From Janthinobacterium sp. UMAB-56 (GTDB taxonomy: Bacteria; Pseudomonadota; Gammaproteobacteria; Burkholderiales; Burkholderiaceae_D), in assembly GCF_900095265.1 (NCBI RefSeq), contig NZ_LT607663.1, forward strand, positions 1-64,000: a stretch of 64,000 nt of DNA, given 5' to 3'. The notes below the pieces were generated by a model. It worked only from the letters and a program-made list of their open reading frames with translations. It searched no databases and was not told where the DNA came from. Below, piece by piece: positions 1-64,000 of the stretch (its first letter is position 1; every line of letters starts with the position of its first letter). The translations under genes were made by a program, and so were the position numbers.

Positions 1-60
1 ATCGACAAAGCGTTGTGTTTGTCAGCTGCGAAGAAGGAAGAGTATGAAGCATTTCGCTAA
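1..60 (+). CDS. 3' end of an unidentified gene (partial)
   Basis: Reading from base 1 in frame 1, 19 codons are open and end at TAA 58-60. The tail is charged and alpha-helix-like (KKEEYEAF). The start lies outside the window, so the product cannot be named. The frame could also be open by chance, because 57 bases is too short to test. Confidence 0.3.
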   Translation: MDKALCLSAAKKEEYEAFR

Positions 61-124
61 ATTCGTCAACACCTTCTTTTACTACCCAGCCCCGGAAGGC
101 TGTCCCTCTTGTGCCGCAAACTAG
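44..124 (+). CDS. Possible 26-residue small protein ending in a CPSC motif
   Basis: An ATG at 44 follows a purine-rich GAAGGAAGAG stretch that would serve as a good ribosome binding site. It opens a 26-codon frame ending at TAG 122-124. The peptide is aromatic and basic near its start (KHFAKFVNTFFYY) and carries a C-P-S-C pair near its end. It overlaps the tail of the frame that ends at 60, an arrangement compatible with translational coupling. The frame is also open upstream to the window edge, so it may instead be the end of a longer protein. I do not recognise the family. Confidence 0.25.
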   Translation: MKHFAKFVNTFFYYPAPEGCPSCAAN

Positions 125-256
125 TGCGTCTCATCGGGGAGGCGAACTATAGCAAAGCGCCCTGGTAGTAGCAAGGCTTTTCAGGAGTATTTGCCGCCAA
201 CTGCTACAATTTCGCCCCCTCAGCGCAAATCCGCGTCCATACATAGAAGATTCACC

Positions 257-1636
257 ATGAAACAACAAGCTCAAGGATCAGGCCTGTCCCTGAAACGAGC
301 TGGCTTCAGCACTGGCTTTGGCGTGCTCGCCGCCACCCTCGGTTCCGCAGTCGGTCTTGGCAATATCTGGAAGTTCCCCTATCTAACCGGTGCCAATGGT
401 GGCGCCGGCTTCCTGCTCATCTATTTACTCGCCACCTTATTGGTAGGCCTGCCCGTGATGATTGCAGAAATTACCCTCGGGCGCCGCGCCAAGGTCAACC
501 CGATCTCCGCCATGGAACAACTGGCCCCAAAGGGCAAGCCCTGGTGGCTGGTCGGCTTCATCGGTATGATCGCCGCCTTCCTCATCGTCGCGTTTTACTC
601 GGAAGTGGTGGGTTGGGTGTTTGCCTACATCGCCAAAGCCATCGACGGCTCCATCCTCAGCAGCGACAAGCTGGTAACGGAAGCGGCATTCGCTTCGCTG
701 ATCCGCAATCCCTTGCAATCGCTGTTGTGGCAATGGGGCGTGCTGCTGTTTATCGGCGGCATATTGATGCTGGGCGTGACCAAGGGCATCGAAGCGATCG
801 CCAAGAAACTGATGCCGCTGCTATTTCTGTTACTACTGCTGCTATGTGCGGTCAGCCTGTCGCTCGATAAAGCGGGTGTAGGCCTGGCCTTTCTGTTCCG
901 TCCTGATTTTTCCAAGCTGACGGCTTCCGTTGTACTGACGGCCATGGGCCTGGCCTTCTTCAAGTTGTCCGTCGGCATGGGCACGATGATGACCTACGGC
1001 AGCTATTTCCGCGATGACCAGGATATCCCTGTCACCACCTTGCGCGTGATGGCGGCCGACCTCGGCGTATCGATGCTGGCTGGCATCGCCATCTTCCCCG
1101 CCGTGTTCACGTTTGGTTTCGCCCCTAGTGCGGGACCGTCGCTGGTGTTCATCACGATTCCGGCAGTTTTCTCGCAAATTCCGATGGGGCAAGTCCTGAT
1201 GGTGGTGTTTTTCATCCTGGCTGCCGTCGCCGCAACGGGCGCGATGCTGTCGCTGATGGAAGTGCCCGTGGTCATTTTCCATGAACGCTTCGGCTGGACG
1301 CGCACCAGGGCCACCGTCGTGACCATGCTGCTGCTGGCCGTACTCGGTTCCGTGTGCGCGCTGAGTAACAGTACCCTGGCGGACTTCAAGCTGTTTAATT
1401 TGAATATGTTTGATCTGTTCGACTTCGTCTCGTCGAATATCTTGCTGCCGGTAGGCGGCATCGCGATTGCCTTGTTTACAGGCTGGGCCTGGGGCAAGCA
1501 CCATTTCATCGATGCGATCAGCAATCACGGCCAGTTGCAGAACAAAGCCTTGGCGCATGTGCTGCTGTTCCTGCTGCGCTTTGTCTCGCCCGTGCTGATC
1601 CTGATCGTGATGTTGAAAGGGATGAAAGTCTTGTAA
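257..1636 (+). CDS. Neurotransmitter:sodium symporter (NSS/LeuT family) transporter
   Basis: This 459-residue inner-membrane protein has the LeuT-fold signature GSAVGLGNIWKFPY at residues 29-42, the unwound TM1 segment that binds Na+ and the amino-acid substrate. About a dozen hydrophobic segments follow. The ATG at 257 is chosen over an in-frame TTG at 191 because the signature then sits about 30 residues from the N-terminus, as in bacterial relatives. NSS proteins import amino acids with sodium; the substrate here cannot be read from sequence. The gene converges on the VanX-like dipeptidase gene with no gap, so uptake of an amino acid released from cell-wall peptides is possible but unproven. 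Confidence 0.85.
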   Translation: MKQQAQGSGLSLKRAGFSTGFGVLAATLGSAVGLGNIWKFPYLTGANGGAGFLLIYLLATLLVGLPVMIAEITLGRRAKVNPISAMEQLAPKGKPWWLVGFIGMIAAFLIVAFYSEVVGWVFAYIAKAIDGSILSSDKLVTEAAFASLIRNPLQSLLWQWGVLLFIGGILMLGVTKGIEAIAKKLMPLLFLLLLLLCAVSLSLDKAGVGLAFLFRPDFSKLTASVVLTAMGLAFFKLSVGMGTMMTYGSYFRDDQDIPVTTLRVMAADLGVSMLAGIAIFPAVFTFGFAPSAGPSLVFITIPAVFSQIPMGQVLMVVFFILAAVAATGAMLSLMEVPVVIFHERFGWTRTRATVVTMLLLAVLGSVCALSNSTLADFKLFNLNMFDLFDFVSSNILLPVGGIAIALFTGWAWGKHHFIDAISNHGQLQNKALAHVLLFLLRFVSPVLILIVMLKGMKVL

Positions 1637-2251
1637 CTAGAGTACCCGGGTGTAGGTCTGGCGCACCAGCACCCGGTCACCGCAATCAAAATGCCACCAT
1701 TCGCTGTTGATGCCGAAGAAACCCGCCTGGAACATGGCGTCGCGCAACAAGCGGCGATGCGCCACGTGCTCTTCGGAAATCTCCCCCTTGTCCAGCAAGA
1801 CCAACTCCAGCGCCGGGTGCGAGCGCTCACTCAGATCATCAAAACCCGTACCCATGTCCAGTTCCTGCCCATCCGGCCCGACGATGGTGATGTCGAGCGC
1901 CATGCCGAACGAGTGGATCGAGCCGCGCGATGGTTCGGCTATATAGCCGAGCAACTCCGTCCCCTGCAGCGCATCCCACAATTGCTGCTGCACCCGTTGC
2001 GGGCGCAAGGCGTCGAGCACCAACAGATGATGACCGGGGCGATGCGCGGCCAGCCAGGCCACGGCCTTTTCCAGTGCGGCGGCCGCATCGCGGTGCAGCC
2101 AGGCGCAATCGATGGGGCTATATAAGTCGCGGCCGACGAAATTGTCGGGCGTGGCATAGCGCAAGTCGACGGCGATGCCGGCGATGCTGCTCAGGTGGCG
2201 AAATTGCGGATCGCTACCGACCGCTTCCAATTGCAAACTAGCAACAGACAT
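1637..2251 (-). CDS. VanX-type D-alanyl-D-alanine dipeptidase
   Basis: The 204-residue product belongs to the VanX/DdpX zinc dipeptidases, which hydrolyse D-Ala-D-Ala. The zinc motif SIHSFGMALD is at residues 111-120, giving ligands H113 and D120. EWWH at 184-187 gives the catalytic Glu184 and ligand His187, and R83 in DALRP matches the conserved substrate arginine. The start at 2251 overlaps the LysR stop as TAATG, with GAAGAG just upstream, so the two are probably translationally coupled. There is no vanHA ligase nearby, so use in cell-wall dipeptide catabolism (as for E. coli DdpX) is more likely than glycopeptide resistance. No signal peptide is seen, which indicates a cytoplasmic enzyme. 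Confidence 0.88.
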   Translation of the reverse strand: MSVASLQLEAVGSDPQFRHLSSIAGIAVDLRYATPDNFVGRDLYSPIDCAWLHRDAAAALEKAVAWLAAHRPGHHLLVLDALRPQRVQQQLWDALQGTELLGYIAEPSRGSIHSFGMALDITIVGPDGQELDMGTGFDDLSERSHPALELVLLDKGEISEEHVAHRRLLRDAMFQAGFFGINSEWWHFDCGDRVLVRQTYTRVL

Positions 2252-3153
2252 TAAGCTCTTCTTTCCAGGCACTGACGCGCCGCTACGCCAATGCTGTCGG
2301 CCAGGCGCCGCGCGCCATGCGACAGCGGCGAGTGGCTCGCCGTCAATAAATACAGTTGTATGGGTATCGTGGGCGCCCAAGGCCGGCGCTGCAGCCGCTC
2401 GGGCGAACCTGACGCAGCCGTAAATGGGTCGACCACGGCCATGCCGGCGCCCGCTTCCACCAGCGAGCGGGCAATTTGATAGGTTTGCACTACCGTACTG
2501 AAGACGGGGTGGATGTCCTGCGCCTCGCAGGCGGCCACCACCAGTTCACCCAGCGGATCGTTGTCCGCATGGCCGATCAGCTCGCCATTCAGGCCATGCG
2601 CCGTCAAAGGCGTGCCGCAATCGGCCGCATGCCAGGTGCCGGCCGGCGCGATCACCGTCATGACGCCCTGCGCAATCGGTTCGGCCACGATGCCCGGATG
2701 GCGCGGGTCTTGCAAGGACACGGCCAGGTCCGCTTCGCCGAGGCGCAAGGTATTGACGATCTCACCCGTGTGATGCGTGGCCAGCTGGCAACGCGTATGG
2801 GGAAAGTCGCGGCGCCACTGCGTCATGGCGAACGGCAAGACGCTGATGGCGAGCGTCGGCGTCGACACCAGGCGGATGGTTTCCACCGCGTGCCCCTTCA
2901 GGCTGGCCGCCAGGCGGCGGATACCCAATAAATCGCGGTTGAGCTTTTCCGTCTCGACAAACAGCCGGTGCGCCTCCGGCTTCGGGTACAGCTTGCCCCG
3001 CACGCGCTCGAACAGCGGCATGCCCAGTTGCAACTCGCAATGCTGCAAGACCTTGGTCACGGCAGGCTGCGAGATATGCAGCACCTGGGCGGCGCCGCTG
3101 ATGGTGCCAACTTGCATGATGGCGTGAAACACTTCGATATGACGCAGCCGCAT
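2251..3153 (-). CDS. LysR-family transcriptional regulator
   Basis: The protein has 300 residues, the usual LTTR length. The N-terminal winged helix-turn-helix covers residues 1-60 (MRLRHIEVFHAI, then GAAQVLHISQPAVTK), and a periplasmic-binding-protein-like effector domain fills residues 90-295. The stop overlaps the start of the VanX-like gene, so it is the first gene of a two-gene unit. It lies 83 bases downstream of the amiD-like gene on the same strand and may be read with the cell-wall recycling genes. Its effector is unknown; a muropeptide or a D-amino acid would fit the context. Confidence 0.85.
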   Translation of the reverse strand: MRLRHIEVFHAIMQVGTISGAAQVLHISQPAVTKVLQHCELQLGMPLFERVRGKLYPKPEAHRLFVETEKLNRDLLGIRRLAASLKGHAVETIRLVSTPTLAISVLPFAMTQWRRDFPHTRCQLATHHTGEIVNTLRLGEADLAVSLQDPRHPGIVAEPIAQGVMTVIAPAGTWHAADCGTPLTAHGLNGELIGHADNDPLGELVVAACEAQDIHPVFSTVVQTYQIARSLVEAGAGMAVVDPFTAASGSPERLQRRPWAPTIPIQLYLLTASHSPLSHGARRLADSIGVAARQCLERRA

Positions 3154-3236
3154 GAGCTATTCCTTTACCTTGCTTTGGCCATTCGGGCCATCAACGTTCA
3201 GCATATAAGAAAAAGGCATGGGCTGGAACGGTCGTG

Positions 3237-4037
3237 CTACTTTGCTACAACAGCTGGCGCCGGCGTCGTCAGCACTTCCAGCAAGGCCGCCGTTTCGCCA
3301 TCGGGCATGCCGTCGAACAGCGTATTGCGGTATTTCATCTGGAAGGCGATGAGCACATTGCGCGTCGCTTCGTCAAAGATGCCCGTATTCGGCGTGGCAT
3401 AACCGTGCTGGGCCAGCTTTTTCTGGAACCAGACGGCGTCCGGCACTTGCTGCTCAAAAATCATTCGTTGGGCGGCCACGCGGTTCGCATCGGGCCAGAC
3501 GATCAGGCCCGCATCGGCCAGCTGGCGCCATGGGAACAGGGGGCCCGGGTCCTGCTTGCGCTGCGGCGCGATTTCATTGTGGCCAAGGATGTTTTCCGGC
3601 GCGATGTTGTAGCGCGCCTGGATATCTTTCAACAGCGGAATCAACTCATCGATCTGCGCCTGCGGGAAGGGATACCAGAGGCGGCCTTCCGGCGTGTCCT
3701 TGTAGCCGGGATTGACGATCTCGATGCCGATCGAGCTGACATTCAACTGTGTATAAGTCTTCCAGTTACTCACACCCGCGTGATTGGCCTGGCGCGATTC
3801 GTCGACCAGCACGTAAAACTTCGGCTTGTCCGTATCCGTCAGCAAATAATGGCTGCTGACCACTTGTTCCGTCAGTATCTTGATCGAGCGGGGCAAGTCG
3901 CTGACCGTGTAATGGATGACGATGAATTTCACGCGCGGGCTCTGGCTGCGTGCGTTCAAACTATGGTCGAGGTGCGGCGCGGGCGTGGTACAGGCGGAGA
4001 GCAGGGCCACCAGCAGGGCGAGGGCGATTTTTTTCAT
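3237..4037 (-). CDS. amiD: AmiD-like N-acetylmuramoyl-L-alanine amidase, outer-membrane lipoprotein
   Basis: This 266-residue zinc amidase cleaves the bond between MurNAc and L-Ala, removing stem peptides from glycan strands or anhydro-muropeptides. A lipobox LLSAC places the acylated Cys at residue 16. The amidase_2 fold has likely zinc ligands H42, H153 and D163 (GHNEIAPQRKQDPGP) and a Glu at 106. A peptidoglycan-binding helical domain follows at about 205-258. This layout matches E. coli AmiD. The ATG at 4037 directly precedes a typical KK signal peptide. The gene ends a run of wall-recycling genes, 30 bases after the amino-sugar kinase gene. Confidence 0.88.
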   Translation of the reverse strand: MKKIALALLVALLSACTTPAPHLDHSLNARSQSPRVKFIVIHYTVSDLPRSIKILTEQVVSSHYLLTDTDKPKFYVLVDESRQANHAGVSNWKTYTQLNVSSIGIEIVNPGYKDTPEGRLWYPFPQAQIDELIPLLKDIQARYNIAPENILGHNEIAPQRKQDPGPLFPWRQLADAGLIVWPDANRVAAQRMIFEQQVPDAVWFQKKLAQHGYATPNTGIFDEATRNVLIAFQMKYRNTLFDGMPDGETAALLEVLTTPAPAVVAK

Positions 4038-4067
4038 GAAAGATCCATGTTCGGGTTAATAAAATAA

Positions 4068-5015
4068 TCAGTCTTTGCCGGCACACAAGCTGGCCGTCCT
4101 GGCTGCCAACTTGGCCGCGGCCTCATGTGATCGGGCAACTTTTTGCTCCATCATCAACGATACAGGCAAAGCGGCGCGCATGGCAGCAGCGATGGCCGGG
4201 TGCAATTGCGCCGCGCGGCCCGCCAGCACCACGGGACGCGGACCATAGCGCGCCGTCAGGGCCAGCGCCAATCGCGCCAGTTCCTGTCCCGCACGCTGCA
4301 AGATGTCCAGCGCCAGCGGGTCGGCATCCGCACTGGCGGCTACGGCCAGCGCCAGCCGGCCAATGGCGCCCCGGTCCTGGCCATACATGAAGGCGCGCGA
4401 CTGCGACCAGTCGCTCCCGCCCAGATGGGCAAACACGGCTTCGGCCATGGGCGAGGCTTGCCAACTGCCGGGCGCCTCGTCTTCGCGGCGCCAAATATGG
4501 CGCAAGGCTTCGCGCGCAATCCAGTAGCCGCCGCCGCCATCGTCAAGCAACACGCCGCGCCCGCCAGCACGGTGAAATCCCCCATCCGCATCGATCCAGG
4601 CGGCAATCGAACCGGTGCCAGCGTAGACCAGATAACCGGCACCCGGTTCAAAACTGTCGCGATAGGCAATGTCAATGTCGTTACCCACGCTGACGTTGGC
4701 GGCATCGACCGCCAGCAAGGTGGCCAGTGTTTGCGCCAGCACAACATCATCGCCGCCAAAGCCCGTCAAGCCCGCCATCACGGCACGCGGTCGGCCAACG
4801 GCCAGCACAGCCTGGCACAGCCTGGCAAACGTGGCGTGCACGGCGGCGCGACCCCCATCGCTGCCCATTTGCAAGGCAGACAAACCTTCCACGGCGCCGT
4901 CGGCCACGATCACGCCGTCAACGGTGGCCAGCGCCCAGCGCGTCTGCGTGCCGCCCGCGTCGATGCCCAGCCCGAGCACGGCAGTGTCAGTATTGGTTGC
5001 AGGGAAGGAAATCAT
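4068..5015 (-). CDS. BadF/BadG-type N-acetyl-amino-sugar kinase (GlcNAc/MurNAc kinase)
   Basis: The 315-residue protein is an actin-fold kinase of the BadF/BadG/BcrA/BcrD group. Its phosphate-1 loop DAGGTQT lies at residues 19-25, and it also shows AGTGSIA and a Gly-rich DDGGGGYW stretch. Members phosphorylate N-acetylglucosamine, and some, such as clostridial MurK, also phosphorylate MurNAc. With murQ in the same run, making MurNAc-6-phosphate is the obvious role. Longer in-frame starts at 5051 and 5072 both fall inside a 13-bp perfect inverted repeat, so ATG 5015 is preferred although no clear ribosome site precedes it. The exact sugar is inference. Confidence 0.78.
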   Translation of the reverse strand: MISFPATNTDTAVLGLGIDAGGTQTRWALATVDGVIVADGAVEGLSALQMGSDGGRAAVHATFARLCQAVLAVGRPRAVMAGLTGFGGDDVVLAQTLATLLAVDAANVSVGNDIDIAYRDSFEPGAGYLVYAGTGSIAAWIDADGGFHRAGGRGVLLDDGGGGYWIAREALRHIWRREDEAPGSWQASPMAEAVFAHLGGSDWSQSRAFMYGQDRGAIGRLALAVAASADADPLALDILQRAGQELARLALALTARYGPRPVVLAGRAAQLHPAIAAAMRAALPVSLMMEQKVARSHEAAAKLAARTASLCAGKD

Positions 5016-5042
5016 GGCGTGAGTGTAAAGCCAAGCTGAACT

Positions 5043-5079
5043 TGCAGGCATGAAAGCTTGCGCATGTTTCATGCCTGCA
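5043..5079. repeat. 13-bp perfect inverted repeat upstream of the amino-sugar kinase gene
   Basis: TGCAGGCATGAAA at 5043-5055 is repeated inverted as TTTCATGCCTGCA at 5067-5079 around an 11-base loop. It lies in the 86-base gap between the digH-like gene and the kinase gene. No T-run follows on either strand, so it is not a standard terminator. It could be an mRNA hairpin that sets relative expression or stability inside the operon, or a protein-binding site. Confidence 0.7.
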
Positions 5080-5101
5080 GGTTATGGACTACCGTTAACA
5101 A

Positions 5102-6769
5102 TTACTTGGCGGGGGCCGTAAACGGTGCGCGCACGGTGACGCGTGGGCTTTCATTGCCGAGGCGGTCCACGGCACTGACCACCACCGCGTTGACTTTACC
5201 GGTGGCATCGTCCAACAGCGTCAGCTCGCCCTGCACGCCCGTGACCACGGTAAAGCGCCAGTCTTCGCCATAGCGCGCCCACACGGCATACTGGGCCACG
5301 GCTTTGCCGCCACCCGTCGTCAATTTGACGTTCAGGCTGGTGGCATCGCGACGCAGTGCCAGCACGGGCGTACCCGGTGCTTCCTTGCCCAGCCACGGCG
5401 TGGCGGGAATCAGGGCAGGGCTTTGGTACACGCTCGCCTTGAGTTGTTCGCTGACACCCTTGCGGTTCTGCATCAGGGGCACCATGCTGAAATGCACATG
5501 TCCATTCGCGCCGGGGCGCGTGCGCGTCACTTCGATCTGCTTGATGATCTCTTGCGGCGTGAAGGACTTGGCGGAATTGTCGATGCGGCTCGTGTACAGG
5601 CCTGGCCACACATGGCGGCCATACGGGTTATGCGCCAGCCAGTAGTCGAGCAGCACGCCGAACGCTTGCGGCGCCTGCGCCACGGGCCAGTAGAGCTGCG
5701 GCGACAGATAATCGAGCCAGCCCTTGGCCAGCCACAACTCTGCATCCGCATACAATTTGTCGTACTGGCTGAAACCGACGATGCCGGCAGGGCGACGGTC
5801 CGGACGACCGATGCCGAATGGACTGATGCCGAAGCGCACCCAGCTCTTTTCGCGGTGGATACCTGTGTATAACGCTTCGATCAACTGATTGACGTTCTGG
5901 CGGCGCCAGGAAGCACGGTCCAGCTGGCCACCGGCCAGCAGATATTGCTGCCAGGAAGGCTCATCGGGAAACGGCAGTTCACGCCTGGCGCCGCCATTGC
6001 CCGCGTCCAGCGCGGCTGTTTCGGCACCGGCACCGGCGCCGGCGCCAGGCGCGTCGATCGGATACGGATAAAAGTAATCGTCGATGTGCACGCCATCGAT
6101 ATCGTAGCGGCGCACCACGTCGAGCACCACGTCCGTCGTGTGCCTGGACGCGGCGGCGTCGCCCGGGTCCATCCACAGGTAGCGGCCGTATTGCTTGACG
6201 GACGCCGGGTTGGTGGACGCGAAACTGTCGCGCGCCAGCGGCGACTTGGCCGTCGCGTGACGGGCCCGGTACGGGTTGAACCAGGCGTGCAATTCCAGGC
6301 CGCGCGCATGCGCCTGGGCTACCCAGAAAGCCAGTGGGTCATACATGGGCAACGGCGGCTGGCCTTGCTTACCGGTCAGGTATTCCGACCACGGTTCCAG
6401 CTGCGATGGGTAAATCGTATCGGCGCTGGGCCGCACCTGCAAGACAATCGCGTTCAGATTCAAGGACTTGGCGCGGTCGAGGATGGCGATGGCCTCGGCT
6501 TGCTGCTTGGCAACCGGCAAATTGCTACGGCTGGGCCAGTCGATATTGGCGACCGTCGAGACCCAGGCGGCGCGAAATTCGCGCGGCGCCGGCGGCGGCA
6601 CTTCGCCCGTGATGTGCTGCACGGGCGGCACGGCTGGCAAACCCGCGTCGCCCGGCGTCACAGCGGAGGGCATCTTGGTGCTGGTACAGCTGCTGAGCAA
6701 TGTGGCGGCGGCCAGCGCGGCCAGTACGCCGGCACAGGCGCCCAGGCGTTTTTTGAAAGTAGACAACAA
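5102..6769 (-). CDS. DigH/YddW-like glycosyl hydrolase (GHL10) lipoprotein
   Basis: The 555-residue product has a lipoprotein signal (lipobox LLSSC) and the glycosyl-hydrolase-like 10 domain, opening with FRAAWVSTVANIDWPS near residue 64. A C-terminal beta-rich domain follows. E. coli DigH (YddW) of this family cuts denuded glycan strands left by amidases, so it would act after the AmiD-like enzyme of the same cluster. Translation appears to start at TTG 6769, which has AAGGA six bases upstream; a second TTG follows directly. A short Gly-Ala repeat near residues 235-245 comes from a GC-rich hexanucleotide repeat and keeps the frame. Confidence 0.8.
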   Translation of the reverse strand: MLSTFKKRLGACAGVLAALAAATLLSSCTSTKMPSAVTPGDAGLPAVPPVQHITGEVPPPAPREFRAAWVSTVANIDWPSRSNLPVAKQQAEAIAILDRAKSLNLNAIVLQVRPSADTIYPSQLEPWSEYLTGKQGQPPLPMYDPLAFWVAQAHARGLELHAWFNPYRARHATAKSPLARDSFASTNPASVKQYGRYLWMDPGDAAASRHTTDVVLDVVRRYDIDGVHIDDYFYPYPIDAPGAGAGAGAETAALDAGNGGARRELPFPDEPSWQQYLLAGGQLDRASWRRQNVNQLIEALYTGIHREKSWVRFGISPFGIGRPDRRPAGIVGFSQYDKLYADAELWLAKGWLDYLSPQLYWPVAQAPQAFGVLLDYWLAHNPYGRHVWPGLYTSRIDNSAKSFTPQEIIKQIEVTRTRPGANGHVHFSMVPLMQNRKGVSEQLKASVYQSPALIPATPWLGKEAPGTPVLALRRDATSLNVKLTTGGGKAVAQYAVWARYGEDWRFTVVTGVQGELTLLDDATGKVNAVVVSAVDRLGNESPRVTVRAPFTAPAK

Positions 6770-6860
6770 AACAATTCCTTGCAGTGGTGGAGCGCAGGTC
6801 TATCGGTGCGGGCATTTTACTGTGCGCCCGCCATCCTTGCGGGCGCACCGTTCAAAAGAA

Positions 6861-8159
6861 TCAGGCCTCGGCCTTCTTGCCGAATTCGGGATCGATCTTG
6901 ACCAGTGCGGCCATGATGAAGGCGGGAATGGTGGCGATGCATACCCAGATGAAGAAATGCTGGTAGCCGAGCATTTGCTGTATCCAGCCGCTGGCCATGC
7001 CGGGCAGCATCATGCCCAGCGCCATGAAACCCGTGCAGATGGCGTAGTGGGCCGTTTTATGCGCGCCATCGGAGACCATGATCATGTACAACATGTAGGA
7101 CGCGAAACCGAAGCCATAGCCAAATTGCTCCAGGGCGATGCCACCGGCAATCACATAGATACTGCTGGGCAAGGTGCTGGCCAGGAAAACGAAGACCAGG
7201 TCGGGCAAGTGGACGGACAGCACCATGATCCACAGGCAGCGTTTCAAGCCGAAGCGGGAAATGATGAATCCGCCCAGCAAACCGCCGAGGGTCAGCGCGA
7301 TCACGCCGATGGTGCCGTAGACCAGACCCACCTGTTCCGTGCTGAGGCCCAGGCCGCCCTTGGCGACAGGGTCGAGCAGGAAGGGCGCGGCCAATTTGAG
7401 CAATTGCGCTTCACCGAGGCGGAACAGCAGCAAAAATCCCAGGATGACAAAAATATCCTTCTTCTTGAAGAAGGAAGCAAAGGTGGCGAGGAATTCCTGC
7501 ACCGGCGAAATACCGGCGCCCTGGATGCTGGGCTGGTCCTCCTTCGGTTTCGGCAAGACAAAATAGTGGTACAGGAAGAGGGCGATGAACAGGCCCGCCA
7601 GGATGGCGAACACGACGGACCAGGCCAGCTGCACATTGCCCGTCGCATGCGTCAAATAGCCAGCCAGAAACACCAGGCCACCCTGGCCGGCGATCATCGC
7701 CAATCGATAGAATGTGCTGCGCACGCCGACGAAGGCCGCCTGCTGATGTTCCTCCAGTCCCAGCATATAAAAGCCGTCGGCGGCAATATCATGCGTGGCA
7801 GAACTAAAAGCCATCAGCCAGAAGATGGCTAGGCTGATCTGGAAAAAATGCGGCAATGACGTCGTCAGGGCGACCAGCGCCAGCGCGGCACCGATCACCA
7901 GCTGCAAGCCGACGATCCAGAAACGCTTGGTGCGGTACATATCGATGAAGGGAGACCATAGCGGCTTGATAACCCAGGGCAAGTACAACCAGCTCGTGTA
8001 CAGCGCGATATCCGTATTGCTGAAACCATAGTTCTTGTACATGATCACGGACAAGGTCATGACCACTACATAGGGGATGCCCTGGCCAAAATACAGGGAG
8101 GGGATCCACAGCCACGGTTTTTTCGCGCGCGCCGGTGCGCTTTGTTTCACTAGCTCCAT
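6861..8159 (-). CDS. ampG: AmpG-type muropeptide permease (MFS)
   Basis: This 432-residue inner-membrane MFS protein resembles AmpG, which brings GlcNAc-anhydroMurNAc peptides into the cytoplasm with protons. The N-terminus shows the AmpG-like run PSLYFGQGIPY, and about 12 hydrophobic helices follow with a long cytoplasmic loop near residues 205-235. AAGGA lies just before the ATG at 8159. It sits between murQ (45 bases upstream) and the digH-like gene (91 bases downstream), so imported fragments meet MurQ in the cell. No ampC or ampR is next to it. Confidence 0.85.
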   Translation of the reverse strand: MELVKQSAPARAKKPWLWIPSLYFGQGIPYVVVMTLSVIMYKNYGFSNTDIALYTSWLYLPWVIKPLWSPFIDMYRTKRFWIVGLQLVIGAALALVALTTSLPHFFQISLAIFWLMAFSSATHDIAADGFYMLGLEEHQQAAFVGVRSTFYRLAMIAGQGGLVFLAGYLTHATGNVQLAWSVVFAILAGLFIALFLYHYFVLPKPKEDQPSIQGAGISPVQEFLATFASFFKKKDIFVILGFLLLFRLGEAQLLKLAAPFLLDPVAKGGLGLSTEQVGLVYGTIGVIALTLGGLLGGFIISRFGLKRCLWIMVLSVHLPDLVFVFLASTLPSSIYVIAGGIALEQFGYGFGFASYMLYMIMVSDGAHKTAHYAICTGFMALGMMLPGMASGWIQQMLGYQHFFIWVCIATIPAFIMAALVKIDPEFGKKAEA

Positions 8160-8204
8160 ACATCCTTCATAGTCTGCCAGACAGAAGAATGCCGCGCCAT
8201 CGGA

Positions 8205-9086
8205 TCACGCCGCCAGTGCTGCCCGCACACTGCCATCCGCGCCGGCCAGCAATGCCTGTGCCTGGTTTGTGTTGATTTTTTTGATCAAGGCAACAATCGC
8301 CACCTTGACGTGATAGTGGCATTGTTCCAACACGGCCCTGGCCTGCATTTCGCTGGCGCCGGTGGCATGCATGGTCAGACGCACCGCCCGCCAGATCAGC
8401 TTGGCGTTGGTCGGCTTCAAGTCTACCATCAAGTTTCCGTAAGTTTTATGCAAACCCACCATCAAGGAACTGGAAATTGTGTTCAGGGTGATTTTTTGCG
8501 CCGTGCCCGCTTTCAAGCGCGTGCTGCCGGATATGACTTCCATGCCCGTGTCAAGCACGATGCCGCATTGTGCCTCGTGCGCCACGGGGGCATCCACATT
8601 GTTGGCGATGCCGATGGTCAAGGCGCCCGCCGTGCGCGCCGCCAGTAGCGCGCCCAGCACGTAAGGCGTGGCGCCGGAGGCGGCCAGCAGGATCACGACA
8701 TCATTGGTTTGCGGCTGCAGGGCCAGCAAATCCTTCTCGCCTTGCAATAAATCATCTTCCGCCCCTTCCACGGCCACAAACATGGCGCCCGCGCCACCGG
8801 CCAGGATGGCGACAGCCCGCTCGGGCGGCCAGGAAAACGTGGGATTCAATTCAACGCTATCGAGCACGCCAAGCCGGCCCGATGTGCCCGCACCCACGTA
8901 CAACAGCCGTCCGCCTGCGGCGATACGCGGCAAGGCGGCAGTGATGGCGGCAGCGATCTGCGGCGACGCCAGCCGCACGGCTTCGACGGCCCAGAACTGG
9001 TCATCAACCAGCGCCGCCACCAGTTGCTCCACCGGATACAGGTCCAGATCCGGATGCCGCCGGCTCGGGGTTTCAGTTTTCAACAT
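8205..9086 (-). CDS. murQ: N-acetylmuramic acid 6-phosphate etherase
   Basis: MurQ removes D-lactate from MurNAc-6-phosphate, giving GlcNAc-6-phosphate in the cytoplasm. The 293-residue protein is a SIS-domain enzyme with the family run YVGAGTSGRLGVLD at residues 63-76. The expected catalytic Glu is at 79, and the second acidic motif VEGAEDD is also present. ATG 9086 is preferred over an in-frame start at 9128 because it gives the usual length. This is the first gene of the minus-strand recycling run (ampG, digH-like, kinase, amiD-like), so a promoter should lie within about 9087-9270. Confidence 0.93.
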   Translation of the reverse strand: MLKTETPSRRHPDLDLYPVEQLVAALVDDQFWAVEAVRLASPQIAAAITAALPRIAAGGRLLYVGAGTSGRLGVLDSVELNPTFSWPPERAVAILAGGAGAMFVAVEGAEDDLLQGEKDLLALQPQTNDVVILLAASGATPYVLGALLAARTAGALTIGIANNVDAPVAHEAQCGIVLDTGMEVISGSTRLKAGTAQKITLNTISSSLMVGLHKTYGNLMVDLKPTNAKLIWRAVRLTMHATGASEMQARAVLEQCHYHVKVAIVALIKKINTNQAQALLAGADGSVRAALAA

Positions 9087-9273
9087 GATTTCAGAACATG
9101 GTTGAAGGTGAAACCAGTTTAATACCAACGAGCGAGATCAACCATGAAAGCTTGGCAGGCGGGCATAACGGGAGCTTATGGCTAGTGCAGGAAGGTGGCG
9201 TGCTACATGTACTTCGATACGCTCCCATTTGTGTCTATACTTCAGCTCGACGCCCTCATCAACGACATGCCCC

Positions 9274-10332
9274 ATGATCGCTAGCCAATTGCTGTTCCTG
9301 TTTAGCGCCCTTGGCGCCATCAACGGCATTTTTCTGGCCGTCTATTTTTTCAGCCGTCGGCCTCGCTGCCTCGCCGACTGCATCCTGAGTGCATTGCTGC
9401 TTGCCGTCGGGGTGCGCACCGCCAAATCCGCCTTCCTCTTCTTCAACCCTGCGATCGCACTCGAATTCCGCCAGCTGGGCCTGTCGGCCTGCCTGCTGAT
9501 CGGTCCCTTGACCTATCTCTATGTGCGCTGTTTCATCGCCGGACTCGCGCAACTGCCTGCTGGACAACAATGGCGTTGGCATCTCGGCTTGTCCTGCCTG
9601 CTGATAGGCATGGGCGTTGCCTTTCCGTATTCCGCGTACCGCTCTGTGTGGGACCTGTCGAGCCATGCCATCCATGTGTTCTGGCTATGCTACCTGCTGG
9701 CAACTGCCAAGTTGCTCTGGCAAAGCCGCCATGCATGGTTGAACGACGGGCATCGGCTGGCGACCAGCAGCGTGCTCCTGCTGAGCGTCTTTGCCGGCAG
9801 CTGTGTCATGTTGGCGGCATACGCGAGCACGCCGTTCACGTCCTATATTGTCGGCGCCTTGTCATTCACCTTCTCGCTGCATGTCGCGGTCATGGTCTTT
9901 CTGCTGAGAAAGGAAACCTTGACGCCTGCCGAGCCGAAGCAGAAGTACCGGAATAGCCGCCTGACACACGAAGATGCACTTGCCGTGCTCGCTGCGCTGG
10001 AACAACTGATGAGCGTGCAACAATCCTATCTGAATCCGAATCTGACCCTGGCCCAACTGGCCAAGCGGGCCGGATGCACGCAGGCGCAGGTGTCGCAGGT
10101 ACTGAATGACAAGCTGAGCAAGAGCTTCAATACCTACGTCAACGCATACCGTATCGCCGAAGCGAAGCAGGTATTGACCGACGAGCCGCAACTGAACCTG
10201 GATATCGTTGCCGAGCGCTGCGGCTTCAATTCCAGTTCCACTTTCTACTCCACCTTCAAGAAAGTTGCCGGGCAGACGCCCGCCAGCTTCCGCGCCCAAT
10301 CTGGCCAGGCGGCCAGGGCCGTTTCCGCGTAA
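9274..10332 (+). CDS. Membrane-anchored AraC-family transcriptional regulator
   Basis: The 352-residue protein has six or seven hydrophobic helices in its first ~215 residues, then an AraC/XylS double helix-turn-helix at about 245-345. The DNA-binding part includes LAQLAKRAGCTQAQVSQVL and IVAERCGFNSSSTFYSTFKK. Such membrane-integral AraC proteins sense signals in or across the membrane. The ATG at 9274 begins directly with a hydrophobic helix; an upstream in-frame ATG at 9178 would add an unlikely Ser/Thr-rich leader. It lies 142 bases ahead of the exported NTF2/DJ-1 gene and is the best candidate to control it. It is divergent from murQ. Confidence 0.85.
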   Translation: MIASQLLFLFSALGAINGIFLAVYFFSRRPRCLADCILSALLLAVGVRTAKSAFLFFNPAIALEFRQLGLSACLLIGPLTYLYVRCFIAGLAQLPAGQQWRWHLGLSCLLIGMGVAFPYSAYRSVWDLSSHAIHVFWLCYLLATAKLLWQSRHAWLNDGHRLATSSVLLLSVFAGSCVMLAAYASTPFTSYIVGALSFTFSLHVAVMVFLLRKETLTPAEPKQKYRNSRLTHEDALAVLAALEQLMSVQQSYLNPNLTLAQLAKRAGCTQAQVSQVLNDKLSKSFNTYVNAYRIAEAKQVLTDEPQLNLDIVAERCGFNSSSTFYSTFKKVAGQTPASFRAQSGQAARAVSA

Positions 10333-10337
10333 AACCT

Positions 10338-10359
10338 CTCCGGAATCGCCATTCCGGAG
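10338..10359. repeat. 9-bp perfect inverted repeat after the AraC gene
   Basis: CTCCGGAAT (10338-10346) and ATTCCGGAG (10351-10359) form a perfect stem with a CGCC loop, six bases after the AraC-type gene stops. No T-run follows, so any terminator activity would be weak or need another factor. Confidence 0.55.
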
Positions 10360-10474
10360 TCTGAAATCATGTTTGGCGACATCCATTCCCCTGCATTTCG
10401 ATAACTTATCGACCAGCAACGATATGAAATAGTCGTTGCTCCGATAAACGTAGTTCTTCATTGAGGGTAAAGCC

Positions 10475-11608
10475 ATGATTCAGTCTTTATTGCGAACGGT
10501 ACTCGCCTGTTGCTTGCTAAGCATCGCCGCCGTTGGAAGCGCCGCAAGTGCAGACCAGGACGAAAATGCCATCCGGGAGACCGTGCGCTTGTATCTGCAT
10601 GGCACCAGCTTCAACGTACAGGACGAGATCAAGCAGGCCTTCCATGCAACCGCCCGCCTTTACCTGAACGGCAAAAACGATGCGGAATGGGAGTTGAGCG
10701 GTCCGGAATACGCAAAACTCTTTTCCCAAGAGAAAATAGGGCTATTCAATGGGCGCCACGGGCGACTGATCAAGGTGGATGTGAGCGGCAAGGTGGCCAC
10801 CGCCAAGGCCGAGATCCACATTCCCCAGCAAGGGGTCCGCTATGTGGATGTATTTCTGTTGAAAAAGATCGCCGGCAACTGGAAGATCGTCAGCAAGTCG
10901 GCCCATCGCGAACCAGCAGCCGCGCGCCAAGCACGCAAGGTGCTGCTGGTCGTGTCGAATGTGCATCAATATCCCGGCACGAAAATTAACGCCGGCAATA
11001 ATTTTCCCGAGCTTGCCTATACCTATGATGCCTTTCGCAAAGCAGGGTACGCGGTCGACTTCGTCAGTCCCGAGGGTGGCGCCATTCCGCTGGAAATGAT
11101 CGTCACGTCGGACGAGTTATTAAAAAGGCATCTGTACGACAGTGATTTCATGTGGGCACTGGCCCATACCAAGCCCGTCTCCGAGGTCAGGGCAGACGAG
11201 TATGCGGGCATGGCTTTCGTCGGCGGCGGCGCGGCCATCGTCGGTGTCCCGGACAACAAGCCGCTGCAGGACATCGCCTTGCGTATCTACGAACAACAGG
11301 GCGGGGTGATCGCGGCCATCTGCCATGGCACCGAGGGCATCAAGAATCTGAAGCTCAGTGACGGTACTTTCCTCATCCAGGGCAAGGTGCTCACCTCGTT
11401 CCCCGATGCGTTTCTGAACAAGGAATCGCCGATCTACAAGGCCTATCCCTTTTCGGCAGAAGGCAGCATCAAGCGCCATGGCGGCATATTCAGGCACGGC
11501 GCCAACGGCAAGAGTCACGTCGAGGTCGATGGCCGGCTAGTGACCGGCATGAGCTGGGAATCGTCCGTCGGCGTGGCCGAATCCATGATCCGCCTGTTCG
11601 GGCAGTAG
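10475..11608 (+). CDS. Exported NTF2-like / DJ-1-PfpI fusion protein
   Basis: The 377-residue protein starts with a cleavable-looking signal peptide (residues 1-26, ending GSAASA). An NTF2/SnoaL fold of the putative lumazine-binding type spans about 27-145, and a DJ-1/PfpI domain spans about 155-377. The DJ-1 nucleophile elbow AICHG puts Cys283 and His284 in place, and Glu179 may be the partner acid. DJ-1 proteins include proteases, chaperones, glyoxalases and hydratases, so the reaction is not known. The signal peptide suggests a periplasmic site, which is unusual for this family. GAGGG precedes the ATG. It converges with the GntR gene, two bases apart. Confidence 0.75.
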   Translation: MIQSLLRTVLACCLLSIAAVGSAASADQDENAIRETVRLYLHGTSFNVQDEIKQAFHATARLYLNGKNDAEWELSGPEYAKLFSQEKIGLFNGRHGRLIKVDVSGKVATAKAEIHIPQQGVRYVDVFLLKKIAGNWKIVSKSAHREPAAARQARKVLLVVSNVHQYPGTKINAGNNFPELAYTYDAFRKAGYAVDFVSPEGGAIPLEMIVTSDELLKRHLYDSDFMWALAHTKPVSEVRADEYAGMAFVGGGAAIVGVPDNKPLQDIALRIYEQQGGVIAAICHGTEGIKNLKLSDGTFLIQGKVLTSFPDAFLNKESPIYKAYPFSAEGSIKRHGGIFRHGANGKSHVEVDGRLVTGMSWESSVGVAESMIRLFGQ

Positions 11609-11610
11609 AT

Positions 11611-12351
11611 TTATGGGGCGCGGCGCATCTCCGCCACAAAATCGTAATGGTCGCTGCGGCAATACGAATGCGTCAGTTCCACCGCCTCGCCCGACTCCAG
11701 ATAGGCGATGCGCGTGATGAACAGCACGGCCTGGCCATCGGGGATGCCCAGTTGCTTGGCCAGCACGTCCGTCGCATTCATGGCGCGGATGTGCTGCAAG
11801 GCGCGCACGGGGGCCTTCTTGATGCTGCTCAAGTATTCATACAGCGAATCGCCCATGGCGGCCGGCTCCGGCACCACGCTGAAGGGCAGCACGCTCACTT
11901 CATACGCCATCACCACGTCGTCGGCCAGGCGCAAGCGCTCCAGGCGCGCCACTTTCGTATTCTGCGCCAGGCCCAGGCTCAGCTGTTCATCGCTGCTGGC
12001 GATGACGACTTCGCGCTTGAGCCAGCGCGAGCCGGGGCGGTAGCCGCGCTGCTGCAGTTGCTCGGAAAAGCTCGACAGGTTCGACAGCGGCTGCTCGATG
12101 CGTGGGGCAATATAATTGCCCGATCCACGGCGACGCACGACGAGGCCTTGCTCGACGAGCTGGTCGATGGCCTTGCGGGCAGTCACGCGCGATACGTCGA
12201 GCAGTTCGGACAGGGTACGTTCGGATGGCAGGGCCTGGTCTACCTGGTAGCGGCCATTGCGTACGTCATCGCTCAGCTTGCGGGCGATCTGCATATATAA
12301 AGGCGAATTGTCATTTAAATCGACCTTGAGTTCTACGCTGGTCTGGCTCAT
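11611..12351 (-). CDS. GntR-family (HutC/UTRA) transcriptional regulator
   Basis: This 246-residue regulator has a winged helix-turn-helix at about 15-80 (LPSERTLSELLDVSRVTARKAIDQL, here only pointed to by its LDVSRVTARKAI core) and a UTRA effector domain at about 100-240. UTRA regulators bind small metabolites; NagR/DasR members bind GlcNAc-6-phosphate or glucosamine-6-phosphate, the products expected from MurQ. It is transcribed away from the serine beta-lactamase family gene and shares its 227-base upstream region, so it may control that gene and itself. The effector assignment is inference from context. Confidence 0.85.
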   Translation of the reverse strand: MSQTSVELKVDLNDNSPLYMQIARKLSDDVRNGRYQVDQALPSERTLSELLDVSRVTARKAIDQLVEQGLVVRRRGSGNYIAPRIEQPLSNLSSFSEQLQQRGYRPGSRWLKREVVIASSDEQLSLGLAQNTKVARLERLRLADDVVMAYEVSVLPFSVVPEPAAMGDSLYEYLSSIKKAPVRALQHIRAMNATDVLAKQLGIPDGQAVLFITRIAYLESGEAVELTHSYCRSDHYDFVAEMRRAP

Positions 12352-12430
12352 ACAGTTCTCCTTGTCCTCCTAGTGTAATAGCGATGGCGCTTGCGCGTAG
12401 CCCGTCCGCCCATGAATAAATGGAAAATGG

Positions 12431-12449
12431 GTATAAATAACGGTTATAC
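12431..12449. promoter_or_regulatory. Candidate operator between the GntR regulator and serine hydrolase genes
   Basis: GTATAA (12431-12436) and TTATAC (12444-12449) are inverted copies seven bases apart in the AT-rich divergent spacer. GT...AC half-sites are common for GntR/HutC regulators, so this is the best candidate site by eye. No binding evidence is available. Confidence 0.35.
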
Positions 12450-12578
12450 ACTTAAAAAAACAATGTTTTACCGTACGTATAGCTTGGCATTATAGATAAA
12501 TAAGCAATTTTCATTGGCCTTGGACGGCATCCCGCCCTATGCTGGCGATGCCTCCATTACACCGAGAAACAGGGAAAC

Positions 12579-13925
12579 ATGCATAATAAAATGACGGGCT
12601 TACTGGGCTTGCTGCTACTGGGCACGACCTGGACCGCGTTGGCTGCCCCGCCCGGCAGCGGCACCGAGCAACTCGTGCAACACGAGCGGCAGCGCGCACT
12701 CGATGCCACGCTTTCGGCCATCGTCGATGACCCGGCCCACCCGCTGGCCAGCCTGTCCGTGCTGGCCATCCGCCAGGGCAAGGTGTCGTATCAACAACAA
12801 TTCGGCTACCGCTACATCGGCGTTACGCCAGCGGACAGCTTGCCCGTGACGTCAGCCACCCTGTTCCGCATCGCGTCCATCTCAAAGATGATGACCACCC
12901 TGGGCCTGATGCGGCTGGTCGAGCAGGGCAAGCTGAGCCTGGACCAGGACGTGGGATTCTATCTGGGCTTTTCGCTGCGCAACCCGCACTTCCCCCAGCA
13001 AGCACTGACCCTGCGCCGCCTGCTCAGCCATACTTCCTCGCTGCGCGACGCGGGCGGCTATGCCTGGGGCCCCGAGCACAGCTTGCGCGACGTGTTTACG
13101 GCTGGCGGCGATAGCATGTGGGATGCGGCTGCGGCACCAGGCAGTTACTTTAGCTATTCCAACCTCAACTGGGGCGTGATCGGCAGCGTGATGGAAAAAG
13201 TCACGGGCGAGCGTTTCGACTTGCTGATGCGGCGTTTGCTGCTCGACCCCATGGAGCTGCGCGGCGGCTACAACCCGGCGGCGTTCACGGCCGATGAAGT
13301 GGCGAACACGGCCACGCTGTACCGCAAGCGCACAGTGGAAACGGAAGTGTGGCAGCCGCAAGGGCCATGGCTCGCCCAGGTCGACGATTTTCACGCCCGC
13401 CCACCCGCCGCGCCCGCCAGCTTGGCCAACTACGTGATTGGCAGCAACGCCACCGTTTTCAGTCCCACGGGCGGCTTGCGCATCTCCGCTGCCGACCTGG
13501 GCAAGGTCATGCAGATGCTGCTCGACGATGGCACCTACCAGGGCAAGCAACTATTGCAGCCCGCCAGCATCGCCTTGATGTTTGGCCGGCAATGGCAACT
13601 GGGGCCAGATGCCGGCAATGGCGACAGTGAGCGGGGCCTGTACCGCGCCTGGGGCCTGGGCAACCAGCAGTTCGATGCAGTGACGGGGCGGGGCAACGGC
13701 CTGGTCGAGGGCGCCAGTTTTGATGCGGTTGGCCACCTGGGAGAGGCGTATGGCCTGGTCTCCGCCTTCGTGCTCGATTTCAAGAACAAGAATGGCATGG
13801 TGATGCTGGTGGGTGGCACGGGCAGCGACCCCGAACGCTATCCGGGCACGTATTCCGCCATGGGGCGCAGCGAAGAATTGATACTCACCACTCTATACCA
13901 TGGCGCAATTGGCAAGCATGAATGA
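12579..13925 (+). CDS. Exported serine hydrolase of the beta-lactamase / DD-peptidase family
   Basis: The 448-residue protein has a signal peptide (residues 1-22) and the PF00144 class-C-like fold. The SxxK motif is SISK at residues 100-103 and the YxN motif is YSN at 193-195. A late His-Leu-Gly (in VGHLGEAYG) stands where KTG is found in class C beta-lactamases. This divergence argues for a DD-peptidase, esterase or D-aminopeptidase-like role rather than a true AmpC. The length also exceeds AmpC (about 380). AGGGAA precedes ATG 12579. It is divergent from the GntR regulator and followed by the DadA-like gene. Confidence 0.82.
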   Translation: MHNKMTGLLGLLLLGTTWTALAAPPGSGTEQLVQHERQRALDATLSAIVDDPAHPLASLSVLAIRQGKVSYQQQFGYRYIGVTPADSLPVTSATLFRIASISKMMTTLGLMRLVEQGKLSLDQDVGFYLGFSLRNPHFPQQALTLRRLLSHTSSLRDAGGYAWGPEHSLRDVFTAGGDSMWDAAAAPGSYFSYSNLNWGVIGSVMEKVTGERFDLLMRRLLLDPMELRGGYNPAAFTADEVANTATLYRKRTVETEVWQPQGPWLAQVDDFHARPPAAPASLANYVIGSNATVFSPTGGLRISAADLGKVMQMLLDDGTYQGKQLLQPASIALMFGRQWQLGPDAGNGDSERGLYRAWGLGNQQFDAVTGRGNGLVEGASFDAVGHLGEAYGLVSAFVLDFKNKNGMVMLVGGTGSDPERYPGTYSAMGRSEELILTTLYHGAIGKHE

Positions 13926-14055
13926 TTTGCACTGAAATAGTGCATTCCTGAAAGTTATGGCTGCACCATGATGTTTCATTGGCTCCCGTGATGGCCAGCC
14001 TCTAAGCTCTTCCCGAATGCTCCCGCACCATGGGAGCGCAACGCAGCGAGGCAAC

Positions 14056-15303
14056 ATGCAGCAACAAGTCATCATTATCGGCGGCGGCATCGTCGGCCTG
14101 ACATCGGCCTGGTGGCTGGCAGAGGCCGGCTACAGGGTCACGGTATTGGAACGCAATGAACAGGTGGCGATCGCCGCCAGCTACCGCAATGGCGGCCAGC
14201 TCAGCTACCGCTATGTGGCGCCGCTGGCGGACGCCGGCGTGCCCTTCAAAGCCCTGCAATGGCTGCTGCAGAAAGACGGCCCGCTGCGCTTCCGCCCCGA
14301 GGCCGACTGGCGCCAGTGGCGCTGGCTGGCCAGTTTCCTGCGCAATTGCAATGCCACCAGCAATGCCCGCACGACGGCCAAACTGCTGCAATTGGGAGAA
14401 TGGAGCCGCGCCGGCATGGCACAGCTGGAATTGACCGTGCCGCCCGAAGCGTATGCCTGGCGCAATGCAGGCAAACTCATCGTCTACCGCTCGCCCGCCA
14501 TCTTTCAGCGGGCCGTGGCGCGGCCCGAGTCGGAAGAGGCGCGCATCGTGCTGTCACCGGCCGAAGCGGTGCAGCGCGAACCGGCGCTGGGGGCCTTGCA
14601 GGGCGCCCTGGCGGGCGGCATCTTTACCGAGGGCGAGGCGGTGGCCGATTGCCACGCCTTTTGCCTGGCGCTGGAAGCGCGCCTGCTGCAGCACCCGAAT
14701 TGTTCACGCATTTTAAAAGGCGAGGCGCGCCGCCTCGTCACGCACAAGGGCAAGATCACCGGCGTCGACACCAGCCTGGGCCTGTTGCAGGCAGATCACT
14801 ATGTGCTGGCGGCCGGCATCCAGAGCCGCGACCTGGCCGCCACGGCGGGTATTTACCTGCCCCTGTATCCGCTCAAAGGCTACAGCCTGACGGCGCCCAT
14901 CCGCGCGCAAGACCGCGCGCCCGAGATCAGCATCACGGATTTCGAACGCAAGGTACTGTATGCGCGCATCGGCAGCGATTTGCGCGTGGCCGCCATGGTC
15001 GACATGGTGGGTGCCGACAATAGCATCGACTGGAACCGCATCGCCGGCCTGACGCGGCTGGCGCGCGAAGCCATGCCGCACGGCGCCGATTACGAGCAGG
15101 CCACGGCCTGGGCCGGCCTGCGCCCCGCCACGCCGAACAGCGCGCCACTGGTGGGCGCCAGCAAGTACACCAATCTGTGGCTCAACGTGGGCCATGGTCC
15201 GCTGGGTTTTACCTTTGCCGCCGGCACGGCGCGCATCCTCGCCGATCTTATGGCCGGCAAGGCGCCACCGTTCGCGCTGGACTTCCTCGCGCCTCGAAAA
15301 TAG
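14056..15303 (+). CDS. DadA-like FAD-dependent D-amino-acid dehydrogenase
   Basis: The 415-residue protein is a DAO-fold flavoenzyme with the FAD-binding IIIGGGIVGL at residues 6-15. DadA oxidises D-alanine and other D-amino acids to keto acids and passes electrons to the respiratory chain. The C-terminal GLRPATPNSAPLVG and GHGPLGFT stretches match this group. ATG 14056 follows GCGAGG and begins directly with the dinucleotide-binding strand; an in-frame start at 14017 would add 13 residues. With the VanX-like dipeptidase in the region, a role in oxidising wall-derived D-Ala is likely but other D-amino acids or glycine-type substrates are possible. Confidence 0.82.
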   Translation: MQQQVIIIGGGIVGLTSAWWLAEAGYRVTVLERNEQVAIAASYRNGGQLSYRYVAPLADAGVPFKALQWLLQKDGPLRFRPEADWRQWRWLASFLRNCNATSNARTTAKLLQLGEWSRAGMAQLELTVPPEAYAWRNAGKLIVYRSPAIFQRAVARPESEEARIVLSPAEAVQREPALGALQGALAGGIFTEGEAVADCHAFCLALEARLLQHPNCSRILKGEARRLVTHKGKITGVDTSLGLLQADHYVLAAGIQSRDLAATAGIYLPLYPLKGYSLTAPIRAQDRAPEISITDFERKVLYARIGSDLRVAAMVDMVGADNSIDWNRIAGLTRLAREAMPHGADYEQATAWAGLRPATPNSAPLVGASKYTNLWLNVGHGPLGFTFAAGTARILADLMAGKAPPFALDFLAPRK

Positions 15304-15317
15304 GCGTACCAGCGGCA

Positions 15318-15334
15318 GCGGCGCCCGGCGCCGC
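15318..15334 (+). terminator. GC-rich hairpin after the DadA-like gene
   Basis: GCGGCGCC and GGCGCCGC flank a single C, forming a very GC-rich palindrome 14 bases after the dehydrogenase stop. There is no T-run, so it may act as a weak or Rho-assisted terminator. Confidence 0.3.
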
Positions 15335-15383
15335 CGTTATGGCGGATAATTGCGGAATTTTCCTGTTCCCTGTCTGCTGCCGC

Positions 15384-15833
15384 ATGTCCACACCGTCAAA
15401 CTCTGCCGCCTGCCCCTGTGGCGGCGCCTCCTACGCCAGTTGCTGCGGCCCGTATATCGCGGGCGACGCCTTGCCGCCCACGGCCGAAGCCCTGATGCGC
15501 TCGCGCTACACGGCGTTTACCTTGCGCAATGAGCCATACCTGCGCGCCACCTGGCATGTCAGCACATGCCCCAGCGATGCTTTATTTGCCGAAGAAGAAA
15601 AAGTCCACTGGCTGGGACTTGAGGTAAAATCTGCTTTACGTTTACGTCAACGTAAAGCAGTATCAGCAGATCAAGCCAAAGAGACAAACCGCGACAGCGT
15701 GGAATTCGTGGCCCGCTACAAGGTCAACGGCCGCGCGCACCGCCTGCATGAAGTGAGCCGCTTCGTGCGCGAGGCGCAAGAGGGCGGTGGTGCGCTGCGC
15801 TGGTTTTATCTCGACGGCAGTTTTCCCGAATAG
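15384..15833 (+). CDS. ychJ: YchJ-like (UPF0225) SEC-C motif protein with a palindrome inside the gene
   Basis: The 149-residue protein has a SEC-C-type zinc motif at its N-terminus (CPCGGASYASCC) followed by the YchJ fold (LMRSRYTAF, WLGLEV, FVARYKVNGR, WFYLDGSFPE). The second, C-terminal SEC-C of E. coli YchJ is missing. The function of the family is unknown. Between WLGL and FVARY there are 28 residues, against 17 in E. coli YchJ as I recall it. The extra stretch is coded by a 30-bp perfect palindrome (15631-15660). The gene ends 40 bases before liuB. Confidence 0.78.
   Translation: MSTPSNSAACPCGGASYASCCGPYIAGDALPPTAEALMRSRYTAFTLRNEPYLRATWHVSTCPSDALFAEEEKVHWLGLEVKSALRLRQRKAVSADQAKETNRDSVEFVARYKVNGRAHRLHEVSRFVREAQEGGGALRWFYLDGSFPE
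15631..15660. promoter_or_regulatory. 30-bp perfect palindrome inside ychJ, candidate operator of the liu-bio operon
   Basis: CTGCTTTACGTT (15631-15642) and AACGTAAAGCAG (15649-15660) are exact inverted copies around six bases. A TTTACG at 15635 and a TATCAG at 15661 could be -35 and -10 elements with a 20-base spacer, the long spacing typical of MerR-type promoters. It lies 214 bases before liuB. It also adds exactly ten codons to ychJ, so an inserted palindromic element is the alternative reading. Confidence 0.5.
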
Positions 15834-15873
15834 CGCGACCCGAGAGACCGGGCGATCATAAAAAGGAACCGCA

Positions 15874-17496
15874 ATGCCGCACATCGAAAGCAAACTCAAT
15901 CCGCGCAGTGAAGATTTCAAGGCCAATGCCGCGGCCATGCAAGCCATCGTCGACGATTTGCGCGACAAGGTGGAGAAAATCGCGGCCGGCGGCGGCGAAG
16001 CGGCGGCCGCCAAGCACCTGGCGCGCGGAAAACTGCTACCGCGCGACCGCGTGCAGATGCTGCTCGATCCCGGCACGCCCTTCCTCGAGTTTTCCCAGAT
16101 GGCGGCCTACGCCATGTACCAGGATGCCAAAGGCGTCGATACGGCGCCTTCCGCCGGCATCATCACGGGCATCGGCAGGGTCTCGGGCCAGGAATGCGTC
16201 ATCGTCTGCAACGACGCCACCGTCAAGGGCGGCACCTATTACCCGATGACGGTGAAAAAGCACTTGCGCGCCCAGGAAATCGCCGACCAGAACAACTTGC
16301 CCTGCATTTATCTGGTCGATTCGGGCGGCGCCAACTTGCCGAACCAGGACGACGTCTTCCCCGACCGCGACCATTTCGGCCGCATCTTCTACAACCAGGC
16401 GAATCTGTCGGCCAAGGGTATCCCGCAAATCGCCGTGGTGATGGGTTCTTGCACGGCAGGCGGCGCCTACGTGCCGGCCATGAGCGACGAATCGATCATC
16501 GTCAAGGAGCAGGGCACGATTTTCCTCGGCGGCCCTCCGCTGGTCAAGGCGGCCACCGGTGAGGTGGTGACGGCCGAAGACCTGGGCGGCGGCGACGTGC
16601 ACACGCGGTTGTCCGGCGTGGTCGACCATCTGGCGCAGAATGATTTGCACGCGCTGTCGCTGGCGCGCACCATCGTCTCCAACCTGAACCGCACCAAGCC
16701 GCAGCAGATGGCCTTGCGCGAGTCCGTCGAGCCCAAATACCCGACGCAGGAACTGTATGGCGTGATCCCCGTCGACACGCGCAAGCCCTTCGATGTGCGC
16801 GAAGTGATCGCGCGCATCGTCGACGGCAGCGATTTCGACGAATTCAAGGCCCGCTACGGCACTACCCTGATCTGCGGCTTCGCGCATATTTATGGCGTCA
16901 AGGTGGGCATCATCGCCAACAACGGCATTCTGTTCTCCGAATCGGCCCTGAAAGGCACGCATTTCATCGAATTGTGCTGCCAGCGCAAGATCCCGCTCGT
17001 CTTCCTGCAAAATATCACGGGCTTCATGGTGGGCCGCAAGTACGAAAACGAGGGGATTGCCCGCAATGGCGCCAAGATGGTCACGGCCGTCGCCACGGCC
17101 GCCGTGCCGAAATTCACGGTCATCATCGGCGGCAGCTTCGGCGCCGGCAATTACGGCATGTGCGGCCGCGCCTTCTCTCCACGTTTCATGTGGATGTGGC
17201 CGAATGCGCGCATTTCCGTCATGGGCGGCGACCAGGCAGCTTCCGTGCTGGCCACTGTCAAGCGCGACGGCATCGAGGGCAAGGGCGGCGCATGGAGCGC
17301 GGAAGAAGAAGCGACCTTCAAGCAGCCGATCAAGGATCAATATGAACACCAGGGACACCCATACTATGCCACCGCGCGCCTGTGGGACGATGGCGTGATC
17401 GACCCGGCCGACACCCGCATGGTACTGGGCCTGGGCCTGTCGGCCGCCTTGAACGCGGAAATCCCGGACACGAAGTTCGGCGTATTCCGCATGTAA
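15874..17496 (+). CDS. liuB: Methylcrotonyl-CoA carboxylase, carboxyltransferase (beta) subunit
   Basis: The 540-residue protein is a biotin-dependent carboxyltransferase. With the alpha subunit coded at 22807 it carboxylates 3-methylcrotonyl-CoA in leucine breakdown. Two crotonase-like halves are seen, with typical runs [25 protein letters not shown] and, in the second half, [17 protein letters not shown] and [16 protein letters not shown]. The length matches MCC beta subunits (about 535). It opens the operon; liuC follows after 21 bases. No liuA (isovaleryl-CoA dehydrogenase) or liuR is present directly upstream, where ychJ lies instead. Confidence 0.92.
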
Positions 17497-17517
17497 GCGG
17501 CATTCAGGGAGAAGAGA

Positions 17518-18306
17518 ATGGAATTTGAAACCTTAAAGCTGGTCATCGAGGGCAATGTCGCCACCGTGACCCTGAACCGCCCCGATGTGCGCAACGCCTT
17601 CAACGAGACGACGATCGCCGAGCTGGCGCGCGCCTTCGAGGGCCTGGGACGCAGCGAGATGGTGCGCGCCATCGTGCTGGCGGCCAATGGCGCAGCCTTT
17701 TGCGCCGGCGCAGACTTGCACTGGATGAAGAAGATGGCCGGCTACACGCATGCCGAAAACCAGGCCGACGCGCTGCAGCTGGCGCAGATGCTGCGCACGA
17801 TTTACCTGTGTCCCAAGCCCGTGGTGGCGAAGATCCAGGGCGACTGTTATGCGGGCGGCATGGGCCTGGTCGCCGCATGCGATATCATTCTGGCTGCGGA
17901 AGACGTGCATTTCTGCCTGAGCGAAGTGCGGCTGGGACTGATCCCTGCCACTATTTCACCGTATGTCATCAAGGCCATGGGCGAAAACGCGGCACGCCGC
18001 TATTTCCTGACCGCGGAGCGATTCTCCGCACAGGAAGCGCTGCGCATCGGCTTTGCCCACGAGGTAGTCGCTGGCGACGCGCTGGACGCGAAAACCTTTG
18101 ACGTGCTCAAAGCGCTGACGGGCAACAGCCCGCACGCCGTGGCGCAAGCGAAAACGCTGGTGCGCGAGATCGCCGGCCAGCCGGTCGATGACGCGCTGCT
18201 GGCGGACACCGCCGAGCGCATCGCGCAGATCCGCGCGTCGGAGCAGGGACGCGAAGGCGTGCAATCCTTCCTCGACAAGCGCAAGCCGAGTTGGCTCATG
18301 GGCTAG
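17518..18306 (+). CDS. liuC: Methylglutaconyl-CoA hydratase (enoyl-CoA hydratase family)
   Basis: This 262-residue crotonase-fold enzyme is expected to hydrate 3-methylglutaconyl-CoA to HMG-CoA, the step after the carboxylase. Crotonase features are visible: NAFNETTIAEL near the start, the oxyanion-hole stretch FCAGADLHWMKKM at about residues 61-73, and GDCYAGGMGLVAACD at about 110-124. It lies between liuB and the biotin genes, 19 bases before bioA. GGGAGAAGAG provides the ribosome site. Substrate is assigned from operon context, since the fold alone does not settle it. Confidence 0.88.
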   Translation: MEFETLKLVIEGNVATVTLNRPDVRNAFNETTIAELARAFEGLGRSEMVRAIVLAANGAAFCAGADLHWMKKMAGYTHAENQADALQLAQMLRTIYLCPKPVVAKIQGDCYAGGMGLVAACDIILAAEDVHFCLSEVRLGLIPATISPYVIKAMGENAARRYFLTAERFSAQEALRIGFAHEVVAGDALDAKTFDVLKALTGNSPHAVAQAKTLVREIAGQPVDDALLADTAERIAQIRASEQGREGVQSFLDKRKPSWLMG

Positions 18307-18325
18307 CAATATCATTGGAGCATTT

Positions 18326-19654
18326 TTGAAAGCAGAAAAACAATCGGGCTGGGTCGAACGCAGTCTGCGCAGCGTGTGGCACCCCTGCACACAGATGCAG
18401 CATCATGAGACTGTACCGCTCATCCCCGTCAGCCACGGCCGCGGCGCCTGGCTGTATGACCACGAAGGCCGACGCTACCTGGACGCCATCAGCTCCTGGT
18501 GGGTGAACCTGTTCGGCCATGCCAACCCGCGCATCAATGCGGAACTCAAGGATCAACTGGACCGGCTGGAACACGCCATGCTGGCCGGTTTTACGCATGA
18601 ACCGGTGATCGAACTGTCGGAAAAACTCTCCGCCTTGACGGGTGGCGTGCTCGGTCACAGCTTTTATGCCTCCGACGGGGCCTCGGCCGTGGAAATCGCC
18701 CTGAAAATGAGCTTTCATGCGTGGCGTAACAGCGGCAAAAGCGAGAAACAGGAATTCGTCTGTCTGAAGGGCAGCTACCACGGCGAAACCATCGGCGCGC
18801 TGGCCGTCACCGATGTCGCCCTGTTCAAGGATGCCTACGGTCCCCTGCTGCGCGCCACGCAGACGGTGATGTCGCCCGACTTCCGCCAGGCGGCCGAGGG
18901 CGAATCCGCCCAGGAAGTGGCACGCCGCGCGGCCTTTGAGGTGGAACGGCTGTTCCAGCAGAAGGCCGACAAAATCGCCGCCATCATCATCGAGCCGCTG
19001 GTGCAGTGCGCCACCGGCATGGCCATGCACGATCCGCTATACCTGTCGCTGGTGCGCGCCCTGTGCGACCGCTACCAGGTACACCTGATCCTCGATGAAA
19101 TCGCCGTCGGCTGCGGGCGTACGGGCACTTTCTTTGCCTGCGAACAGGCCGGCATCTGGCCCGACTTCGTCTGCCTGTCGAAGGGCATCAGCGGCGGCTA
19201 CCTGCCTTTATCGCTGGTGATGACGCGCGAAGACATTTATCAAGCCTTCTACAGCACCGACGTACGCCGCGGCTTCTTGCATTCGCACTCGTACACGGGC
19301 AACCCGCTGGCCTGCCGCGCCGCGCTGGCGACCTTGTCGATTTTCGAGGAAGACGATGTACTGGTGGCCAACCGGGTACGCGCCGAAAAGATCACGCGCG
19401 CCCTGGCGCCGCTGGCACAGCATGAAAAAGTAAAACACTTCCGCCAGCAGGGCATGATCTGGGCCTTTGACGCCATCGATGCGGCGCCCGACTTTTCGCG
19501 CCGCTTCTTCGGCACGGCGCTGGAACACGAACTCTTGATGCGTCCCATCGGCTCGACCGTCTACCTGATGCCGCCGTACATCCTCGACGACGGGGAAATC
19601 GCGGGCCTGGGCCAGCAGACGCTGGCCGTCTTCAACCAAGTGATCGGAGCCTGA
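18326..19654 (+). CDS. bioA: Adenosylmethionine-8-amino-7-oxononanoate aminotransferase
   Basis: BioA transfers the amino group of S-adenosylmethionine to KAPA, giving DAPA in biotin synthesis. The 442-residue class-III aminotransferase shows the family start [11 protein letters not shown], then [13 protein letters not shown], and the PLP lysine in [13 protein letters not shown] place the start at TTG 18326, with GGAG five bases upstream and the first residues KAEKQSGW; no ATG is present in frame before the conserved region except far upstream inside liuC. It follows liuC by 19 bases and precedes bioF by one base. Confidence 0.92.
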
Positions 19655-19655
19655 G

Positions 19656-20852
19656 ATGGAGCTGATCGCGCGATTACAACAGCAACTGCAAGGGCTGGAA
19701 GAGCGCAGCCTGATACGCCGCCGCCGCACCGTCGACACGCCGTGCGCGCCGCGCCTGACGGTCGATGGCCGCGACATGCTGGCCTTTTGCAGCAATGACT
19801 ACCTGGGCCTGGCGTCGCATCCGCGCATCGTGGCAGCGCTGAAAGAGGGCGCCGACCTGTATGGCGCCGGCAGCGGCGCTTCGCACCTGATCAGTGGCCA
19901 TAGCCGCGCCCACGCACTGCTGGAAGAACGCCTGGCCGATTTCGTGGGCGCCAACCTGGAACAGGCGCGCGCCCTGTATTTTTGCACCGGTTACATGGCT
20001 AATTTAGCTGTGCTGACGGCCCTGGCCGCCGGTGATGCCGAAGCCGAGATCTTCTCGGAAGCGCTGAACCATGCTTCGCTGATCGACGGCACGCGCCTGG
20101 CACGCGTGAAAACGCGCGTGTATCCGCACGCCGACCTCGATGCCTTGGCGGCCCTGCTGGCGGATAGCACGGCGACAAGCAAAATCGTCGTCACCGACAG
20201 CGTCTTCAGCATGGATGGCGACCTGGCGCCGCTGCCCGCGTTGCTGGCCCTGTGCGAGCAGTACGGCGCCTGGCTGGTGGTCGACGACGCGCATGGCTTC
20301 GGCGCCCTGGGCGAGAATGGCCGTGGCGCACTCGAACACTTCGACCTGCATTCGCCGCTCCTGGTGTACGTGGGCACCCTGGGCAAATCGGCTGGCGTGG
20401 GCGGCGCCTTTGTTTGCGCGCATGAAGCCGTGATCGAAACCCTGATCCAGAAGGCGCGCCCCTATATCTTCACCACGGCGGCGGCACCGGCGCTGGCGCA
20501 TGCGCTGCTGGCCAGCCTGGACATCATCGCCGGTGACGAAGGAAAACAACGTCGGGTGCACCTGGCGGCGTTGGTGGCGCAATGGAACGAGGGCTTGCGG
20601 CTGCAGCACTGGCAAGCCTTGCCGTCATTGAGTGCCATCCAGCCCGTCATCATCGGTGACAACGCGGACATGCTGGATATCGCCGCCACCCTGTACCAGC
20701 AAGGCCTGTGGGTCGGCGCGATCCGCCCACCTACCGTCCCTGTGGGCACGGCGCGCCTGCGCGTCACCCTGTCGGCCGGCCACACGGCGCAGGAAGTGGC
20801 GCAATTGATCAACGCAGTCAACACCCTCGAAAGGACTCGCCATGAGCCTTGA
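19656..20852 (+). CDS. bioF: 8-amino-7-oxononanoate synthase
   Basis: BioF condenses pimeloyl-ACP (or CoA) with L-alanine to KAPA, using PLP. The 398-residue protein has [14 protein letters not shown] near residue 45, the aldehyde-side histidine in [13 protein letters not shown], and the PLP lysine in [13 protein letters not shown] at about residue 243. It is one base after bioA and overlaps bioD by 11 bases, so the three genes are translated as a unit. Length is close to the usual 385-390. Confidence 0.93.
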
Positions 20853-21633
20853 TGACCCCATCGTGGCCGAAGTGCTGGCGGACCTGGTACCGGCCGTGCA
20901 GCCGGCTCCAGCCATTGCCGGCCTGCCATCGCGCTTTGCCTGTTTCGTCACCGGCACCGACACGGAAATCGGCAAGACCCTGACCTCGTCGGCCCTGCTG
21001 CATGCGCTGGTCGCGCGCGGCGTGCGCGCCTGCGGCATGAAACCGGTCGCCGCCGGCGCCGAGATGCGCGACGGCGAACTGCATAATGAAGACGCCGACA
21101 GCCTGATCGCCGCCGGCAACGTCACCATGCTGCGCAGCCTGACCACGCCTTACATGCTCAAGGAACCGGCAGCGCCGCACATCGCCGCCGCACTCGAAGG
21201 CGTCAGCATCGAATCGGTGCCGATCCTGGCCGCCTACCTGGAAATCGCCGCCGCCTCGGACGCCGTCGTGGTCGAAGGCGTGGGCGGCTTCCGCGTGCCG
21301 CTGTCTCCCGGCTTTGATTCAGCCGACCTGGCGCAGCAACTCGATTTGCCCGTGGTCCTCGTGGTCGGCATGCGCCTGGGCTGCATCAGCCAGGCCTTGC
21401 TGACGGTGGAAGCCATCGAAGCGCGCGGCTTGACGGTGATCGGCTGGGTTGCCAATACCCTGGAAGTGGAAATGCGCTTCCTCGACGAAAATATCGATGC
21501 GCTGATCGAGCGCATCCCGGCGCCGCTGCTAGGCAAGGTGCCGCGCCTGGCGCAACCGAGCGCAGAAGCGGCGGCGGCGTATCTCGATTTCACCGGCTTG
21601 CCCAACTGGCCGGCGCAGCATCCAAACACTTAA
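20842..21633 (+). CDS. bioD: Dethiobiotin synthetase
   Basis: BioD closes the ureido ring of dethiobiotin with CO2 and ATP. The 263-residue protein has its P-loop GTDTEIGKT at residues 38-46, then the substrate segment MKPVAAGAE and [13 protein letters not shown]. It carries about 30 residues ahead of the usual N-terminus. An internal start is possible, but the ATG at 20842 is well placed, overlapping the end of bioF, and follows AAAGGA. Confidence 0.92.
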
Positions 21634-21665
21634 ACGTATCCAAAAATAGAAGCGAAGGAATCACC

Positions 21666-22712
21666 ATGTCTCACGTCCAAGAAGCAGCAAAAACCGTCGA
21701 ACTGCACCGCCCTGCGGCGCGCATCACCGTGCCGGAGGCTGCCACCTGGCCGGTCGCCGATGTACTCGCCCTGTTCGACCTGCCTTTCAATGACCTGATG
21801 TTCAAGGCCCAGCAAACGCACCGCATCAACTTCCCCGATGGCGACGTGGAACTGGCGACCCTGTTGTCGATCAAGACAGGCGGCTGCGAGGAAGACTGCG
21901 GCTACTGCCCGCAGGCGGCCCGCTACGACACGGGCGTGGAAGCGAAGAAAATCCTCGACATCGACACGGTGCTTGACGCGGCCCGCCAGGCAAAAGCCAA
22001 TGGCGCCACGCGCTTTTGCATGGGCGCAGCATGGCGCGGCCCGAAGGACCGCGACATGGACAAAGTCGAAGAAATGGTCAGCAAAGTGAAAGCGCTAGGC
22101 CTGGAAACCTGCGCCACCCTGGGCATGCTGGAAGAAGGACAAGCCGACCGCCTGAAAAATGCGGGCCTCGACTTCTATAACCACAACCTCGACACAGCGC
22201 CCGAGTTCTACGATAACGTCATCTCGACGCGCGAATACCAGGACCGCCTCGATACTTTGGGCCGAGTGCGCGAAGCAGGCTTGAAAGTGTGCTGCGGCGG
22301 CATCGTCGGCATGGGCGAAACACGCTTGCAACGCGCGGGCCTGATCGCCCAGCTGGCAAACCTGAATCCGTATCCGGAATCGGTGCCCGTGAACCACCTG
22401 GTGCAAGTCGAAGGCACGCCTTTGTTTGGCCTGGAAGCGCTCGACCCGTTCGAATTCGTGCGCACGATCGCTGTGGCCCGCATCACCATGCCAAAGGCGC
22501 GCGTGCGTTTGTCGGCCGGTCGCCGCCAGATGGGCGAAGCCGTGCAAGCCATGTGCTTCCTGGCTGGCGCCAATTCCATCTTCTACGGCGACAAGCTGCT
22601 CACCACCGACAACCCGGAAGCGGAAGACGACCGCACCCTGCTGGGTAAACTGGGCTTGCAAACGCGCGGCGCCATGCTGGACTCGGTACAGAAAGAGAAG
22701 TGCGGCTGCTGA
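21666..22712 (+). CDS. bioB: Biotin synthase
   Basis: BioB is the radical-SAM enzyme that inserts sulphur into dethiobiotin. The [4Fe-4S] motif CEEDCGYC gives C74, C78 and C81. The YNHNLDT stretch and RVRLSAGR (the arginine ligand of the [2Fe-2S] cluster) are present. The 348-residue length is standard. GAAGGA precedes the ATG. It is the last biotin gene; a strong hairpin lies in the 94 bases before mccA. No bioC or bioH is in the window. Confidence 0.95.
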
Positions 22713-22722
22713 TGCAGCCATC

Positions 22723-22749
22723 GGAATGCGCCCCACCAGGGCGCATTCC
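22723..22749 (+). terminator. 11-bp perfect hairpin between bioB and mccA
   Basis: GGAATGCGCCC (22723-22733) and GGGCGCATTCC (22739-22749) pair perfectly around a five-base loop. Only a TTC follows rather than a long T-run, so it is more likely a partial terminator, attenuator or mRNA-processing site separating the biotin genes from mccA than a full stop. Confidence 0.55.
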
Positions 22750-22806
22750 TTCATCGCGACACCTCAGATAAAAAACTTCCAGCCACGAGCTGCAAAGAGA
22801 GAGACC

Positions 22807-24834
22807 ATGTTCACTAAAATCCTGATCGCCAACCGCGGCGAAATCGCTTGCCGTGTCGCCGCCACCGCGCGCCGCATGGGCATCCAGACTGTCGCCGTGT
22901 ATTCGGAAGCGGACGCCAACGCCAAGCACGTCGCCGTGTGCGACGAAGCCGTCTTGATCGGCCCCGCGCCGGCCAAGGAAAGCTATTTGTGCGGCGACAA
23001 GATCATCGCCGTGGCGCTGGCGACAGGGGCGCAGGCGATCCACCCCGGCTACGGCTTTTTGTCCGAAAACGCCGACTTCGCCGACGCCTGCGCGCAAGCG
23101 GGCCTGGTCTTCATCGGCCCGCCGGCATCCGCCATGCGCGCCATGGGCTCCAAGTCGGCCGCCAAGTCGCTGATGGAAAAAGCCAACGTGCCGCTGGTGC
23201 CCGGCTACCACGGCGAAGAACAGGATGCGGACTTCCTGCACGGCCAAGCCGACAAGATCGGCTATCCCGTCCTGCTGAAGGCGTCGGCTGGCGGCGGCGG
23301 CAAGGGCATGCGCGTCATCGACAACAGCGCCGACTTCAAGGCTGCGCTGGCCTCGTGCAAGCGCGAAGCGATCAGCTCTTTCGGCGACGACAAGGTGCTG
23401 GCCGAAAAATACCTGTCGCGCCCGCGGCATATCGAAATCCAGGTGTTCGCCGACACGCTCGGCAACTGCATCTACCTGTTTGAGCGCGATTGCTCGGTAC
23501 AGCGCCGTCATCAAAAGGTGCTGGAAGAAGCGCCTGCGCCCGGCATGTCGTTTGACCGCCGCGCCGCCATGGGCGAAGCGGCCGTCGCCGCCGCCAAGGC
23601 CGTCGGCTACGTGGGCGCGGGCACGGTGGAATTCATCGCCAACCAGGATGGCTCGTTCTACTTCATGGAGATGAACACGCGCCTGCAGGTGGAGCATCCG
23701 GTGACAGAAATGATCACCGGCACCGACCTGGTGGAATGGCAGTTACGCGTCGCCTTTGGCGAAACGCTGCCGAAAAAACAGAATGAATTGACGATTCACG
23801 GCCACGCCATCGAGGCACGCATCTACGCGGAAAATCCGGAAAAGGGCTTTTTGCCGTCGATCGGCACCTTGCGCCACATGCAGTCGCCATCGGCCGTGAC
23901 GTTCGAGCTGGGTGGCACGGTGGTTCCGGCTGCCGTACGCATCGATTCGGGCGTGCGCGAAGGCGATGCGATTTCGCCATTCTACGACCCGATGATCGCC
24001 AAGCTGATCGTCTGGGGCGCGGACCGCCGCGAGGCGCTGGCGCGCATGACGCAGGCGCTGGCCGAATACCAGATCGTCGGCCTGGCCAGCAATATCGCCT
24101 TTTTGAAACGCCTGGTCGAAGGCCAGGCATTTGCCAGCGCCGACCTCGATACGGGTTTGATCGAGCGCAATCAAGACACGCTGTTCCCCGCACTGCAGGC
24201 GGCGCCCGACACCGCACTGGCGCTGGCGTCCGTCGCCCTGCTGCTGGAAGAGAAAGCGGCCGCCGAAGCGCAATCGGCCAATCGCGCCGACCCGTGGGGC
24301 AATGCCCTGGGCTGGCGTCTGAACAGCACCCTGGGACGCAGCCTGTCGTTCGCCGATGAATTCGCGCTGGCCGGCGACAGCAAGGCCTATGCCGCGCGCA
24401 TCGCCTACAAGACGGAGGGCTGGCTGTTCAACGGCCAGCCACTCACCCTGACGGCGCGCAAAGGCAACGAGCTGCATATCAAGCTGGGCGAGCGTGCCGT
24501 GCACGGCACGGTGCTGCGCGATGGCGAGCAGTTCCACGTGTTCACCAATGGCTTGCACACCACACTGCATTACAGCGACCCGATGGCGCATGCGGGTGAA
24601 GTGGAAGCGGAAGGCGGGCGCCTGACGGCGCCGATGCCGGGCAAGGTCGTTGCCGTGCTGGTCAACAAAGGCCAGGACGTCAAAAAGGGCGAGCCTCTGG
24701 TCATCATGGAAGCGATGAAGATGGAGCACACCATCGCCGCGCCGCACGACGGCCTGGTGGAAGACGTGCTGTACGCGGTCGGCGACCAGGTGGCCGATGG
24801 CGCGCCGCTGCTGGCCTTCAAGGCCGCCGCGTAG
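22807..24834 (+). CDS. liuD: Methylcrotonyl-CoA carboxylase, biotin-containing (alpha) subunit
   Basis: The 675-residue protein joins a biotin carboxylase domain (about 1-450; KILIANRGEIACRV at the start, ATP-grasp KASAGGGGKGMRVI, EMNTRLQVEHPVTE) to a linker and a C-terminal biotin-carrier domain. The biotinyl lysine is in EAMKMEH, about 40 residues from the end. With LiuB it forms 3-methylcrotonyl-CoA carboxylase. The ATG at 22807 follows GAGAGA. The enzyme needs biotin, whose last four synthetic genes lie directly upstream. Confidence 0.93.
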   Translation: MFTKILIANRGEIACRVAATARRMGIQTVAVYSEADANAKHVAVCDEAVLIGPAPAKESYLCGDKIIAVALATGAQAIHPGYGFLSENADFADACAQAGLVFIGPPASAMRAMGSKSAAKSLMEKANVPLVPGYHGEEQDADFLHGQADKIGYPVLLKASAGGGGKGMRVIDNSADFKAALASCKREAISSFGDDKVLAEKYLSRPRHIEIQVFADTLGNCIYLFERDCSVQRRHQKVLEEAPAPGMSFDRRAAMGEAAVAAAKAVGYVGAGTVEFIANQDGSFYFMEMNTRLQVEHPVTEMITGTDLVEWQLRVAFGETLPKKQNELTIHGHAIEARIYAENPEKGFLPSIGTLRHMQSPSAVTFELGGTVVPAAVRIDSGVREGDAISPFYDPMIAKLIVWGADRREALARMTQALAEYQIVGLASNIAFLKRLVEGQAFASADLDTGLIERNQDTLFPALQAAPDTALALASVALLLEEKAAAEAQSANRADPWGNALGWRLNSTLGRSLSFADEFALAGDSKAYAARIAYKTEGWLFNGQPLTLTARKGNELHIKLGERAVHGTVLRDGEQFHVFTNGLHTTLHYSDPMAHAGEVEAEGGRLTAPMPGKVVAVLVNKGQDVKKGEPLVIMEAMKMEHTIAAPHDGLVEDVLYAVGDQVADGAPLLAFKAAA

Positions 24835-24845
24835 AGGCAGCCACG

Positions 24846-25778
24846 ATGCGCATCCTGTTACAACGTTCGGACGGCAAGGAAGCGGCGTGGATCGCCGATT
24901 TCAAGGACTTGCTGCCAGAGGCCGAAATGACCTTCTGGCGCGAAGGGGAAACGGTGGCGCCGTGCGACTACGCCGTCGTGTGGCAGCCGCCCGCCGCCAT
25001 GCTGCCCGAACTGGCCCACGTGAAAGCCATCTTCAACACGGGCGCCGGCGTCGACGCGCTTTTGAAATTCGGCGAGGCGCTGCCTTCCCACGTGCCGCTG
25101 GTACGCCTGGACGACGCGGGCATGGGCGTGCAGATGGCTGAATATGTGAGCCACGCCGTGCTGCGCCACTTCCGCCGTTTCGACGATTACGAGGCGCAGA
25201 ACCGCGCCGGCATCTGGCAGCCGCTACCCGCTTTCGACAAGGTGGACTTTCCTGTCGGCGTGCTGGGCCTGGGCGTGCTGGGCACCCGTGTGCTGGGCGC
25301 GCTGGCACAGTTCGAATTCCCCTTGCGCGGCTGGAGCCGCAGCCAGAAACACATCGATGGCGTGCAGTGCTACGCTGACGAAGAGGGGCTCGAAGCATTC
25401 TTGCGCGGCACGCGCGTGCTGGTGTGCATGCTGCCGCTCACGCCCGAGACGCACAACCTGCTCGACCGCACGCGCCTGTCCATGCTGCTGCCGGGCGCCT
25501 ATGTCATCAACGTGGCGCGCGGCGCGCATCTCGCCGAACCGGATCTGCTGACGCTGATCCGCTCCGGGCATATCGCCGGGGCGACACTCGACGTGTTTCG
25601 CAACGAGCCGCTGCCGCAACAGCACCCGTTCTGGCAAGAACCACGCATCACCATCACGCCGCATATTTCGGCCGCCACCCTGCGCCGCGAAAGCGTGGCG
25701 CAGATCGCCGCCAAGATGCGCCGCCTGCACGCCGGAGAAGCAGTCGCCGGCATCGTCAACCGTTTGCAAGGATATTGA
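24846..25778 (+). CDS. GhrA-like D-2-hydroxyacid dehydrogenase (glyoxylate/hydroxypyruvate reductase)
   Basis: This 310-residue NAD(P)-dependent dehydrogenase resembles GhrA. It has the nucleotide-binding GVLGLGVLGTRVLG at about residue 138, the substrate region FNTGAGVDAL, an arginine in NVARGAHL, and the late histidine in TITPHISAATLR. It reduces small 2-oxo acids such as glyoxylate. It sits 11 bases after mccA and one base before liuE, so it is co-transcribed with leucine catabolism. Its part in that pathway is not obvious; it may act on a 2-oxo acid formed during branched-chain breakdown. Confidence 0.82.
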   Translation: MRILLQRSDGKEAAWIADFKDLLPEAEMTFWREGETVAPCDYAVVWQPPAAMLPELAHVKAIFNTGAGVDALLKFGEALPSHVPLVRLDDAGMGVQMAEYVSHAVLRHFRRFDDYEAQNRAGIWQPLPAFDKVDFPVGVLGLGVLGTRVLGALAQFEFPLRGWSRSQKHIDGVQCYADEEGLEAFLRGTRVLVCMLPLTPETHNLLDRTRLSMLLPGAYVINVARGAHLAEPDLLTLIRSGHIAGATLDVFRNEPLPQQHPFWQEPRITITPHISAATLRRESVAQIAAKMRRLHAGEAVAGIVNRLQGY

Positions 25779-25779
25779 A

Positions 25780-26700
25780 ATGAATGCTCAAGCTAGTTTG
25801 CCGAAACAGGTCAAGATCGTCGAAGTGGGCCCGCGCGACGGCCTGCAAAACGAGAAGGAAACCATCAGCGCCGCCGTCAAGATCGAGCTGGTGAACCGCC
25901 TGACCCTGGCCGGCTTCGCCAATATCGAGGCGGCGTCCTTCGTCTCGCCAAAATGGGTGCCGCAGATGGCCACCAGCGCCGAAGTGATGGAGAAAATCGC
26001 ACGCCGCCCCGGCACGATGTATTCGGCGCTGACGCCGAACATGCAGGGTTTCGAGGCGGCGCTGGCGGCGCAGGCCGATGAAGTAGTGATCTTCGGTTCT
26101 GCCTCCGAGGCGTTCTCGCAAAAGAACATCAATTGCTCGATTGCCGAATCGATCGCCCGCTTCGAAGGCGTGGCGAAGGCGGCCAAGGAACACGGCCTGC
26201 GCCTGCGCGGCAGCATCAGCTGCGCCTTCGGCTGCCCCTACCAGGGTGACGTGCCGCTCGACGCCGTGGCCGACGTGGTGGGTCGCATGCGCGACCTCGG
26301 TTGCGACGAGATCGACATCGCCGACACCATCGGCGTGGCCACGCCGCGCAAAACGCAGGCGGTGATGCAGCGCGCCATCGCCGCTTTCCACGTGGGCGGC
26401 CTGTCCGGCCACTTCCACGATACCTATGGCCAGGCGCTGGCGAATATCTACGCCAGCCTGGAAACGGGGATTGCAATCTATCACTCGTCCGTCTCCGGCC
26501 TGGGCGGCTGTCCCTACGCCAAGGGCGCCACCGGCAACGTGGCCACCGAGGACGTGCTGTACATGATGCAGGGACTGGGCATTGCCACCGGCATCGACCT
26601 GGATCTGGTGGTGGACGCGGGCCAGTTCATCTCGCAGCAACTGGGGCGCAAGGGTTCCAGCCGTGCCGGCAACGCCATCGCGGCGAAACGCGCCGCATAA
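25780..26700 (+). CDS. liuE: Hydroxymethylglutaryl-CoA lyase
   Basis: HMG-CoA lyase splits HMG-CoA into acetyl-CoA and acetoacetate, the last step of leucine degradation. The 306-residue TIM-barrel protein has the opening VEVGPRDGLQNE (catalytic Arg19 and metal-binding Asp20), HFHDTYGQALAN, and the signature SVSGLGGCPYAKGATGN with the loop cysteine. It ends the operon just ahead of a strong terminator. Confidence 0.93.
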   Translation: MNAQASLPKQVKIVEVGPRDGLQNEKETISAAVKIELVNRLTLAGFANIEAASFVSPKWVPQMATSAEVMEKIARRPGTMYSALTPNMQGFEAALAAQADEVVIFGSASEAFSQKNINCSIAESIARFEGVAKAAKEHGLRLRGSISCAFGCPYQGDVPLDAVADVVGRMRDLGCDEIDIADTIGVATPRKTQAVMQRAIAAFHVGGLSGHFHDTYGQALANIYASLETGIAIYHSSVSGLGGCPYAKGATGNVATEDVLYMMQGLGIATGIDLDLVVDAGQFISQQLGRKGSSRAGNAIAAKRAA

Positions 26701-26702
26701 AC

Positions 26703-26726
26703 AAAAGGGGCCGATGGCCCCTTTTT
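26703..26726 (+). terminator. Rho-independent terminator of the liu-bio operon
   Basis: AAAAGGGGCC (26703-26712) and GGCCCCTTTT form a stem with a GAT loop, followed directly by T residues. It begins two bases after the liuE stop codon. Confidence 0.93.
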
Positions 26727-26745
26727 GCTACAGGCGCTACAGACG

Positions 26746-26782
26746 AAAAAAAACCCAAGAGCCGAAACTCTTGGGTTTTTTT
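26746..26782. terminator. Bidirectional terminator downstream of tRNA-Pro
   Basis: An A-rich run, ACCCAAGAG, a six-base loop, CTCTTGGGT and a T-run form a symmetrical hairpin. On the minus strand it ends transcription of tRNA-Pro, ten bases beyond its CCA. On the plus strand it backs up the operon terminator. Confidence 0.9.
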
Positions 26783-26791
26783 CTACAAATT

Positions 26792-26868
26792 TGGTCGGAG
26801 TACAAGGATTCGAACCTTGGACCCCCTGGTCCCAAACCAGGTGCGCTACCGGGCTGCGCCACACTCCG
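26792..26868 (-). tRNA. tRNA-Pro (anticodon UGG)
   Basis: The minus strand folds into a complete 77-base tRNA with acceptor stem CGGAGTG/TACTCCG (last pair G-U), D-arm containing GGTAGCGCA, anticodon stem-loop CCTGG-TTTGGGA-CCAGG with anticodon TGG, and T-arm GGTTCGAATCC. Discriminator A and a genome-encoded CCA end it at 26792. It reads CCN proline codons. Confidence 0.97.
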
Positions 26869-27016
26869 AAGACCAAGATAATACAGGCCGTATCGACTTC
26901 GGTCAAGGGTCAGGTGAAACTCTGTGTAAATTATTTACGCGCGGCACAGGAACGCCTGTATTTTTCAACATGCATGAAATATGCGACACTCACTACGCAA
27001 GTTTTCCCGATCAGAC

Positions 27017-27667
27017 ATGAAGGCGACGACGGCAATGGATTTCAGTATGGAAAGAAGCGACGGTGGCCGGCCCATGCCGAAGGGCCGCAGCATCGTGCTG
27101 GGCGTCGGCGTATCCTTGCTGCTGCATGGCGCCTTGATCTATCTGTGGCGCCATGTACAGCCAGCCGCACGGATAGACACGGCCCCGCGCGTGGAATCGA
27201 TCGCCGTATGGATACGTCCGCTGGCCGCCAAGCCGCCACCGCCGCCGGTCGAGGTGGTCAAGCCGAAACGCGAACCCAAGCCCATCAGCAAGCCGAAACT
27301 CGCCACTGCCCGGGAAACGCCAGCAGCGGCCACAGCACCAGCATCCAGCCCGCAAGCCATCACTGTCGTGCCGGCATCACCGGCCACGCCGACGGCCAGT
27401 CCCGACACCTACACGCCAGAAACGCCAAAGTTCGACATGGAAGCGGCCAGGAGGACGGCGCGCAAGATGGCCGGCGAACGCGACCCGTCCAAGGTGGGCA
27501 CGGCCGTGGGGCAAATTCCCGACAAGCCGCTGCAAACGGAAACCCAGTTGGCGCGCGACATCGCACAAGGCAAGCGCGGCGATTGCCGCACCGCCTATGC
27601 CGGCGCAGGCTTGCTGGCGCCCGTGCTGATGTTGCTCGACAAGAAGGATAGCGGCTGCAAGTGGTAA
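27017..27667 (+). CDS. TonB-like single-pass membrane protein of unknown function
   Basis: The 216-residue protein has a short basic cytoplasmic N-terminus and one hydrophobic helix (about residues 28-46, VLGVGVSLLLHGALIYLW). A proline/lysine-rich stretch at about 75-100 (KPPPPPVEVVKPKREPKP) resembles the periplasmic spacer of TonB. The rest lacks the usual TonB C-terminal fold that I can recognise and contains two cysteines near the end (GDCRTAY, DSGCKW). The start could also be an ATG at 27035. It stands alone between tRNA-Pro and rsmI, convergent with rsmI. The specific role is unknown. Confidence 0.65.
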   Translation: MKATTAMDFSMERSDGGRPMPKGRSIVLGVGVSLLLHGALIYLWRHVQPAARIDTAPRVESIAVWIRPLAAKPPPPPVEVVKPKREPKPISKPKLATARETPAAATAPASSPQAITVVPASPATPTASPDTYTPETPKFDMEAARRTARKMAGERDPSKVGTAVGQIPDKPLQTETQLARDIAQGKRGDCRTAYAGAGLLAPVLMLLDKKDSGCKW

Positions 27668-27706
27668 TGATTTAACAATGCGCCTATTTGGGGCGTGCCG
27701 GAGAAG

Positions 27707-28615
27707 TTATTCCTGCCCCTTCAACTGCAGCGCCCGCTCATACAGGGCGTTTTTCTTGCGCCCCGTGATTTGCGCCGTCAGGTTGGCCGCCTGCTTGACG
27801 CTGCATTCGGCCAGCAGGATATTGAGGATGCGTTCCGCTTCCACGTCTTCCGCGTCCTGCGCTTCGGTGGCGCCTTCCAGCAGGACGACGAACTCGCCCT
27901 TTTCGCGGTGCGCGTCGGCACGGATCCAGCTTTCCGCTTCCGACAGGGGACAGCGGTGGATTTCCTCGAACATTTTCGTCAATTCGCGCGCGAACACCAC
28001 CTGGCGCGTGGGCTCGAACGCTTCCACCAGGGCCGTAGCGCAATCGAGGATGCGGTGCGGCGCCTCATAGAACACCATGGTGGCCGTCACGCCGCGCAGG
28101 CTGTGCAAGATGTTTTCACGCTGCTTGGCCTTGGCCGGCAGGAAGCCGACAAAGTAAAACTGGTCATTCAATAAGCCGCTGGCAGAAATGGCCGTGATGG
28201 CCGCCGACGGGCCGGGCAGGGGCAGCACGCGCAAGCCGGCCGCACGCACGGCGTCGACGATACGCGCGCCCGGGTCGGATACGGCGGGCGTGCCGGCGTC
28301 GGAAACGAGGGCGATGCGCTCGCCGGCCTGCAGGCGCGCGATCAGGGTTTGCGCCACTTCGCGTTCATTATGTTGATGCGCCGCAATCAACGGCTTGTTC
28401 AGGCCAAAGCGCGTCAGCAGGTGCGCCGTGTTGCGCGTATCTTCACAGGCAACGGCGTCGGCAAGGCTCAGCAAATGCAGCGCGCGCAGGCTGATATCGG
28501 TCACATTGCCGATTGGCGTGGCCACTATATACAATGTTGCGATAGGATAGACCTGATGCGCCGCCTCTGTCATGATGGGCAGGCTGGCGATGGAACTGAT
28601 TTCTTGTACGGTCAT
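27707..28615 (-). CDS. rsmI: 16S rRNA (cytidine1402-2'-O)-methyltransferase
   Basis: RsmI (YraL) methylates the ribose of C1402 in 16S rRNA, using SAM. The 302-residue tetrapyrrole-methylase-fold protein shows the family start LYIVATPIGNVTDIS, then CEDTRNTAHLL and ALVSDAGTPAVSDPGA. Its start lies 12 bases from the lpoA start on the other strand, as in E. coli and many Proteobacteria, so each promoter must lie within the neighbouring gene. A second ATG 14 codons in (28573) is a possible alternative start. Confidence 0.93.
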   Translation of the reverse strand: MTVQEISSIASLPIMTEAAHQVYPIATLYIVATPIGNVTDISLRALHLLSLADAVACEDTRNTAHLLTRFGLNKPLIAAHQHNEREVAQTLIARLQAGERIALVSDAGTPAVSDPGARIVDAVRAAGLRVLPLPGPSAAITAISASGLLNDQFYFVGFLPAKAKQRENILHSLRGVTATMVFYEAPHRILDCATALVEAFEPTRQVVFARELTKMFEEIHRCPLSEAESWIRADAHREKGEFVVLLEGATEAQDAEDVEAERILNILLAECSVKQAANLTAQITGRKKNALYERALQLKGQE

Positions 28616-28627
28616 TTTGGAGGTTAA

Positions 28628-29992
28628 ATGCTTGCTAATAGTGTGAAGTTACTGCTTGTTTGTGCCGCGACCGGCATGCTGAGCGCTTGCAGCACGCCTT
28701 GCGACGCGCCCGGGCAATTGTGCGCGCCTATTGAATCTAACACAAGGGCGCTGCCGCCACCGAAGCTGCCGCCGCCCGTGCCGCCCAAGCCGCAACCGCC
28801 CGAACCGGTGACGTTTGCCGTGGCCGTGCCCGATATTACCGCATACGACGGGAATGGCGCGCCGCTGGCGCCCACCACCACCAGGCCGGCGACAGGCACG
28901 CCGCAGGACATGCCAGCGGCCACCGCGCCGGCGCCCGCCGATGGCAAGGTCCACCACATCGGCCTGCTGCTGCCGCTGCGCTCGGCTTCCCTGGGTCCGG
29001 CCGCCGAATTGCTGCGCGCCGGCTTCATGGCCGCATACGAGCGCGACCGCAGCGGCTTCGAAGTGGCGGTGATCGACACGGGCGACGGCAGCAGTGATGT
29101 ATTGAACAAGTTTGCCCAAGCGCAAGAGGAACAGGACATCGTCGTCGGCCCTTTGTCGCGCTCGGCCGTCACGGCCGTGGCAAATAGCGACCTGGTGCGC
29201 AAACCGACGATTGCCCTGAACCACCCGGACAATCGCGGCGACGCGCGCCTGCCGGCCAAGCTGCTGGTGATGGGGCTGTCGATCGAGGCGGAGGCACGCC
29301 AGGTCGCCGCCTGGGCCGCCAGCGAACAGCCGGGCGCCAGCGCGCTGATCCTGTCGGCCGGTTCGCCCTCGCAGCGCCGCATCAGCGCCGCCTTCAAGCA
29401 GGAATGGCTGCGCCAGGGCGGCAAGATCGAGACGATGGACTTGACGGCCACGAATGGCTACCTGAGCGACGCCGAGCTGGTGCAGCTACGCGCGCGCCTG
29501 GCAGCGACGCCTCCGGGCCTGCTGTTTGCCGCGCTCGACGCCGACCAGGCGCGCCAGCTGCGCGTGGCCATCGGCAGCGACTTGCCACTGTATGGCACTT
29601 CATCCCTGAATCCCGGCGCCGGGCGCGGCGCCAGCGGTCCCGAGCTCGACGGCGCGCGCCTGCTGGACTTGCCATGGCAAGTGCAGCGCGAGCATCCGCA
29701 AGTGATGGTGTATCCACAGCCGCAGCAGCCAGGCGACGGCCGCCTGACGGCCGACATGGAGCGCCTGTACGCACTGGGCATCGATGCCTTCCGCGTGGCG
29801 CGCGAAGTGGCGCTGCGGCCAAACGCGCCGTTCACGCTCGATGGCGTAACGGGCCGCCTGGCCGTGCGCTTCGAAGAGAATCAAAGCGTGTTCGAACGCA
29901 CGGAACAAGCCGCCACCTATCAGCAGGGCGTGCTGGGCACCTGGCCACCGGCTGCGGCAGCAACGCCCGCCGCCTTGCCACCGGCCCAATAA
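28628..29992 (+). CDS. lpoA: LpoA-like penicillin-binding protein activator, outer-membrane lipoprotein
   Basis: The 454-residue lipoprotein (lipobox LSAC, Cys21) carries the LppC/LpoA domain, a periplasmic-binding-protein-like fold from about residue 100 (HIGLLLPLRSASLGPAAELL). LpoA reaches through the periplasm to activate the synthase PBP1a. The short form lacks the N-terminal TPR domain of E. coli LpoA; a Pro-rich linker (residues 40-60) is found instead, as in other Betaproteobacteria. GGAGGT precedes the ATG. yraN follows after nine bases. Confidence 0.85.
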   Translation: MLANSVKLLLVCAATGMLSACSTPCDAPGQLCAPIESNTRALPPPKLPPPVPPKPQPPEPVTFAVAVPDITAYDGNGAPLAPTTTRPATGTPQDMPAATAPAPADGKVHHIGLLLPLRSASLGPAAELLRAGFMAAYERDRSGFEVAVIDTGDGSSDVLNKFAQAQEEQDIVVGPLSRSAVTAVANSDLVRKPTIALNHPDNRGDARLPAKLLVMGLSIEAEARQVAAWAASEQPGASALILSAGSPSQRRISAAFKQEWLRQGGKIETMDLTATNGYLSDAELVQLRARLAATPPGLLFAALDADQARQLRVAIGSDLPLYGTSSLNPGAGRGASGPELDGARLLDLPWQVQREHPQVMVYPQPQQPGDGRLTADMERLYALGIDAFRVAREVALRPNAPFTLDGVTGRLAVRFEENQSVFERTEQAATYQQGVLGTWPPAAAATPAALPPAQ

Positions 29993-30001
29993 GAACACGC
30001 C

Positions 30002-30361
30002 ATGCCGCCCCTGCCATTCCAGAATACACAGGCGCGGGGACGGCAGGCGGAAGACGATGCGCTCGCGTATCTGTTGCTGCACGGCTTGGTACTGCTGGAA
30101 CGCAACTATCTGTGCAAGGGCGGCGAACTGGACCTGATCATGCGCGATGGCCCCTCCATCGTTTTCGTCGAGGTGCGCTTACGCAGCACTGCCGCCTTCG
30201 GCGGCGCCCTGGCCAGCATCACGCCAGCCAAGCAGCGGCGCATGGCGCTGGCCGCGCAAACCTGGCTGCAGGGGCAAAAGACGCTGCCGCCATGCCGCTT
30301 CGACGCGCTGGCCATCGATGGCGGACACATCAGTTGGCTGAAGAACATCCTCGATATGTAA
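30002..30361 (+). CDS. yraN: YraN-family (UPF0102) nuclease-like protein
   Basis: This 119-residue protein has the UPF0102 pattern: a short RGRQAEDDALAYL helix, then GGELDLIMRDGPSIVFVEVR, where Glu-Asp and Glu-Val form an endonuclease-like (PD-(D/E)XK-type) core. No reaction has been firmly established for the family. It lies nine bases after lpoA and 57 before gmhA, the order found in E. coli. Confidence 0.88.
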   Translation: MPPLPFQNTQARGRQAEDDALAYLLLHGLVLLERNYLCKGGELDLIMRDGPSIVFVEVRLRSTAAFGGALASITPAKQRRMALAAQTWLQGQKTLPPCRFDALAIDGGHISWLKNILDM

Positions 30362-31682
<1,321 letters not shown>

Positions 31683-31703
31683 TCCCCCTGGGCCGTGAAC
31701 AGA

Positions 31704-31730
31704 ACGATGGGGCTATAATGGCCCCATCGT
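31704..31730. promoter_or_regulatory. 10-bp perfect inverted repeat with TATAAT in its loop
   Basis: ACGATGGGGC (31704-31713) and GCCCCATCGT (31721-31730) flank the seven bases TATAATG. The loop is a perfect -10 hexamer for the tlpA-like gene whose ATG is at 31753. The stem lies 21 bases after the dolP stop and has no T-run. It could be an operator across a promoter, or a hairpin ending the dolP operon. Confidence 0.55.
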
Positions 31731-31752
31731 TACGTTATCTGGTGTGAAAACT

Positions 31753-32268
31753 ATGTCAACATCGACTGCCAAATCCTGGATCAAGCCAACCCTCCTCGCC
31801 GTCTTCGTGGCGGGCGTGGCGGCGGCTGGCTATCTGTCGCTGAATGACAAGCAAAGCGCGCCGGACGTGACGTTCCACGGCATCCATGGCGAGAAGATCA
31901 CCTCGGCCAGCCTGCGCGGCAAGGTGGTGATGGTCAATTTCTGGGCTACCTCGTGCACCACTTGCGTGGCGGAAATGCCGGACATGGTCGACACCTACAA
32001 CAAGTACAAGGGGCAGGGCCTGGAATTCGTGGCCGTGGCCATGAAATACGATCCGGCCAACTACGTGCTGAACTTCGCCGAAACGCGCCAGCTGCCATTC
32101 AAGGTGGCGCTCGACGTGACGGGCGAAGCGGCCAAGGCCTACGGCGACGTGGCCCTCACGCCCACCACCTTCGTGCTCGACAAGCAGGGCAAGATCCTCA
32201 AGCGCTACGTAGGCAAGCCGGAATTTGCCGAATTGCACAAGCTGCTCGAATCAGCCATCGCCGGCTAA
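31753..32268 (+). CDS. TlpA/ResA-type thioredoxin-like protein, membrane anchored
   Basis: The 171-residue protein has one N-terminal membrane helix (about residues 10-30) and a periplasmic thioredoxin fold with the redox pair WATSCTTCVAEMP (Cys68, Cys71). The cis-proline region is ALTPTTFVLD. Such proteins reduce specific periplasmic disulphides, often for cytochrome c maturation or peroxide defence. An in-frame GTG at 31744 is an alternative start. The sigma/anti-sigma pair follows after 92 bases. Confidence 0.85.
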   Translation: MSTSTAKSWIKPTLLAVFVAGVAAAGYLSLNDKQSAPDVTFHGIHGEKITSASLRGKVVMVNFWATSCTTCVAEMPDMVDTYNKYKGQGLEFVAVAMKYDPANYVLNFAETRQLPFKVALDVTGEAAKAYGDVALTPTTFVLDKQGKILKRYVGKPEFAELHKLLESAIAG

Positions 32269-32360
32269 GACCAGACAGCGCACAAAACCTTGTTGCTAAA
32301 GCTTGCCAAGTTGTTATAACCTTCCCAGGCGTGATCCCATTCACCTTGTGAAGGCCAGCC

Positions 32361-32951
32361 GTGTCCCTTGCCGCTCAATCGCTCGACCCGCAACAACTCA
32401 AAATCTGGCTGCTCGCCGCCGGCAACAAGGACGCCACCGCGTTCCGCCAACTATATAACTCCACCTCATCGAAACTGTTTGGCTTCGCGCTGCGTATATT
32501 GCATAAGCAAGAGCTCGCTGAAGAAGCCTTGCAAGAGGGGTTCGTCGCCATCTGGAACAACGCCGCCGCTTACCAGAGCCATCTGGCGGCGCCGATGACG
32601 TGGATGGCCACCATCGTGCGCAACAAGGCGTTCGATGTGCTGCGGCGCAGCGACGATACCGTGGAAATCGATGCCGAACAGTTTGATAGCGAAGTCATGA
32701 ATGCACTCCGAGACCCCCAGGCCACGCCCATCGAATCACTGCAACTGAGCGGTGATGCCAAGGCGCTGGCGTTTTGCATGTCGGCCCTGGAAGGGCTGCA
32801 CCGGCAGGTGGTCGCCCTGGCGTTCTACCATGACCTGTCGCACAGCGAAGTGGCGCAGCAAATGTCGCTGCCGATCGGCACCGTGAAGACCTGGATACGG
32901 CGCAGCCTGGAACGGCTGCGCACGTGCCTGGCGAAACGGGAGGCATCATGA
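32361..32951 (+). CDS. ECF-type RNA polymerase sigma factor
   Basis: The 196-residue protein has sigma region 2 at about 20-95 (EEALQEGFVAIWNNAAAY, WMATIVRNKAFDVLRR) and region 4 at about 135-190 (HSEVAQQMSLPIGTVKTWIRRSLERL, cited here by its GTVKTWIRRSL core). This matches the SigK/RskA-linked ECF group. Translation starts at GTG 32361. Its stop overlaps the start of the anti-sigma gene as ATGA, so the two are coupled one-to-one. Confidence 0.9.
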   Translation: MSLAAQSLDPQQLKIWLLAAGNKDATAFRQLYNSTSSKLFGFALRILHKQELAEEALQEGFVAIWNNAAAYQSHLAAPMTWMATIVRNKAFDVLRRSDDTVEIDAEQFDSEVMNALRDPQATPIESLQLSGDAKALAFCMSALEGLHRQVVALAFYHDLSHSEVAQQMSLPIGTVKTWIRRSLERLRTCLAKREAS

Positions 32952-33643
32952 ATATCCGCAGCAATGACGTGCTGCGCCAGAAGCTGGCGTCCGAATACGT
33001 GCTGGGCACCCTGAAAGGCGGTGCGCGGCGGCGTTTCGAAGGCTGGCTGCACAACGACGCCGATTTGCGCAATATCACGGCGGAATGGCGCCAGCGTTTG
33101 GAACCGATGGCGGAATTTGCCACGCCCGTGGCGCCGCCCAAGCGCGTGTGGCAGCAGATCGAGCAGCGCCTGCACCTGGCGCCGCAGGGCGGCTGGTCGC
33201 TATGGCGCGATTCGCTGTCGTTCTGGCGTTCGCTGGGCATGGCATCGAGCGCCATCGCCGCCTTGCTGGTCATCGTCGTGGCCACGCGCGTGATGGATGC
33301 GCCGCAAATCAGCTATGTGGCCAGCCTGACGGACGAGAAAGCGCAAACAGCCCTGCTGCTGACGGCCGACAGCCGCCACGGCGCGCTCGAGGTACGCATG
33401 GTGGGCAACGCGCCCGTGCCTGCTGATCGCGACCTGGAACTGTGGGCCGTGCCGAAGAGCGGCAACCCCCGTTCGCTGGGCTTGTTGGCAGACAAGGGTA
33501 ACGTGACACTGGCGTTGTCCCGGCGCGCCATCGGCAACGACGTGGCCTTGCTGGCCGTCACCCTGGAGCCGAAAGGCGGTTCGCCCGATCCGAACGGACC
33601 GACGGGGCCAATCTTGTACAAAGGTAACTGGGTAAAAATTTAA
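32948..33643 (+). CDS. Anti-sigma factor (RskA-type), single-pass membrane protein
   Basis: The 231-residue product has an N-terminal anti-sigma domain at residues 1-80 (LASEYVLGTLKGGARRRFEGWL), one membrane helix at about 96-114 and a C-terminal periplasmic anti-sigma-K domain (DLELWAVPKSGNPRSLGLL). No zinc-binding HxxxCxxC is present. It should hold the adjacent ECF sigma factor at the membrane until a periplasmic signal releases it. ATG 32948 overlaps the sigma stop. Confidence 0.88.
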   Translation: MNIRSNDVLRQKLASEYVLGTLKGGARRRFEGWLHNDADLRNITAEWRQRLEPMAEFATPVAPPKRVWQQIEQRLHLAPQGGWSLWRDSLSFWRSLGMASSAIAALLVIVVATRVMDAPQISYVASLTDEKAQTALLLTADSRHGALEVRMVGNAPVPADRDLELWAVPKSGNPRSLGLLADKGNVTLALSRRAIGNDVALLAVTLEPKGGSPDPNGPTGPILYKGNWVKI

Positions 33644-34068
33644 GCTGGTTTGGGATACAGAATCATCTGCGTGCAGCGAAACAGGGCGATGGTCTTGCCC
33701 GTTTCCTTGCTTTTCACCACGGCATCCCACACTTGCGTGTTACGGCCCTTGTGCTCCACTTTCGCGGTGCAGATGAGCGTGCCTTCGCGGGCCGTGCCCA
33801 GATGGTTCGATTTCAGTTCGATGGTGGTGAAATTGCTCGCGCCTTCGGGCAAGTTGACGATGCAGCCATAGCCGCAAGCCGTGTCGGCCAGGGTCACCAC
33901 GCTGCCCGCATGCAGGTAGCCGTTCGGCGCCAGCAAGTGTGGCAGCACGGGCAATTGCGCCGTCAGCTGGCCGTCGCCCACGGCTGTGATGACGATGCCC
34001 AGGTGGGCAGGCAGGCGGCCTGTGCCGCGTTCATTCAACATCGCGACGGTGATCTCGGGATTGCTCAT
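33640..34068 (-). CDS. PaaI-type hotdog-fold thioesterase
   Basis: This 142-residue protein has the 4HBT hotdog fold with the PaaI-like run GYLHAGSVVTLADTACGYG at about residues 50-68 and FTTIELKSNHLGTAREG after it. It would hydrolyse an acyl-CoA thioester; the substrate is not evident. It converges on the anti-sigma gene with a four-base overlap and shares its strand with the PepSY gene. Confidence 0.87.
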   Translation of the reverse strand: MSNPEITVAMLNERGTGRLPAHLGIVITAVGDGQLTAQLPVLPHLLAPNGYLHAGSVVTLADTACGYGCIVNLPEGASNFTTIELKSNHLGTAREGTLICTAKVEHKGRNTQVWDAVVKSKETGKTIALFRCTQMILYPKPA

Positions 34069-34158
34069 GCTGGTCCTTGTGCGGGTGAGTCCGGACAGCG
34101 GATCTGCCGGAAAATACTATGATGATAGCAACTTTCCCCGCAGCCGTTTGGTGGCCCG

Positions 34159-35316
34159 CTATTTCCGCTTGCGCCGCCGTTTCCACCATACCAGGGTGCC
34201 CGTCAGCAAGAACAGCAAGGGCATCAATCCGAAGACGGTAATGAAAGCCCGCCCGGCCACGCCAAAGGCCTGGCCCGAATGCAGGGGGAATTGCCAACCC
34301 AGGAAGCGCTCGCCATACGAGGCCGTGAGCGGATCGCGGATGCGCAGGGCGATGCCGCTGCGCGCGTCCAGCGTCAGGCGCGTGGCGCCGTCGCCATGGG
34401 CGATTTCGCCAGGCTGGCGCACCCGGACGTCATACGGCTGGTCCGTCCTGGCCGGCAGCACGAGGCGCGAGACGCGCGCCTGCGGATACAACTGCTGCGC
34501 GGCGGCCATCGCCTGGCCGGCATCGAGCACGGCGCCGTCCTGCTGCACATTCTTCAGTTTGACGCTATCGGGCAGCGTCGACACCAGGCCCACCAAGGGC
34601 ACGACCAGTTGCGGCAAATTGAAATAGATACCGGAAAAGGCGATCACGGCCAGCACGGGTGCGGCAAAAAAGCCCGCCGCCTTGTGAAACGTATAGTGGA
34701 AACGCGGCCAGGAACCGCCATGCGACACCGTCAAGGCGCGCCGGATGGCCGTCCATTGCAGGCGAGGCCACCACAGATAGATGCCGCTCAAGGCCATCAG
34801 CAACAGCATCACGCCGGAGATGCCGGTGATGGTCTTGCCTGCCTCGCCGGATAATAAATAGCGGTGCAAATGAAACATGCCGGACATCAGCAGCGGGCGC
34901 GTGAGGCCGAAACGGCCCCAATCGCGCTCGCCTTTGACTTGCAAGGTGTAAGGATCGACCATCACCTGGCGCACGATGGCCTGGCGGAAGGGGGACGGCT
35001 TGCCGGCCTGGCGGTATGAGGCCACGTACACATCGCGCGCATCGGCGGGCGGATTGAGTTGCGAGGGCTTGCCGTAGACGGGATCGGCCGAGAGAGCGTC
35101 CACCACCGCTTGCAAGGTGCGCGGCGTGACCTGGAAAGCCTGGCCGGGCGCGGGCGTGCTCGCCTGCAGCAGGGTTGGATTCAGATACGCGTCGAGTTCC
35201 GGCATCCAGGCGATGGCGGAACCCGTCAAGCCCAGCAGGACGAACAGGGCGCCGAACCACAGGCCCGCGTACAAGTGCAGTTTGCTGATCAACCATTTGC
35301 TGGGGCGTTGCGACAT
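34159..35316 (-). CDS. PepSY-associated transmembrane protein
   Basis: The 385-residue inner-membrane protein belongs to the PepSY_TM family, with N-terminal helix LHLYAGLWFGALFVLLGLTG, a PepSY stretch, two central helices and a last helix near the C-terminus followed by a KRRRKRK tail. Some family members reduce siderophore-bound ferric iron. The link to iron is inference; no iron gene is adjacent, although a TonB-dependent receptor lies 2 kb away. ATG 35316 is chosen because it gives the usual short N-terminus before helix 1. Confidence 0.82.
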   Translation of the reverse strand: MSQRPSKWLISKLHLYAGLWFGALFVLLGLTGSAIAWMPELDAYLNPTLLQASTPAPGQAFQVTPRTLQAVVDALSADPVYGKPSQLNPPADARDVYVASYRQAGKPSPFRQAIVRQVMVDPYTLQVKGERDWGRFGLTRPLLMSGMFHLHRYLLSGEAGKTITGISGVMLLLMALSGIYLWWPRLQWTAIRRALTVSHGGSWPRFHYTFHKAAGFFAAPVLAVIAFSGIYFNLPQLVVPLVGLVSTLPDSVKLKNVQQDGAVLDAGQAMAAAQQLYPQARVSRLVLPARTDQPYDVRVRQPGEIAHGDGATRLTLDARSGIALRIRDPLTASYGERFLGWQFPLHSGQAFGVAGRAFITVFGLMPLLFLLTGTLVWWKRRRKRK

Positions 35317-35514
35317 GGAAACTCTGGTAAATTTTGGGCTGCGGAACGATAGCATGAAAGACAGGCACAATCGGCGTCACAGCAAATAACACGCTCACGA
35401 TGACGTTGGAATACGGTAGAGACGAGCGTTTCGGCACCATGGTCGAGCGCATCGGCATCGCGGGGTTATGTTGCACGGCATACACTTTCGCCTATACTTA
35501 CCGAAAGGAAAACC

Positions 35515-36069
35515 ATGACCCCCTCCCGCTTCCTCGCCGTCACGCTGGGCCTGCTCAGCCCACTGCTGCACCTGGGCGCCCATGCCGCCGATTTCACGGT
35601 ATCGAGCACCGACATCGCCCCCGGCCAGACCCTGGCGAGCGCGCAAGTGTTCCAGGGCTTCGGCTGCACGGGTGGCAACCAGTCGCCGCAATTGTCGTGG
35701 CACGCTGCGCCAGCCGGTACCAAAAGCTATGCCATCACCCTGTACGACCCGGACGCGCCTACCGGTAGCGGCTGGTGGCACTGGAGCGTCTTCAATGTGC
35801 CCGCCAGCACTACTTCCTTGCCGGGCGGCGCCACGGCCAGCACCCTGCCAGCGGGCGCCGTGCAAGGACGCAACGATTACGGCGACAACTCCTACGGCGG
35901 CGCCTGCCCGCCGCCCGGCGACCAGCCGCACCGCTACCAGCTCACGGTCTGGGCCTTGAGCGTGGACAAGCTGCCACTGGACCAGCAGGCCAGCGGCGCC
36001 ATGCTCGGCTACATGCTCAACGCCAATGCACTGGGCAAGGCGCAGCTGACGGGACTGTATGGCAGATGA
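35515..36069 (+). CDS. Exported YbhB/YbcL-type PEBP-family protein
   Basis: This 184-residue protein has a signal peptide (residues 1-24, ending AHA) and the phosphatidylethanolamine-binding fold. Conserved runs are GGNQSPQLSWHAAPAGTKSYA, cited by its SPQLSWHAAPAGTKS core, then YDPDAPTGSGWWHWSVFNVP and GACPPPGDQPHRY. Function in bacteria is unknown. It overlaps the following AraC gene by 11 bases, so the two are translationally linked. Confidence 0.88.
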   Translation: MTPSRFLAVTLGLLSPLLHLGAHAADFTVSSTDIAPGQTLASAQVFQGFGCTGGNQSPQLSWHAAPAGTKSYAITLYDPDAPTGSGWWHWSVFNVPASTTSLPGGATASTLPAGAVQGRNDYGDNSYGGACPPPGDQPHRYQLTVWALSVDKLPLDQQASGAMLGYMLNANALGKAQLTGLYGR

Positions 36070-36880
36070 AATGGAAGCGGTTGCCCTGAGCGAACTGCGC
36101 ATCGCCCACGGCACCATCGAGGCGCGCCGCGCGCAAACCCTGCGCCGCGTGCCCGTCTTCCAGAGCGCCCTGTGCCGCGTGCGGCTAGGAACAAAACTGC
36201 TGGAATGGGGCGCTCGCCAGGCGCGCGCCGGCACGGGCGACGTGGTGCTGATGCCGGCGGGCCAGGAACTGGGCGTGGCCAACCTGCCCGGCGCGCAAGG
36301 CTACCGGGCGGAAGTGCTGAGTTTTTCACCAGCCCTCATCGCCCGTTTCCGTGCGCGCCATGGCGGCCTCGTCGATACCCAGCTGCAGCAGGCGGCTACG
36401 GCCAGCCTGTGCGTACCGCTCGATCCCCACGCAGCGCTGGCCTGGGACCAGCTGATGGCCAGCCTGGCCACGGGCAGCCCGCCCGCGCTGCTGGCGCACC
36501 AGGCCGAAGGCTTGCTGCTGGCCCTGGCCTTGGGCGGCCATTGCGGCCCGCTGCTGCTGGACCGCCGCGATCCGCTGGCCGCGCGCGTGCAGCAAGTACT
36601 GTTGCTGGACCCGGGCGCAGACTGGAGCGTTGCCATGGTGGCATCAAAATTGCACCTGGGCGCTTCCACCCTGCGCCGCCAGCTGGCCCTGGAACAGCGC
36701 CATTTCCGTGCCATCCTGGAAGACGTGCGCCTGGGACTGGCCTTGCAGGAATTGCAATCTGGCATCTTACCCATCGGCGACATCGCCGCCGCCTGCGGCT
36801 ACGCCTCGCCGTCGCGCTTTGCGGCCCGCTTCCGCCAGCACTACGGCCTGTCGCCACGCGACTTGCGCGCCACCCTGTAA
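36059..36880 (+). CDS. AraC-family transcriptional regulator
   Basis: The 273-residue soluble regulator has a cupin-like N-terminal part (MPAGQELGVANLPGAQGY region) and AraC helix-turn-helix motifs at about 180-265 (MVASKLHLGASTLRRQLAL, IGDIAAACGYASPSRFAARF). Its start overlaps the end of the PEBP gene, suggesting that it regulates its own operon or neighbours. Effector unknown. Confidence 0.87.
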   Translation: MADEMEAVALSELRIAHGTIEARRAQTLRRVPVFQSALCRVRLGTKLLEWGARQARAGTGDVVLMPAGQELGVANLPGAQGYRAEVLSFSPALIARFRARHGGLVDTQLQQAATASLCVPLDPHAALAWDQLMASLATGSPPALLAHQAEGLLLALALGGHCGPLLLDRRDPLAARVQQVLLLDPGADWSVAMVASKLHLGASTLRRQLALEQRHFRAILEDVRLGLALQELQSGILPIGDIAAACGYASPSRFAARFRQHYGLSPRDLRATL

Positions 36881-36911
36881 GCTCGCGCTAGCGCAAAATA
36901 CGCAACAAGCG

Positions 36912-36941
36912 CTGACAGCAGGGCGATTTTCTTGCTACTAT
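36912..36941 (+). promoter_or_regulatory. Promoter of the small His/Cys membrane protein gene, predicted leaderless
   Basis: CTGACA (36912-36917) and TACTAT (36936-36941) are separated by 18 bases. Transcription would begin about base 36948, which is the A of the ATG. No ribosome binding site precedes the gene, in keeping with a leaderless message. Confidence 0.45.
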
Positions 36942-36947
36942 GCGCCC

Positions 36948-37292
36948 ATGTCTTCCCGCCAGCCCACCCGCAAGCTTGCTCATCACGGTGCCGCCGCCCT
37001 CGCGCGCACGCCGTGGCGCCTGTGCGTGGCGCTGTTCAGTGCGCTGGCCCTCGTGTTCCTGCTGTCGACGGCCGCCTCGCACCTGCACAAGACGACCCTC
37101 GACGCGGAAGAGTGCGCGCTGTGCGCCACGGTCATCGACAAGGTGGCCGATATCGCCGTGCCGCCGGCCATCACCGAACCGCCCGCCCAGTTACTGCCCT
37201 ACCGCTTGCTGGCCATCGCGCCCGCCACCCTGGCACCCGTCGCCGCCCTCACCCTGCCGCCTGTGCGCGGCCCGCCTGCCGCCTCACTGTAG
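36948..37292 (+). CDS. Small membrane protein with His/Cys metal-site-like motif (DUF2946-like)
   Basis: This 114-residue protein has one hydrophobic helix (about residues 24-43), followed by a motif HLHK...CALC with His45, His47, Cys56 and Cys59. The remainder is Pro/Ala-rich. This resembles DUF2946-type proteins, often coded next to TonB-dependent receptors for metals. A periplasmic metal-binding role is inference. The TonB-dependent receptor gene follows 91 bases downstream. Confidence 0.6.
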   Translation: MSSRQPTRKLAHHGAAALARTPWRLCVALFSALALVFLLSTAASHLHKTTLDAEECALCATVIDKVADIAVPPAITEPPAQLLPYRLLAIAPATLAPVAALTLPPVRGPPAASL

Positions 37293-37383
37293 TTCCCACG
37301 CTGTCTTTCCTTTTTCAGGTTGTCCCTTGCCGCGCTTTCATGCGCGCCGGGCCGCCTGGCGTTGACTATTTTTGAGGTTTACC

Positions 37384-39537
37384 ATGCAACACACTCCCCG
37401 TTTGAGCGCGCTGTCGCTCGCCCTTGCCAGCCTGTTTACTGTTTCCGCCCACGCCGCCGAAGCCACCACCGCCACCGATGCTGCACCGCAAGACATGCAA
37501 AAAGTGCAAGTCACGTCCGCCCATTTGAAAAGCGCGCGCATCGAACTGTCGCCGAAAGTCGGCACCACCATCTACAGCATCGACAGCCACATGGTCGACA
37601 TGCTGGGCCAGGGCGACAACACGCCATTCAATGAAGTGCTGCTGCGCTTGCCGGGCGTATCGCAGGATTCGAAGGGTTCCGGTGCGCTGCACGTGCGCGA
37701 CGACCATGCCAATGTGCAATACCGCATCAATGGCGTGCAGCTACCGGAAAGCATCAGCGGTTTCGGCCAGTCGATCGACACGCGCTTGATCGACAAGACG
37801 GATTTCATGACGGGCGCCTTGCCGGCCCAGTTCGGCCTGCGTACGGCCGGGATTGTCGATATTGAAACGAAGGAGGGGGGACTCACGCCAGGCGGGCGCA
37901 TCGGCATCATGGTCGGCAGCCACGACCATGTGGAGCCGAGTGCCGAATTTTTCGGCAGCGTCGGCAAGTTCAATTACTACCTGTCCGGCAGCTACCTGGG
38001 CAATTCCCTGGGCGTGGAAAACCCGCAAGACACGCGCAGTGCCCTGCACGACAAGACGCGCCAGAATAAATCGTTCGGCAGCCTGTCATATTTCCTCGAT
38101 GACAACACGCGCCTGGGCGCCATGTTCGGCACCTATAACGGCCGCTTCCAGATTCCCAACAATCCGAACCAGGCGCCGGGCTTTTCGCTCGATGGCCACA
38201 GCGATGCGCAGGCGGGCACGTCCAGCCTGCCATCGTCGCAGCTGAATGAAAACCAGCGCGAAGTGAACCGCTTCCTCGTGCTGTCGCTGCAAAAAAGCCT
38301 GGGCGACGTCAATTACCAGGTGTCGGCCTTCCACCAGTATTCGGAACTGCACTTCACGCCCGATGCCATTGGCGACCTGATCTACAACGGCGTGGCCTCG
38401 GACTCGCGCCGCGCGAACAGCGCCTCCGGTGCCCAGTTCGACATCAGCTACAAATTGCACCAGGACCACACCGTGCGCGCGGGCCTGGCCTACACGCGCC
38501 AGAAAACGACGAGCGACAACACGGTGGCCGTCTTCCCCGCCATGGACGGCGCGCAAACCTCCAGCACGCCGATCACGGTGCTGGACAACAGCGGCAAGAC
38601 GGGCACCCTGGCCAGTTTTTACCTGCAGGATGAATGGCATATCAGCAAACCCCTGACCCTCAACTATGGCGCCCGCTTCGACAAGGTCTCGGCCTACACG
38701 AGCGAGCAGCAATGGAGCCCGCGCGTCAATCTGGCGTACCAGATCGCGCCGGGCACGGCCCTGCACGCAGGCTATTCGCGCTACTTCACGCCACCGCCGC
38801 AGGAACTGGCGGCGCAGGGCAGCATCGACCTGTATGCGAACACGACGAATGCGCCGGAAATTGGCCAGTCGGACAACGTCAAGGCCGAGCGCACGCATTA
38901 CTACGACGTGGGCATCAGCCACCAAGTCAGCCAAAAGCTGACCGTGACGGCGGATGTGTATTATAAAAAAATTAATAACCTGCTGGACGAAGGCCAGTTC
39001 GGCCAGGCATTGATCTTGACGCCATTCAACTATGCGGACGGCTACGCCAAGGGCCTGGAGTTATCCGCCATCTACAGCGAGAAAAACTGGGGCCTGTTCC
39101 TCAACGCCAGTACGCAAAAGGCGCAGGGACGCAACATCAATTCGGGCCAGGCGCTGTTTGGCGCCGATGAGTTGAATTACATCAGTAAACACTATGTCTA
39201 CCTCGATCACGACCAGAAGTACACGCTGTCCGGTGGTGGCCATTATCACTTTGGCGATTCACAAGTGAGCGCTGACTTCCTGTATGGCAGCGGCCTGCGC
39301 TTGACCCCGGACGGCGGCGCGCCGAATTCCGGACATTTGCCGAGTTACTTCACTGTCAATACGGCGCTCACGCACACGTGGAAAAATACGCCGGTCGGCA
39401 AGGTGGAAGGACGGCTGGCCCTGATCAACCTGTTCGACAAGTCGTATCTGCTGCGCGACGGTTCCGGCGTGGGCGTGGGGGCACCGCAATACGGCGCCCG
39501 CCGCAGCCTGTACGCGGGCCTGTCGACAAGCTTTTAA
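37384..39537 (+). CDS. TonB-dependent outer-membrane receptor
   Basis: The 717-residue protein has a signal peptide (residues 1-24, ending AHA), a plug domain at about 45-165 (VLLRLPGVSQDSKG, YRINGVQLPES) and a 22-strand-type barrel ending in the typical C-terminal phenylalanine (YAGLSTSF). GAGG lies seven bases before ATG 37384; an in-frame TTG at 37372 is less likely. The ligand is unknown. The His/Cys protein upstream hints at a metal or metal complex. Confidence 0.88.
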   Translation: MQHTPRLSALSLALASLFTVSAHAAEATTATDAAPQDMQKVQVTSAHLKSARIELSPKVGTTIYSIDSHMVDMLGQGDNTPFNEVLLRLPGVSQDSKGSGALHVRDDHANVQYRINGVQLPESISGFGQSIDTRLIDKTDFMTGALPAQFGLRTAGIVDIETKEGGLTPGGRIGIMVGSHDHVEPSAEFFGSVGKFNYYLSGSYLGNSLGVENPQDTRSALHDKTRQNKSFGSLSYFLDDNTRLGAMFGTYNGRFQIPNNPNQAPGFSLDGHSDAQAGTSSLPSSQLNENQREVNRFLVLSLQKSLGDVNYQVSAFHQYSELHFTPDAIGDLIYNGVASDSRRANSASGAQFDISYKLHQDHTVRAGLAYTRQKTTSDNTVAVFPAMDGAQTSSTPITVLDNSGKTGTLASFYLQDEWHISKPLTLNYGARFDKVSAYTSEQQWSPRVNLAYQIAPGTALHAGYSRYFTPPPQELAAQGSIDLYANTTNAPEIGQSDNVKAERTHYYDVGISHQVSQKLTVTADVYYKKINNLLDEGQFGQALILTPFNYADGYAKGLELSAIYSEKNWGLFLNASTQKAQGRNINSGQALFGADELNYISKHYVYLDHDQKYTLSGGGHYHFGDSQVSADFLYGSGLRLTPDGGAPNSGHLPSYFTVNTALTHTWKNTPVGKVEGRLALINLFDKSYLLRDGSGVGVGAPQYGARRSLYAGLSTSF

Positions 39538-39629
39538 CCGTTACGTGCGAAGACGGCGGCAGGGTGCAACGCCTGCCGCTGTCGGTTGCCGTCAGGACTC
39601 AGCTATCGTCCCACTAGGCGCGAAGTAGC

Positions 39630-39665
39630 AAAAAAAAGCCGCCCGGCTCTGCAGCGGGCGGCTTT
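39630..39665 (-). terminator. Rho-independent terminator of lipB-lipA
   Basis: AAAGCCGCCCG (39635-39645) pairs with CGGGCGGCTTT (39655-39665). On the minus strand the stem is followed by eight T residues (complement of 39630-39637), 18 bases after the lipA stop. On the plus strand only three T follow, so it is weaker there for the receptor gene. Confidence 0.88.
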
Positions 39666-39682
39666 GATCTGGCGCAAGGGGC

Positions 39683-40690
39683 TTAGAAATTCAGCGCCGA
39701 TTCCACGCCGGCGCTATGCGCCTGTTCATCCGCGTGGTACGAGCTGCGCACCATGGCGCCCACGGCGGCGTGCGTGAAGCCCATTTTATACGCTTCCTCT
39801 TCGAACATCTTGAACACGTCCGGGTGCACGTAGCGGCGCACGGGCAAGTGGCTGTTCGACGGTGCCAGGTATTGGCCGATGGTCAGCATGTCGATGTCGT
39901 GCTCGCGCATGTCGCGCATGACTTGCAGGATTTCCTCGTCCGTCTCGCCCAGGCCCACCATGATGCCCGACTTGGTTTTCACGTCAGGGTACATGGCCTT
40001 GAAATCTTTCAGCAGTTTCAAGGAATGCAGGTAGTCCGAACCAGGGCGCGCTTCCTTGTACAGGCGCGGCGCCGTTTCCAGGTTGTGATTCATCACGTCA
40101 GGCAAGCCATCCTTGAACAACAGCAGGGCTTTTTCCAGGCGGCCACGGAAGTCCGGCACCAGCACTTCGATGCGGGTGTTCGGCGACAGGGCGCGCGTTT
40201 GCTGGATGCACTCGACGAAGTGGCCGGCACCGCCGTCGCGCAAGTCATCGCGGTCGACGGAAGTGATGACGACGTAGTTCAAGCGCAGCTTGGCGATGGT
40301 TTTCGACAGGTTGGCCGGCTCTTCCTTGTCCAGCGGATCAGGACGGCCATGGCCGACGTCGCAGAACGGGCAGCGGCGCGTGCACTTGTCACCCATGATC
40401 ATGAAAGTGGCCGTACCCTTGCCGAAGCATTCACCGATATTCGGGCAGCTGGCTTCTTCGCACACGGTCACGAGCTTGTTTTCGCGCAGGATGTCCTTGA
40501 TTTCATAGAAACGCGTCGATGCCGACGCGGCCTTGACGCGGATCCAGTCCGGCTTTTTCAGGCGCTCGATCTGCTCGATCGGGACGATCTTGATCGGGAT
40601 GCGCGACGTCTTGCTGGCGCCTTTTTGCTTTTCGCTCGGGTTGTAGGCGGGAGCGGCGGGGGCGGTGCTGGAAATGGTCTCAGAAGTCAT
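39683..40690 (-). CDS. lipA: Lipoyl synthase
   Basis: LipA inserts two sulphur atoms into octanoyl groups on lipoyl domains. The 335-residue radical-SAM enzyme has the auxiliary cluster [12 protein letters not shown] and the SAM cluster CTRRCPFC, plus the C-terminal serine ligand region VRSSYHAD. An earlier in-frame ATG at 40735 overlaps the lipB stop, and both starts are plausible; the one at 40690 gives the more usual N-terminus. Confidence 0.94.
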
Positions 40691-40727
40691 GGCTGCAAGC
40701 CCTTGTCGGGCGAGTTGGTTTGTTTGC

Positions 40728-41432
40728 TCAGGCATCTGCTGCCTGAGGCGCGCCTGCGGCGCTGTTTACTTCGCTTACATCGAGTAATACGGTCAATTCG
40801 TGGGCCAGGGCCCGCTGCACTTCGGCCAGCGGCACCACGACGCCCATGCTGCGCATGTCCACCGTCTTCAGGCCGGAATAGCCGCAGGGGTTAATCCAGG
40901 AAAACGGCGCCAGGTCCATCGCCACGTTGAGCGATACGCCATGGTAGGTGCAGCCGTTGCCGCGCACTTTCAAGCCCAGCGCGGCGATCTTCGCACCCTT
41001 GCTAGGCCCGCCGGCAATATAGATGCCAGGCGCGCCATCGATGCGCTCGCCAGCGAGATTATACGCCGCCAGCACGTTGATGATGGCTTGCTCGATTTTA
41101 TGCACGAACTGGCGCGCATACAGCTTGCCGCCCGGCTTGTTGCGGCGCAGATCCATCAACAAATAAATCACCACCTGGCCGGGACCGTGGAACGTCACTT
41201 CGCCGCCCCGGTCCGTCTGCACCACAGGCACATTCTCTGCGCCGGCCAGCAAATGGCCGCGGTCGGCCGCCAGGCCCAGCGTGAACACGGGCGGATGCTC
41301 GACGATCCACAATTCGTCGCGCGTGTCCGTCGTGCGCGCATCGGTGAAGGCGCGCATGGCGGCAAAGGTCGGCTCGTAATCGACGCGGCCCAGCTCGCGG
41401 ATCAGCGCCACTTCGGTTCGGGTGGTGGTCAT
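40728..41432 (-). CDS. lipB: Octanoyltransferase
   Basis: LipB moves octanoyl from acyl-carrier protein to lipoyl domains, the step before LipA. The 234-residue protein has the conserved [13 protein letters not shown] run, the lysine in KIAALGLKV and the catalytic cysteine in [16 protein letters not shown] 41432 is preferred over TTG 41450. In many Proteobacteria the gene upstream is ybeD; here a MocR/exporter pair lies between them. Confidence 0.94.
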
Positions 41433-41485
41433 GACAGATTCAGTGCTCAAGCGGCGAAGCCGTGATTATAAGCCAGGCCGCCATT

Positions 41486-42958
41486 TCATTCAGCCGCGGG
41501 CGCGGGCAACAGCAACAAATTGCCCAATTTTTGTGCAGCGTGGCGCACCTGGGCCAGGCTCAGCGCCGTGTAGCCCAGCAGCACGGCCGGCGCCAGCTTT
41601 GCGCTATGGCAAAAATCACCAAGCGGCTGCAGCGCCAGCCCCTCCTGCGCGGCACGCGCGCAAAACGCCCGCTCGTCGCTGTCCGGCGGCAGCCACAGCA
41701 CGCAATGGAAGCCCGCCTGCTGGCCGGAAATGGCGTAGCGCCCGGGGGCGATCTGCTCGAGGCAGGCCAGCAGCAGATCGCGCCGCTCCTTGTAGGCCAG
41801 GCGCGCCTGGCGCAGATGGCGCACGAAAGCGCCTTCCTCCATCCAGGCGGCCAGCGCCAGCTGCTGGGTCACGCCCACGGAGCGGCCCGTCAACTGCACG
41901 ATGCGCAACAGTTGCGGGCGCAAGGCGGGCGGCAGCACCATGAAGCCCACGCGCAGGCCGGCAAACAGCGTCTTGTTAAAACTACCACAATAGATCACGC
42001 GCTGATACTGGTCCAGCGCCTTCAGGGCCGCCAGCGGTGCGCTGTGGTAATTGAATTCGCTGTCGTAATCGTCTTCCACCACCCAGGCACCGTGGTCATT
42101 CGCCCATTCCAGCAAGGCCAGGCGGCGCGTGACGGACATGGTCACGCCCAGCGGCGACTGGTGCGCCGGCGTCACATACGCCAGGCTGGCGTCCGCGTGC
42201 GCGGCCAGGGCCGCGCAATCGATGCCCTCGGCGTCGACGGCTATGTCCACGGGCACGGCACCCGCCAGGGAGAACAGGGCGCGCGCGGCCGGGTAGCCGG
42301 GCTCTTCAAGGCAAACCTTGTCGCCATCGCGCACGATGCTGCGCGCCAGCAAATCGATCGCGTGGCGGATGCCGGTCGTGACAACGATGTCTTGCGGATC
42401 GCAGCGGATGCCGCGGTACTTGGCGAGGAAATCGGCGATCTGCTGGCGCAACTGGGGCAAGCCGGCCGGATCGGCGCTGCACAGCTGCTCCGGCGTGGCA
42501 GCCGCCAGCGCCCGCGTGGCGCACTTGGACCAGGCGGCCATGGGAAACAGGCTGGCGTCGGCGCGCCGGGCAACGAAGGGCAAGCCGTCGCGCACGCCCG
42601 TGTCCGGGGCCGATGCGGGCACGACGGCCGACGCGGCCGGGGCGGCATCGCCGAAGCCTGCCATCAGGAAACGTTCCGGCACCACGGCGCACACGCGCGT
42701 GCCGGACCCGGGCACGCGCGTCACGTACGCTTCCGCATGCAGGCGGTCGAATACCGTTTCAATGGTGCCGCGCGACAACTCCCAGCGTTCGGCCAGGGTG
42801 CGGCTGGACGGCAAACGGCTGCCCGCCGGCAGCATCTTCGTCAGGATGGCCGAGCGCAGCGCTTCATAGGCGCCATCCTGCTTGTTGACGCCCGCCTTGG
42901 CTAGCCAGCTGGTGGGGCGGGGCAAATCCAGGGCGTGCGGTGATTTTCCTCGCGGCAT
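41486..42958 (-). CDS. MocR-type (GntR/aminotransferase fusion) regulator
   Basis: The 490-residue protein joins a GntR winged helix at about 25-95 (LPSSRTLAERWELSRGTIETV, cited by its ELSRGTIETVFDRL core) to a class-I aminotransferase domain, with the PLP lysine in GSFNKTLFAGLRVG. MocR proteins use PLP or its adducts as effector. It is divergent from the Bcr/CflA exporter gene, the usual regulator-target arrangement. Target and inducer are unknown. Confidence 0.88.
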   Translation of the reverse strand: MPRGKSPHALDLPRPTSWLAKAGVNKQDGAYEALRSAILTKMLPAGSRLPSSRTLAERWELSRGTIETVFDRLHAEAYVTRVPGSGTRVCAVVPERFLMAGFGDAAPAASAVVPASAPDTGVRDGLPFVARRADASLFPMAAWSKCATRALAAATPEQLCSADPAGLPQLRQQIADFLAKYRGIRCDPQDIVVTTGIRHAIDLLARSIVRDGDKVCLEEPGYPAARALFSLAGAVPVDIAVDAEGIDCAALAAHADASLAYVTPAHQSPLGVTMSVTRRLALLEWANDHGAWVVEDDYDSEFNYHSAPLAALKALDQYQRVIYCGSFNKTLFAGLRVGFMVLPPALRPQLLRIVQLTGRSVGVTQQLALAAWMEEGAFVRHLRQARLAYKERRDLLLACLEQIAPGRYAISGQQAGFHCVLWLPPDSDERAFCARAAQEGLALQPLGDFCHSAKLAPAVLLGYTALSLAQVRHAAQKLGNLLLLPAPAAE

Positions 42959-43074
42959 GATAATCGTCCAAGTGGTCCAATGCGTTTTCTGATGACTGGC
43001 ACTTCGCATTACACCACAACCGTTCTACTCTCACCGTTCTGGTGCGCCAGCGGGGCGCACGCATGAAGGAACAC

Positions 43075-44295
43075 ATGAGAGGATCGTGTAAAACAATGCA
43101 GAAACAACTCGCTGTATGGGCCTGGGGCGGCATCGTGCTGCTGCTGGTCTGCCTGTCGCGCATCAGCATCGACATCTATTTACCATCGCTGCCGGCCATG
43201 GCCGATGCCCTGCATGCCAGCGATGCCCAGCTGCAACTGACCCTGAGCCTGTTCATGGCCGGCTCGGCCGCCTCGATGCTGGCTTGCGGGCCGCTGGCCG
43301 ACCGTTACGGCCGCCGTCCCGTGCTGCTGGCCGGCACCGGCATTTATGTGCTCGCCAGCATCGTCTGCAGCCTCACTTCCGATGTGCATGTGCTGATCGC
43401 CGCGCGCGTGCTGCAGGCGTTCGGCGGCTGCAGCGGCACCATCATCGGCCGGGTCATGGTGCGCGACCGCTTCGATGCCGCCACGCAGGCGCGCATGCTG
43501 GGGAAAATCTCGATGGTGATGGGCCTGTCGCCGATCCTGGCGCCGCTGGCCGGCAGCGTGCTCGATGCGGCGTTCGGCTGGCGCGCCGTATTTGGCGTGC
43601 TGTGCCTGCTGGGCGCGCTGTCGCTGGGCTTGATCGCCGCCTACGTGCCGGAAACCAAGCCGGCCAGCGTCGTTCCACAGGGAAATACCCTGGCGCTATA
43701 CCGACGCCTGCTGGGCGACGCGTATTTCCTGCGCTATGCGCTGGCCATCGGCTGCGTGTATTGCACGTATTTCCCCTTCATCGCGGAATCGTCCGTGTTG
43801 TTGCAAAGAGGCATGCATCTGTCGCCCGGCGCCTATGCGCTGGTGTTCGCGCTGACGGTCAGCGGCTATATCGCAGGGTCGAGCCTGTTCCGCGCCCTGG
43901 GACCGCGTCTGGGTGCCGATTATCTGCTGGGTGTGGCGGTGCTGTTGAATGTGGCGGGCGCGGCTTGCTTGTTGCTGGCTGGCAGCCTGGCGCCGCAGTA
44001 CGTGGCGTCGCTGGTGGCGCCCATGCTGCTGGTGATGGTGTCGGTGGGCATGGCCATCCCGGCTTGCCAGCTGGCCGTGCTGCAGCCGTATGGCGCCCAG
44101 GCGGGCAGCGCCTCTGGCCTGTTCTTCTTCGTCCAGATGGCGCTCACGGCCGGCTGCGGCGCCATCATCGCTGCCATCACGGACGGCAGCGAAAAACCGC
44201 TGCTATGGGTAACGGCGGCGGCCAGCGCGGCCTTTGCCCTGGTGTGGCGGCTGACGAAACGCCAGCCCGCCAGGGCAACAGCATGTCTTACATGA
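43075..44295 (+). CDS. Bcr/CflA-type MFS drug-resistance transporter
   Basis: This 406-residue protein has about 12 membrane helices and the DHA1 signature ADRYGRRPVLL between helices 2 and 3, with LSRISIDIYLPSLPAMADAL in helix 1. The Bcr group exports drugs such as bicyclomycin, or dipeptides and cysteine. ATG 43075 has AAGGA just upstream; ATG 43096 is a possible alternative. The gene is divergent from the MocR regulator and its last eight bases overlap the end of ybeD. Confidence 0.85.
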   Translation: MRGSCKTMQKQLAVWAWGGIVLLLVCLSRISIDIYLPSLPAMADALHASDAQLQLTLSLFMAGSAASMLACGPLADRYGRRPVLLAGTGIYVLASIVCSLTSDVHVLIAARVLQAFGGCSGTIIGRVMVRDRFDAATQARMLGKISMVMGLSPILAPLAGSVLDAAFGWRAVFGVLCLLGALSLGLIAAYVPETKPASVVPQGNTLALYRRLLGDAYFLRYALAIGCVYCTYFPFIAESSVLLQRGMHLSPGAYALVFALTVSGYIAGSSLFRALGPRLGADYLLGVAVLLNVAGAACLLLAGSLAPQYVASLVAPMLLVMVSVGMAIPACQLAVLQPYGAQAGSASGLFFFVQMALTAGCGAIIAAITDGSEKPLLWVTAAASAAFALVWRLTKRQPARATACLT

Positions 44296-44584
44296 CGATC
44301 TTGACCATCGGGTGGCCCGACAGCGCCATGTACAGCGCGTCGAGCTGTTCGCGGCTGATGGCGCGCACGGTGACGGTCAGGCCCGTGTAATTGCCCTTGC
44401 CCGAGGGGCGCTCTTCCATGCGGCCCACGTGGAAGGTCGGATCGTGGCTGATGACCAGTTCCAGCATGGTCGGGGCGAAGTCGACATGCGTCGGGCCCAT
44501 GATCTTGATGGGAAAGTCGCTCGGGTATTCAATCAGCGATTCGCTGGGAGGAATCGTGACTTCGGTGGGTGGGGTCGTTTGCAT
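44288..44584 (-). CDS. ybeD: YbeD-family (UPF0250 / DUF493) protein
   Basis: The 98-residue protein has the ACT-like YbeD pattern: YPSDFPIKIMG, then HDPTFHVGRMEERPSGKGNY and YTGLTVTVRAISREQL. The family is usually coded beside lipB, and its role is not known. Here it is separated from lipB by 2.8 kb holding the MocR and exporter genes, and converges with the exporter gene. Confidence 0.92.
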   Translation of the reverse strand: MQTTPPTEVTIPPSESLIEYPSDFPIKIMGPTHVDFAPTMLELVISHDPTFHVGRMEERPSGKGNYTGLTVTVRAISREQLDALYMALSGHPMVKIVM

Positions 44585-44910
44585 GGGAAATCCAATCAGT
44601 GCCGGTCAGAACAGGCGGCGCGGCGCATGGCGCGCGGCGACTGCATAAAAGCGTATTGTAGCCAACTTTGGCAGCGCCTGCGCCCGTTGCCATGGCGCCG
44701 GCGTGGCGGAAAAAAAAAGCCAGCTTTGTAAGCTGGCGAAAACTATTTCGTTTGAACAAAATAGCCGGAAAAATCGGTGTTGTCATGCAGTGGAGAAGCA
44801 GTGGTCGTACTGTAGACAAAATACGCCGCCATTACCCTCTGCATGCGACGAACTGCCGCTTTTTCGGCCTGAATGTCGATACGGCGCGACAGGCGGTGCG
44901 GCAAGCTCTG
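44585..44910. other. Gene-free stretch between ybeD and the FecR-domain gene
   Basis: The 326 bases contain the terminator at 44710-44737 and probably the ybeD promoter on the minus strand. Weak open frames cross it on both strands, but none has a ribosome site or a recognisable product. I see no other structure in it. Confidence 0.5.
44710..44737 (-). terminator. Rho-independent terminator after the FecR-domain gene
   Basis: GCCAGCTT (44719-44726) and AAGCTGGC (44730-44737) form a stem with loop TGT. On the minus strand nine T residues follow. It lies 173 bases after the FecR gene stop and would end that transcript before ybeD. Confidence 0.85.
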
Positions 44911-46473
44911 TCAACGCTGCGCTTCCTGCATCCGACCATTGCGGCCGGGGCCGCCGCGCTCATGGTTGCGCTCCCGCGGCGGATTGGCGCGCTCGCTACC
45001 GCGCGCATCAAAGGGACGCTCGATGCCAGGGCGCGGCTGAGGCCGTTCGGCGCGGGGCCGCTCCTCGCCGCTCCACCCGGGGCGGCCCACCTGGTCTTGC
45101 ACCGGTGGCAAGGCCGGCATCGCCGGCATCAGGGGCTGCGGCGGCTGGACCGGCACGGGTGGCCGATTCGGCTGCATGGGACGCGGCGCCATGTGCGTCT
45201 GGCCATCGTCCGTCTGCAAGCGGCCAGGGCGGTTGACCCAGTCGCGGCGGAAACCATCTTGCTGGCGCGGCGCCTCCACGGGGCGCTGCCAGTTGCCCGC
45301 CGGCGCAGGCGGCGTGCTCAAGGGCATGCTTTGCAGCACCGGTGGCGGCATGATGGTGCGGTGACTGCGTTCGCGTTCACCCGCCACGGAGCGGCGCCCT
45401 TCGGCCACGCGGTTGATGCGGCGTTCATAATCCGCGCTGGCGCGGTAGCCGGGCACGTAGCGCTCGTGCGGCGCCAAGGGAAACCAGCCCACGTCGGGGC
45501 GCGATCCTTGCTGCGGCCGAGCATTCGGCCCATGAACACCACCGACCCAGCCCACCAGGGCCGGCGCCCAAGGCACGCGGGCGCGCTCGCGGCCAGGGGC
45601 CCAGCCCCAGCGGTGGCCCAGCAGCACCCAGCGGCCATAATGCGAGGGTGCATAACCCCACGGCGCATTGTCGACCCAGGTCCAGCCCCATGGCGCGATC
45701 CACGTCCAGCGCCCGTCGCTGTAGGGCGCCCAGCCGGCCGGCACCGTGCTGGGCAGCCACAGGGGGCCATATTGCGCATCGTCCTGCCAGGCGCCATAGC
45801 GGTCCAGCTCTTCATAGCCGGTGGTATCTTCCGTGACATAGCGCAAGGCCGGCGCGGCGGCAGGCAAGGCTACGGGCCAGTTGTCGAAGGCGACCCTCTG
45901 CACGGCGCCCGTGCGCAATTGCTCGTCCGTCAACTCGGCGCGCTTGCCCGCCCGCAAGGTCACGCTGCCCGTCGCGCCATCCACCTCGGCCGCCCCGTCG
46001 AGCACGCTGATGACGCTGGTGCCAGGCGGGCGCCCCGCCTCGATGCGTACCCAGCCCGGCTCGGTGAGAGTCACGCGCGCCTGGGCCGTGGTCAGCGCGA
46101 AGCCGCGCAGCGCATCGGGATTGCGCACCCGCACGCTGACTGTGCCATAGCCAAGATGCAGCTTGAAACTGTCGTCATCGAGTTCGCTCACTTCCAGCTC
46201 GGAATCGCCATCGAGGCGCACGGCCGCTGCGCCCACGCGCAATTCGGCCAGCGCACCGCGCTGGGTGGTCAAGCGGTTATCCGTCGTGACGGGCCAGTTC
46301 AGCAGGGCGTTTTGCGCCTCGCCATCGCCGGCGCGCACCAGCACCTGCCCTTCGACAGTAGAAATGCGCCCCACGCGGGCGGGCGGGTCCCCGGCCAGAG
46401 CCAGGGAGCACGCCGACGACAGCAGTACGGCGCACACGGTGTTGAGGAGGGGGAAAGACAGGATCGGACGCAT
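44911..46473 (-). CDS. Exported FecR-domain, Trp/Pro-rich protein (DUF6600-like)
   Basis: The 520-residue protein has a signal peptide (residues 1-27), a FecR-type beta domain at about 35-185 (VGRISTVEGQVLVRAGDGE) and then Trp/Tyr/Gly repeats at about 225-340, such as YGPLWLPSTVPAGWAPY and GRWTWIAPWGWTWVDNAPWG. The C-terminal 170 residues are Pro/Arg-rich and probably disordered. Similar proteins are common in Oxalobacteraceae and have no known role. A periplasmic or surface scaffold is a guess. No TonB receptor or ECF gene adjoins it, unlike classical FecR. Confidence 0.78.
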   Translation of the reverse strand: MRPILSFPLLNTVCAVLLSSACSLALAGDPPARVGRISTVEGQVLVRAGDGEAQNALLNWPVTTDNRLTTQRGALAELRVGAAAVRLDGDSELEVSELDDDSFKLHLGYGTVSVRVRNPDALRGFALTTAQARVTLTEPGWVRIEAGRPPGTSVISVLDGAAEVDGATGSVTLRAGKRAELTDEQLRTGAVQRVAFDNWPVALPAAAPALRYVTEDTTGYEELDRYGAWQDDAQYGPLWLPSTVPAGWAPYSDGRWTWIAPWGWTWVDNAPWGYAPSHYGRWVLLGHRWGWAPGRERARVPWAPALVGWVGGVHGPNARPQQGSRPDVGWFPLAPHERYVPGYRASADYERRINRVAEGRRSVAGERERSHRTIMPPPVLQSMPLSTPPAPAGNWQRPVEAPRQQDGFRRDWVNRPGRLQTDDGQTHMAPRPMQPNRPPVPVQPPQPLMPAMPALPPVQDQVGRPGWSGEERPRAERPQPRPGIERPFDARGSERANPPRERNHERGGPGRNGRMQEAQR

Positions 46474-46576
46474 GGCAGCGCTCCAGGCAGGACTTACAAG
46501 GGTGATTGCTAGCGATTACATCCGCATCCGGCCGGCATCGCAAGCGGGCTTACAAATGTTTGCAAGTTGTCCTGGT

Positions 46577-47218
46577 TCAGGAAGCCGCCTGGCTGCCACG
46601 CTTGACGAAGAACAGGGCGGCGCCGACGGCCATCAGCAAGCCGCCAAAGAAGCGGTTCTGCTTTTTCACGGCGCGCGCGTCGCGGAAAAACCGCTGCATC
46701 GACGATGCCAGGAAAGCGTAGCTGTGCATCACGATCTGATCGATCGTGCACATGGTGACGGCCAGGATCAGCAGTTGCGGCAGTAGCGGCGCCGTGGGGC
46801 TGATGAATTGCGGCAGTACCGCCACCATGAAGATGATGCCCTTCGGATTCGTCACATTGGTCAGAAAACCCGTCAGCACGCGCCGGCGCATGGAAGGCAC
46901 GACAGCATCGGCATGCAGGTCGCCCGTGACGGCCGCCTTGGCGCGCCACTGGGACAGGCCCAGGTAGATCAGGTACAGCGCGCCCACCGTCTTGACGATA
47001 TTGAAGGCCACTTCGGAAGCCAGCAGCAGGGAACCCACGCCGGCGCCGGCGATGCCCAGCACGACAAGCAGTCCCAGCTGCAGGCCGAGGATGGTGGCGC
47101 TGGCTTTTTTCACCCCGTACGACAGGCCGTGCGACATCGACAGCACGGCGCCCGAGCCGGGCGAGACGGCGATGATGGAGGCCGCGATGACAAAGGTGAT
47201 CCAGGTGGCCAGGTGCAT
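46577..47218 (-). CDS. LysE/RhtB-family amino-acid exporter
   Basis: The 213-residue membrane protein has six hydrophobic helices and the family start WITFVIAASIIAVSPGSGAVLSM with GFLTNVTNPKGIIFM in the middle. LysE/RhtB proteins export amino acids or homoserine lactones. ATG 47218 gives the usual N-terminus; an in-frame start at 47248 adds ten residues. It is divergent from the DUF808 gene. Confidence 0.9.
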   Translation of the reverse strand: MHLATWITFVIAASIIAVSPGSGAVLSMSHGLSYGVKKASATILGLQLGLLVVLGIAGAGVGSLLLASEVAFNIVKTVGALYLIYLGLSQWRAKAAVTGDLHADAVVPSMRRRVLTGFLTNVTNPKGIIFMVAVLPQFISPTAPLLPQLLILAVTMCTIDQIVMHSYAFLASSMQRFFRDARAVKKQNRFFGGLLMAVGAALFFVKRGSQAAS

Positions 47219-47337
47219 ACGATGTCCAAAAATGGTGACGAGGAGCAATTTTAACCCAGCCCGTGCGGCCCTGCCGGTTCAGCCTGAGGTAAGATCACCG
47301 TCACGCCTTCCCTTGCCGTACAACCAAGAATAACATC

Positions 47338-47397
47338 ATGAAAAACAACAGTTTCCTCGTACCAAGATTCTCTGCCACCACTGCGGGAGCCCGCTGA
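47338..47397 (+). CDS. Possible 19-residue leader peptide before the DUF808 gene
   Basis: ATG 47338 opens a 19-codon frame whose TGA ends one base before the start of the DUF808 gene. Its last codons cross a GCGGGAGCCCGC palindrome that contains the GGGAG ribosome site of the downstream gene. Translation of the peptide could open this hairpin. No sequence family is evident. Confidence 0.3.
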
Positions 47398-47398
47398 G

Positions 47399-48346
47399 AT
47401 GGCCGGCTCCAGCCTGCTGGCCCTGCTCGACGACATCGCCAGCATCCTCGACGACGTTTCCCTGATGACCAAGGTGGCCGCCAAGAAGACGGCCGGCGTG
47501 CTCGGTGACGACCTGGCCCTGAACGCGCAGCAGGTGGCCGGCGTGCGCGCCGAGCGCGAACTGCCCGTCGTGTGGGCCGTCGCCATCGGCTCGCTGAAAA
47601 AAAAGGCCATCCTCGTACCCGCCGCGCTGGCCATCAGCGCATTTGCGCCGTGGGCCATCACGCCGCTGCTGATGGTGGGCGGTGCCTATCTGTGCTTCGA
47701 GGGTTTCGAGAAGATTGCCCACAAGTATCTACATCCGGACGACAGCCACAAGGCCGAACTGGCACAGGCGCTGCGCGACCCGCAAGTCGACCTGGTGGCG
47801 CTGGAAAAGGACAAGATCAAGGGCGCCATCCGCACCGACTTCATTTTGTCGGCGGAAATCATCGTCATCGCCCTGGGCACGGTGGCCACGGCCACCTTCG
47901 CCCAGCAGGTGACCGTCGTCGTCGGCATCGCCATCATCATGACGGTGGGCGTGTATGGCCTGGTGGCCGGCATCGTCAAGCTCGATGACGCGGGATTTTA
48001 TCTGGCCGCGCGCAAGGGTACCGGCGCGCTGATGAATGCCGTGCGCGGCTTTGGCCGCATGCTGGTGTCGGCGGCGCCGAAACTGATGAAATTTCTCTCC
48101 GTGGTGGGCACGCTGGCCATGTTCATGGTCGGCGGCGGCATTTTGACGCACGGCTGGCCGTGGGCCAGCGGCCTGCTGCACCATGCGGAAATTGCCCTCG
48201 GCGGCGTAGCCGGCATCGGCCCCGTGCTGGCAGCCGTCACGCCCAGCCTGATCAACGCCGTGGCCGGCGTCATCGCCGGTGGCCTGGTGCTGGCCGGTGT
48301 CACGGCCGTGTCGGCTTTATTGCGCAGGCTCAAATCGCACAAATGA
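47399..48346 (+). CDS. DUF808 (YedI-like) inner-membrane protein
   Basis: The 315-residue protein matches the YedI/DUF808 family, with the start [17 protein letters not shown], then [18 protein letters not shown] and several membrane helices from about residue 70. The family has no known role. GGGAG lies nine bases before the ATG, inside a small hairpin. The YiaAB-like gene follows 84 bases later. Confidence 0.88.
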
Positions 48347-48430
48347 GCTTTCTGGTCTGATGGGACGGCGGGCGCATCCGTGCCTGCCGTCCCGGCCATG
48401 CCGGCGGCGCCCGCTGTCCATGGAGACCCT

Positions 48431-48862
48431 ATGCAGACTACCCCCATCCACCGTCCCAGCAGCGCCTTCATCGGCGCCTCCTGGGCGGCATTGCTGATCG
48501 GCGCCATCACCTATGTGTCCGGCCTGTGGAATGCCGGCATGGCTCTCAACGAAAAGGGCTATTACTTCACGCTGCTCATGTATGGCCTGTTCGCCGCCAT
48601 CTCGCTGCAAAAATCCGTGCGCGACCGCAGCGAGGGTATCGCCGTGACGGGGATTTACTTCGGCCTGTGCTGGGTTTCCGTACTGCTGGCCTTGCTGTTA
48701 TTGACGGTGGGCCTGTGGAACGCCAGCCTGCAAAACAGCGAGAAGGGTTTCTATGCCATGGCATTTCTGCTCAGCCTGTTTGCGGCCGTGGCCGTGCAAA
48801 AGAATGTGCGCGACGTGGCGCGCGCCTCGGCTGGCGCACCGGCCGAGGCGCCGGGAACTTAA
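48431..48862 (+). CDS. YiaA/YiaB-type inner-membrane protein
   Basis: This 143-residue protein has four hydrophobic helices arranged as two YiaAB repeats; each repeat has the GLWNA-M/L...EKG-Y motif followed by a helix and a VQKNVRD or LQKSVRD end. Its function is unknown. TGGAGA precedes ATG 48431. It lies between the DUF808 and GGDEF/EAL genes. Confidence 0.82.
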
Positions 48863-48907
48863 ACACCGGCGGCGCATCTATCTTTGTATCCATGTCGGGA
48901 GAGGGTG

Positions 48908-51016
48908 ATGGGCGACCAGCAGAAACGTTTACAGATGGCACTGGAGGCGGCCCACATGGCGCTTTGGGATTCGCGCATCGTCGATGGCCAGGTCATTGAT
49001 GGCACGGTCAGCTGGTCGGCCAAGGGCGCCGCCTTGCTGGGCCGGGAAGAACGCGCGCTGACACAGCCATTCCGCACCTTTCTCGACTGGGTGCACGTCA
49101 GCGACCGCAACAAGGTCGTCGGCGTGCTGCAAGATGGCGTGCGCCGGCGTGGCAGCTACGCCCTGCAATACCGCATCGTCTGGCCCGACGGCAGCGAACA
49201 CTGGCTGGCGGCCAAGGCCCAGGTCTTCATGGATGGCGGCGGCCATCCCGAGCGCACGCTGGGCATCATCTGGGATGTCACCGAGCACATGCTGCGCGAA
49301 CTCATGATCGCCGAGCGCAAGGAGCTGGCCGAAGTGACGCTCAGCTCCATCGGTGACGGCGTCATCACCACCGATCCGCGGGGCAAGACGCGCTACCTGA
49401 ACCGCGTGGCCGAGCAATTGACGGGCTGGACCAATGACATGGCGCAGGGCCTGGATATCGGACTGACCTTGCCGCTGGCCGATGAACGCACGGGCGCCGC
49501 CATCGAGCACGTGGCCATGCGCTGCCTGCAACAGCGCCAGGCCATCGGCATATCGAGCCGCTCGCAGCTGATCACGCGCGAAGGGCGGCGCATCGCCATC
49601 GAGGATTCCGCCGCCCCCATCTGGTCGCGCGACGGCGACATCCTCGGCGCCGTCGTCGTGTTTCGCGACGTCAGCCACGAACGCAAGCTGAGCCAGCAGT
49701 TGTCGTGGCAAGCCACGCACGACACCTTGACGGGCTTGATCAACCGGCGCGAGTTCGAACGCCTGGTGGCCGGCGCACTGCGCACGGCCAAGCAGGAAGG
49801 CCACGCGCATGCGCTGCTGTACCTGGACCTGGACCAATTCAAGGTCATCAACGACACCTGCGGCCACGGCGCCGGCGACGTGCTGCTGCAGTTGCTGGCC
49901 AAGATGCTGCAGGGAGAGATGCGCGACAGCGACATCCTGGCCCGCCTCGGTGGCGACGAGCTGGGCGTGCTGCTACCCCACTGTCCGCTCGACCATGCGC
50001 GCCTGATCGGCGACCAGCTGCGCCAGTCCGTCCGCCAATTCCACTTCGCCTGGGACGAAAGCAGCTTCGAGCTGGGCGTGAGCATCGGCATCGTGGAAAT
50101 CAACCAGGACAGCAAGTCCATGAGCGAGTTGCTGAGCGCCGCCGACCAGGCTTGCTACCTGGCCAAGGAACAGGGGCGCAACCGCCTGCACGTGTACCAG
50201 GAGTCCGACGTCATGCTGGCGCAGCGGCATGGTGAAATGCTGTGGATTTCACGCCTGAACGAAGCCTTCGAACACAATTATTTCCGCCTATACGCCATGC
50301 CCATCGTGCACCTGCACGACAGCCCGGAACAGCACTACGAAGTGCTGATCCGCATCCGCAACAGCCAGGGTGATCTGATCTTGCCGGGCGCCTTCATTCC
50401 CGCCGCCGAACGCTACGACATGATGCTGTCCATCGACCGCTGGGTCATTCGCGCCGTCTGCGCGCATATCCGGAGCGTGCGCGACAGCCTGCCGCCCCTG
50501 GAAGCGCTGGCGCAAAGCCTGCGCCGCGCCCCGGCCTTGTATTCCGTCAACCTGTCGGGCATGTCGCTGGCCGACACGGGCCTGCAAGACTACATCACCG
50601 GGCAGTTCGTGCAGTACGCCATTGCGCCCGAGCAAATCTGCTTTGAAATCACGGAAACGGCCGTCATCGCCAACCTGCCCAAGGCGCAAGTATTCATGCG
50701 CCAGCTCAAGGCCATGGGCTGCCGCTTCTCGCTCGATGACTTCGGCAGCGGCTTTTCCTCGTTCGGCTACCTGAAGGCGCTTCCCGTCGACTACCTGAAA
50801 ATCGATGGCGTCTTCGTGCGCGACATCGCCAGCAATGCCATCAACCGCGCGATGGTCAAGGCCATCAATGAAGTGGGCCACGTGATGGGCTTGAAAACGG
50901 TGGCCGAATACGTGGAAAACGCGGAAACCCTGGCCGTCATCCGCGAGTTGGGCATCGATTACGCGCAAGGCTATGCCGTGGGCGGCTTGCGACCGCTGAC
51001 GGCGGGCGTGGATTAG
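48908..51016 (+). CDS. PAS-PAS-GGDEF-EAL cyclic-di-GMP signalling protein
   Basis: The 702-residue protein has two PAS domains (about 5-125 and 135-260), a GGDEF domain (about 270-430) and an EAL domain (about 445-700), without clear membrane helices. The cyclase motif reads GGDEL, which can be active. The phosphodiesterase motif reads EVLIR in place of EALLR, but the ETAVIAN and DDFGSGFSSFGYLK metal-binding runs are kept. It could make, degrade or sense c-di-GMP. GAGAGGG precedes ATG 48908. It is upstream of the aerotaxis gene but separated by the FNR promoter region. Confidence 0.9.
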   Translation: MGDQQKRLQMALEAAHMALWDSRIVDGQVIDGTVSWSAKGAALLGREERALTQPFRTFLDWVHVSDRNKVVGVLQDGVRRRGSYALQYRIVWPDGSEHWLAAKAQVFMDGGGHPERTLGIIWDVTEHMLRELMIAERKELAEVTLSSIGDGVITTDPRGKTRYLNRVAEQLTGWTNDMAQGLDIGLTLPLADERTGAAIEHVAMRCLQQRQAIGISSRSQLITREGRRIAIEDSAAPIWSRDGDILGAVVVFRDVSHERKLSQQLSWQATHDTLTGLINRREFERLVAGALRTAKQEGHAHALLYLDLDQFKVINDTCGHGAGDVLLQLLAKMLQGEMRDSDILARLGGDELGVLLPHCPLDHARLIGDQLRQSVRQFHFAWDESSFELGVSIGIVEINQDSKSMSELLSAADQACYLAKEQGRNRLHVYQESDVMLAQRHGEMLWISRLNEAFEHNYFRLYAMPIVHLHDSPEQHYEVLIRIRNSQGDLILPGAFIPAAERYDMMLSIDRWVIRAVCAHIRSVRDSLPPLEALAQSLRRAPALYSVNLSGMSLADTGLQDYITGQFVQYAIAPEQICFEITETAVIANLPKAQVFMRQLKAMGCRFSLDDFGSGFSSFGYLKALPVDYLKIDGVFVRDIASNAINRAMVKAINEVGHVMGLKTVAEYVENAETLAVIRELGIDYAQGYAVGGLRPLTAGVD

Positions 51017-51098
51017 CCGCCGCCGACAAACAGTGACTTTAAAACAATGCTGCATTGCTATCGCTAAATGCGTGCAAGCACGACCAATCTGGAGGATT

Positions 51099-51112
51099 TT
51101 GATCTACATCAA
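51099..51112. promoter_or_regulatory. FNR box upstream of the aerotaxis receptor
   Basis: TTGATCTACATCAA matches the FNR consensus TTGAT-N4-ATCAA at all ten defined positions. A TACACT -10-like element at 51135-51140 places the box centre at about -41.5 from a start near 51147, as in class II FNR-activated promoters. Confidence 0.88.
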
Positions 51113-51211
51113 TAAATTTGCGCAGGCGACTCCTTACACTGATCTCCATTCTTGCAATTGTGCAAGTCTTACTCACCAATTAGCTGTTTAACTGATCAGG
51201 AAGCCGCGACC

Positions 51212-52870
51212 ATGCGCCAAAATTTGCCAGTGACTAACCGTGAAGTCCTCGTCTTGGACGATCAGGCCATCGTGTCGAAAACGGATATGAACGGCAATAT
51301 CGTGTATGTGAATCCCTACTTCAGCCAGGTCAGCGGCTTCAGCGAGGCAGAGCTGCTCGGTTCGCCCCAGAATATCGTACGCCATCCGGACATGCCGGCC
51401 GAAGCGTTTGCCGACCTGTGGACCTCGATCCAGGCCGGTACGCCGTGGACGGGCCTGGTCAAGAATCGCTGCAAGAACGGCGACTTTTACTGGGTGCGCG
51501 CCAACGTCACGCCCATCCGCGAAGCAGGCAAGACCATCGGCTACATGTCGGTGCGCGTGAAAGCCGACAAAGACCAGGTCAAGGCGACCGAAGAAGCCTA
51601 CGCCGCCATCCGCAACAAGGAAGGTGGCAACATTATCATCAAGAACGGGCAAATCGTGCGCCCGGGCCTGGCGCTCCTGGTGCACAAGCTGACGCACATG
51701 TCGCTCAACCTGCGCATCTGGGCCGCCACCTCCATCGTCAACTGTCTGCAACTGCTGGTGTGCGTCATCAGCCTGTTCGCCAGCGGCGGCAAGATCACCA
51801 ATTACGCCATCTTCGGCGCCACCCTGTTTGGCTTCCTGATCAACGTTTTCCTCTGGTACACCTTGCGCATGTCCGTGCTCAAGCCGCTGGGCAAGGCCCT
51901 GAACGGCGCGCGGGCGATCGCCGCCGGCGACCTGTCGGGCAGTTTTGAAACGGAAAGCACCGATGAAGTGGGACAATTGCTGCGCGCGCTGCAACAGATG
52001 AACAGCAACTTGATCGCCACCATCCGCGACGTGCGCATCAACGTGGAAACCATGGCCGTGGCCACCAAGCAAATTGCCGTCGGCAATATGGATCTCTCGG
52101 GCCGCACGGAATCGCAGGCGGCCAGCCTGGAAGAAACGGCGTCGAGCATCGAGGAATTCTCGTCGACGGTGAAACAGAACGCGGACAACTCGGTGCAGGC
52201 GAACGAGCTGGCCGTGGCCGCCTCGAAAGTGGCCGTGCAGGGCGGCGAGATCGTTGCCGAAGTGATCACCACCATGGACGAGATCAATACCTCGTCGAAG
52301 AAAATCGTCGACATCATCGCCCTGATCGAAGGCATCGCCTTCCAGACCAACATCCTGGCCCTGAACGCGGCCGTGGAAGCGGCCCGCGCGGGCGAACAGG
52401 GCCGCGGCTTCGCCGTCGTGGCGGGCGAAGTGCGCAACCTGGCGCAGCGCTCATCCGTGGCGGCCAAGGACATCAAGCAGCTGATTGAAATTTCCGTCGG
52501 CAAGGTGGGCGCCGGCATGCTGCAGGTGAACCGCGCCGGCGCCACCATGGAACAGGTGGTCAGCTCCGTCAAGCAGGTGACGGCCATCATGCAGGAAATT
52601 TCCATCGCCTCGCGCGAACAGAGCATCGGCGTCGACCAGGTCAACCAGGCCATCGCCCACATGGACCAGGTGACGCAGCAGAACGCGGCTCTGGTGGAAG
52701 AAGCCGCCGCAGCCGCCACGCGCCTGGCGGAAGAAGCGGCCAGCCTGTCGCAAGCCGTGAGCCTGTTCAATTTCGGCAAGATGCCGCCACCGCGCCGTGT
52801 CGCCATGCCTGGCGGCAAGGGAGGCGCCGCGAACGCCGGCAAACCTGCCATGAAACGCCTGGCCGCCTAA
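51212..52870 (+). CDS. aer: Aer-like PAS-domain methyl-accepting chemotaxis protein (aerotaxis receptor)
   Basis: The 552-residue receptor has an N-terminal cytoplasmic PAS domain (residues 10-120) with the Aer hallmark [17 protein letters not shown] and [13 protein letters not shown], expected to bind FAD and sense redox state. Two hydrophobic helices at about 170-222, a HAMP segment and a long signalling domain follow, with the hairpin tip [20 protein letters not shown] (cited by [15 protein letters not shown]). It directs swimming toward preferred oxygen levels. AGGAAG precedes ATG 51212. A perfect FNR box lies upstream, and hemN follows after 24 bases, so it probably heads the hemN-ccoIS operon. 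Confidence 0.9.
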
Positions 52871-52894
52871 ACCTTTCAAGACTTTACACACATC

Positions 52895-54343
52895 ATGCCT
52901 ACACTACTCAGCAGTGCTTCCGCCGACCTGGATGCCGTGGTCGAGTTCGATCCGCTCATCATCGGCAAGATGAGCCAGTCCGGCCCCCGCTACACCTCGT
53001 ATCCGACCGCCGACCGCTTCCATGCCGACTTCGGCTACGGCAATTTCCTCGAAGCGCTGGCCGCGCTGCGCCTGCGCGGCGGCCGCCGTCCGCTGTCGCT
53101 GTACGTGCATGTGCCGTTCTGCGACACCTTGTGCTACTACTGCGCCTGCAACAAGATCATCACCAAAGACCGCAGCAAGGCCGCCACCTATCTCAGTTAC
53201 CTGAAACAGGAAATCGCCATGCAGGGCAAGCTGTTTGCCGGCATGAACCAGATCGAACAGCTGCATTTCGGCGGCGGCACGCCGACTTACCTGAGCGAAA
53301 AGCAGATGGACGAGCTGATGCTGCATTTGCGCCAGCATTTCGAGTTCGCTTCCGATGAAGACGGCGAATATTCGATCGAAATCGACCCGCGCACCGTGTC
53401 GCGCGAGCGCGTGTTTTCCCTGCGTGCGCAAGGTTTCAACCGCATCAGCCTGGGCGTGCAGGATTTCGACGCCGACGTGCAAAAAGCCGTCAACCGCATC
53501 CAGCCGGAAGCGGAAACGGTAGCCATCATGCAAGCGGCGCGCGACGCCGGTTTCCGCTCGATCAGCATTGACCTGATCTACGGTTTGCCGAAGCAAAGCC
53601 TGGAGACGATGACGGAAACCTTGCGCAAGGTGATCAACGCCAGCCCCGACCGTATCGCCCTGTACCACTACGCGCACATGCCGCATTTGTTCAAGCCGCA
53701 GCGCCGCATCCTCGACGCCGACATGCCCGACAGCGCCACCAAGCTGGCCATGCTGGGCCTGTGCATCGCGCGCCTGACGGCGGCCGGTTATGTCTACATC
53801 GGCATGGACCATTTTGCCAAGCCGACGGACGACCTGGCCGTGGCGCAGCGGCAGGGCCGCCTGCACCGCAACTTCCAGGGCTACTCGACGCGCGCGGAAG
53901 CGGACCTGATCGCCTGCGGCGTGTCGGCCATCAGCTCCGTCGGCGCCGTCTACAGCCAGAATGAGAAAACGCTGGATGCGTACTATGAAAAGCTCGACGA
54001 AGGCGTGCTGCCGATCGCGCGCGGCATCAAGCTCGATACGGACGATTTATTGCGCCGCATCATCATCCAGATGCTGATGTGCAATTTCGAGTTGTCGATC
54101 GCCACCATCGAACAAGCGCATCCCGTGAAGTTCCGCAGCTATTTCGCCGCCGAGCTGGAAAAACTGCGTGAACTGGCGCGCGATGGCTTGCTCGTCATCG
54201 AGGAAGACTGGCTGACGGTGACGCCGAAAGGGCGCTTGCTGATCCGCAATATCTGCATGGTCTTCGACCGCTACCTGACGCAGGCCCGCGCCAACGCGGC
54301 GCCGGATGCGGTGCAGCCGCTGCGCTACTCGAAAACGGTGTAA
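52895..54343 (+). CDS. hemN: Oxygen-independent coproporphyrinogen III oxidase
   Basis: HemN makes protoporphyrinogen IX from coproporphyrinogen III without oxygen, supplying haem when oxygen is scarce. The 482-residue radical-SAM protein has the cluster motif CDTLCYYCACNK, with the SAM region LHFGGGTPTYL and the HemN C-terminal domain. Length is slightly above E. coli HemN (457). It follows the aerotaxis gene and precedes the TauE/UreH-like gene by nine bases. Confidence 0.94.
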   Translation: MPTLLSSASADLDAVVEFDPLIIGKMSQSGPRYTSYPTADRFHADFGYGNFLEALAALRLRGGRRPLSLYVHVPFCDTLCYYCACNKIITKDRSKAATYLSYLKQEIAMQGKLFAGMNQIEQLHFGGGTPTYLSEKQMDELMLHLRQHFEFASDEDGEYSIEIDPRTVSRERVFSLRAQGFNRISLGVQDFDADVQKAVNRIQPEAETVAIMQAARDAGFRSISIDLIYGLPKQSLETMTETLRKVINASPDRIALYHYAHMPHLFKPQRRILDADMPDSATKLAMLGLCIARLTAAGYVYIGMDHFAKPTDDLAVAQRQGRLHRNFQGYSTRAEADLIACGVSAISSVGAVYSQNEKTLDAYYEKLDEGVLPIARGIKLDTDDLLRRIIIQMLMCNFELSIATIEQAHPVKFRSYFAAELEKLRELARDGLLVIEEDWLTVTPKGRLLIRNICMVFDRYLTQARANAAPDAVQPLRYSKTV

Positions 54344-54352
54344 CGCCGCCCG

Positions 54353-55123
54353 ATGAACGCCCTGAGCCTCGTGCCCATGTTCATGGTCGGCCTGGCCGGC
54401 AGCGTGCACTGCATCGGCATGTGCGGCGGCATCGTCGGTGCCCTGTCGCTCAGCGGTGGCGCACCGACGGCGCCAGTCCGCCCGGTCATTTCCATCGCCG
54501 TGGCGCGCCCTGCAATGCAGACAGCCTTGCCATCGAACGTGCTGCGCGTGCTGGCCTACAACGGCGGGCGCATAGGCAGCTATATGCTGGCCGGCGCCCT
54601 GGCTGGCAGCCTGGCCGGCGCAGGCATGCTGCACATGGCGTCACTGCAGGTGGCCGGCTACTGGCTGGCCAACCTGATGCTCGTCGCCCTGGGCCTGTAC
54701 CTGATGGATGCCTGGCGTGGCCTGGCCCACCTGGAAGCGGCCGGCAACGTCGTCTGGCGCCGCGTGCGGCCACTGCTGAAGCCCTTGATGCCCATGGATA
54801 GCGTTTTCAAGGCGCTGGCCGTGGGCGGGCTGTGGGGCTGGGTGCCGTGCGGCATGGTCTACAGCGCCCTGCTGACGGCCATGCTGCAAGGTTCGGCCCT
54901 CAACGGCGCGGCCACCATGGCCGCCTTCGGCCTGGGCACCTTGCCCACCCTGCTGGGCATGGGCTTGCTGGGCACGCGGCTGCGCGCACAGATGCAGCGC
55001 CGCCCCGTGCGCATCGCCAGCGGCTTGCTGGTGCTGGGCTTTGGCTTGCTGGGCCTGCTGCGCGCCGCTAACGGCGTGTCGCTGGGCTGGCTCGACGCCC
55101 TGTGCGTGACGGGTCATCCATGA
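54353..55123 (+). CDS. UreH/TauE-SafE-like membrane protein of the cbb3 assembly cluster
   Basis: The 256-residue protein has six hydrophobic helices and the motif GSVHCIGMCGG near its start, with GGLWGWVPCGMVYS midway; both are typical of the UreH-like/DsbD-related membrane family. Genes of this type often sit beside ccoI and ccoS in cbb3 clusters. The paired cysteines suggest copper or thiol handling during oxidase assembly, which is inference. Confidence 0.82.
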   Translation: MNALSLVPMFMVGLAGSVHCIGMCGGIVGALSLSGGAPTAPVRPVISIAVARPAMQTALPSNVLRVLAYNGGRIGSYMLAGALAGSLAGAGMLHMASLQVAGYWLANLMLVALGLYLMDAWRGLAHLEAAGNVVWRRVRPLLKPLMPMDSVFKALAVGGLWGWVPCGMVYSALLTAMLQGSALNGAATMAAFGLGTLPTLLGMGLLGTRLRAQMQRRPVRIASGLLVLGFGLLGLLRAANGVSLGWLDALCVTGHP

Positions 55124-55133
55124 AAAGAATCGT

Positions 55134-57575
55134 ATGAATGCTGTCTTGAAACCTACTACCTGTTTCCACTGCGGCTTGCCCGTCCCTGCCGGCAGTAAAT
55201 GGCTCGTCACCATAGACGAGCTGCCGCGCGCCATGTGCTGCCCCGGCTGCGAAGCGGTGGCGCAAACCATCGTCGACATCGGCCAGAGCGCGTATTACCG
55301 CGACCGCGACGAGTACGCCGTCAACGCGTTTGATGCCACCCTGATGCCGCCCGAACTGCGTTTGTACAGCAATGACGACGCGCAATTCGCGCGCGACGCC
55401 AGCAGCTGCGAAGCGACCCTGTCCGTCGAAGGCATACGCTGCGCCGCCTGCGTCTGGCTGATCGAACGCCAGCTGACGCGCCTGCCCGGCGTGCAGGCGG
55501 CCAGCCTGAACGTCGCCACCGAGCGCCTGTACGTGCGCTGGAGCCGCGCCGAATGCGAGCCGGGCGACATCCTGCAAGCCGTGCGGCAAGTCGGCTACAC
55601 GGCTTATCCGTATGACGCCGTGCGCCATGGCGAGCGCCTGCAAAAGGCCAGCAAGACCCTGGGCCGCCAGCTGTTCGTGGCCGGCCTGTCGATGATGCAG
55701 GTCATGATGTATGTGGCGCCCGCCTACCTGGCCGCCGAGGATGGCACGCTGGACGAAAATATGGCCAGCCTGATGCGCTGGGCCAGCCTGCTGCTCACCT
55801 TGCCGGCCATCTGCTATTCGGCCATGCCCTTCTTCCAGGGCGCCTGGGCCAGCCTGCGCGCGCGCACACTGGGCATGGACGTGCCGGTGGCGCTGGGCAT
55901 CCTGGCAGCCTTCTTCGGCAGCGTGGTGGCGACCTTCACGGGCCACGGCGAGGTGTATTACGACTCGGCCACGATGTTCATCTTCCTCTTGCTGTGCAGC
56001 CGTTACTTCGAGCTGCAGGCGCGCCGCAAGGCGGCTTCGGCGCTGGAACGACTGCAGCACGCCTTGCCTGCCTCGGCCTCGCTGATGCCGGGCTTTCCCG
56101 ACAACCGCGCCACGACCCTGGTGCCGGCCGCCAGCCTGGCCGTGGGCGACATCATGCTCGTGAAACCGGGCGAGGCGATCGCCGCCGACAGCGTCATCAT
56201 CGAGGGCACGAGTGCGCTGGACCTGTCGCTGCTGACGGGCGAGAGCGCGGCGCAGCGCCGCGAAACGGGCGACCAGGTGCCAGGCGGGGCCATCAACGCG
56301 AGTGCCATCCTGACCTTGCGCGTGCTCAAGCCGGCACGCGAAAGCACCCTGTCCGATTTATTGAAACTGATCGAGCGGGCCGGCAGCGGCAAGCCGCAGA
56401 TCGCACAATGGGCCGACAAAGTGGCCGCCTGGTTCGTGCTGGGCCTGCTGCTGTTTGCCGTCGCCGTGTTCGCCTTCTGGAGCTGGCACGATGCGTCGCG
56501 GGCCTGGCCCGTGGCCATCGCCGTACTGGTCGTGTCGTGCCCGTGTGCACTATCGCTGGCCACGCCGACGGCGCTGGCGGCCGCTACCGACAGCCTGCTG
56601 CGGCGCGGCGTGCTGATCGTCCAGCCGCATGTGCTGGAAACCCTGCACCGCGCCACGCACATCATCTTCGACAAGACGGGGACCTTGACCCTGGGCCGGC
56701 CCGTGCTGCAGCGCATCGAGGGGCTCGGCAGCATGACGGACGACGCTAGCCTGCAAGTGGCCGCCGTGCTGGAAGCGGGCAGCGCCCATCCGCTGGCGCA
56801 GGCGATCCTGGCCGCCGCCGAAGGGTTGCCAAGACAGCAGCCACGCGCGCATGCCGAGCAATTGCAGGAAGTGCAGGGACAGGGACTCGAAGGCTGCGTC
56901 GACGGCGTGCGCTACCGACTCGGCAATGCGGCCTTCGTCGCCGCCATCGCCGGGCCGCCGCTGGGCGACACGGCCGTCGGCGTGCAAGGCATGACGCCGC
57001 TGTACCTGGGCACGCAGGGACGCTGGCTCACGCGCTTCCTGCTCAGCGATGCGCTGCGCCCGGAAGCGCGCGACGTCGTCGACTATTTCCGCCGGCACGG
57101 CAAGCAAGTCGTGCTGCTCAGTGGCGACCAGGAAGCGCTGACGCAAAACGTGGCGGCGCAACTGGGCATCGCCACGGCCTGCGGCGAATGCCTGCCCGAT
57201 GAAAAGCTCGATTTCGTGCAGCAATTGCAGGCTACGGGCGCCGTCGTGGCCATGGTCGGCGACGGCATCAACGACGCCGCCGTGCTGAGCGGTGCCGACG
57301 TCTCCTTCGCCATGGGTTCCGGCGCCGCGCTGGCGCAGGCGCATGCGGACACGGTGCTGCTCTCGAGCCAGTTGCAGTGCGTGCTCGACACGGCGCAAAC
57401 GGCCGCGCGCAGCATGCGTATCATCCGCGAAAACCTGGGCTGGGCCACGCTGTACAATCTGACGGCCATCCCGGCCGCCGCGCTGGGTTTCCTGAATCCC
57501 TGGCTGTCCGGTGTCGGCATGGCTGCCAGCTCGGCCGTCGTCATCGCCAACGCCCTGCGCCTGCGGAAAGTCTGA
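55134..57575 (+). CDS. ccoI: Copper-exporting P-type ATPase for cbb3 oxidase assembly
   Basis: The 813-residue P1B-ATPase (CcoI/FixI) delivers copper for the CcoN binuclear centre. Seen are an N-terminal zinc-finger-like set (Cys10, Cys13, Cys35/36, Cys39), a heavy-metal domain with GIRCAAC (Cys103, Cys106), eight membrane helices, the actuator LLTGES, the metal channel C469-P-C471, the phosphorylated aspartate in DKTGTLT at about 513, and MVGDGINDAAVL. It is 10 bases after the UreH-like gene and three before ccoS. Confidence 0.94.
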   Translation: MNAVLKPTTCFHCGLPVPAGSKWLVTIDELPRAMCCPGCEAVAQTIVDIGQSAYYRDRDEYAVNAFDATLMPPELRLYSNDDAQFARDASSCEATLSVEGIRCAACVWLIERQLTRLPGVQAASLNVATERLYVRWSRAECEPGDILQAVRQVGYTAYPYDAVRHGERLQKASKTLGRQLFVAGLSMMQVMMYVAPAYLAAEDGTLDENMASLMRWASLLLTLPAICYSAMPFFQGAWASLRARTLGMDVPVALGILAAFFGSVVATFTGHGEVYYDSATMFIFLLLCSRYFELQARRKAASALERLQHALPASASLMPGFPDNRATTLVPAASLAVGDIMLVKPGEAIAADSVIIEGTSALDLSLLTGESAAQRRETGDQVPGGAINASAILTLRVLKPARESTLSDLLKLIERAGSGKPQIAQWADKVAAWFVLGLLLFAVAVFAFWSWHDASRAWPVAIAVLVVSCPCALSLATPTALAAATDSLLRRGVLIVQPHVLETLHRATHIIFDKTGTLTLGRPVLQRIEGLGSMTDDASLQVAAVLEAGSAHPLAQAILAAAEGLPRQQPRAHAEQLQEVQGQGLEGCVDGVRYRLGNAAFVAAIAGPPLGDTAVGVQGMTPLYLGTQGRWLTRFLLSDALRPEARDVVDYFRRHGKQVVLLSGDQEALTQNVAAQLGIATACGECLPDEKLDFVQQLQATGAVVAMVGDGINDAAVLSGADVSFAMGSGAALAQAHADTVLLSSQLQCVLDTAQTAARSMRIIRENLGWATLYNLTAIPAAALGFLNPWLSGVGMAASSAVVIANALRLRKV

Positions 57576-57578
57576 ACC

Positions 57579-57755
57579 ATGGAAGCACTCTACCTCCTCA
57601 TCCCCTTAAGCGTCGTGGTCGTTTTCATCGCCCTGTGGGTCTACTTCACGGCCTCGGACAGCGGCCAGTTCGACGACCTCGTCGGACCGGGCCTGCGCGT
57701 GCTGCAGGACGACGATACGCCGGCCAAACCGGCGCCCGACGAACCACAGGCCTGA
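57579..57755 (+). CDS. ccoS: CcoS, cbb3 oxidase maturation protein
   Basis: This 58-residue protein has one membrane helix (about residues 4-24, including LLIPLSVVVVFIALWVYFT) and the conserved SGQFDDLVGPG just after it, typical of CcoS/FixS. CcoS is needed to insert the haem and copper cofactors into CcoN. It starts three bases after the ccoI stop, at ATG 57579, and ends at TGA 57753-57755. It closes the assembly operon. Confidence 0.93.
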   Translation: MEALYLLIPLSVVVVFIALWVYFTASDSGQFDDLVGPGLRVLQDDDTPAKPAPDEPQA

Positions 57756-57804
57756 CGTTTCCCCTCCGGCACGATGGCGCCTGGGCGTCGTTGAAATACG
57801 CCTT

Positions 57805-57818
57805 TTGACACAGATCAA
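57805..57818. promoter_or_regulatory. Second, near-consensus FNR box upstream of ccoN
   Basis: TTGACACAGATCAA differs from the FNR consensus at one defined base (TTGAC for TTGAT). It is centred 107 bases upstream of the perfect box, so it might tune ccoN expression or just be a weak site. Confidence 0.55.
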
Positions 57819-57911
57819 GCCCTGCTTGTAGGGATCTTGCATGGCATTTTTTTGCCCGAAACGCGGTTTATTTTGATGCCAGTTCGCTACGCTTATTTCA
57901 TCCGGGGAATT

Positions 57912-57925
57912 TTGATCCACATCAA
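57912..57925. promoter_or_regulatory. FNR box in the ccoN promoter
   Basis: TTGATCCACATCAA is a perfect FNR consensus. With a TACTCT -10-like element at 57948-57953 the start would be near 57960, placing the box centre at -41.5. This fits direct FNR activation of ccoNOQP when oxygen is low. Confidence 0.9.
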
Positions 57926-57993
57926 AGTTTTTTCACGGTCAAACACTTACTCTCTGGCCACCATCATAAATAGTAATTCCAGGGAGAGTCTTT

Positions 57994-59421
57994 GTGGATC
58001 AATCGCTGAACTATAACTACAAGATCGTGAAGCAATTCGCGGTCGCTACTGTGGTATGGGGCATCATCGGCATGCTGGTTGGCGTTATCATCGCCGCTCA
58101 GCTGGCCTGGCCTGCCCTGAACCTCGACATACCTTGGCTGACATACGGACGTTTGCGTCCGCTGCACACGAATGCGGTGATTTTCGCCTTCGGCATCTGC
58201 GGCCTGTTCGCCACTTCGTACTACGTCGTGCAACGCACCTGCCAGGTGCGCCTGTTTTCCGACAAGCTGGCCGCCTTCACGTTCTGGGGCTGGCAAGCGG
58301 TGATCCTGTGCGCGGTCGTCAGCCTGCCCATGGGCCTGACCCGCGGCAAGGAATACGCCGAGCTGGAATGGCCTATCGCCATCCTCATCGCCGTCGTCTG
58401 GATTGCCTACGCCATCGTTTTCTTCGGCACCCTGATCAAGCGCAAGGTCAAGCATATCTACGTGGCCAACTGGTTCTTCGGCGCCTACATCCTGGCCGTG
58501 ACGATTTTGCACGTGGTCAATGGCGCCGTCATGCCAGCGTCGTTCACCAAATCGTATTCCGCCTATGCGGGCGTGCAGGACGCCATGATCCAGTGGTGGT
58601 ACGGCCATAACGCGGTGGGCTTCATCCTGACCGCCGGCTATCTGGGCATGGTTTACTACTTCATCCCGAAACAGGCCGAGCGCCCCGTGTACTCGTATCG
58701 CCTGTCCATCGTCCACTTCTGGGCGCTGATCTTCACCTACATGTGGGCCGGCCCGCATCACCTGCATTACACGGCCTTGCCTGACTGGACGCAATCGATC
58801 GGCATGGTCTTCTCGCTGGTGCTGCTGGCGCCAAGCTGGGGCGGCATGATCAACGGCATCATGACCCTGTCGGGCGCCTGGCACAAGCTGCGCACCGACC
58901 CTATCCTGAAATTCATGATCGTCTCGCTGTCGTTCTACGGCATCGCCACCTTCGAAGGTCCGATGATGTCGATCAAGACCATCAACTCGCTGTCGCACTA
59001 CACCGACTGGACCGTTGCCCACGTGCATGCGGGCGCCCTGGGCTGGGTGGGCTTCATCACCATGGGTTCGATCTACTATCTGCTGCCACGCCTGGCGGGC
59101 CGCACGCAGATGCACAGCACGCGCCTGGTCGACGTGCACTTCTGGGTGGCCACCATCGGCATCGTGCTGTATATCGCCGCAATGTGGATCGCCGGCGTGA
59201 TGCAGGGCCTGATGTGGCGCGCGGTCAATCCGGACGGCACCCTGACCTACACCTTTGTCGAAAGCGTGAAAGCAACGTATCCGTACTACGTGGTGCGCGT
59301 GGCCGGTGGCCTGCTGTACCTGTCGGGTATGTGCATCATGGGCTACAACACCTGGATGACCTTGCGCGGCAGCAAACTCCCCGTCGCCCGCATTCCGGAA
59401 CTGAACGCGGCGCACGCCTGA
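57994..59421 (+). CDS. ccoN: cbb3-type cytochrome c oxidase, catalytic subunit I
   Basis: CcoN holds the low-spin haem b and the haem b3-CuB oxygen-reducing site. The 475-residue protein has 12 membrane helices and conserved histidines in [40 protein letters not shown] and [13 protein letters not shown]. The start is GTG 57994, with AGGGAGAG six bases upstream. ccoO follows after 15 bases. Confidence 0.96.
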
Positions 59422-59436
59422 TAGGAGCGAAAGCAA

Positions 59437-60051
59437 ATGAAATTTTCACATGCATGGATTGAGAGAAACCCCTGGCTGCTGATCGCCCTGGTCACGGTGG
59501 TGATCAGCATCGGCGGCGCCGTCGAGATCGTTCCCCTGTTCTTCCAGAAGAGCACGACGGAACCGGTCGCCGGCCTGAAGCCGTATTCGCCGCTGCGCCT
59601 GGCAGGCCGCGACATTTACGTGCGCGAAGGCTGCTACAACTGCCACTCGCAGATGGTGCGTCCGCTGCGCGCGGAAACGGAGCGCTATGGCCACTATTCG
59701 GTCGCTGGCGAGTTCGTCTACGACCGTCCGTTCCAGTGGGGTTCCAAGCGCACGGGGCCCGACCTGGCCCGCGTGGGCGCCCGCTACAGCGATGAATGGC
59801 ACCGCACGCACTTGAACAACCCGCGCGACGTGGTGCCCGAGTCGAACATGCCGGCCTACCCATGGCTGGCGAAGACCAAGCTGGAGCCCGGCGACATCAT
59901 GCCGAAGATGCGCGCCCTGAAGCGCCTGGGCCAGCCGTACAGCGATGAAGAGATCGCCGCCGGCCCCGCGCAGCTGCAGGACAAGACGGAAGAAGACGCC
60001 CTGGTCGCCTATCTGCAAGGCCTCGGTACATTAATCAAAACAAGGAATTAG
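59437..60051 (+). CDS. ccoO: cbb3-type oxidase, monohaem cytochrome c subunit II
   Basis: CcoO passes electrons toward CcoN. The 204-residue protein has one membrane anchor (about residues 13-35), then the haem motif CYNCH at 66-70 within [15 protein letters not shown]. The methionine ligand is probably in [10 protein letters not shown]. Length matches the family. It is one base before ccoQ. Confidence 0.95.
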
Positions 60052-60052
60052 C

Positions 60053-60256
60053 ATGGCAATCGACAACCTGTTTGACAGCGCCAGCAGCGTCATGACGGTG
60101 GTTTCCTTTACGACGTTCGTAGGCATACTGTGGTGGACTTTCAGCCGCAGCAATAGCGACTTCGACGCGGCGGCGCGCCTGCCGTTCGACGACGAGGCGC
60201 TCGATTACGCGGCTGAAGCCGAGATGAACCTGGCGAAGGAGCGCAACCATGGCTGA
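60053..60256 (+). CDS. ccoQ: cbb3-type oxidase subunit CcoQ
   Basis: This 67-residue protein has one membrane helix at about 15-30 (TVVSFTTFVGILWWTF) and an acidic cytoplasmic tail (LPFDDEALDYAAEAEM), as in CcoQ/FixQ. It stabilises the complex. It starts one base after ccoO and overlaps the ccoP start by eight bases. Confidence 0.9.
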   Translation: MAIDNLFDSASSVMTVVSFTTFVGILWWTFSRSNSDFDAAARLPFDDEALDYAAEAEMNLAKERNHG

Positions 60257-61169
60257 CTTTACCAATGGATTCTGGAATATCTACATCATCGTGCTGTCCT
60301 TGCTGGGCATCATCGGCTGCGGCGTGCTGCTGTACTCGCAGTCGAAGGTGAAAGTGGCCGCCGGCGCGCCCGCCGACGGTACCACCGGCCACGTCTGGGA
60401 CGAGGACTTGAAGGAACTCAATACGCCGATGCCGCGCTGGTGGATGTGGTTGTTCTACATCACCATCGTCTTCGCCCTGGCGTATCTGTTCCTGTATCCG
60501 GGCCTGGGCAACTATGCCGGCAGCCTGGGCTGGAAATCGACGGGCCAGTACGAGGAAGAGCTGAAGAAGGCGGAAGCCGACTACGGCCCCCTGTTCAACA
60601 AGTACCTGAGCCAGGACTTGAAGACGGTGGCCGCCGATCCGCAGGCGCAAGCCATCGGCCAGCGTCTGTTCCTGACCTACTGCGCGCAATGCCACGGTTC
60701 GGATGCACGCGGCAACAAGGGCTTCCCCAACCTGACCGACAAGGACTGGCTGTATGGCGGCGATCCCGACATCATCAAGACCACCATCATGCATGGCCGC
60801 AATGGCCAGATGCCGCCGATGGGCGCCGCGCTGGGCTCCGAGAAGGATGTCGAGAACGTGGCTCATTATGTGCTGAGCCTATCCGGTTCCACCTCGGACC
60901 CCGTCAAGTCCGTACTGGGCAAGGCCAAGTTCGGCGCCTGCATGGCTTGCCATGGCGCCGATGCGAAGGGTAACCAGATGCTCGGTTCGCCTAACCTAAC
61001 GGACAAGATCTGGCTGTATGGCGGCAGCGCCGATACCATCATGGAAACCATCCGCAAGGGACGCAACAACACCATGCCGGCCTTCAGCGATTTCCTCGGC
61101 GAATCCAAGGTACACGTGCTGTCGGCGTATGTCTGGAGCCTGTCAAATCCTCAGACGCCCGTGAAATGA
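60249..61169 (+). CDS. ccoP: cbb3-type oxidase, dihaem cytochrome c subunit III
   Basis: CcoP accepts electrons from soluble cytochromes. The 306-residue protein has two N-terminal helices, the CcoP signature HVWDEDLKELNTPMPRWW and two haem sites, CAQCH at 145-149 and CMACH at 231-235. It overlaps ccoQ by eight bases and is followed by ccoG four bases later. Confidence 0.95.
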   Translation: MADFTNGFWNIYIIVLSLLGIIGCGVLLYSQSKVKVAAGAPADGTTGHVWDEDLKELNTPMPRWWMWLFYITIVFALAYLFLYPGLGNYAGSLGWKSTGQYEEELKKAEADYGPLFNKYLSQDLKTVAADPQAQAIGQRLFLTYCAQCHGSDARGNKGFPNLTDKDWLYGGDPDIIKTTIMHGRNGQMPPMGAALGSEKDVENVAHYVLSLSGSTSDPVKSVLGKAKFGACMACHGADAKGNQMLGSPNLTDKIWLYGGSADTIMETIRKGRNNTMPAFSDFLGESKVHVLSAYVWSLSNPQTPVK

Positions 61170-61173
61170 CGTA

Positions 61174-62556
61174 ATGGAACCTCAAGTCATCAAGATGTAT
61201 GCGGCCCGCGAGCAAATCTACCCTCGCGAGGCCAAAGGACGCTACGCTACCTGGCGATGGGTATGCGTCTGGCTTACCCAGCTGGCGTTCTACGGCTTGC
61301 CGTGGTTGACCTGGAATGGCAGGCAAGCCCTGCTGTTCGATTTGACCACGCGCAAGTTCTACATTTTCGGCGTCGTGCTGTGGCCCCAGGATTTCATCTA
61401 TCTGGCGGCCCTGCTGATCATCTGTGCGTATTTGTTGTTCCTCGTCACGGCCATTGCCGGGCGGGTGTGGTGCGGCTTTTCCTGCCCGCAAACGGTATAC
61501 ACGGAAATCTTCCTGTGGGTCGAACGCCGGATCGAGGGCACGCGCAGCGCGCGCATGGCCCTCGACAAGCAGGGCCCCTCCGTGCGCAAGACGTTCAAGA
61601 AGACGGCCAAGCACCTGGCATGGGGCGCCATCGCCCTGTGGACGGGCTTTACCTTTGTCGGCTACTTCACGCCGATCAAGGAACTGGCGCGCGAGGTGAG
61701 CACCTTCAATTTCGGTCCCTGGGAATGGTTCTGGGTCTTGTTCTACAGCCTGGCAACCTACGGCAACGCGGGCTGGCTGCGCGAGCAGGTGTGCAAGTAC
61801 ATGTGCCCCTACGCGCGCTTCCAGAGCGCCATGTTCGACCAGGATACCCTGATCATCACCTACGATGCCAAGCGCGGCGAACCACGTGGCGCCATGAGCA
61901 AGAAGGCCGGCAACAACGATAAGCTGGGCGATTGCATCGATTGCACCCTGTGCGTGCAAGTGTGTCCGACCGGCATCGATATCCGCAACGGCCTGCAGTA
62001 TGAATGCATCGGCTGTGCCGCCTGCGTCGATGCCTGCAACAGCGTGATGGACAAGGTCGACCGGCCGCGTGGACTGGTACGCTACAGTACCGACCATGCG
62101 ATGGAAAACAACTTCAGTTCGCAGCAGATCCGCCAGCGCGCCATGCGCCCGCGCGTGCTGATCTACACCTCCATCCTGGCCTTGATCATCATTGCCGTGT
62201 GTACTTCGCTGGCCCTGCGCACGCCGCTGAAAATGGACGTCATCCGCGACCGCGGTTCGATGGGACGCGAAGTGGAAGACGGCATGATCGAAAACGTCTA
62301 CCGCCTGCAGATCATGAACACTTCGGAGCAAAGCCAGCATTTCAAAATCAGCGCTTCCGGCTTGCCGGGCCTGACCTTGCTGACGCGCGAGGAAGTGACC
62401 TTGCAGCCGACGGAAACGCTGGGCTGGCCGATCCGCCTGCGCGTGCCGCACGGCGTGGGAGAAAAGGGCTCGAACAAGATTGCGGTCGAACTGCAATCGC
62501 TGGACGACCCAACGCTGCATGTGCGTGAAAGCGCGGTCTTCATCGTGCCGCGCTAA
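61174..62556 (+). CDS. ccoG: CcoG/RdxA membrane iron-sulphur protein, cbb3 assembly
   Basis: The 460-residue protein has several N-terminal membrane helices and two ferredoxin-type [4Fe-4S] motifs, CIDCTLCVQVCP and CIGCAACVDACN, with CGFSCPQTVYTEIF earlier. The C-terminal FixG Ig-like domain follows. CcoG reduces copper for insertion into the oxidase. It lies four bases after ccoP and 54 before ccoH. Confidence 0.94.
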   Translation: MEPQVIKMYAAREQIYPREAKGRYATWRWVCVWLTQLAFYGLPWLTWNGRQALLFDLTTRKFYIFGVVLWPQDFIYLAALLIICAYLLFLVTAIAGRVWCGFSCPQTVYTEIFLWVERRIEGTRSARMALDKQGPSVRKTFKKTAKHLAWGAIALWTGFTFVGYFTPIKELAREVSTFNFGPWEWFWVLFYSLATYGNAGWLREQVCKYMCPYARFQSAMFDQDTLIITYDAKRGEPRGAMSKKAGNNDKLGDCIDCTLCVQVCPTGIDIRNGLQYECIGCAACVDACNSVMDKVDRPRGLVRYSTDHAMENNFSSQQIRQRAMRPRVLIYTSILALIIIAVCTSLALRTPLKMDVIRDRGSMGREVEDGMIENVYRLQIMNTSEQSQHFKISASGLPGLTLLTREEVTLQPTETLGWPIRLRVPHGVGEKGSNKIAVELQSLDDPTLHVRESAVFIVPR

Positions 62557-62564
62557 GGTAGCAA

Positions 62565-62590
62565 GGCCAGTCCCCGTATGGGGATTGGCC
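62565..62590. repeat. 11-bp stem-loop between ccoG and ccoH
   Basis: GGCCAGTCCCC (62565-62575) pairs with GGGGATTGGCC (62580-62590), with one G-T wobble and a four-base loop. It begins eight bases after the ccoG stop and ends nine bases before the AGGAG of ccoH. There is no T-run, so it probably sets RNA stability or ccoH expression, not termination. Confidence 0.6.
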
Positions 62591-62610
62591 AATTAATCAG
62601 GAGAAATACC

Positions 62611-63135
62611 ATGTCCGACAGTCTCAAGCTGCAAGCTCCCGTTGCACCGTGGTACAAGCATCGCTGGCCGTGGCTGCTGATGCTCGGTCCCGGCCTGTCC
62701 GTGGTCGTCGGCAGCTTCATGGGCTATATCGCGTTTACGCAGCCCGACGCGCTGGTGGTGGGCGATTATTACAAGCAGGGCAAAGCGATCAATCAGGACT
62801 TGCGGCGCGATACCATCGCCAGCAACCTGGCGATGGATACCAGCCTGTCGTATGACGTTGCTGCAGCGCGCCTGACCGGTTCCGTGCATAGCTTCAGCAA
62901 GGCTTACCAGGGACCTTTGCTGCTGCACCTGGCGCATGCGACCCTGCCGGAAAAAGATATCAAGCTGATGGTACAGCCCGATGCGGCCGGCAACTTCTCG
63001 GTGGCGCTGCCCATGCTCGAACGCAGCCGCTGGCAAGTGCTGGTGGAAAACGACAAGCGCGAGTGGCGCCTGTCCGGCATCTGGACCTGGCCGCTGCAAC
63101 GCAGCATCGCGCTGCATGCCGATGAAGAGTTATAA
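62611..63135 (+). CDS. ccoH: CcoH/FixH-like cbb3 oxidase assembly protein
   Basis: The 174-residue protein has one N-terminal membrane helix (about residues 21-42, LLMLGPGLSVVVGSFMGYIA) and a periplasmic FixH domain with DALVVGDYYKQGKAINQDL. CcoH binds the oxidase during assembly. ATG 62611 follows AGGAGA. It ends three bases from the convergent fnr stop. Confidence 0.9.
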   Translation: MSDSLKLQAPVAPWYKHRWPWLLMLGPGLSVVVGSFMGYIAFTQPDALVVGDYYKQGKAINQDLRRDTIASNLAMDTSLSYDVAAARLTGSVHSFSKAYQGPLLLHLAHATLPEKDIKLMVQPDAAGNFSVALPMLERSRWQVLVENDKREWRLSGIWTWPLQRSIALHADEEL

Positions 63136-63138
63136 GCC

Positions 63139-63897
63139 TTATTTGCAGACGTCGGTGCCGGCCGTAATGGCTTTCAACTTGGCCGGCTGCAGTATCTCGA
63201 TCTCGCGGTTGGAGACGCGCAGCCAGCCTTCCTTCTTGAACTTCGACAACAGCCGGCTGACGCTCTCGATGGTCAGCCCCAGGTAGTTGCCGATTTCCTC
63301 GCGCGACATGCGCAGCTGAAAATTGGTCCCGGAATAACCGCGCGCCTCGTAGCGCGACGCCAGGTTGACGATGAAGGCGGCAAAACGCTGCGTCGCCTGC
63401 ATATTGCCCAGCAACAGCATCACGCTTTGCTCGCGCGTGATTTCCTGGCTCATCATGCGGTGGAAATGGCGCAGCAGGGTCGGCATATTGCCCAGCAATT
63501 GTTCCAGGCTGGAAAACGGAATTTCACACACTTCGCTATCTTCCAGTGCCACCGCATTACAGTGGTGGCGGTCGGCGCTGATGGCATCCATGCCCAGCAG
63601 TTCGCCCGCCATCTGGAAGCCCGTCACCTGCTCTTCGCCGCCCGGATTGATCTGGTAGGTCTTGAAGTGCCCCAGGCGTATTGCATACAGGTTCTGGAAC
63701 GAGTCGCCGATGCGGAACAGCGGGGCGCCGCGCGCGATCTTGCGGCGGCGGCCGATGATCTGGTCCAGTCTATCCATGTCACCCACATCGAGACCCATCG
63801 GCAGGCACAATTGATGCATGCTGCAGGTCGAGCACCGCGCACGCAAGGCCTCCACGTTCACTGTGGGCAAGGTGGGAGTGCTTGGCGCTTCTGTCAT
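63139..63897 (-). CDS. fnr: FNR-type oxygen-sensing transcription regulator
   Basis: The 252-residue CRP/FNR regulator has the oxygen-sensing [4Fe-4S] ligands Cys22, Cys25, Cys31 and Cys124 (in VCEIPF), with the same spacing as E. coli FNR (20, 23, 29, 122). A cyclic-nucleotide-binding-like domain precedes the HTH; the recognition segment LTIESVSRLL keeps the Glu-Ser-Arg set that reads TTGAT. It should therefore bind the boxes at 51099 and 57912. AAAGG lies before ATG 63897; an in-frame start at 63969 is less likely. Confidence 0.94.
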   Translation of the reverse strand: MTEAPSTPTLPTVNVEALRARCSTCSMHQLCLPMGLDVGDMDRLDQIIGRRRKIARGAPLFRIGDSFQNLYAIRLGHFKTYQINPGGEEQVTGFQMAGELLGMDAISADRHHCNAVALEDSEVCEIPFSSLEQLLGNMPTLLRHFHRMMSQEITREQSVMLLLGNMQATQRFAAFIVNLASRYEARGYSGTNFQLRMSREEIGNYLGLTIESVSRLLSKFKKEGWLRVSNREIEILQPAKLKAITAGTDVCK

Positions 63898-64000
63898 GTC
63901 GATACCTTTTTGAAAATGCAATAACAAGTTTACTGCATACAGAGTTGCCGTGTGCCAATTTCGCCGCAATTTCGGCGAATAAACGACGTCTAGCCTTTAA

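What the first reader, a model, noticed from the sequence alone, without database searches (positions are those of the whole stretch)
1637..15303. A cell-wall recycling island with import, sugar, peptide and D-alanine steps side by side
murQ, ampG, a DigH-like hydrolase, a BadF-type amino-sugar kinase and an AmiD-like amidase are consecutive on the minus strand. A VanX-like D-Ala-D-Ala dipeptidase, an NSS symporter, a serine DD-peptidase-family protein and a DadA-like dehydrogenase lie around them, with LysR and GntR/UTRA regulators. The DigH and AmiD types fit in sequence, since DigH cuts glycans that amidases have stripped. This could be a scavenging system for exogenous or self-derived wall. 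AnmK, NagZ, AmpD and LdcA are not in the window, so the internal route is incomplete here.
Basis: partly seen in the sequence, partly recalled or inferred. Interest (0 to 1): 0.7.

Follow-up and report, generated by a model that had tools for sequence, protein, structure and literature searches.

The report
Cell-wall sugar eating gene cluster
Janthinobacterium and its relatives keep a conserved set of genes that appears built to break down bacterial cell wall and burn its signature sugar, muramic acid, for food, alongside a separate pathway that reuses the same sugar to rebuild their own wall.

Summary
The genes are there and broadly as named. A minus-strand run, gntR-murQ-AmpG-like-GHL10(DigH-like)-BadF kinase-AmiD-like-lysR-vanX, recurs in Janthinobacterium, Massilia, Duganella, Pseudoduganella and Rugamonas; it is rearranged in 9 of 57 relative regions, 8 of them without GHL10 nearby. 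AraC and DJ-1 are an insertion; NSS was seen only in Janthinobacterium-genus regions. The route is not incomplete: anmK, nagZ, ampD, ldcA, a canonical ampG, and murU with an upstream amgK-like gene lie elsewhere in the genome. The sharper result: murQ tracks the BadF kinase (59 both, 3 kinase only, 1 murQ only, 132 neither, of 195 family genomes), whereas anmK is in 190 of 195. MurU is over cut-off in 57 of 60 murQ+ genomes, although PMC5371407 says beta- and gammaproteobacteria have either MurQ or AmgK-MurU. Best reading: a dedicated catabolic MurNAc route beside the anabolic one, resembling Tannerella's ampG-murTKQ operon but a new betaproteobacterial variant. Kinase substrate, transport and growth are untested.

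The parts
1637..2251 (-). VanX/DdpX-like D-Ala-D-Ala dipeptidase, no signal peptide seen; in 50 of 56 full-flank relatives
   Evidence: PF01427 115 bits (on the longer ORF 1637-2380); PRK10178 150 bits, under cut-off 176; motifs; conservation
2251..3153 (-). LysR-type regulator, overlaps vanX; 27 of 56 full-flank relatives
   Evidence: PF00126/PF03466; LysR-VanX median gap 9 nt in 46 named loci
3237..4037 (-). AmiD-like N-acetylmuramoyl-L-alanine amidase, lipobox (Amidase_2 + PG_binding_1); 56 of 56
4068..5072 (-). BadF-type sugar kinase, proposed MurNAc 6-kinase; catalytic D132, lactyl-side loop G170-G171-R172; start codon uncertain (residues 1-29 low confidence in the model)
5102..6769 (-). 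GHL10 (DigH-like) glycoside hydrolase, lipobox; 56 of 56 named full-flank loci, but absent within the flanks of 8 of 57 regions, all more divergent
   Evidence: PF02638 185 bits; lipobox
6861..8159 (-). AmpG-like MFS permease, 39% to the own nag-locus MFS and 27% to the own canonical AmpG; 56 of 56
8205..9086 (-). MurQ, MurNAc-6-phosphate etherase; 54 of 56
11611..12351 (-). GntR-UTRA regulator, 58% to the GntR of the own nag (GlcNAc) locus; 55 of 56; next to murQ on the same strand in 63 of 75 named loci
12369..12384 (-). conserved promoter-like block (TATTACACTAG and flanks) just upstream of gntR
   Evidence: (9-mer TAGTGTAAT in 52 of 76 upstream regions); not reported by the simple promoter scan
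12579..13925 (+). class C beta-lactamase-fold serine hydrolase with an N-terminal signal-like stretch, divergent neighbour; 20 of 56
   Evidence: PF00144 141 bits
14017..15303 (+). DadA D-amino acid dehydrogenase, divergent neighbour; 31 of 56
   Evidence: PRK00711 425 bits, cut-off 383
9178..11608 (+). AraC regulator and DJ-1/lumazine-binding protein: insertion between gntR and murQ, not part of the unit
   Evidence: 9 of 80 named loci; 4 of 7 same-genus and 0 of 50 other kinase regions
191..1636 (+). NSS sodium symporter, local neighbour in Janthinobacterium, probably not part of the unit
   Evidence: 7 of 7 same-genus and 0 of 50 other kinase regions; 17 of 80 named loci

Best explanation
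The locus is a peptidoglycan-fragment catabolic operon. Lipoprotein AmiD strips stem peptides from wall fragments, and the lipoprotein DigH-like GHL10 hydrolase cuts the denuded glycan hydrolytically to sugars with a free, non-anhydro MurNAc end. The AmpG-like MFS imports the disaccharide (GlcNAc-MurNAc, perhaps also MurNAc), and NagZ, encoded elsewhere, splits it. The BadF kinase phosphorylates MurNAc at C6, MurQ converts MurNAc-6P to GlcNAc-6P plus D-lactate, and NagA and NagB-II of the separate nag locus lead it to fructose-6P. VanX and DadA handle D-Ala-D-Ala and D-Ala. GntR-UTRA, a paralogue of the nag regulator, probably senses a GlcNAc-6P-like intermediate. AnmK with AmgK-MurU runs as a separate anabolic route, and the two meet at MurNAc-6P. 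Shown: gene content, recurring order, co-occurrence, presence of the other routes' genes. Inferred: every substrate, direction of transport, localisation, regulation, co-transcription. MupP was not looked for.
For: Recurring order and short gaps. MurQ tracks the kinase: 59 both, 3 kinase only, 1 MurQ only, 132 neither of 195; Fisher p 4e-45, not corrected for shared ancestry. By genus: both in 8 of 44, MurQ only in 1. AnmK is in 190 of 195, of which only 60 have MurQ. The kinase profile hits C. acetobutylicum MurK (8zo3, 1.4e-17) and T. forsythia MurK (8ow9, 9e-4). The positions of Tf MurK S133 and P134 are Gly-Gly in 55 of 55 kinases examined. NagZ, AmpD, LdcA and AmpG pass NCBIfam cut-offs, MurU and NagA too. 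In Deinococcus plasmids a BadF kinase of 37-42% identity (over about 60% of the query) has an annotated MurQ within the stretch in 2 of 10 loci viewed (13 records matched) and an annotated family 10 glycosylhydrolase in 4 others. T. forsythia AmpG imports GlcNAc-MurNAc as well as GlcNAc-anhMurNAc (PMC7670621, passages).
Against: MurQ and the kinase are mostly in one operon in one clade, so co-occurrence is largely one linked inheritance. The closest solved kinase is S. tokodaii hexokinase, and NagK structures rank above Ca MurK (below it). R172 (His in 3 of 55) lies in the 133-136 region where PMC10465942 says bulky charged or polar residues clash with MurNAc, though its paralogue K1058 has an Arg there and binds MurNAc; the same Arg is in the hexokinase. 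The T94-equivalent is mostly Asn or Ser, not Thr. GHL10 is missing within the flanks of 8 of 57 regions that keep kinase and amidase (L078-L084, L087; one further region, L077, is too short to tell), so GHL10 is not obligatory. Exceptions: G107 has MurQ without the kinase; G040, G120 and G176 have the kinase without MurQ. G045 has a second MurQ beside an AnmK and a sodium:solute symporter, so MurQ can partner AnmK. Four of 10 Deinococcus loci viewed had neither partner. No growth, transcript or enzyme data.
Confidence: 0.7

Rival explanations
1. The BadF kinase is a second GlcNAc kinase. It handles GlcNAc released from the disaccharide, and MurQ is fed by AnmK as in E. coli, so the locus is ordinary recycling with an extra NagK.
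For: Its one NCBIfam hit is NagK (60 bits, far under cut-off 370). Best solved relatives include NagK. R172 could clash with the lactyl group by the criterion of PMC10465942. One relative, G045, pairs AnmK with MurQ in one locus.
Against: AnmK is in 190 of 195 genomes but MurQ is in only 60 of those 190, 59 of them with this kinase. A separate NagK-like gene already sits in the nag locus. All 55 kinases examined have R/H where hNAGK, 1zc6, Ca MurK and the own NagK have W (Ca MurK is named as a MurNAc/GlcNAc kinase, so W does not exclude MurNAc).
Confidence: 0.18
2. The operon serves self-wall turnover and daughter-cell separation (AmiD and DigH) with recovery of the products, not use of foreign wall.
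For: E. coli DigH cuts denuded glycans at the septum (PMC12288456, passages). AmiD-type enzymes act on own turnover products (recalled).
Against: The kinase-murQ pair is in only 8 of 44 genera of the family, so it is no general requirement for division there. The locus carries its own MFS, MurQ and regulator, and some relatives add TonB receptors and an OppA-type binding protein.
Confidence: 0.09

Closest known systems
Tannerella forsythia ampG-ybbC-murT-murK-murQ operon (Tanf_08345-08385)
   Same: AmpG-type permease, BadF-family MurNAc kinase and MurQ in one locus; AmgK-MurU anabolic route in the same cell (PMC7670621, PMC5388701, PMC5790795; passages)
   Different: Here GHL10, AmiD-like and VanX stand where that operon has YbbC, LytB and glycosyltransferases; no MurT; a GntR instead of GppX; AnmK present (none predicted in T. 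forsythia)
Clostridium acetobutylicum MurK (8zo3)
   Same: BadF family, named MurNAc/GlcNAc kinase; profile E 1.4e-17
   Different: 20% identity over the fold alignment; Trp where ours has Arg
E. coli AnmK-MurQ recycling with MurP PTS uptake
   Same: MurQ and the GlcNAc-6P end point
   Different: here an MFS and a BadF kinase in the locus, and MurU is present as well
Pseudomonas AnmK-MupP-AmgK-MurU route
   Same: AnmK and MurU present, with an amgK-like gene upstream of murU
   Different: MurQ present too; PMC5371407 states an either/or for beta- and gammaproteobacteria (passages)
own nag (GlcNAc) locus, contig C14
   Same: paralogous GntR (58%), MFS (39%), BadF kinase (29%)
   Different: nag locus has NagA and NagB-II-like genes; the window's MurQ, amidase and GHL10 have no match in its 19 kb

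Membership tests
MurK-type MurNAc kinase | BadF/BcrAD family with DxGGTxT, catalytic Asp and GTGS | tested here: met
MurK-type MurNAc kinase | no bulky charged or polar residue at the lactyl-side positions (S133, P134, L135 in Tf MurK) | tested here: inconclusive
   G170 and G171 in 55 of 55, but R172 is Arg in 52 and His in 3; K1058 has Arg in this region and binds MurNAc; mapping goes through hNAGK G145 as given in PMC10465942
MurK-type MurNAc kinase | Thr at T94 next to the catalytic Asp | tested here: not met
   N 41, S 12, D 1, T 1 of 55; Ca MurK also has Asn there, so this holds for Tf MurK only
MurK-type MurNAc kinase | phosphorylates MurNAc at C6 | not testable with these tools
   enzyme assay needed
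MurQ etherase | curated MurQ models | tested here: met
   NF003915 350>168, NF009222 304>255; but TIGR00274 279<302
canonical AmpG | TIGR00901 over cut-off | tested here: not met
   187 < 350 bits; the canonical copy on C6 scores 478
DigH / GHL10 | GHL10 domain and lipoprotein signal | tested here: met
   that E. coli DigH is a GHL10 lipoprotein is recalled
DigH / GHL10 | cuts denuded glycans | not testable with these tools
   enzyme assay needed
T. forsythia-type MurNAc utilisation operon | MurT symporter of the sodium symporter superfamily in the operon | tested here: not met
   the run holds no symporter gene; the NSS beside it is seen only in the own genus; an SSF symporter was seen in the second G045 locus
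anabolic MurU route | MurU equivalog and AmgK beside it | tested here: met
   MurU 312>250; APH-family gene upstream on the same strand, called AmgK by position only
anabolic MurU route | MupP phosphatase | not tested
   -

The most novel reading that the evidence does not exclude
A clade of Oxalobacteraceae runs two opposed MurNAc pathways in one cell: AnmK-AmgK-MurU for rebuilding wall and a dedicated MurNAc kinase plus MurQ for burning foreign wall, branching at MurNAc-6P under a GntR regulator recruited from the chitin/GlcNAc locus. The kinase is a new MurK clade in which Arg172 reads the lactyl carboxylate, and GHL10 (DigH-family) enzymes are feeder muramidases of MurNAc catabolism, an association that recurs in Deinococcus.
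Probability: 0.32. Interest if true: 0.65.

Novelty: new variant of a known kind. Interest (0 to 1): 0.47.

Why it matters
One paper states that in beta- and gammaproteobacteria either MurQ or AmgK-MurU is present, and built its search for MupP on that expectation (PMC5371407, passages). Here 57 of 60 MurQ+ genomes also carry MurU. The locus offers a testable way in which environmental bacteria could eat peptidoglycan, ties DigH-type hydrolases to MurNAc catabolism, and suggests a switch between reuse and combustion of the same sugar phosphate.

Tried and rejected
NSS, AraC and DJ-1 as parts: rejected because they are confined to the own genus in the regions compared. An operator for GntR: only a promoter-like block was found and no shared palindrome; its three overlapping words occur at one place in the window and not in own regions L091-L093. 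The promoter scan gave 2 sites (4.4 expected in shuffles) and the terminator scan 16 (11.8 expected, sd 3.7): not informative. No Rfam element at gathering score in the window except one tRNA. Reading the kinase's sugar from sequence: not possible; the MurK paper itself says so. The AF2 model (mean pLDDT 83.4) is low at residues 173-177, beside the lactyl loop, so I claim no pocket geometry. Plasmid carriage of this kinase: no plasmid hit covers 80% of it; the 13 matching records are all Deinococcus. Wide distribution: in 369 genomes of the class (own genome the only one of its family listed) no other close kinase was found (own 495 bits, next 67); but one of the 80 named loci, L186, is a MAG labelled Nitrosomonadaceae (60% identity), either mislabelled or a member outside the family. 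That the locus is not in print rests only on paper searches in the held library; no listed title or abstract start describes it. PMC11980594 (passages) speaks of both catabolic and anabolic signatures in Caulobacter, but without MurQ.
Full report
OBSERVATION. The window is the start of a contig of a 6.1-Mb genome in 82 contigs; its closest named kinase relatives are Janthinobacterium, up to 93% identical. Names need care: the MFS, the VanX-like protein, the AmiD-like protein, the kinase and the serine hydrolase are all below the NCBIfam cut-offs they approach, while MurQ (two of three models), DadA and the NSS pass.

CONSERVATION. I took 57 kinase regions from 56 of the 62 family genomes with a close kinase (the own genome and five others of its genus were left out; one genome gave two regions) plus 3 own-genome regions, and compared all window genes. 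In 9 of the 57 (L078-L084, L087, L089) the order is rearranged, and in 8 of these no GHL10 lies within the region; a few regions are cut by contig ends. I then took 80 named loci by profile search (285 relatives were reported in the species genomes and only the best 80 by kinase similarity are returned, which biases the set to close relatives). In the 56 with full 10-kb flanks the core is gntR-murQ-MFS-GHL10-kinase-amidase-(lysR)-vanX, with kinase, amidase, GHL10 and MFS in 56, gntR 55, murQ 54, vanX 50, dadA 31, lysR 27, serine hydrolase 20. Median gaps between co-directional matches are 9-123 nt (match ends, not gene ends). In the window the gaps are 45, 91, 29, 30, 83 and -1 nt from murQ to vanX, while gntR is 2.5 kb away because AraC and DJ-1 lie between. 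Over the 60 regions, ORF clusters add a HGSNAT/NagX-like membrane acyltransferase (18 regions; seen between MFS and GHL10 in L041, and 18 of 79 named loci have a gap over 800 nt there), and, often beyond the vanX end, an S13 DacB-type peptidase (28), a Gate-domain protein (32) and an SBP_bac_5 protein (26) (one member of each was run against Pfam).

THE OTHER ROUTES. The own genome has anmK, canonical ampG, nagZ, ampD and ldcA over cut-off, murU over cut-off with an APH-family gene upstream on the same strand, taken as amgK, and a nag locus with NagA over cut-off and NagK-like and NagB-II-like genes below theirs.

MURQ GOES WITH THE KINASE. Of 195 family genomes, 62 have a close kinase (my threshold E<1e-70; 99 match at E<=0.001, the rest being distant BadF proteins) and 60 have a true MurQ (my threshold E<1e-80; 192 match at E<=0.001, the rest being weak SIS-type matches; only 17 exceed TIGR00274's cut-off). 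Both 59, kinase only 3, MurQ only 1, neither 132. By genus: both in 8 of 44, MurQ only in one. AnmK is in 190 of 195; 60 of those 190 have MurQ. MurU is over cut-off in 187 of 195 and in 57 of the 60 MurQ+ genomes (the three without, G019, G027 and G148, were picked out by E-value, since not all bit scores are listed). PMC5371407 (passages) says that in beta- and gammaproteobacteria either MurQ or AmgK-MurU is present. T. forsythia has both (PMC7670621, passages), so coexistence as such is not new. The kinase and murQ are usually linked, so the co-occurrence is mainly one inheritance; its value is that murQ does not follow anmK.

KINASE. Single-sequence and profile searches place it with S. 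tokodaii hexokinase, C. acetobutylicum MurK, C. violaceum NagK and human NAGK, and the fold search gives the same set (2e2o 4e-17, human NAGK 8e-15, 1zc6 4e-14, Ca MurK 8e-14, Tf MurK 1e-10). Two of the positions that make room for the lactyl group in Tf MurK (PMC10465942: abstract, passages and Discussion seen) are Gly-Gly in 55 of 55 kinases (window plus 54 of 57 relatives). The next position is Arg in 52 and His in 3, but Trp in the own NagK, human NAGK, 1zc6 and Ca MurK, and Arg in the hexokinase. By the paper's criterion a bulky charged residue there could clash with MurNAc; its MurNAc-binding paralogue K1058 nevertheless has an Arg in this region. I propose R172 as a lactyl-carboxylate contact; this is inference and could be wrong. 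In 369 genomes of the class no other has a close member, so the clade looks confined to this family, with one MAG labelled otherwise (L186).

INDEPENDENT PAIRING. In Deinococcus plasmids a BadF kinase of 37-42% identity over about 60% of the query is the nearest plasmid relative. Of 10 loci viewed (13 records matched), MurQ is annotated within the stretch in 2 and a family 10 glycosylhydrolase in 4 others. Two of those four also carry a DUF1343 protein, and one of these an amidase too. Four loci had neither partner. These are annotated names from an incomplete gene table.

MECHANISM. AmiD and GHL10 carry lipoboxes, so they should act at the outer membrane (inference). E. coli DigH degrades denuded glycans (PMC12288456, passages); whether by hydrolysis with a reducing MurNAc end I did not see in the passages and take from its description as a glycosyl hydrolase. 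Such a product needs a MurNAc kinase and not AnmK (established logic, inferred for this case). GntR, MFS and kinase are paralogues of nag-locus genes at 58, 39 and 29%, which suggests that part of the locus arose from a GlcNAc locus. The GntR effector is inferred from relatives (recalled).

EXCEPTIONS. G040 and G120 lack gntR and murQ matches in their regions, with the MFS next to ychJ, and the kinase match of G040 is in two pieces about 0.5 kb apart. G089 has murQ with lysR, a TonB receptor and an S66 peptidase beside dadA on another contig. G107 has murQ with an AmiD relative and an SBP but no kinase match in the region. G045 has a second locus of TonB receptor, sodium:solute symporter, GntR, AnmK and MurQ.

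VERDICT. A real, conserved and probably catabolic locus, a new variant of a known kind; interesting mainly for the coexistence with MurU and for the kinase/GHL10 pairing.

Noticed in passing
upstream of window position 1; L039 1-4843: In a complete relative an rRNA operon (SSU, two tRNAs, LSU) lies just upstream of the NSS gene, which would explain why this contig and several relatives' contigs start there.
   Followed up: partly
9178-11608: AraC regulator plus DJ-1/lumazine-binding protein inserted between gntR and murQ in part of Janthinobacterium.
   Followed up: partly
L105 922-8268: Second MurNAc locus in genome G045: TonB receptor, sodium:solute symporter, GntR, AnmK, MurQ.
   Followed up: partly
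L104 6599-13936: In G089 murQ and lysR lie beside dadA, with a TonB receptor and an S66 LdcA-like peptidase.
   Followed up: partly
L106 349-9715: MurQ, dadA, a DUF5009 protein, a TonB receptor and a second GHL10 hydrolase near one contig end of G125.
   Followed up: no
L041 6467-7606; same ORF cluster in 18 of 60 regions: HGSNAT/NagX-like membrane acyltransferase between the MFS and GHL10 genes; perhaps re-acetylates amino sugars.
   Followed up: no
L079 12260-13258, L089 8122-9093: AstE/AspA-type zinc hydrolase near the cluster in divergent relatives; a possible murein-peptide amidase.
   Followed up: no
L085 9271-10689: Kinase match in two pieces about 0.5 kb apart in a genome whose region lacks gntR and murQ.
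   Followed up: no
L186: A close kinase (60% identity) in a MAG labelled Nitrosomonadaceae: mislabelled contig or a member outside the family.
   Followed up: no
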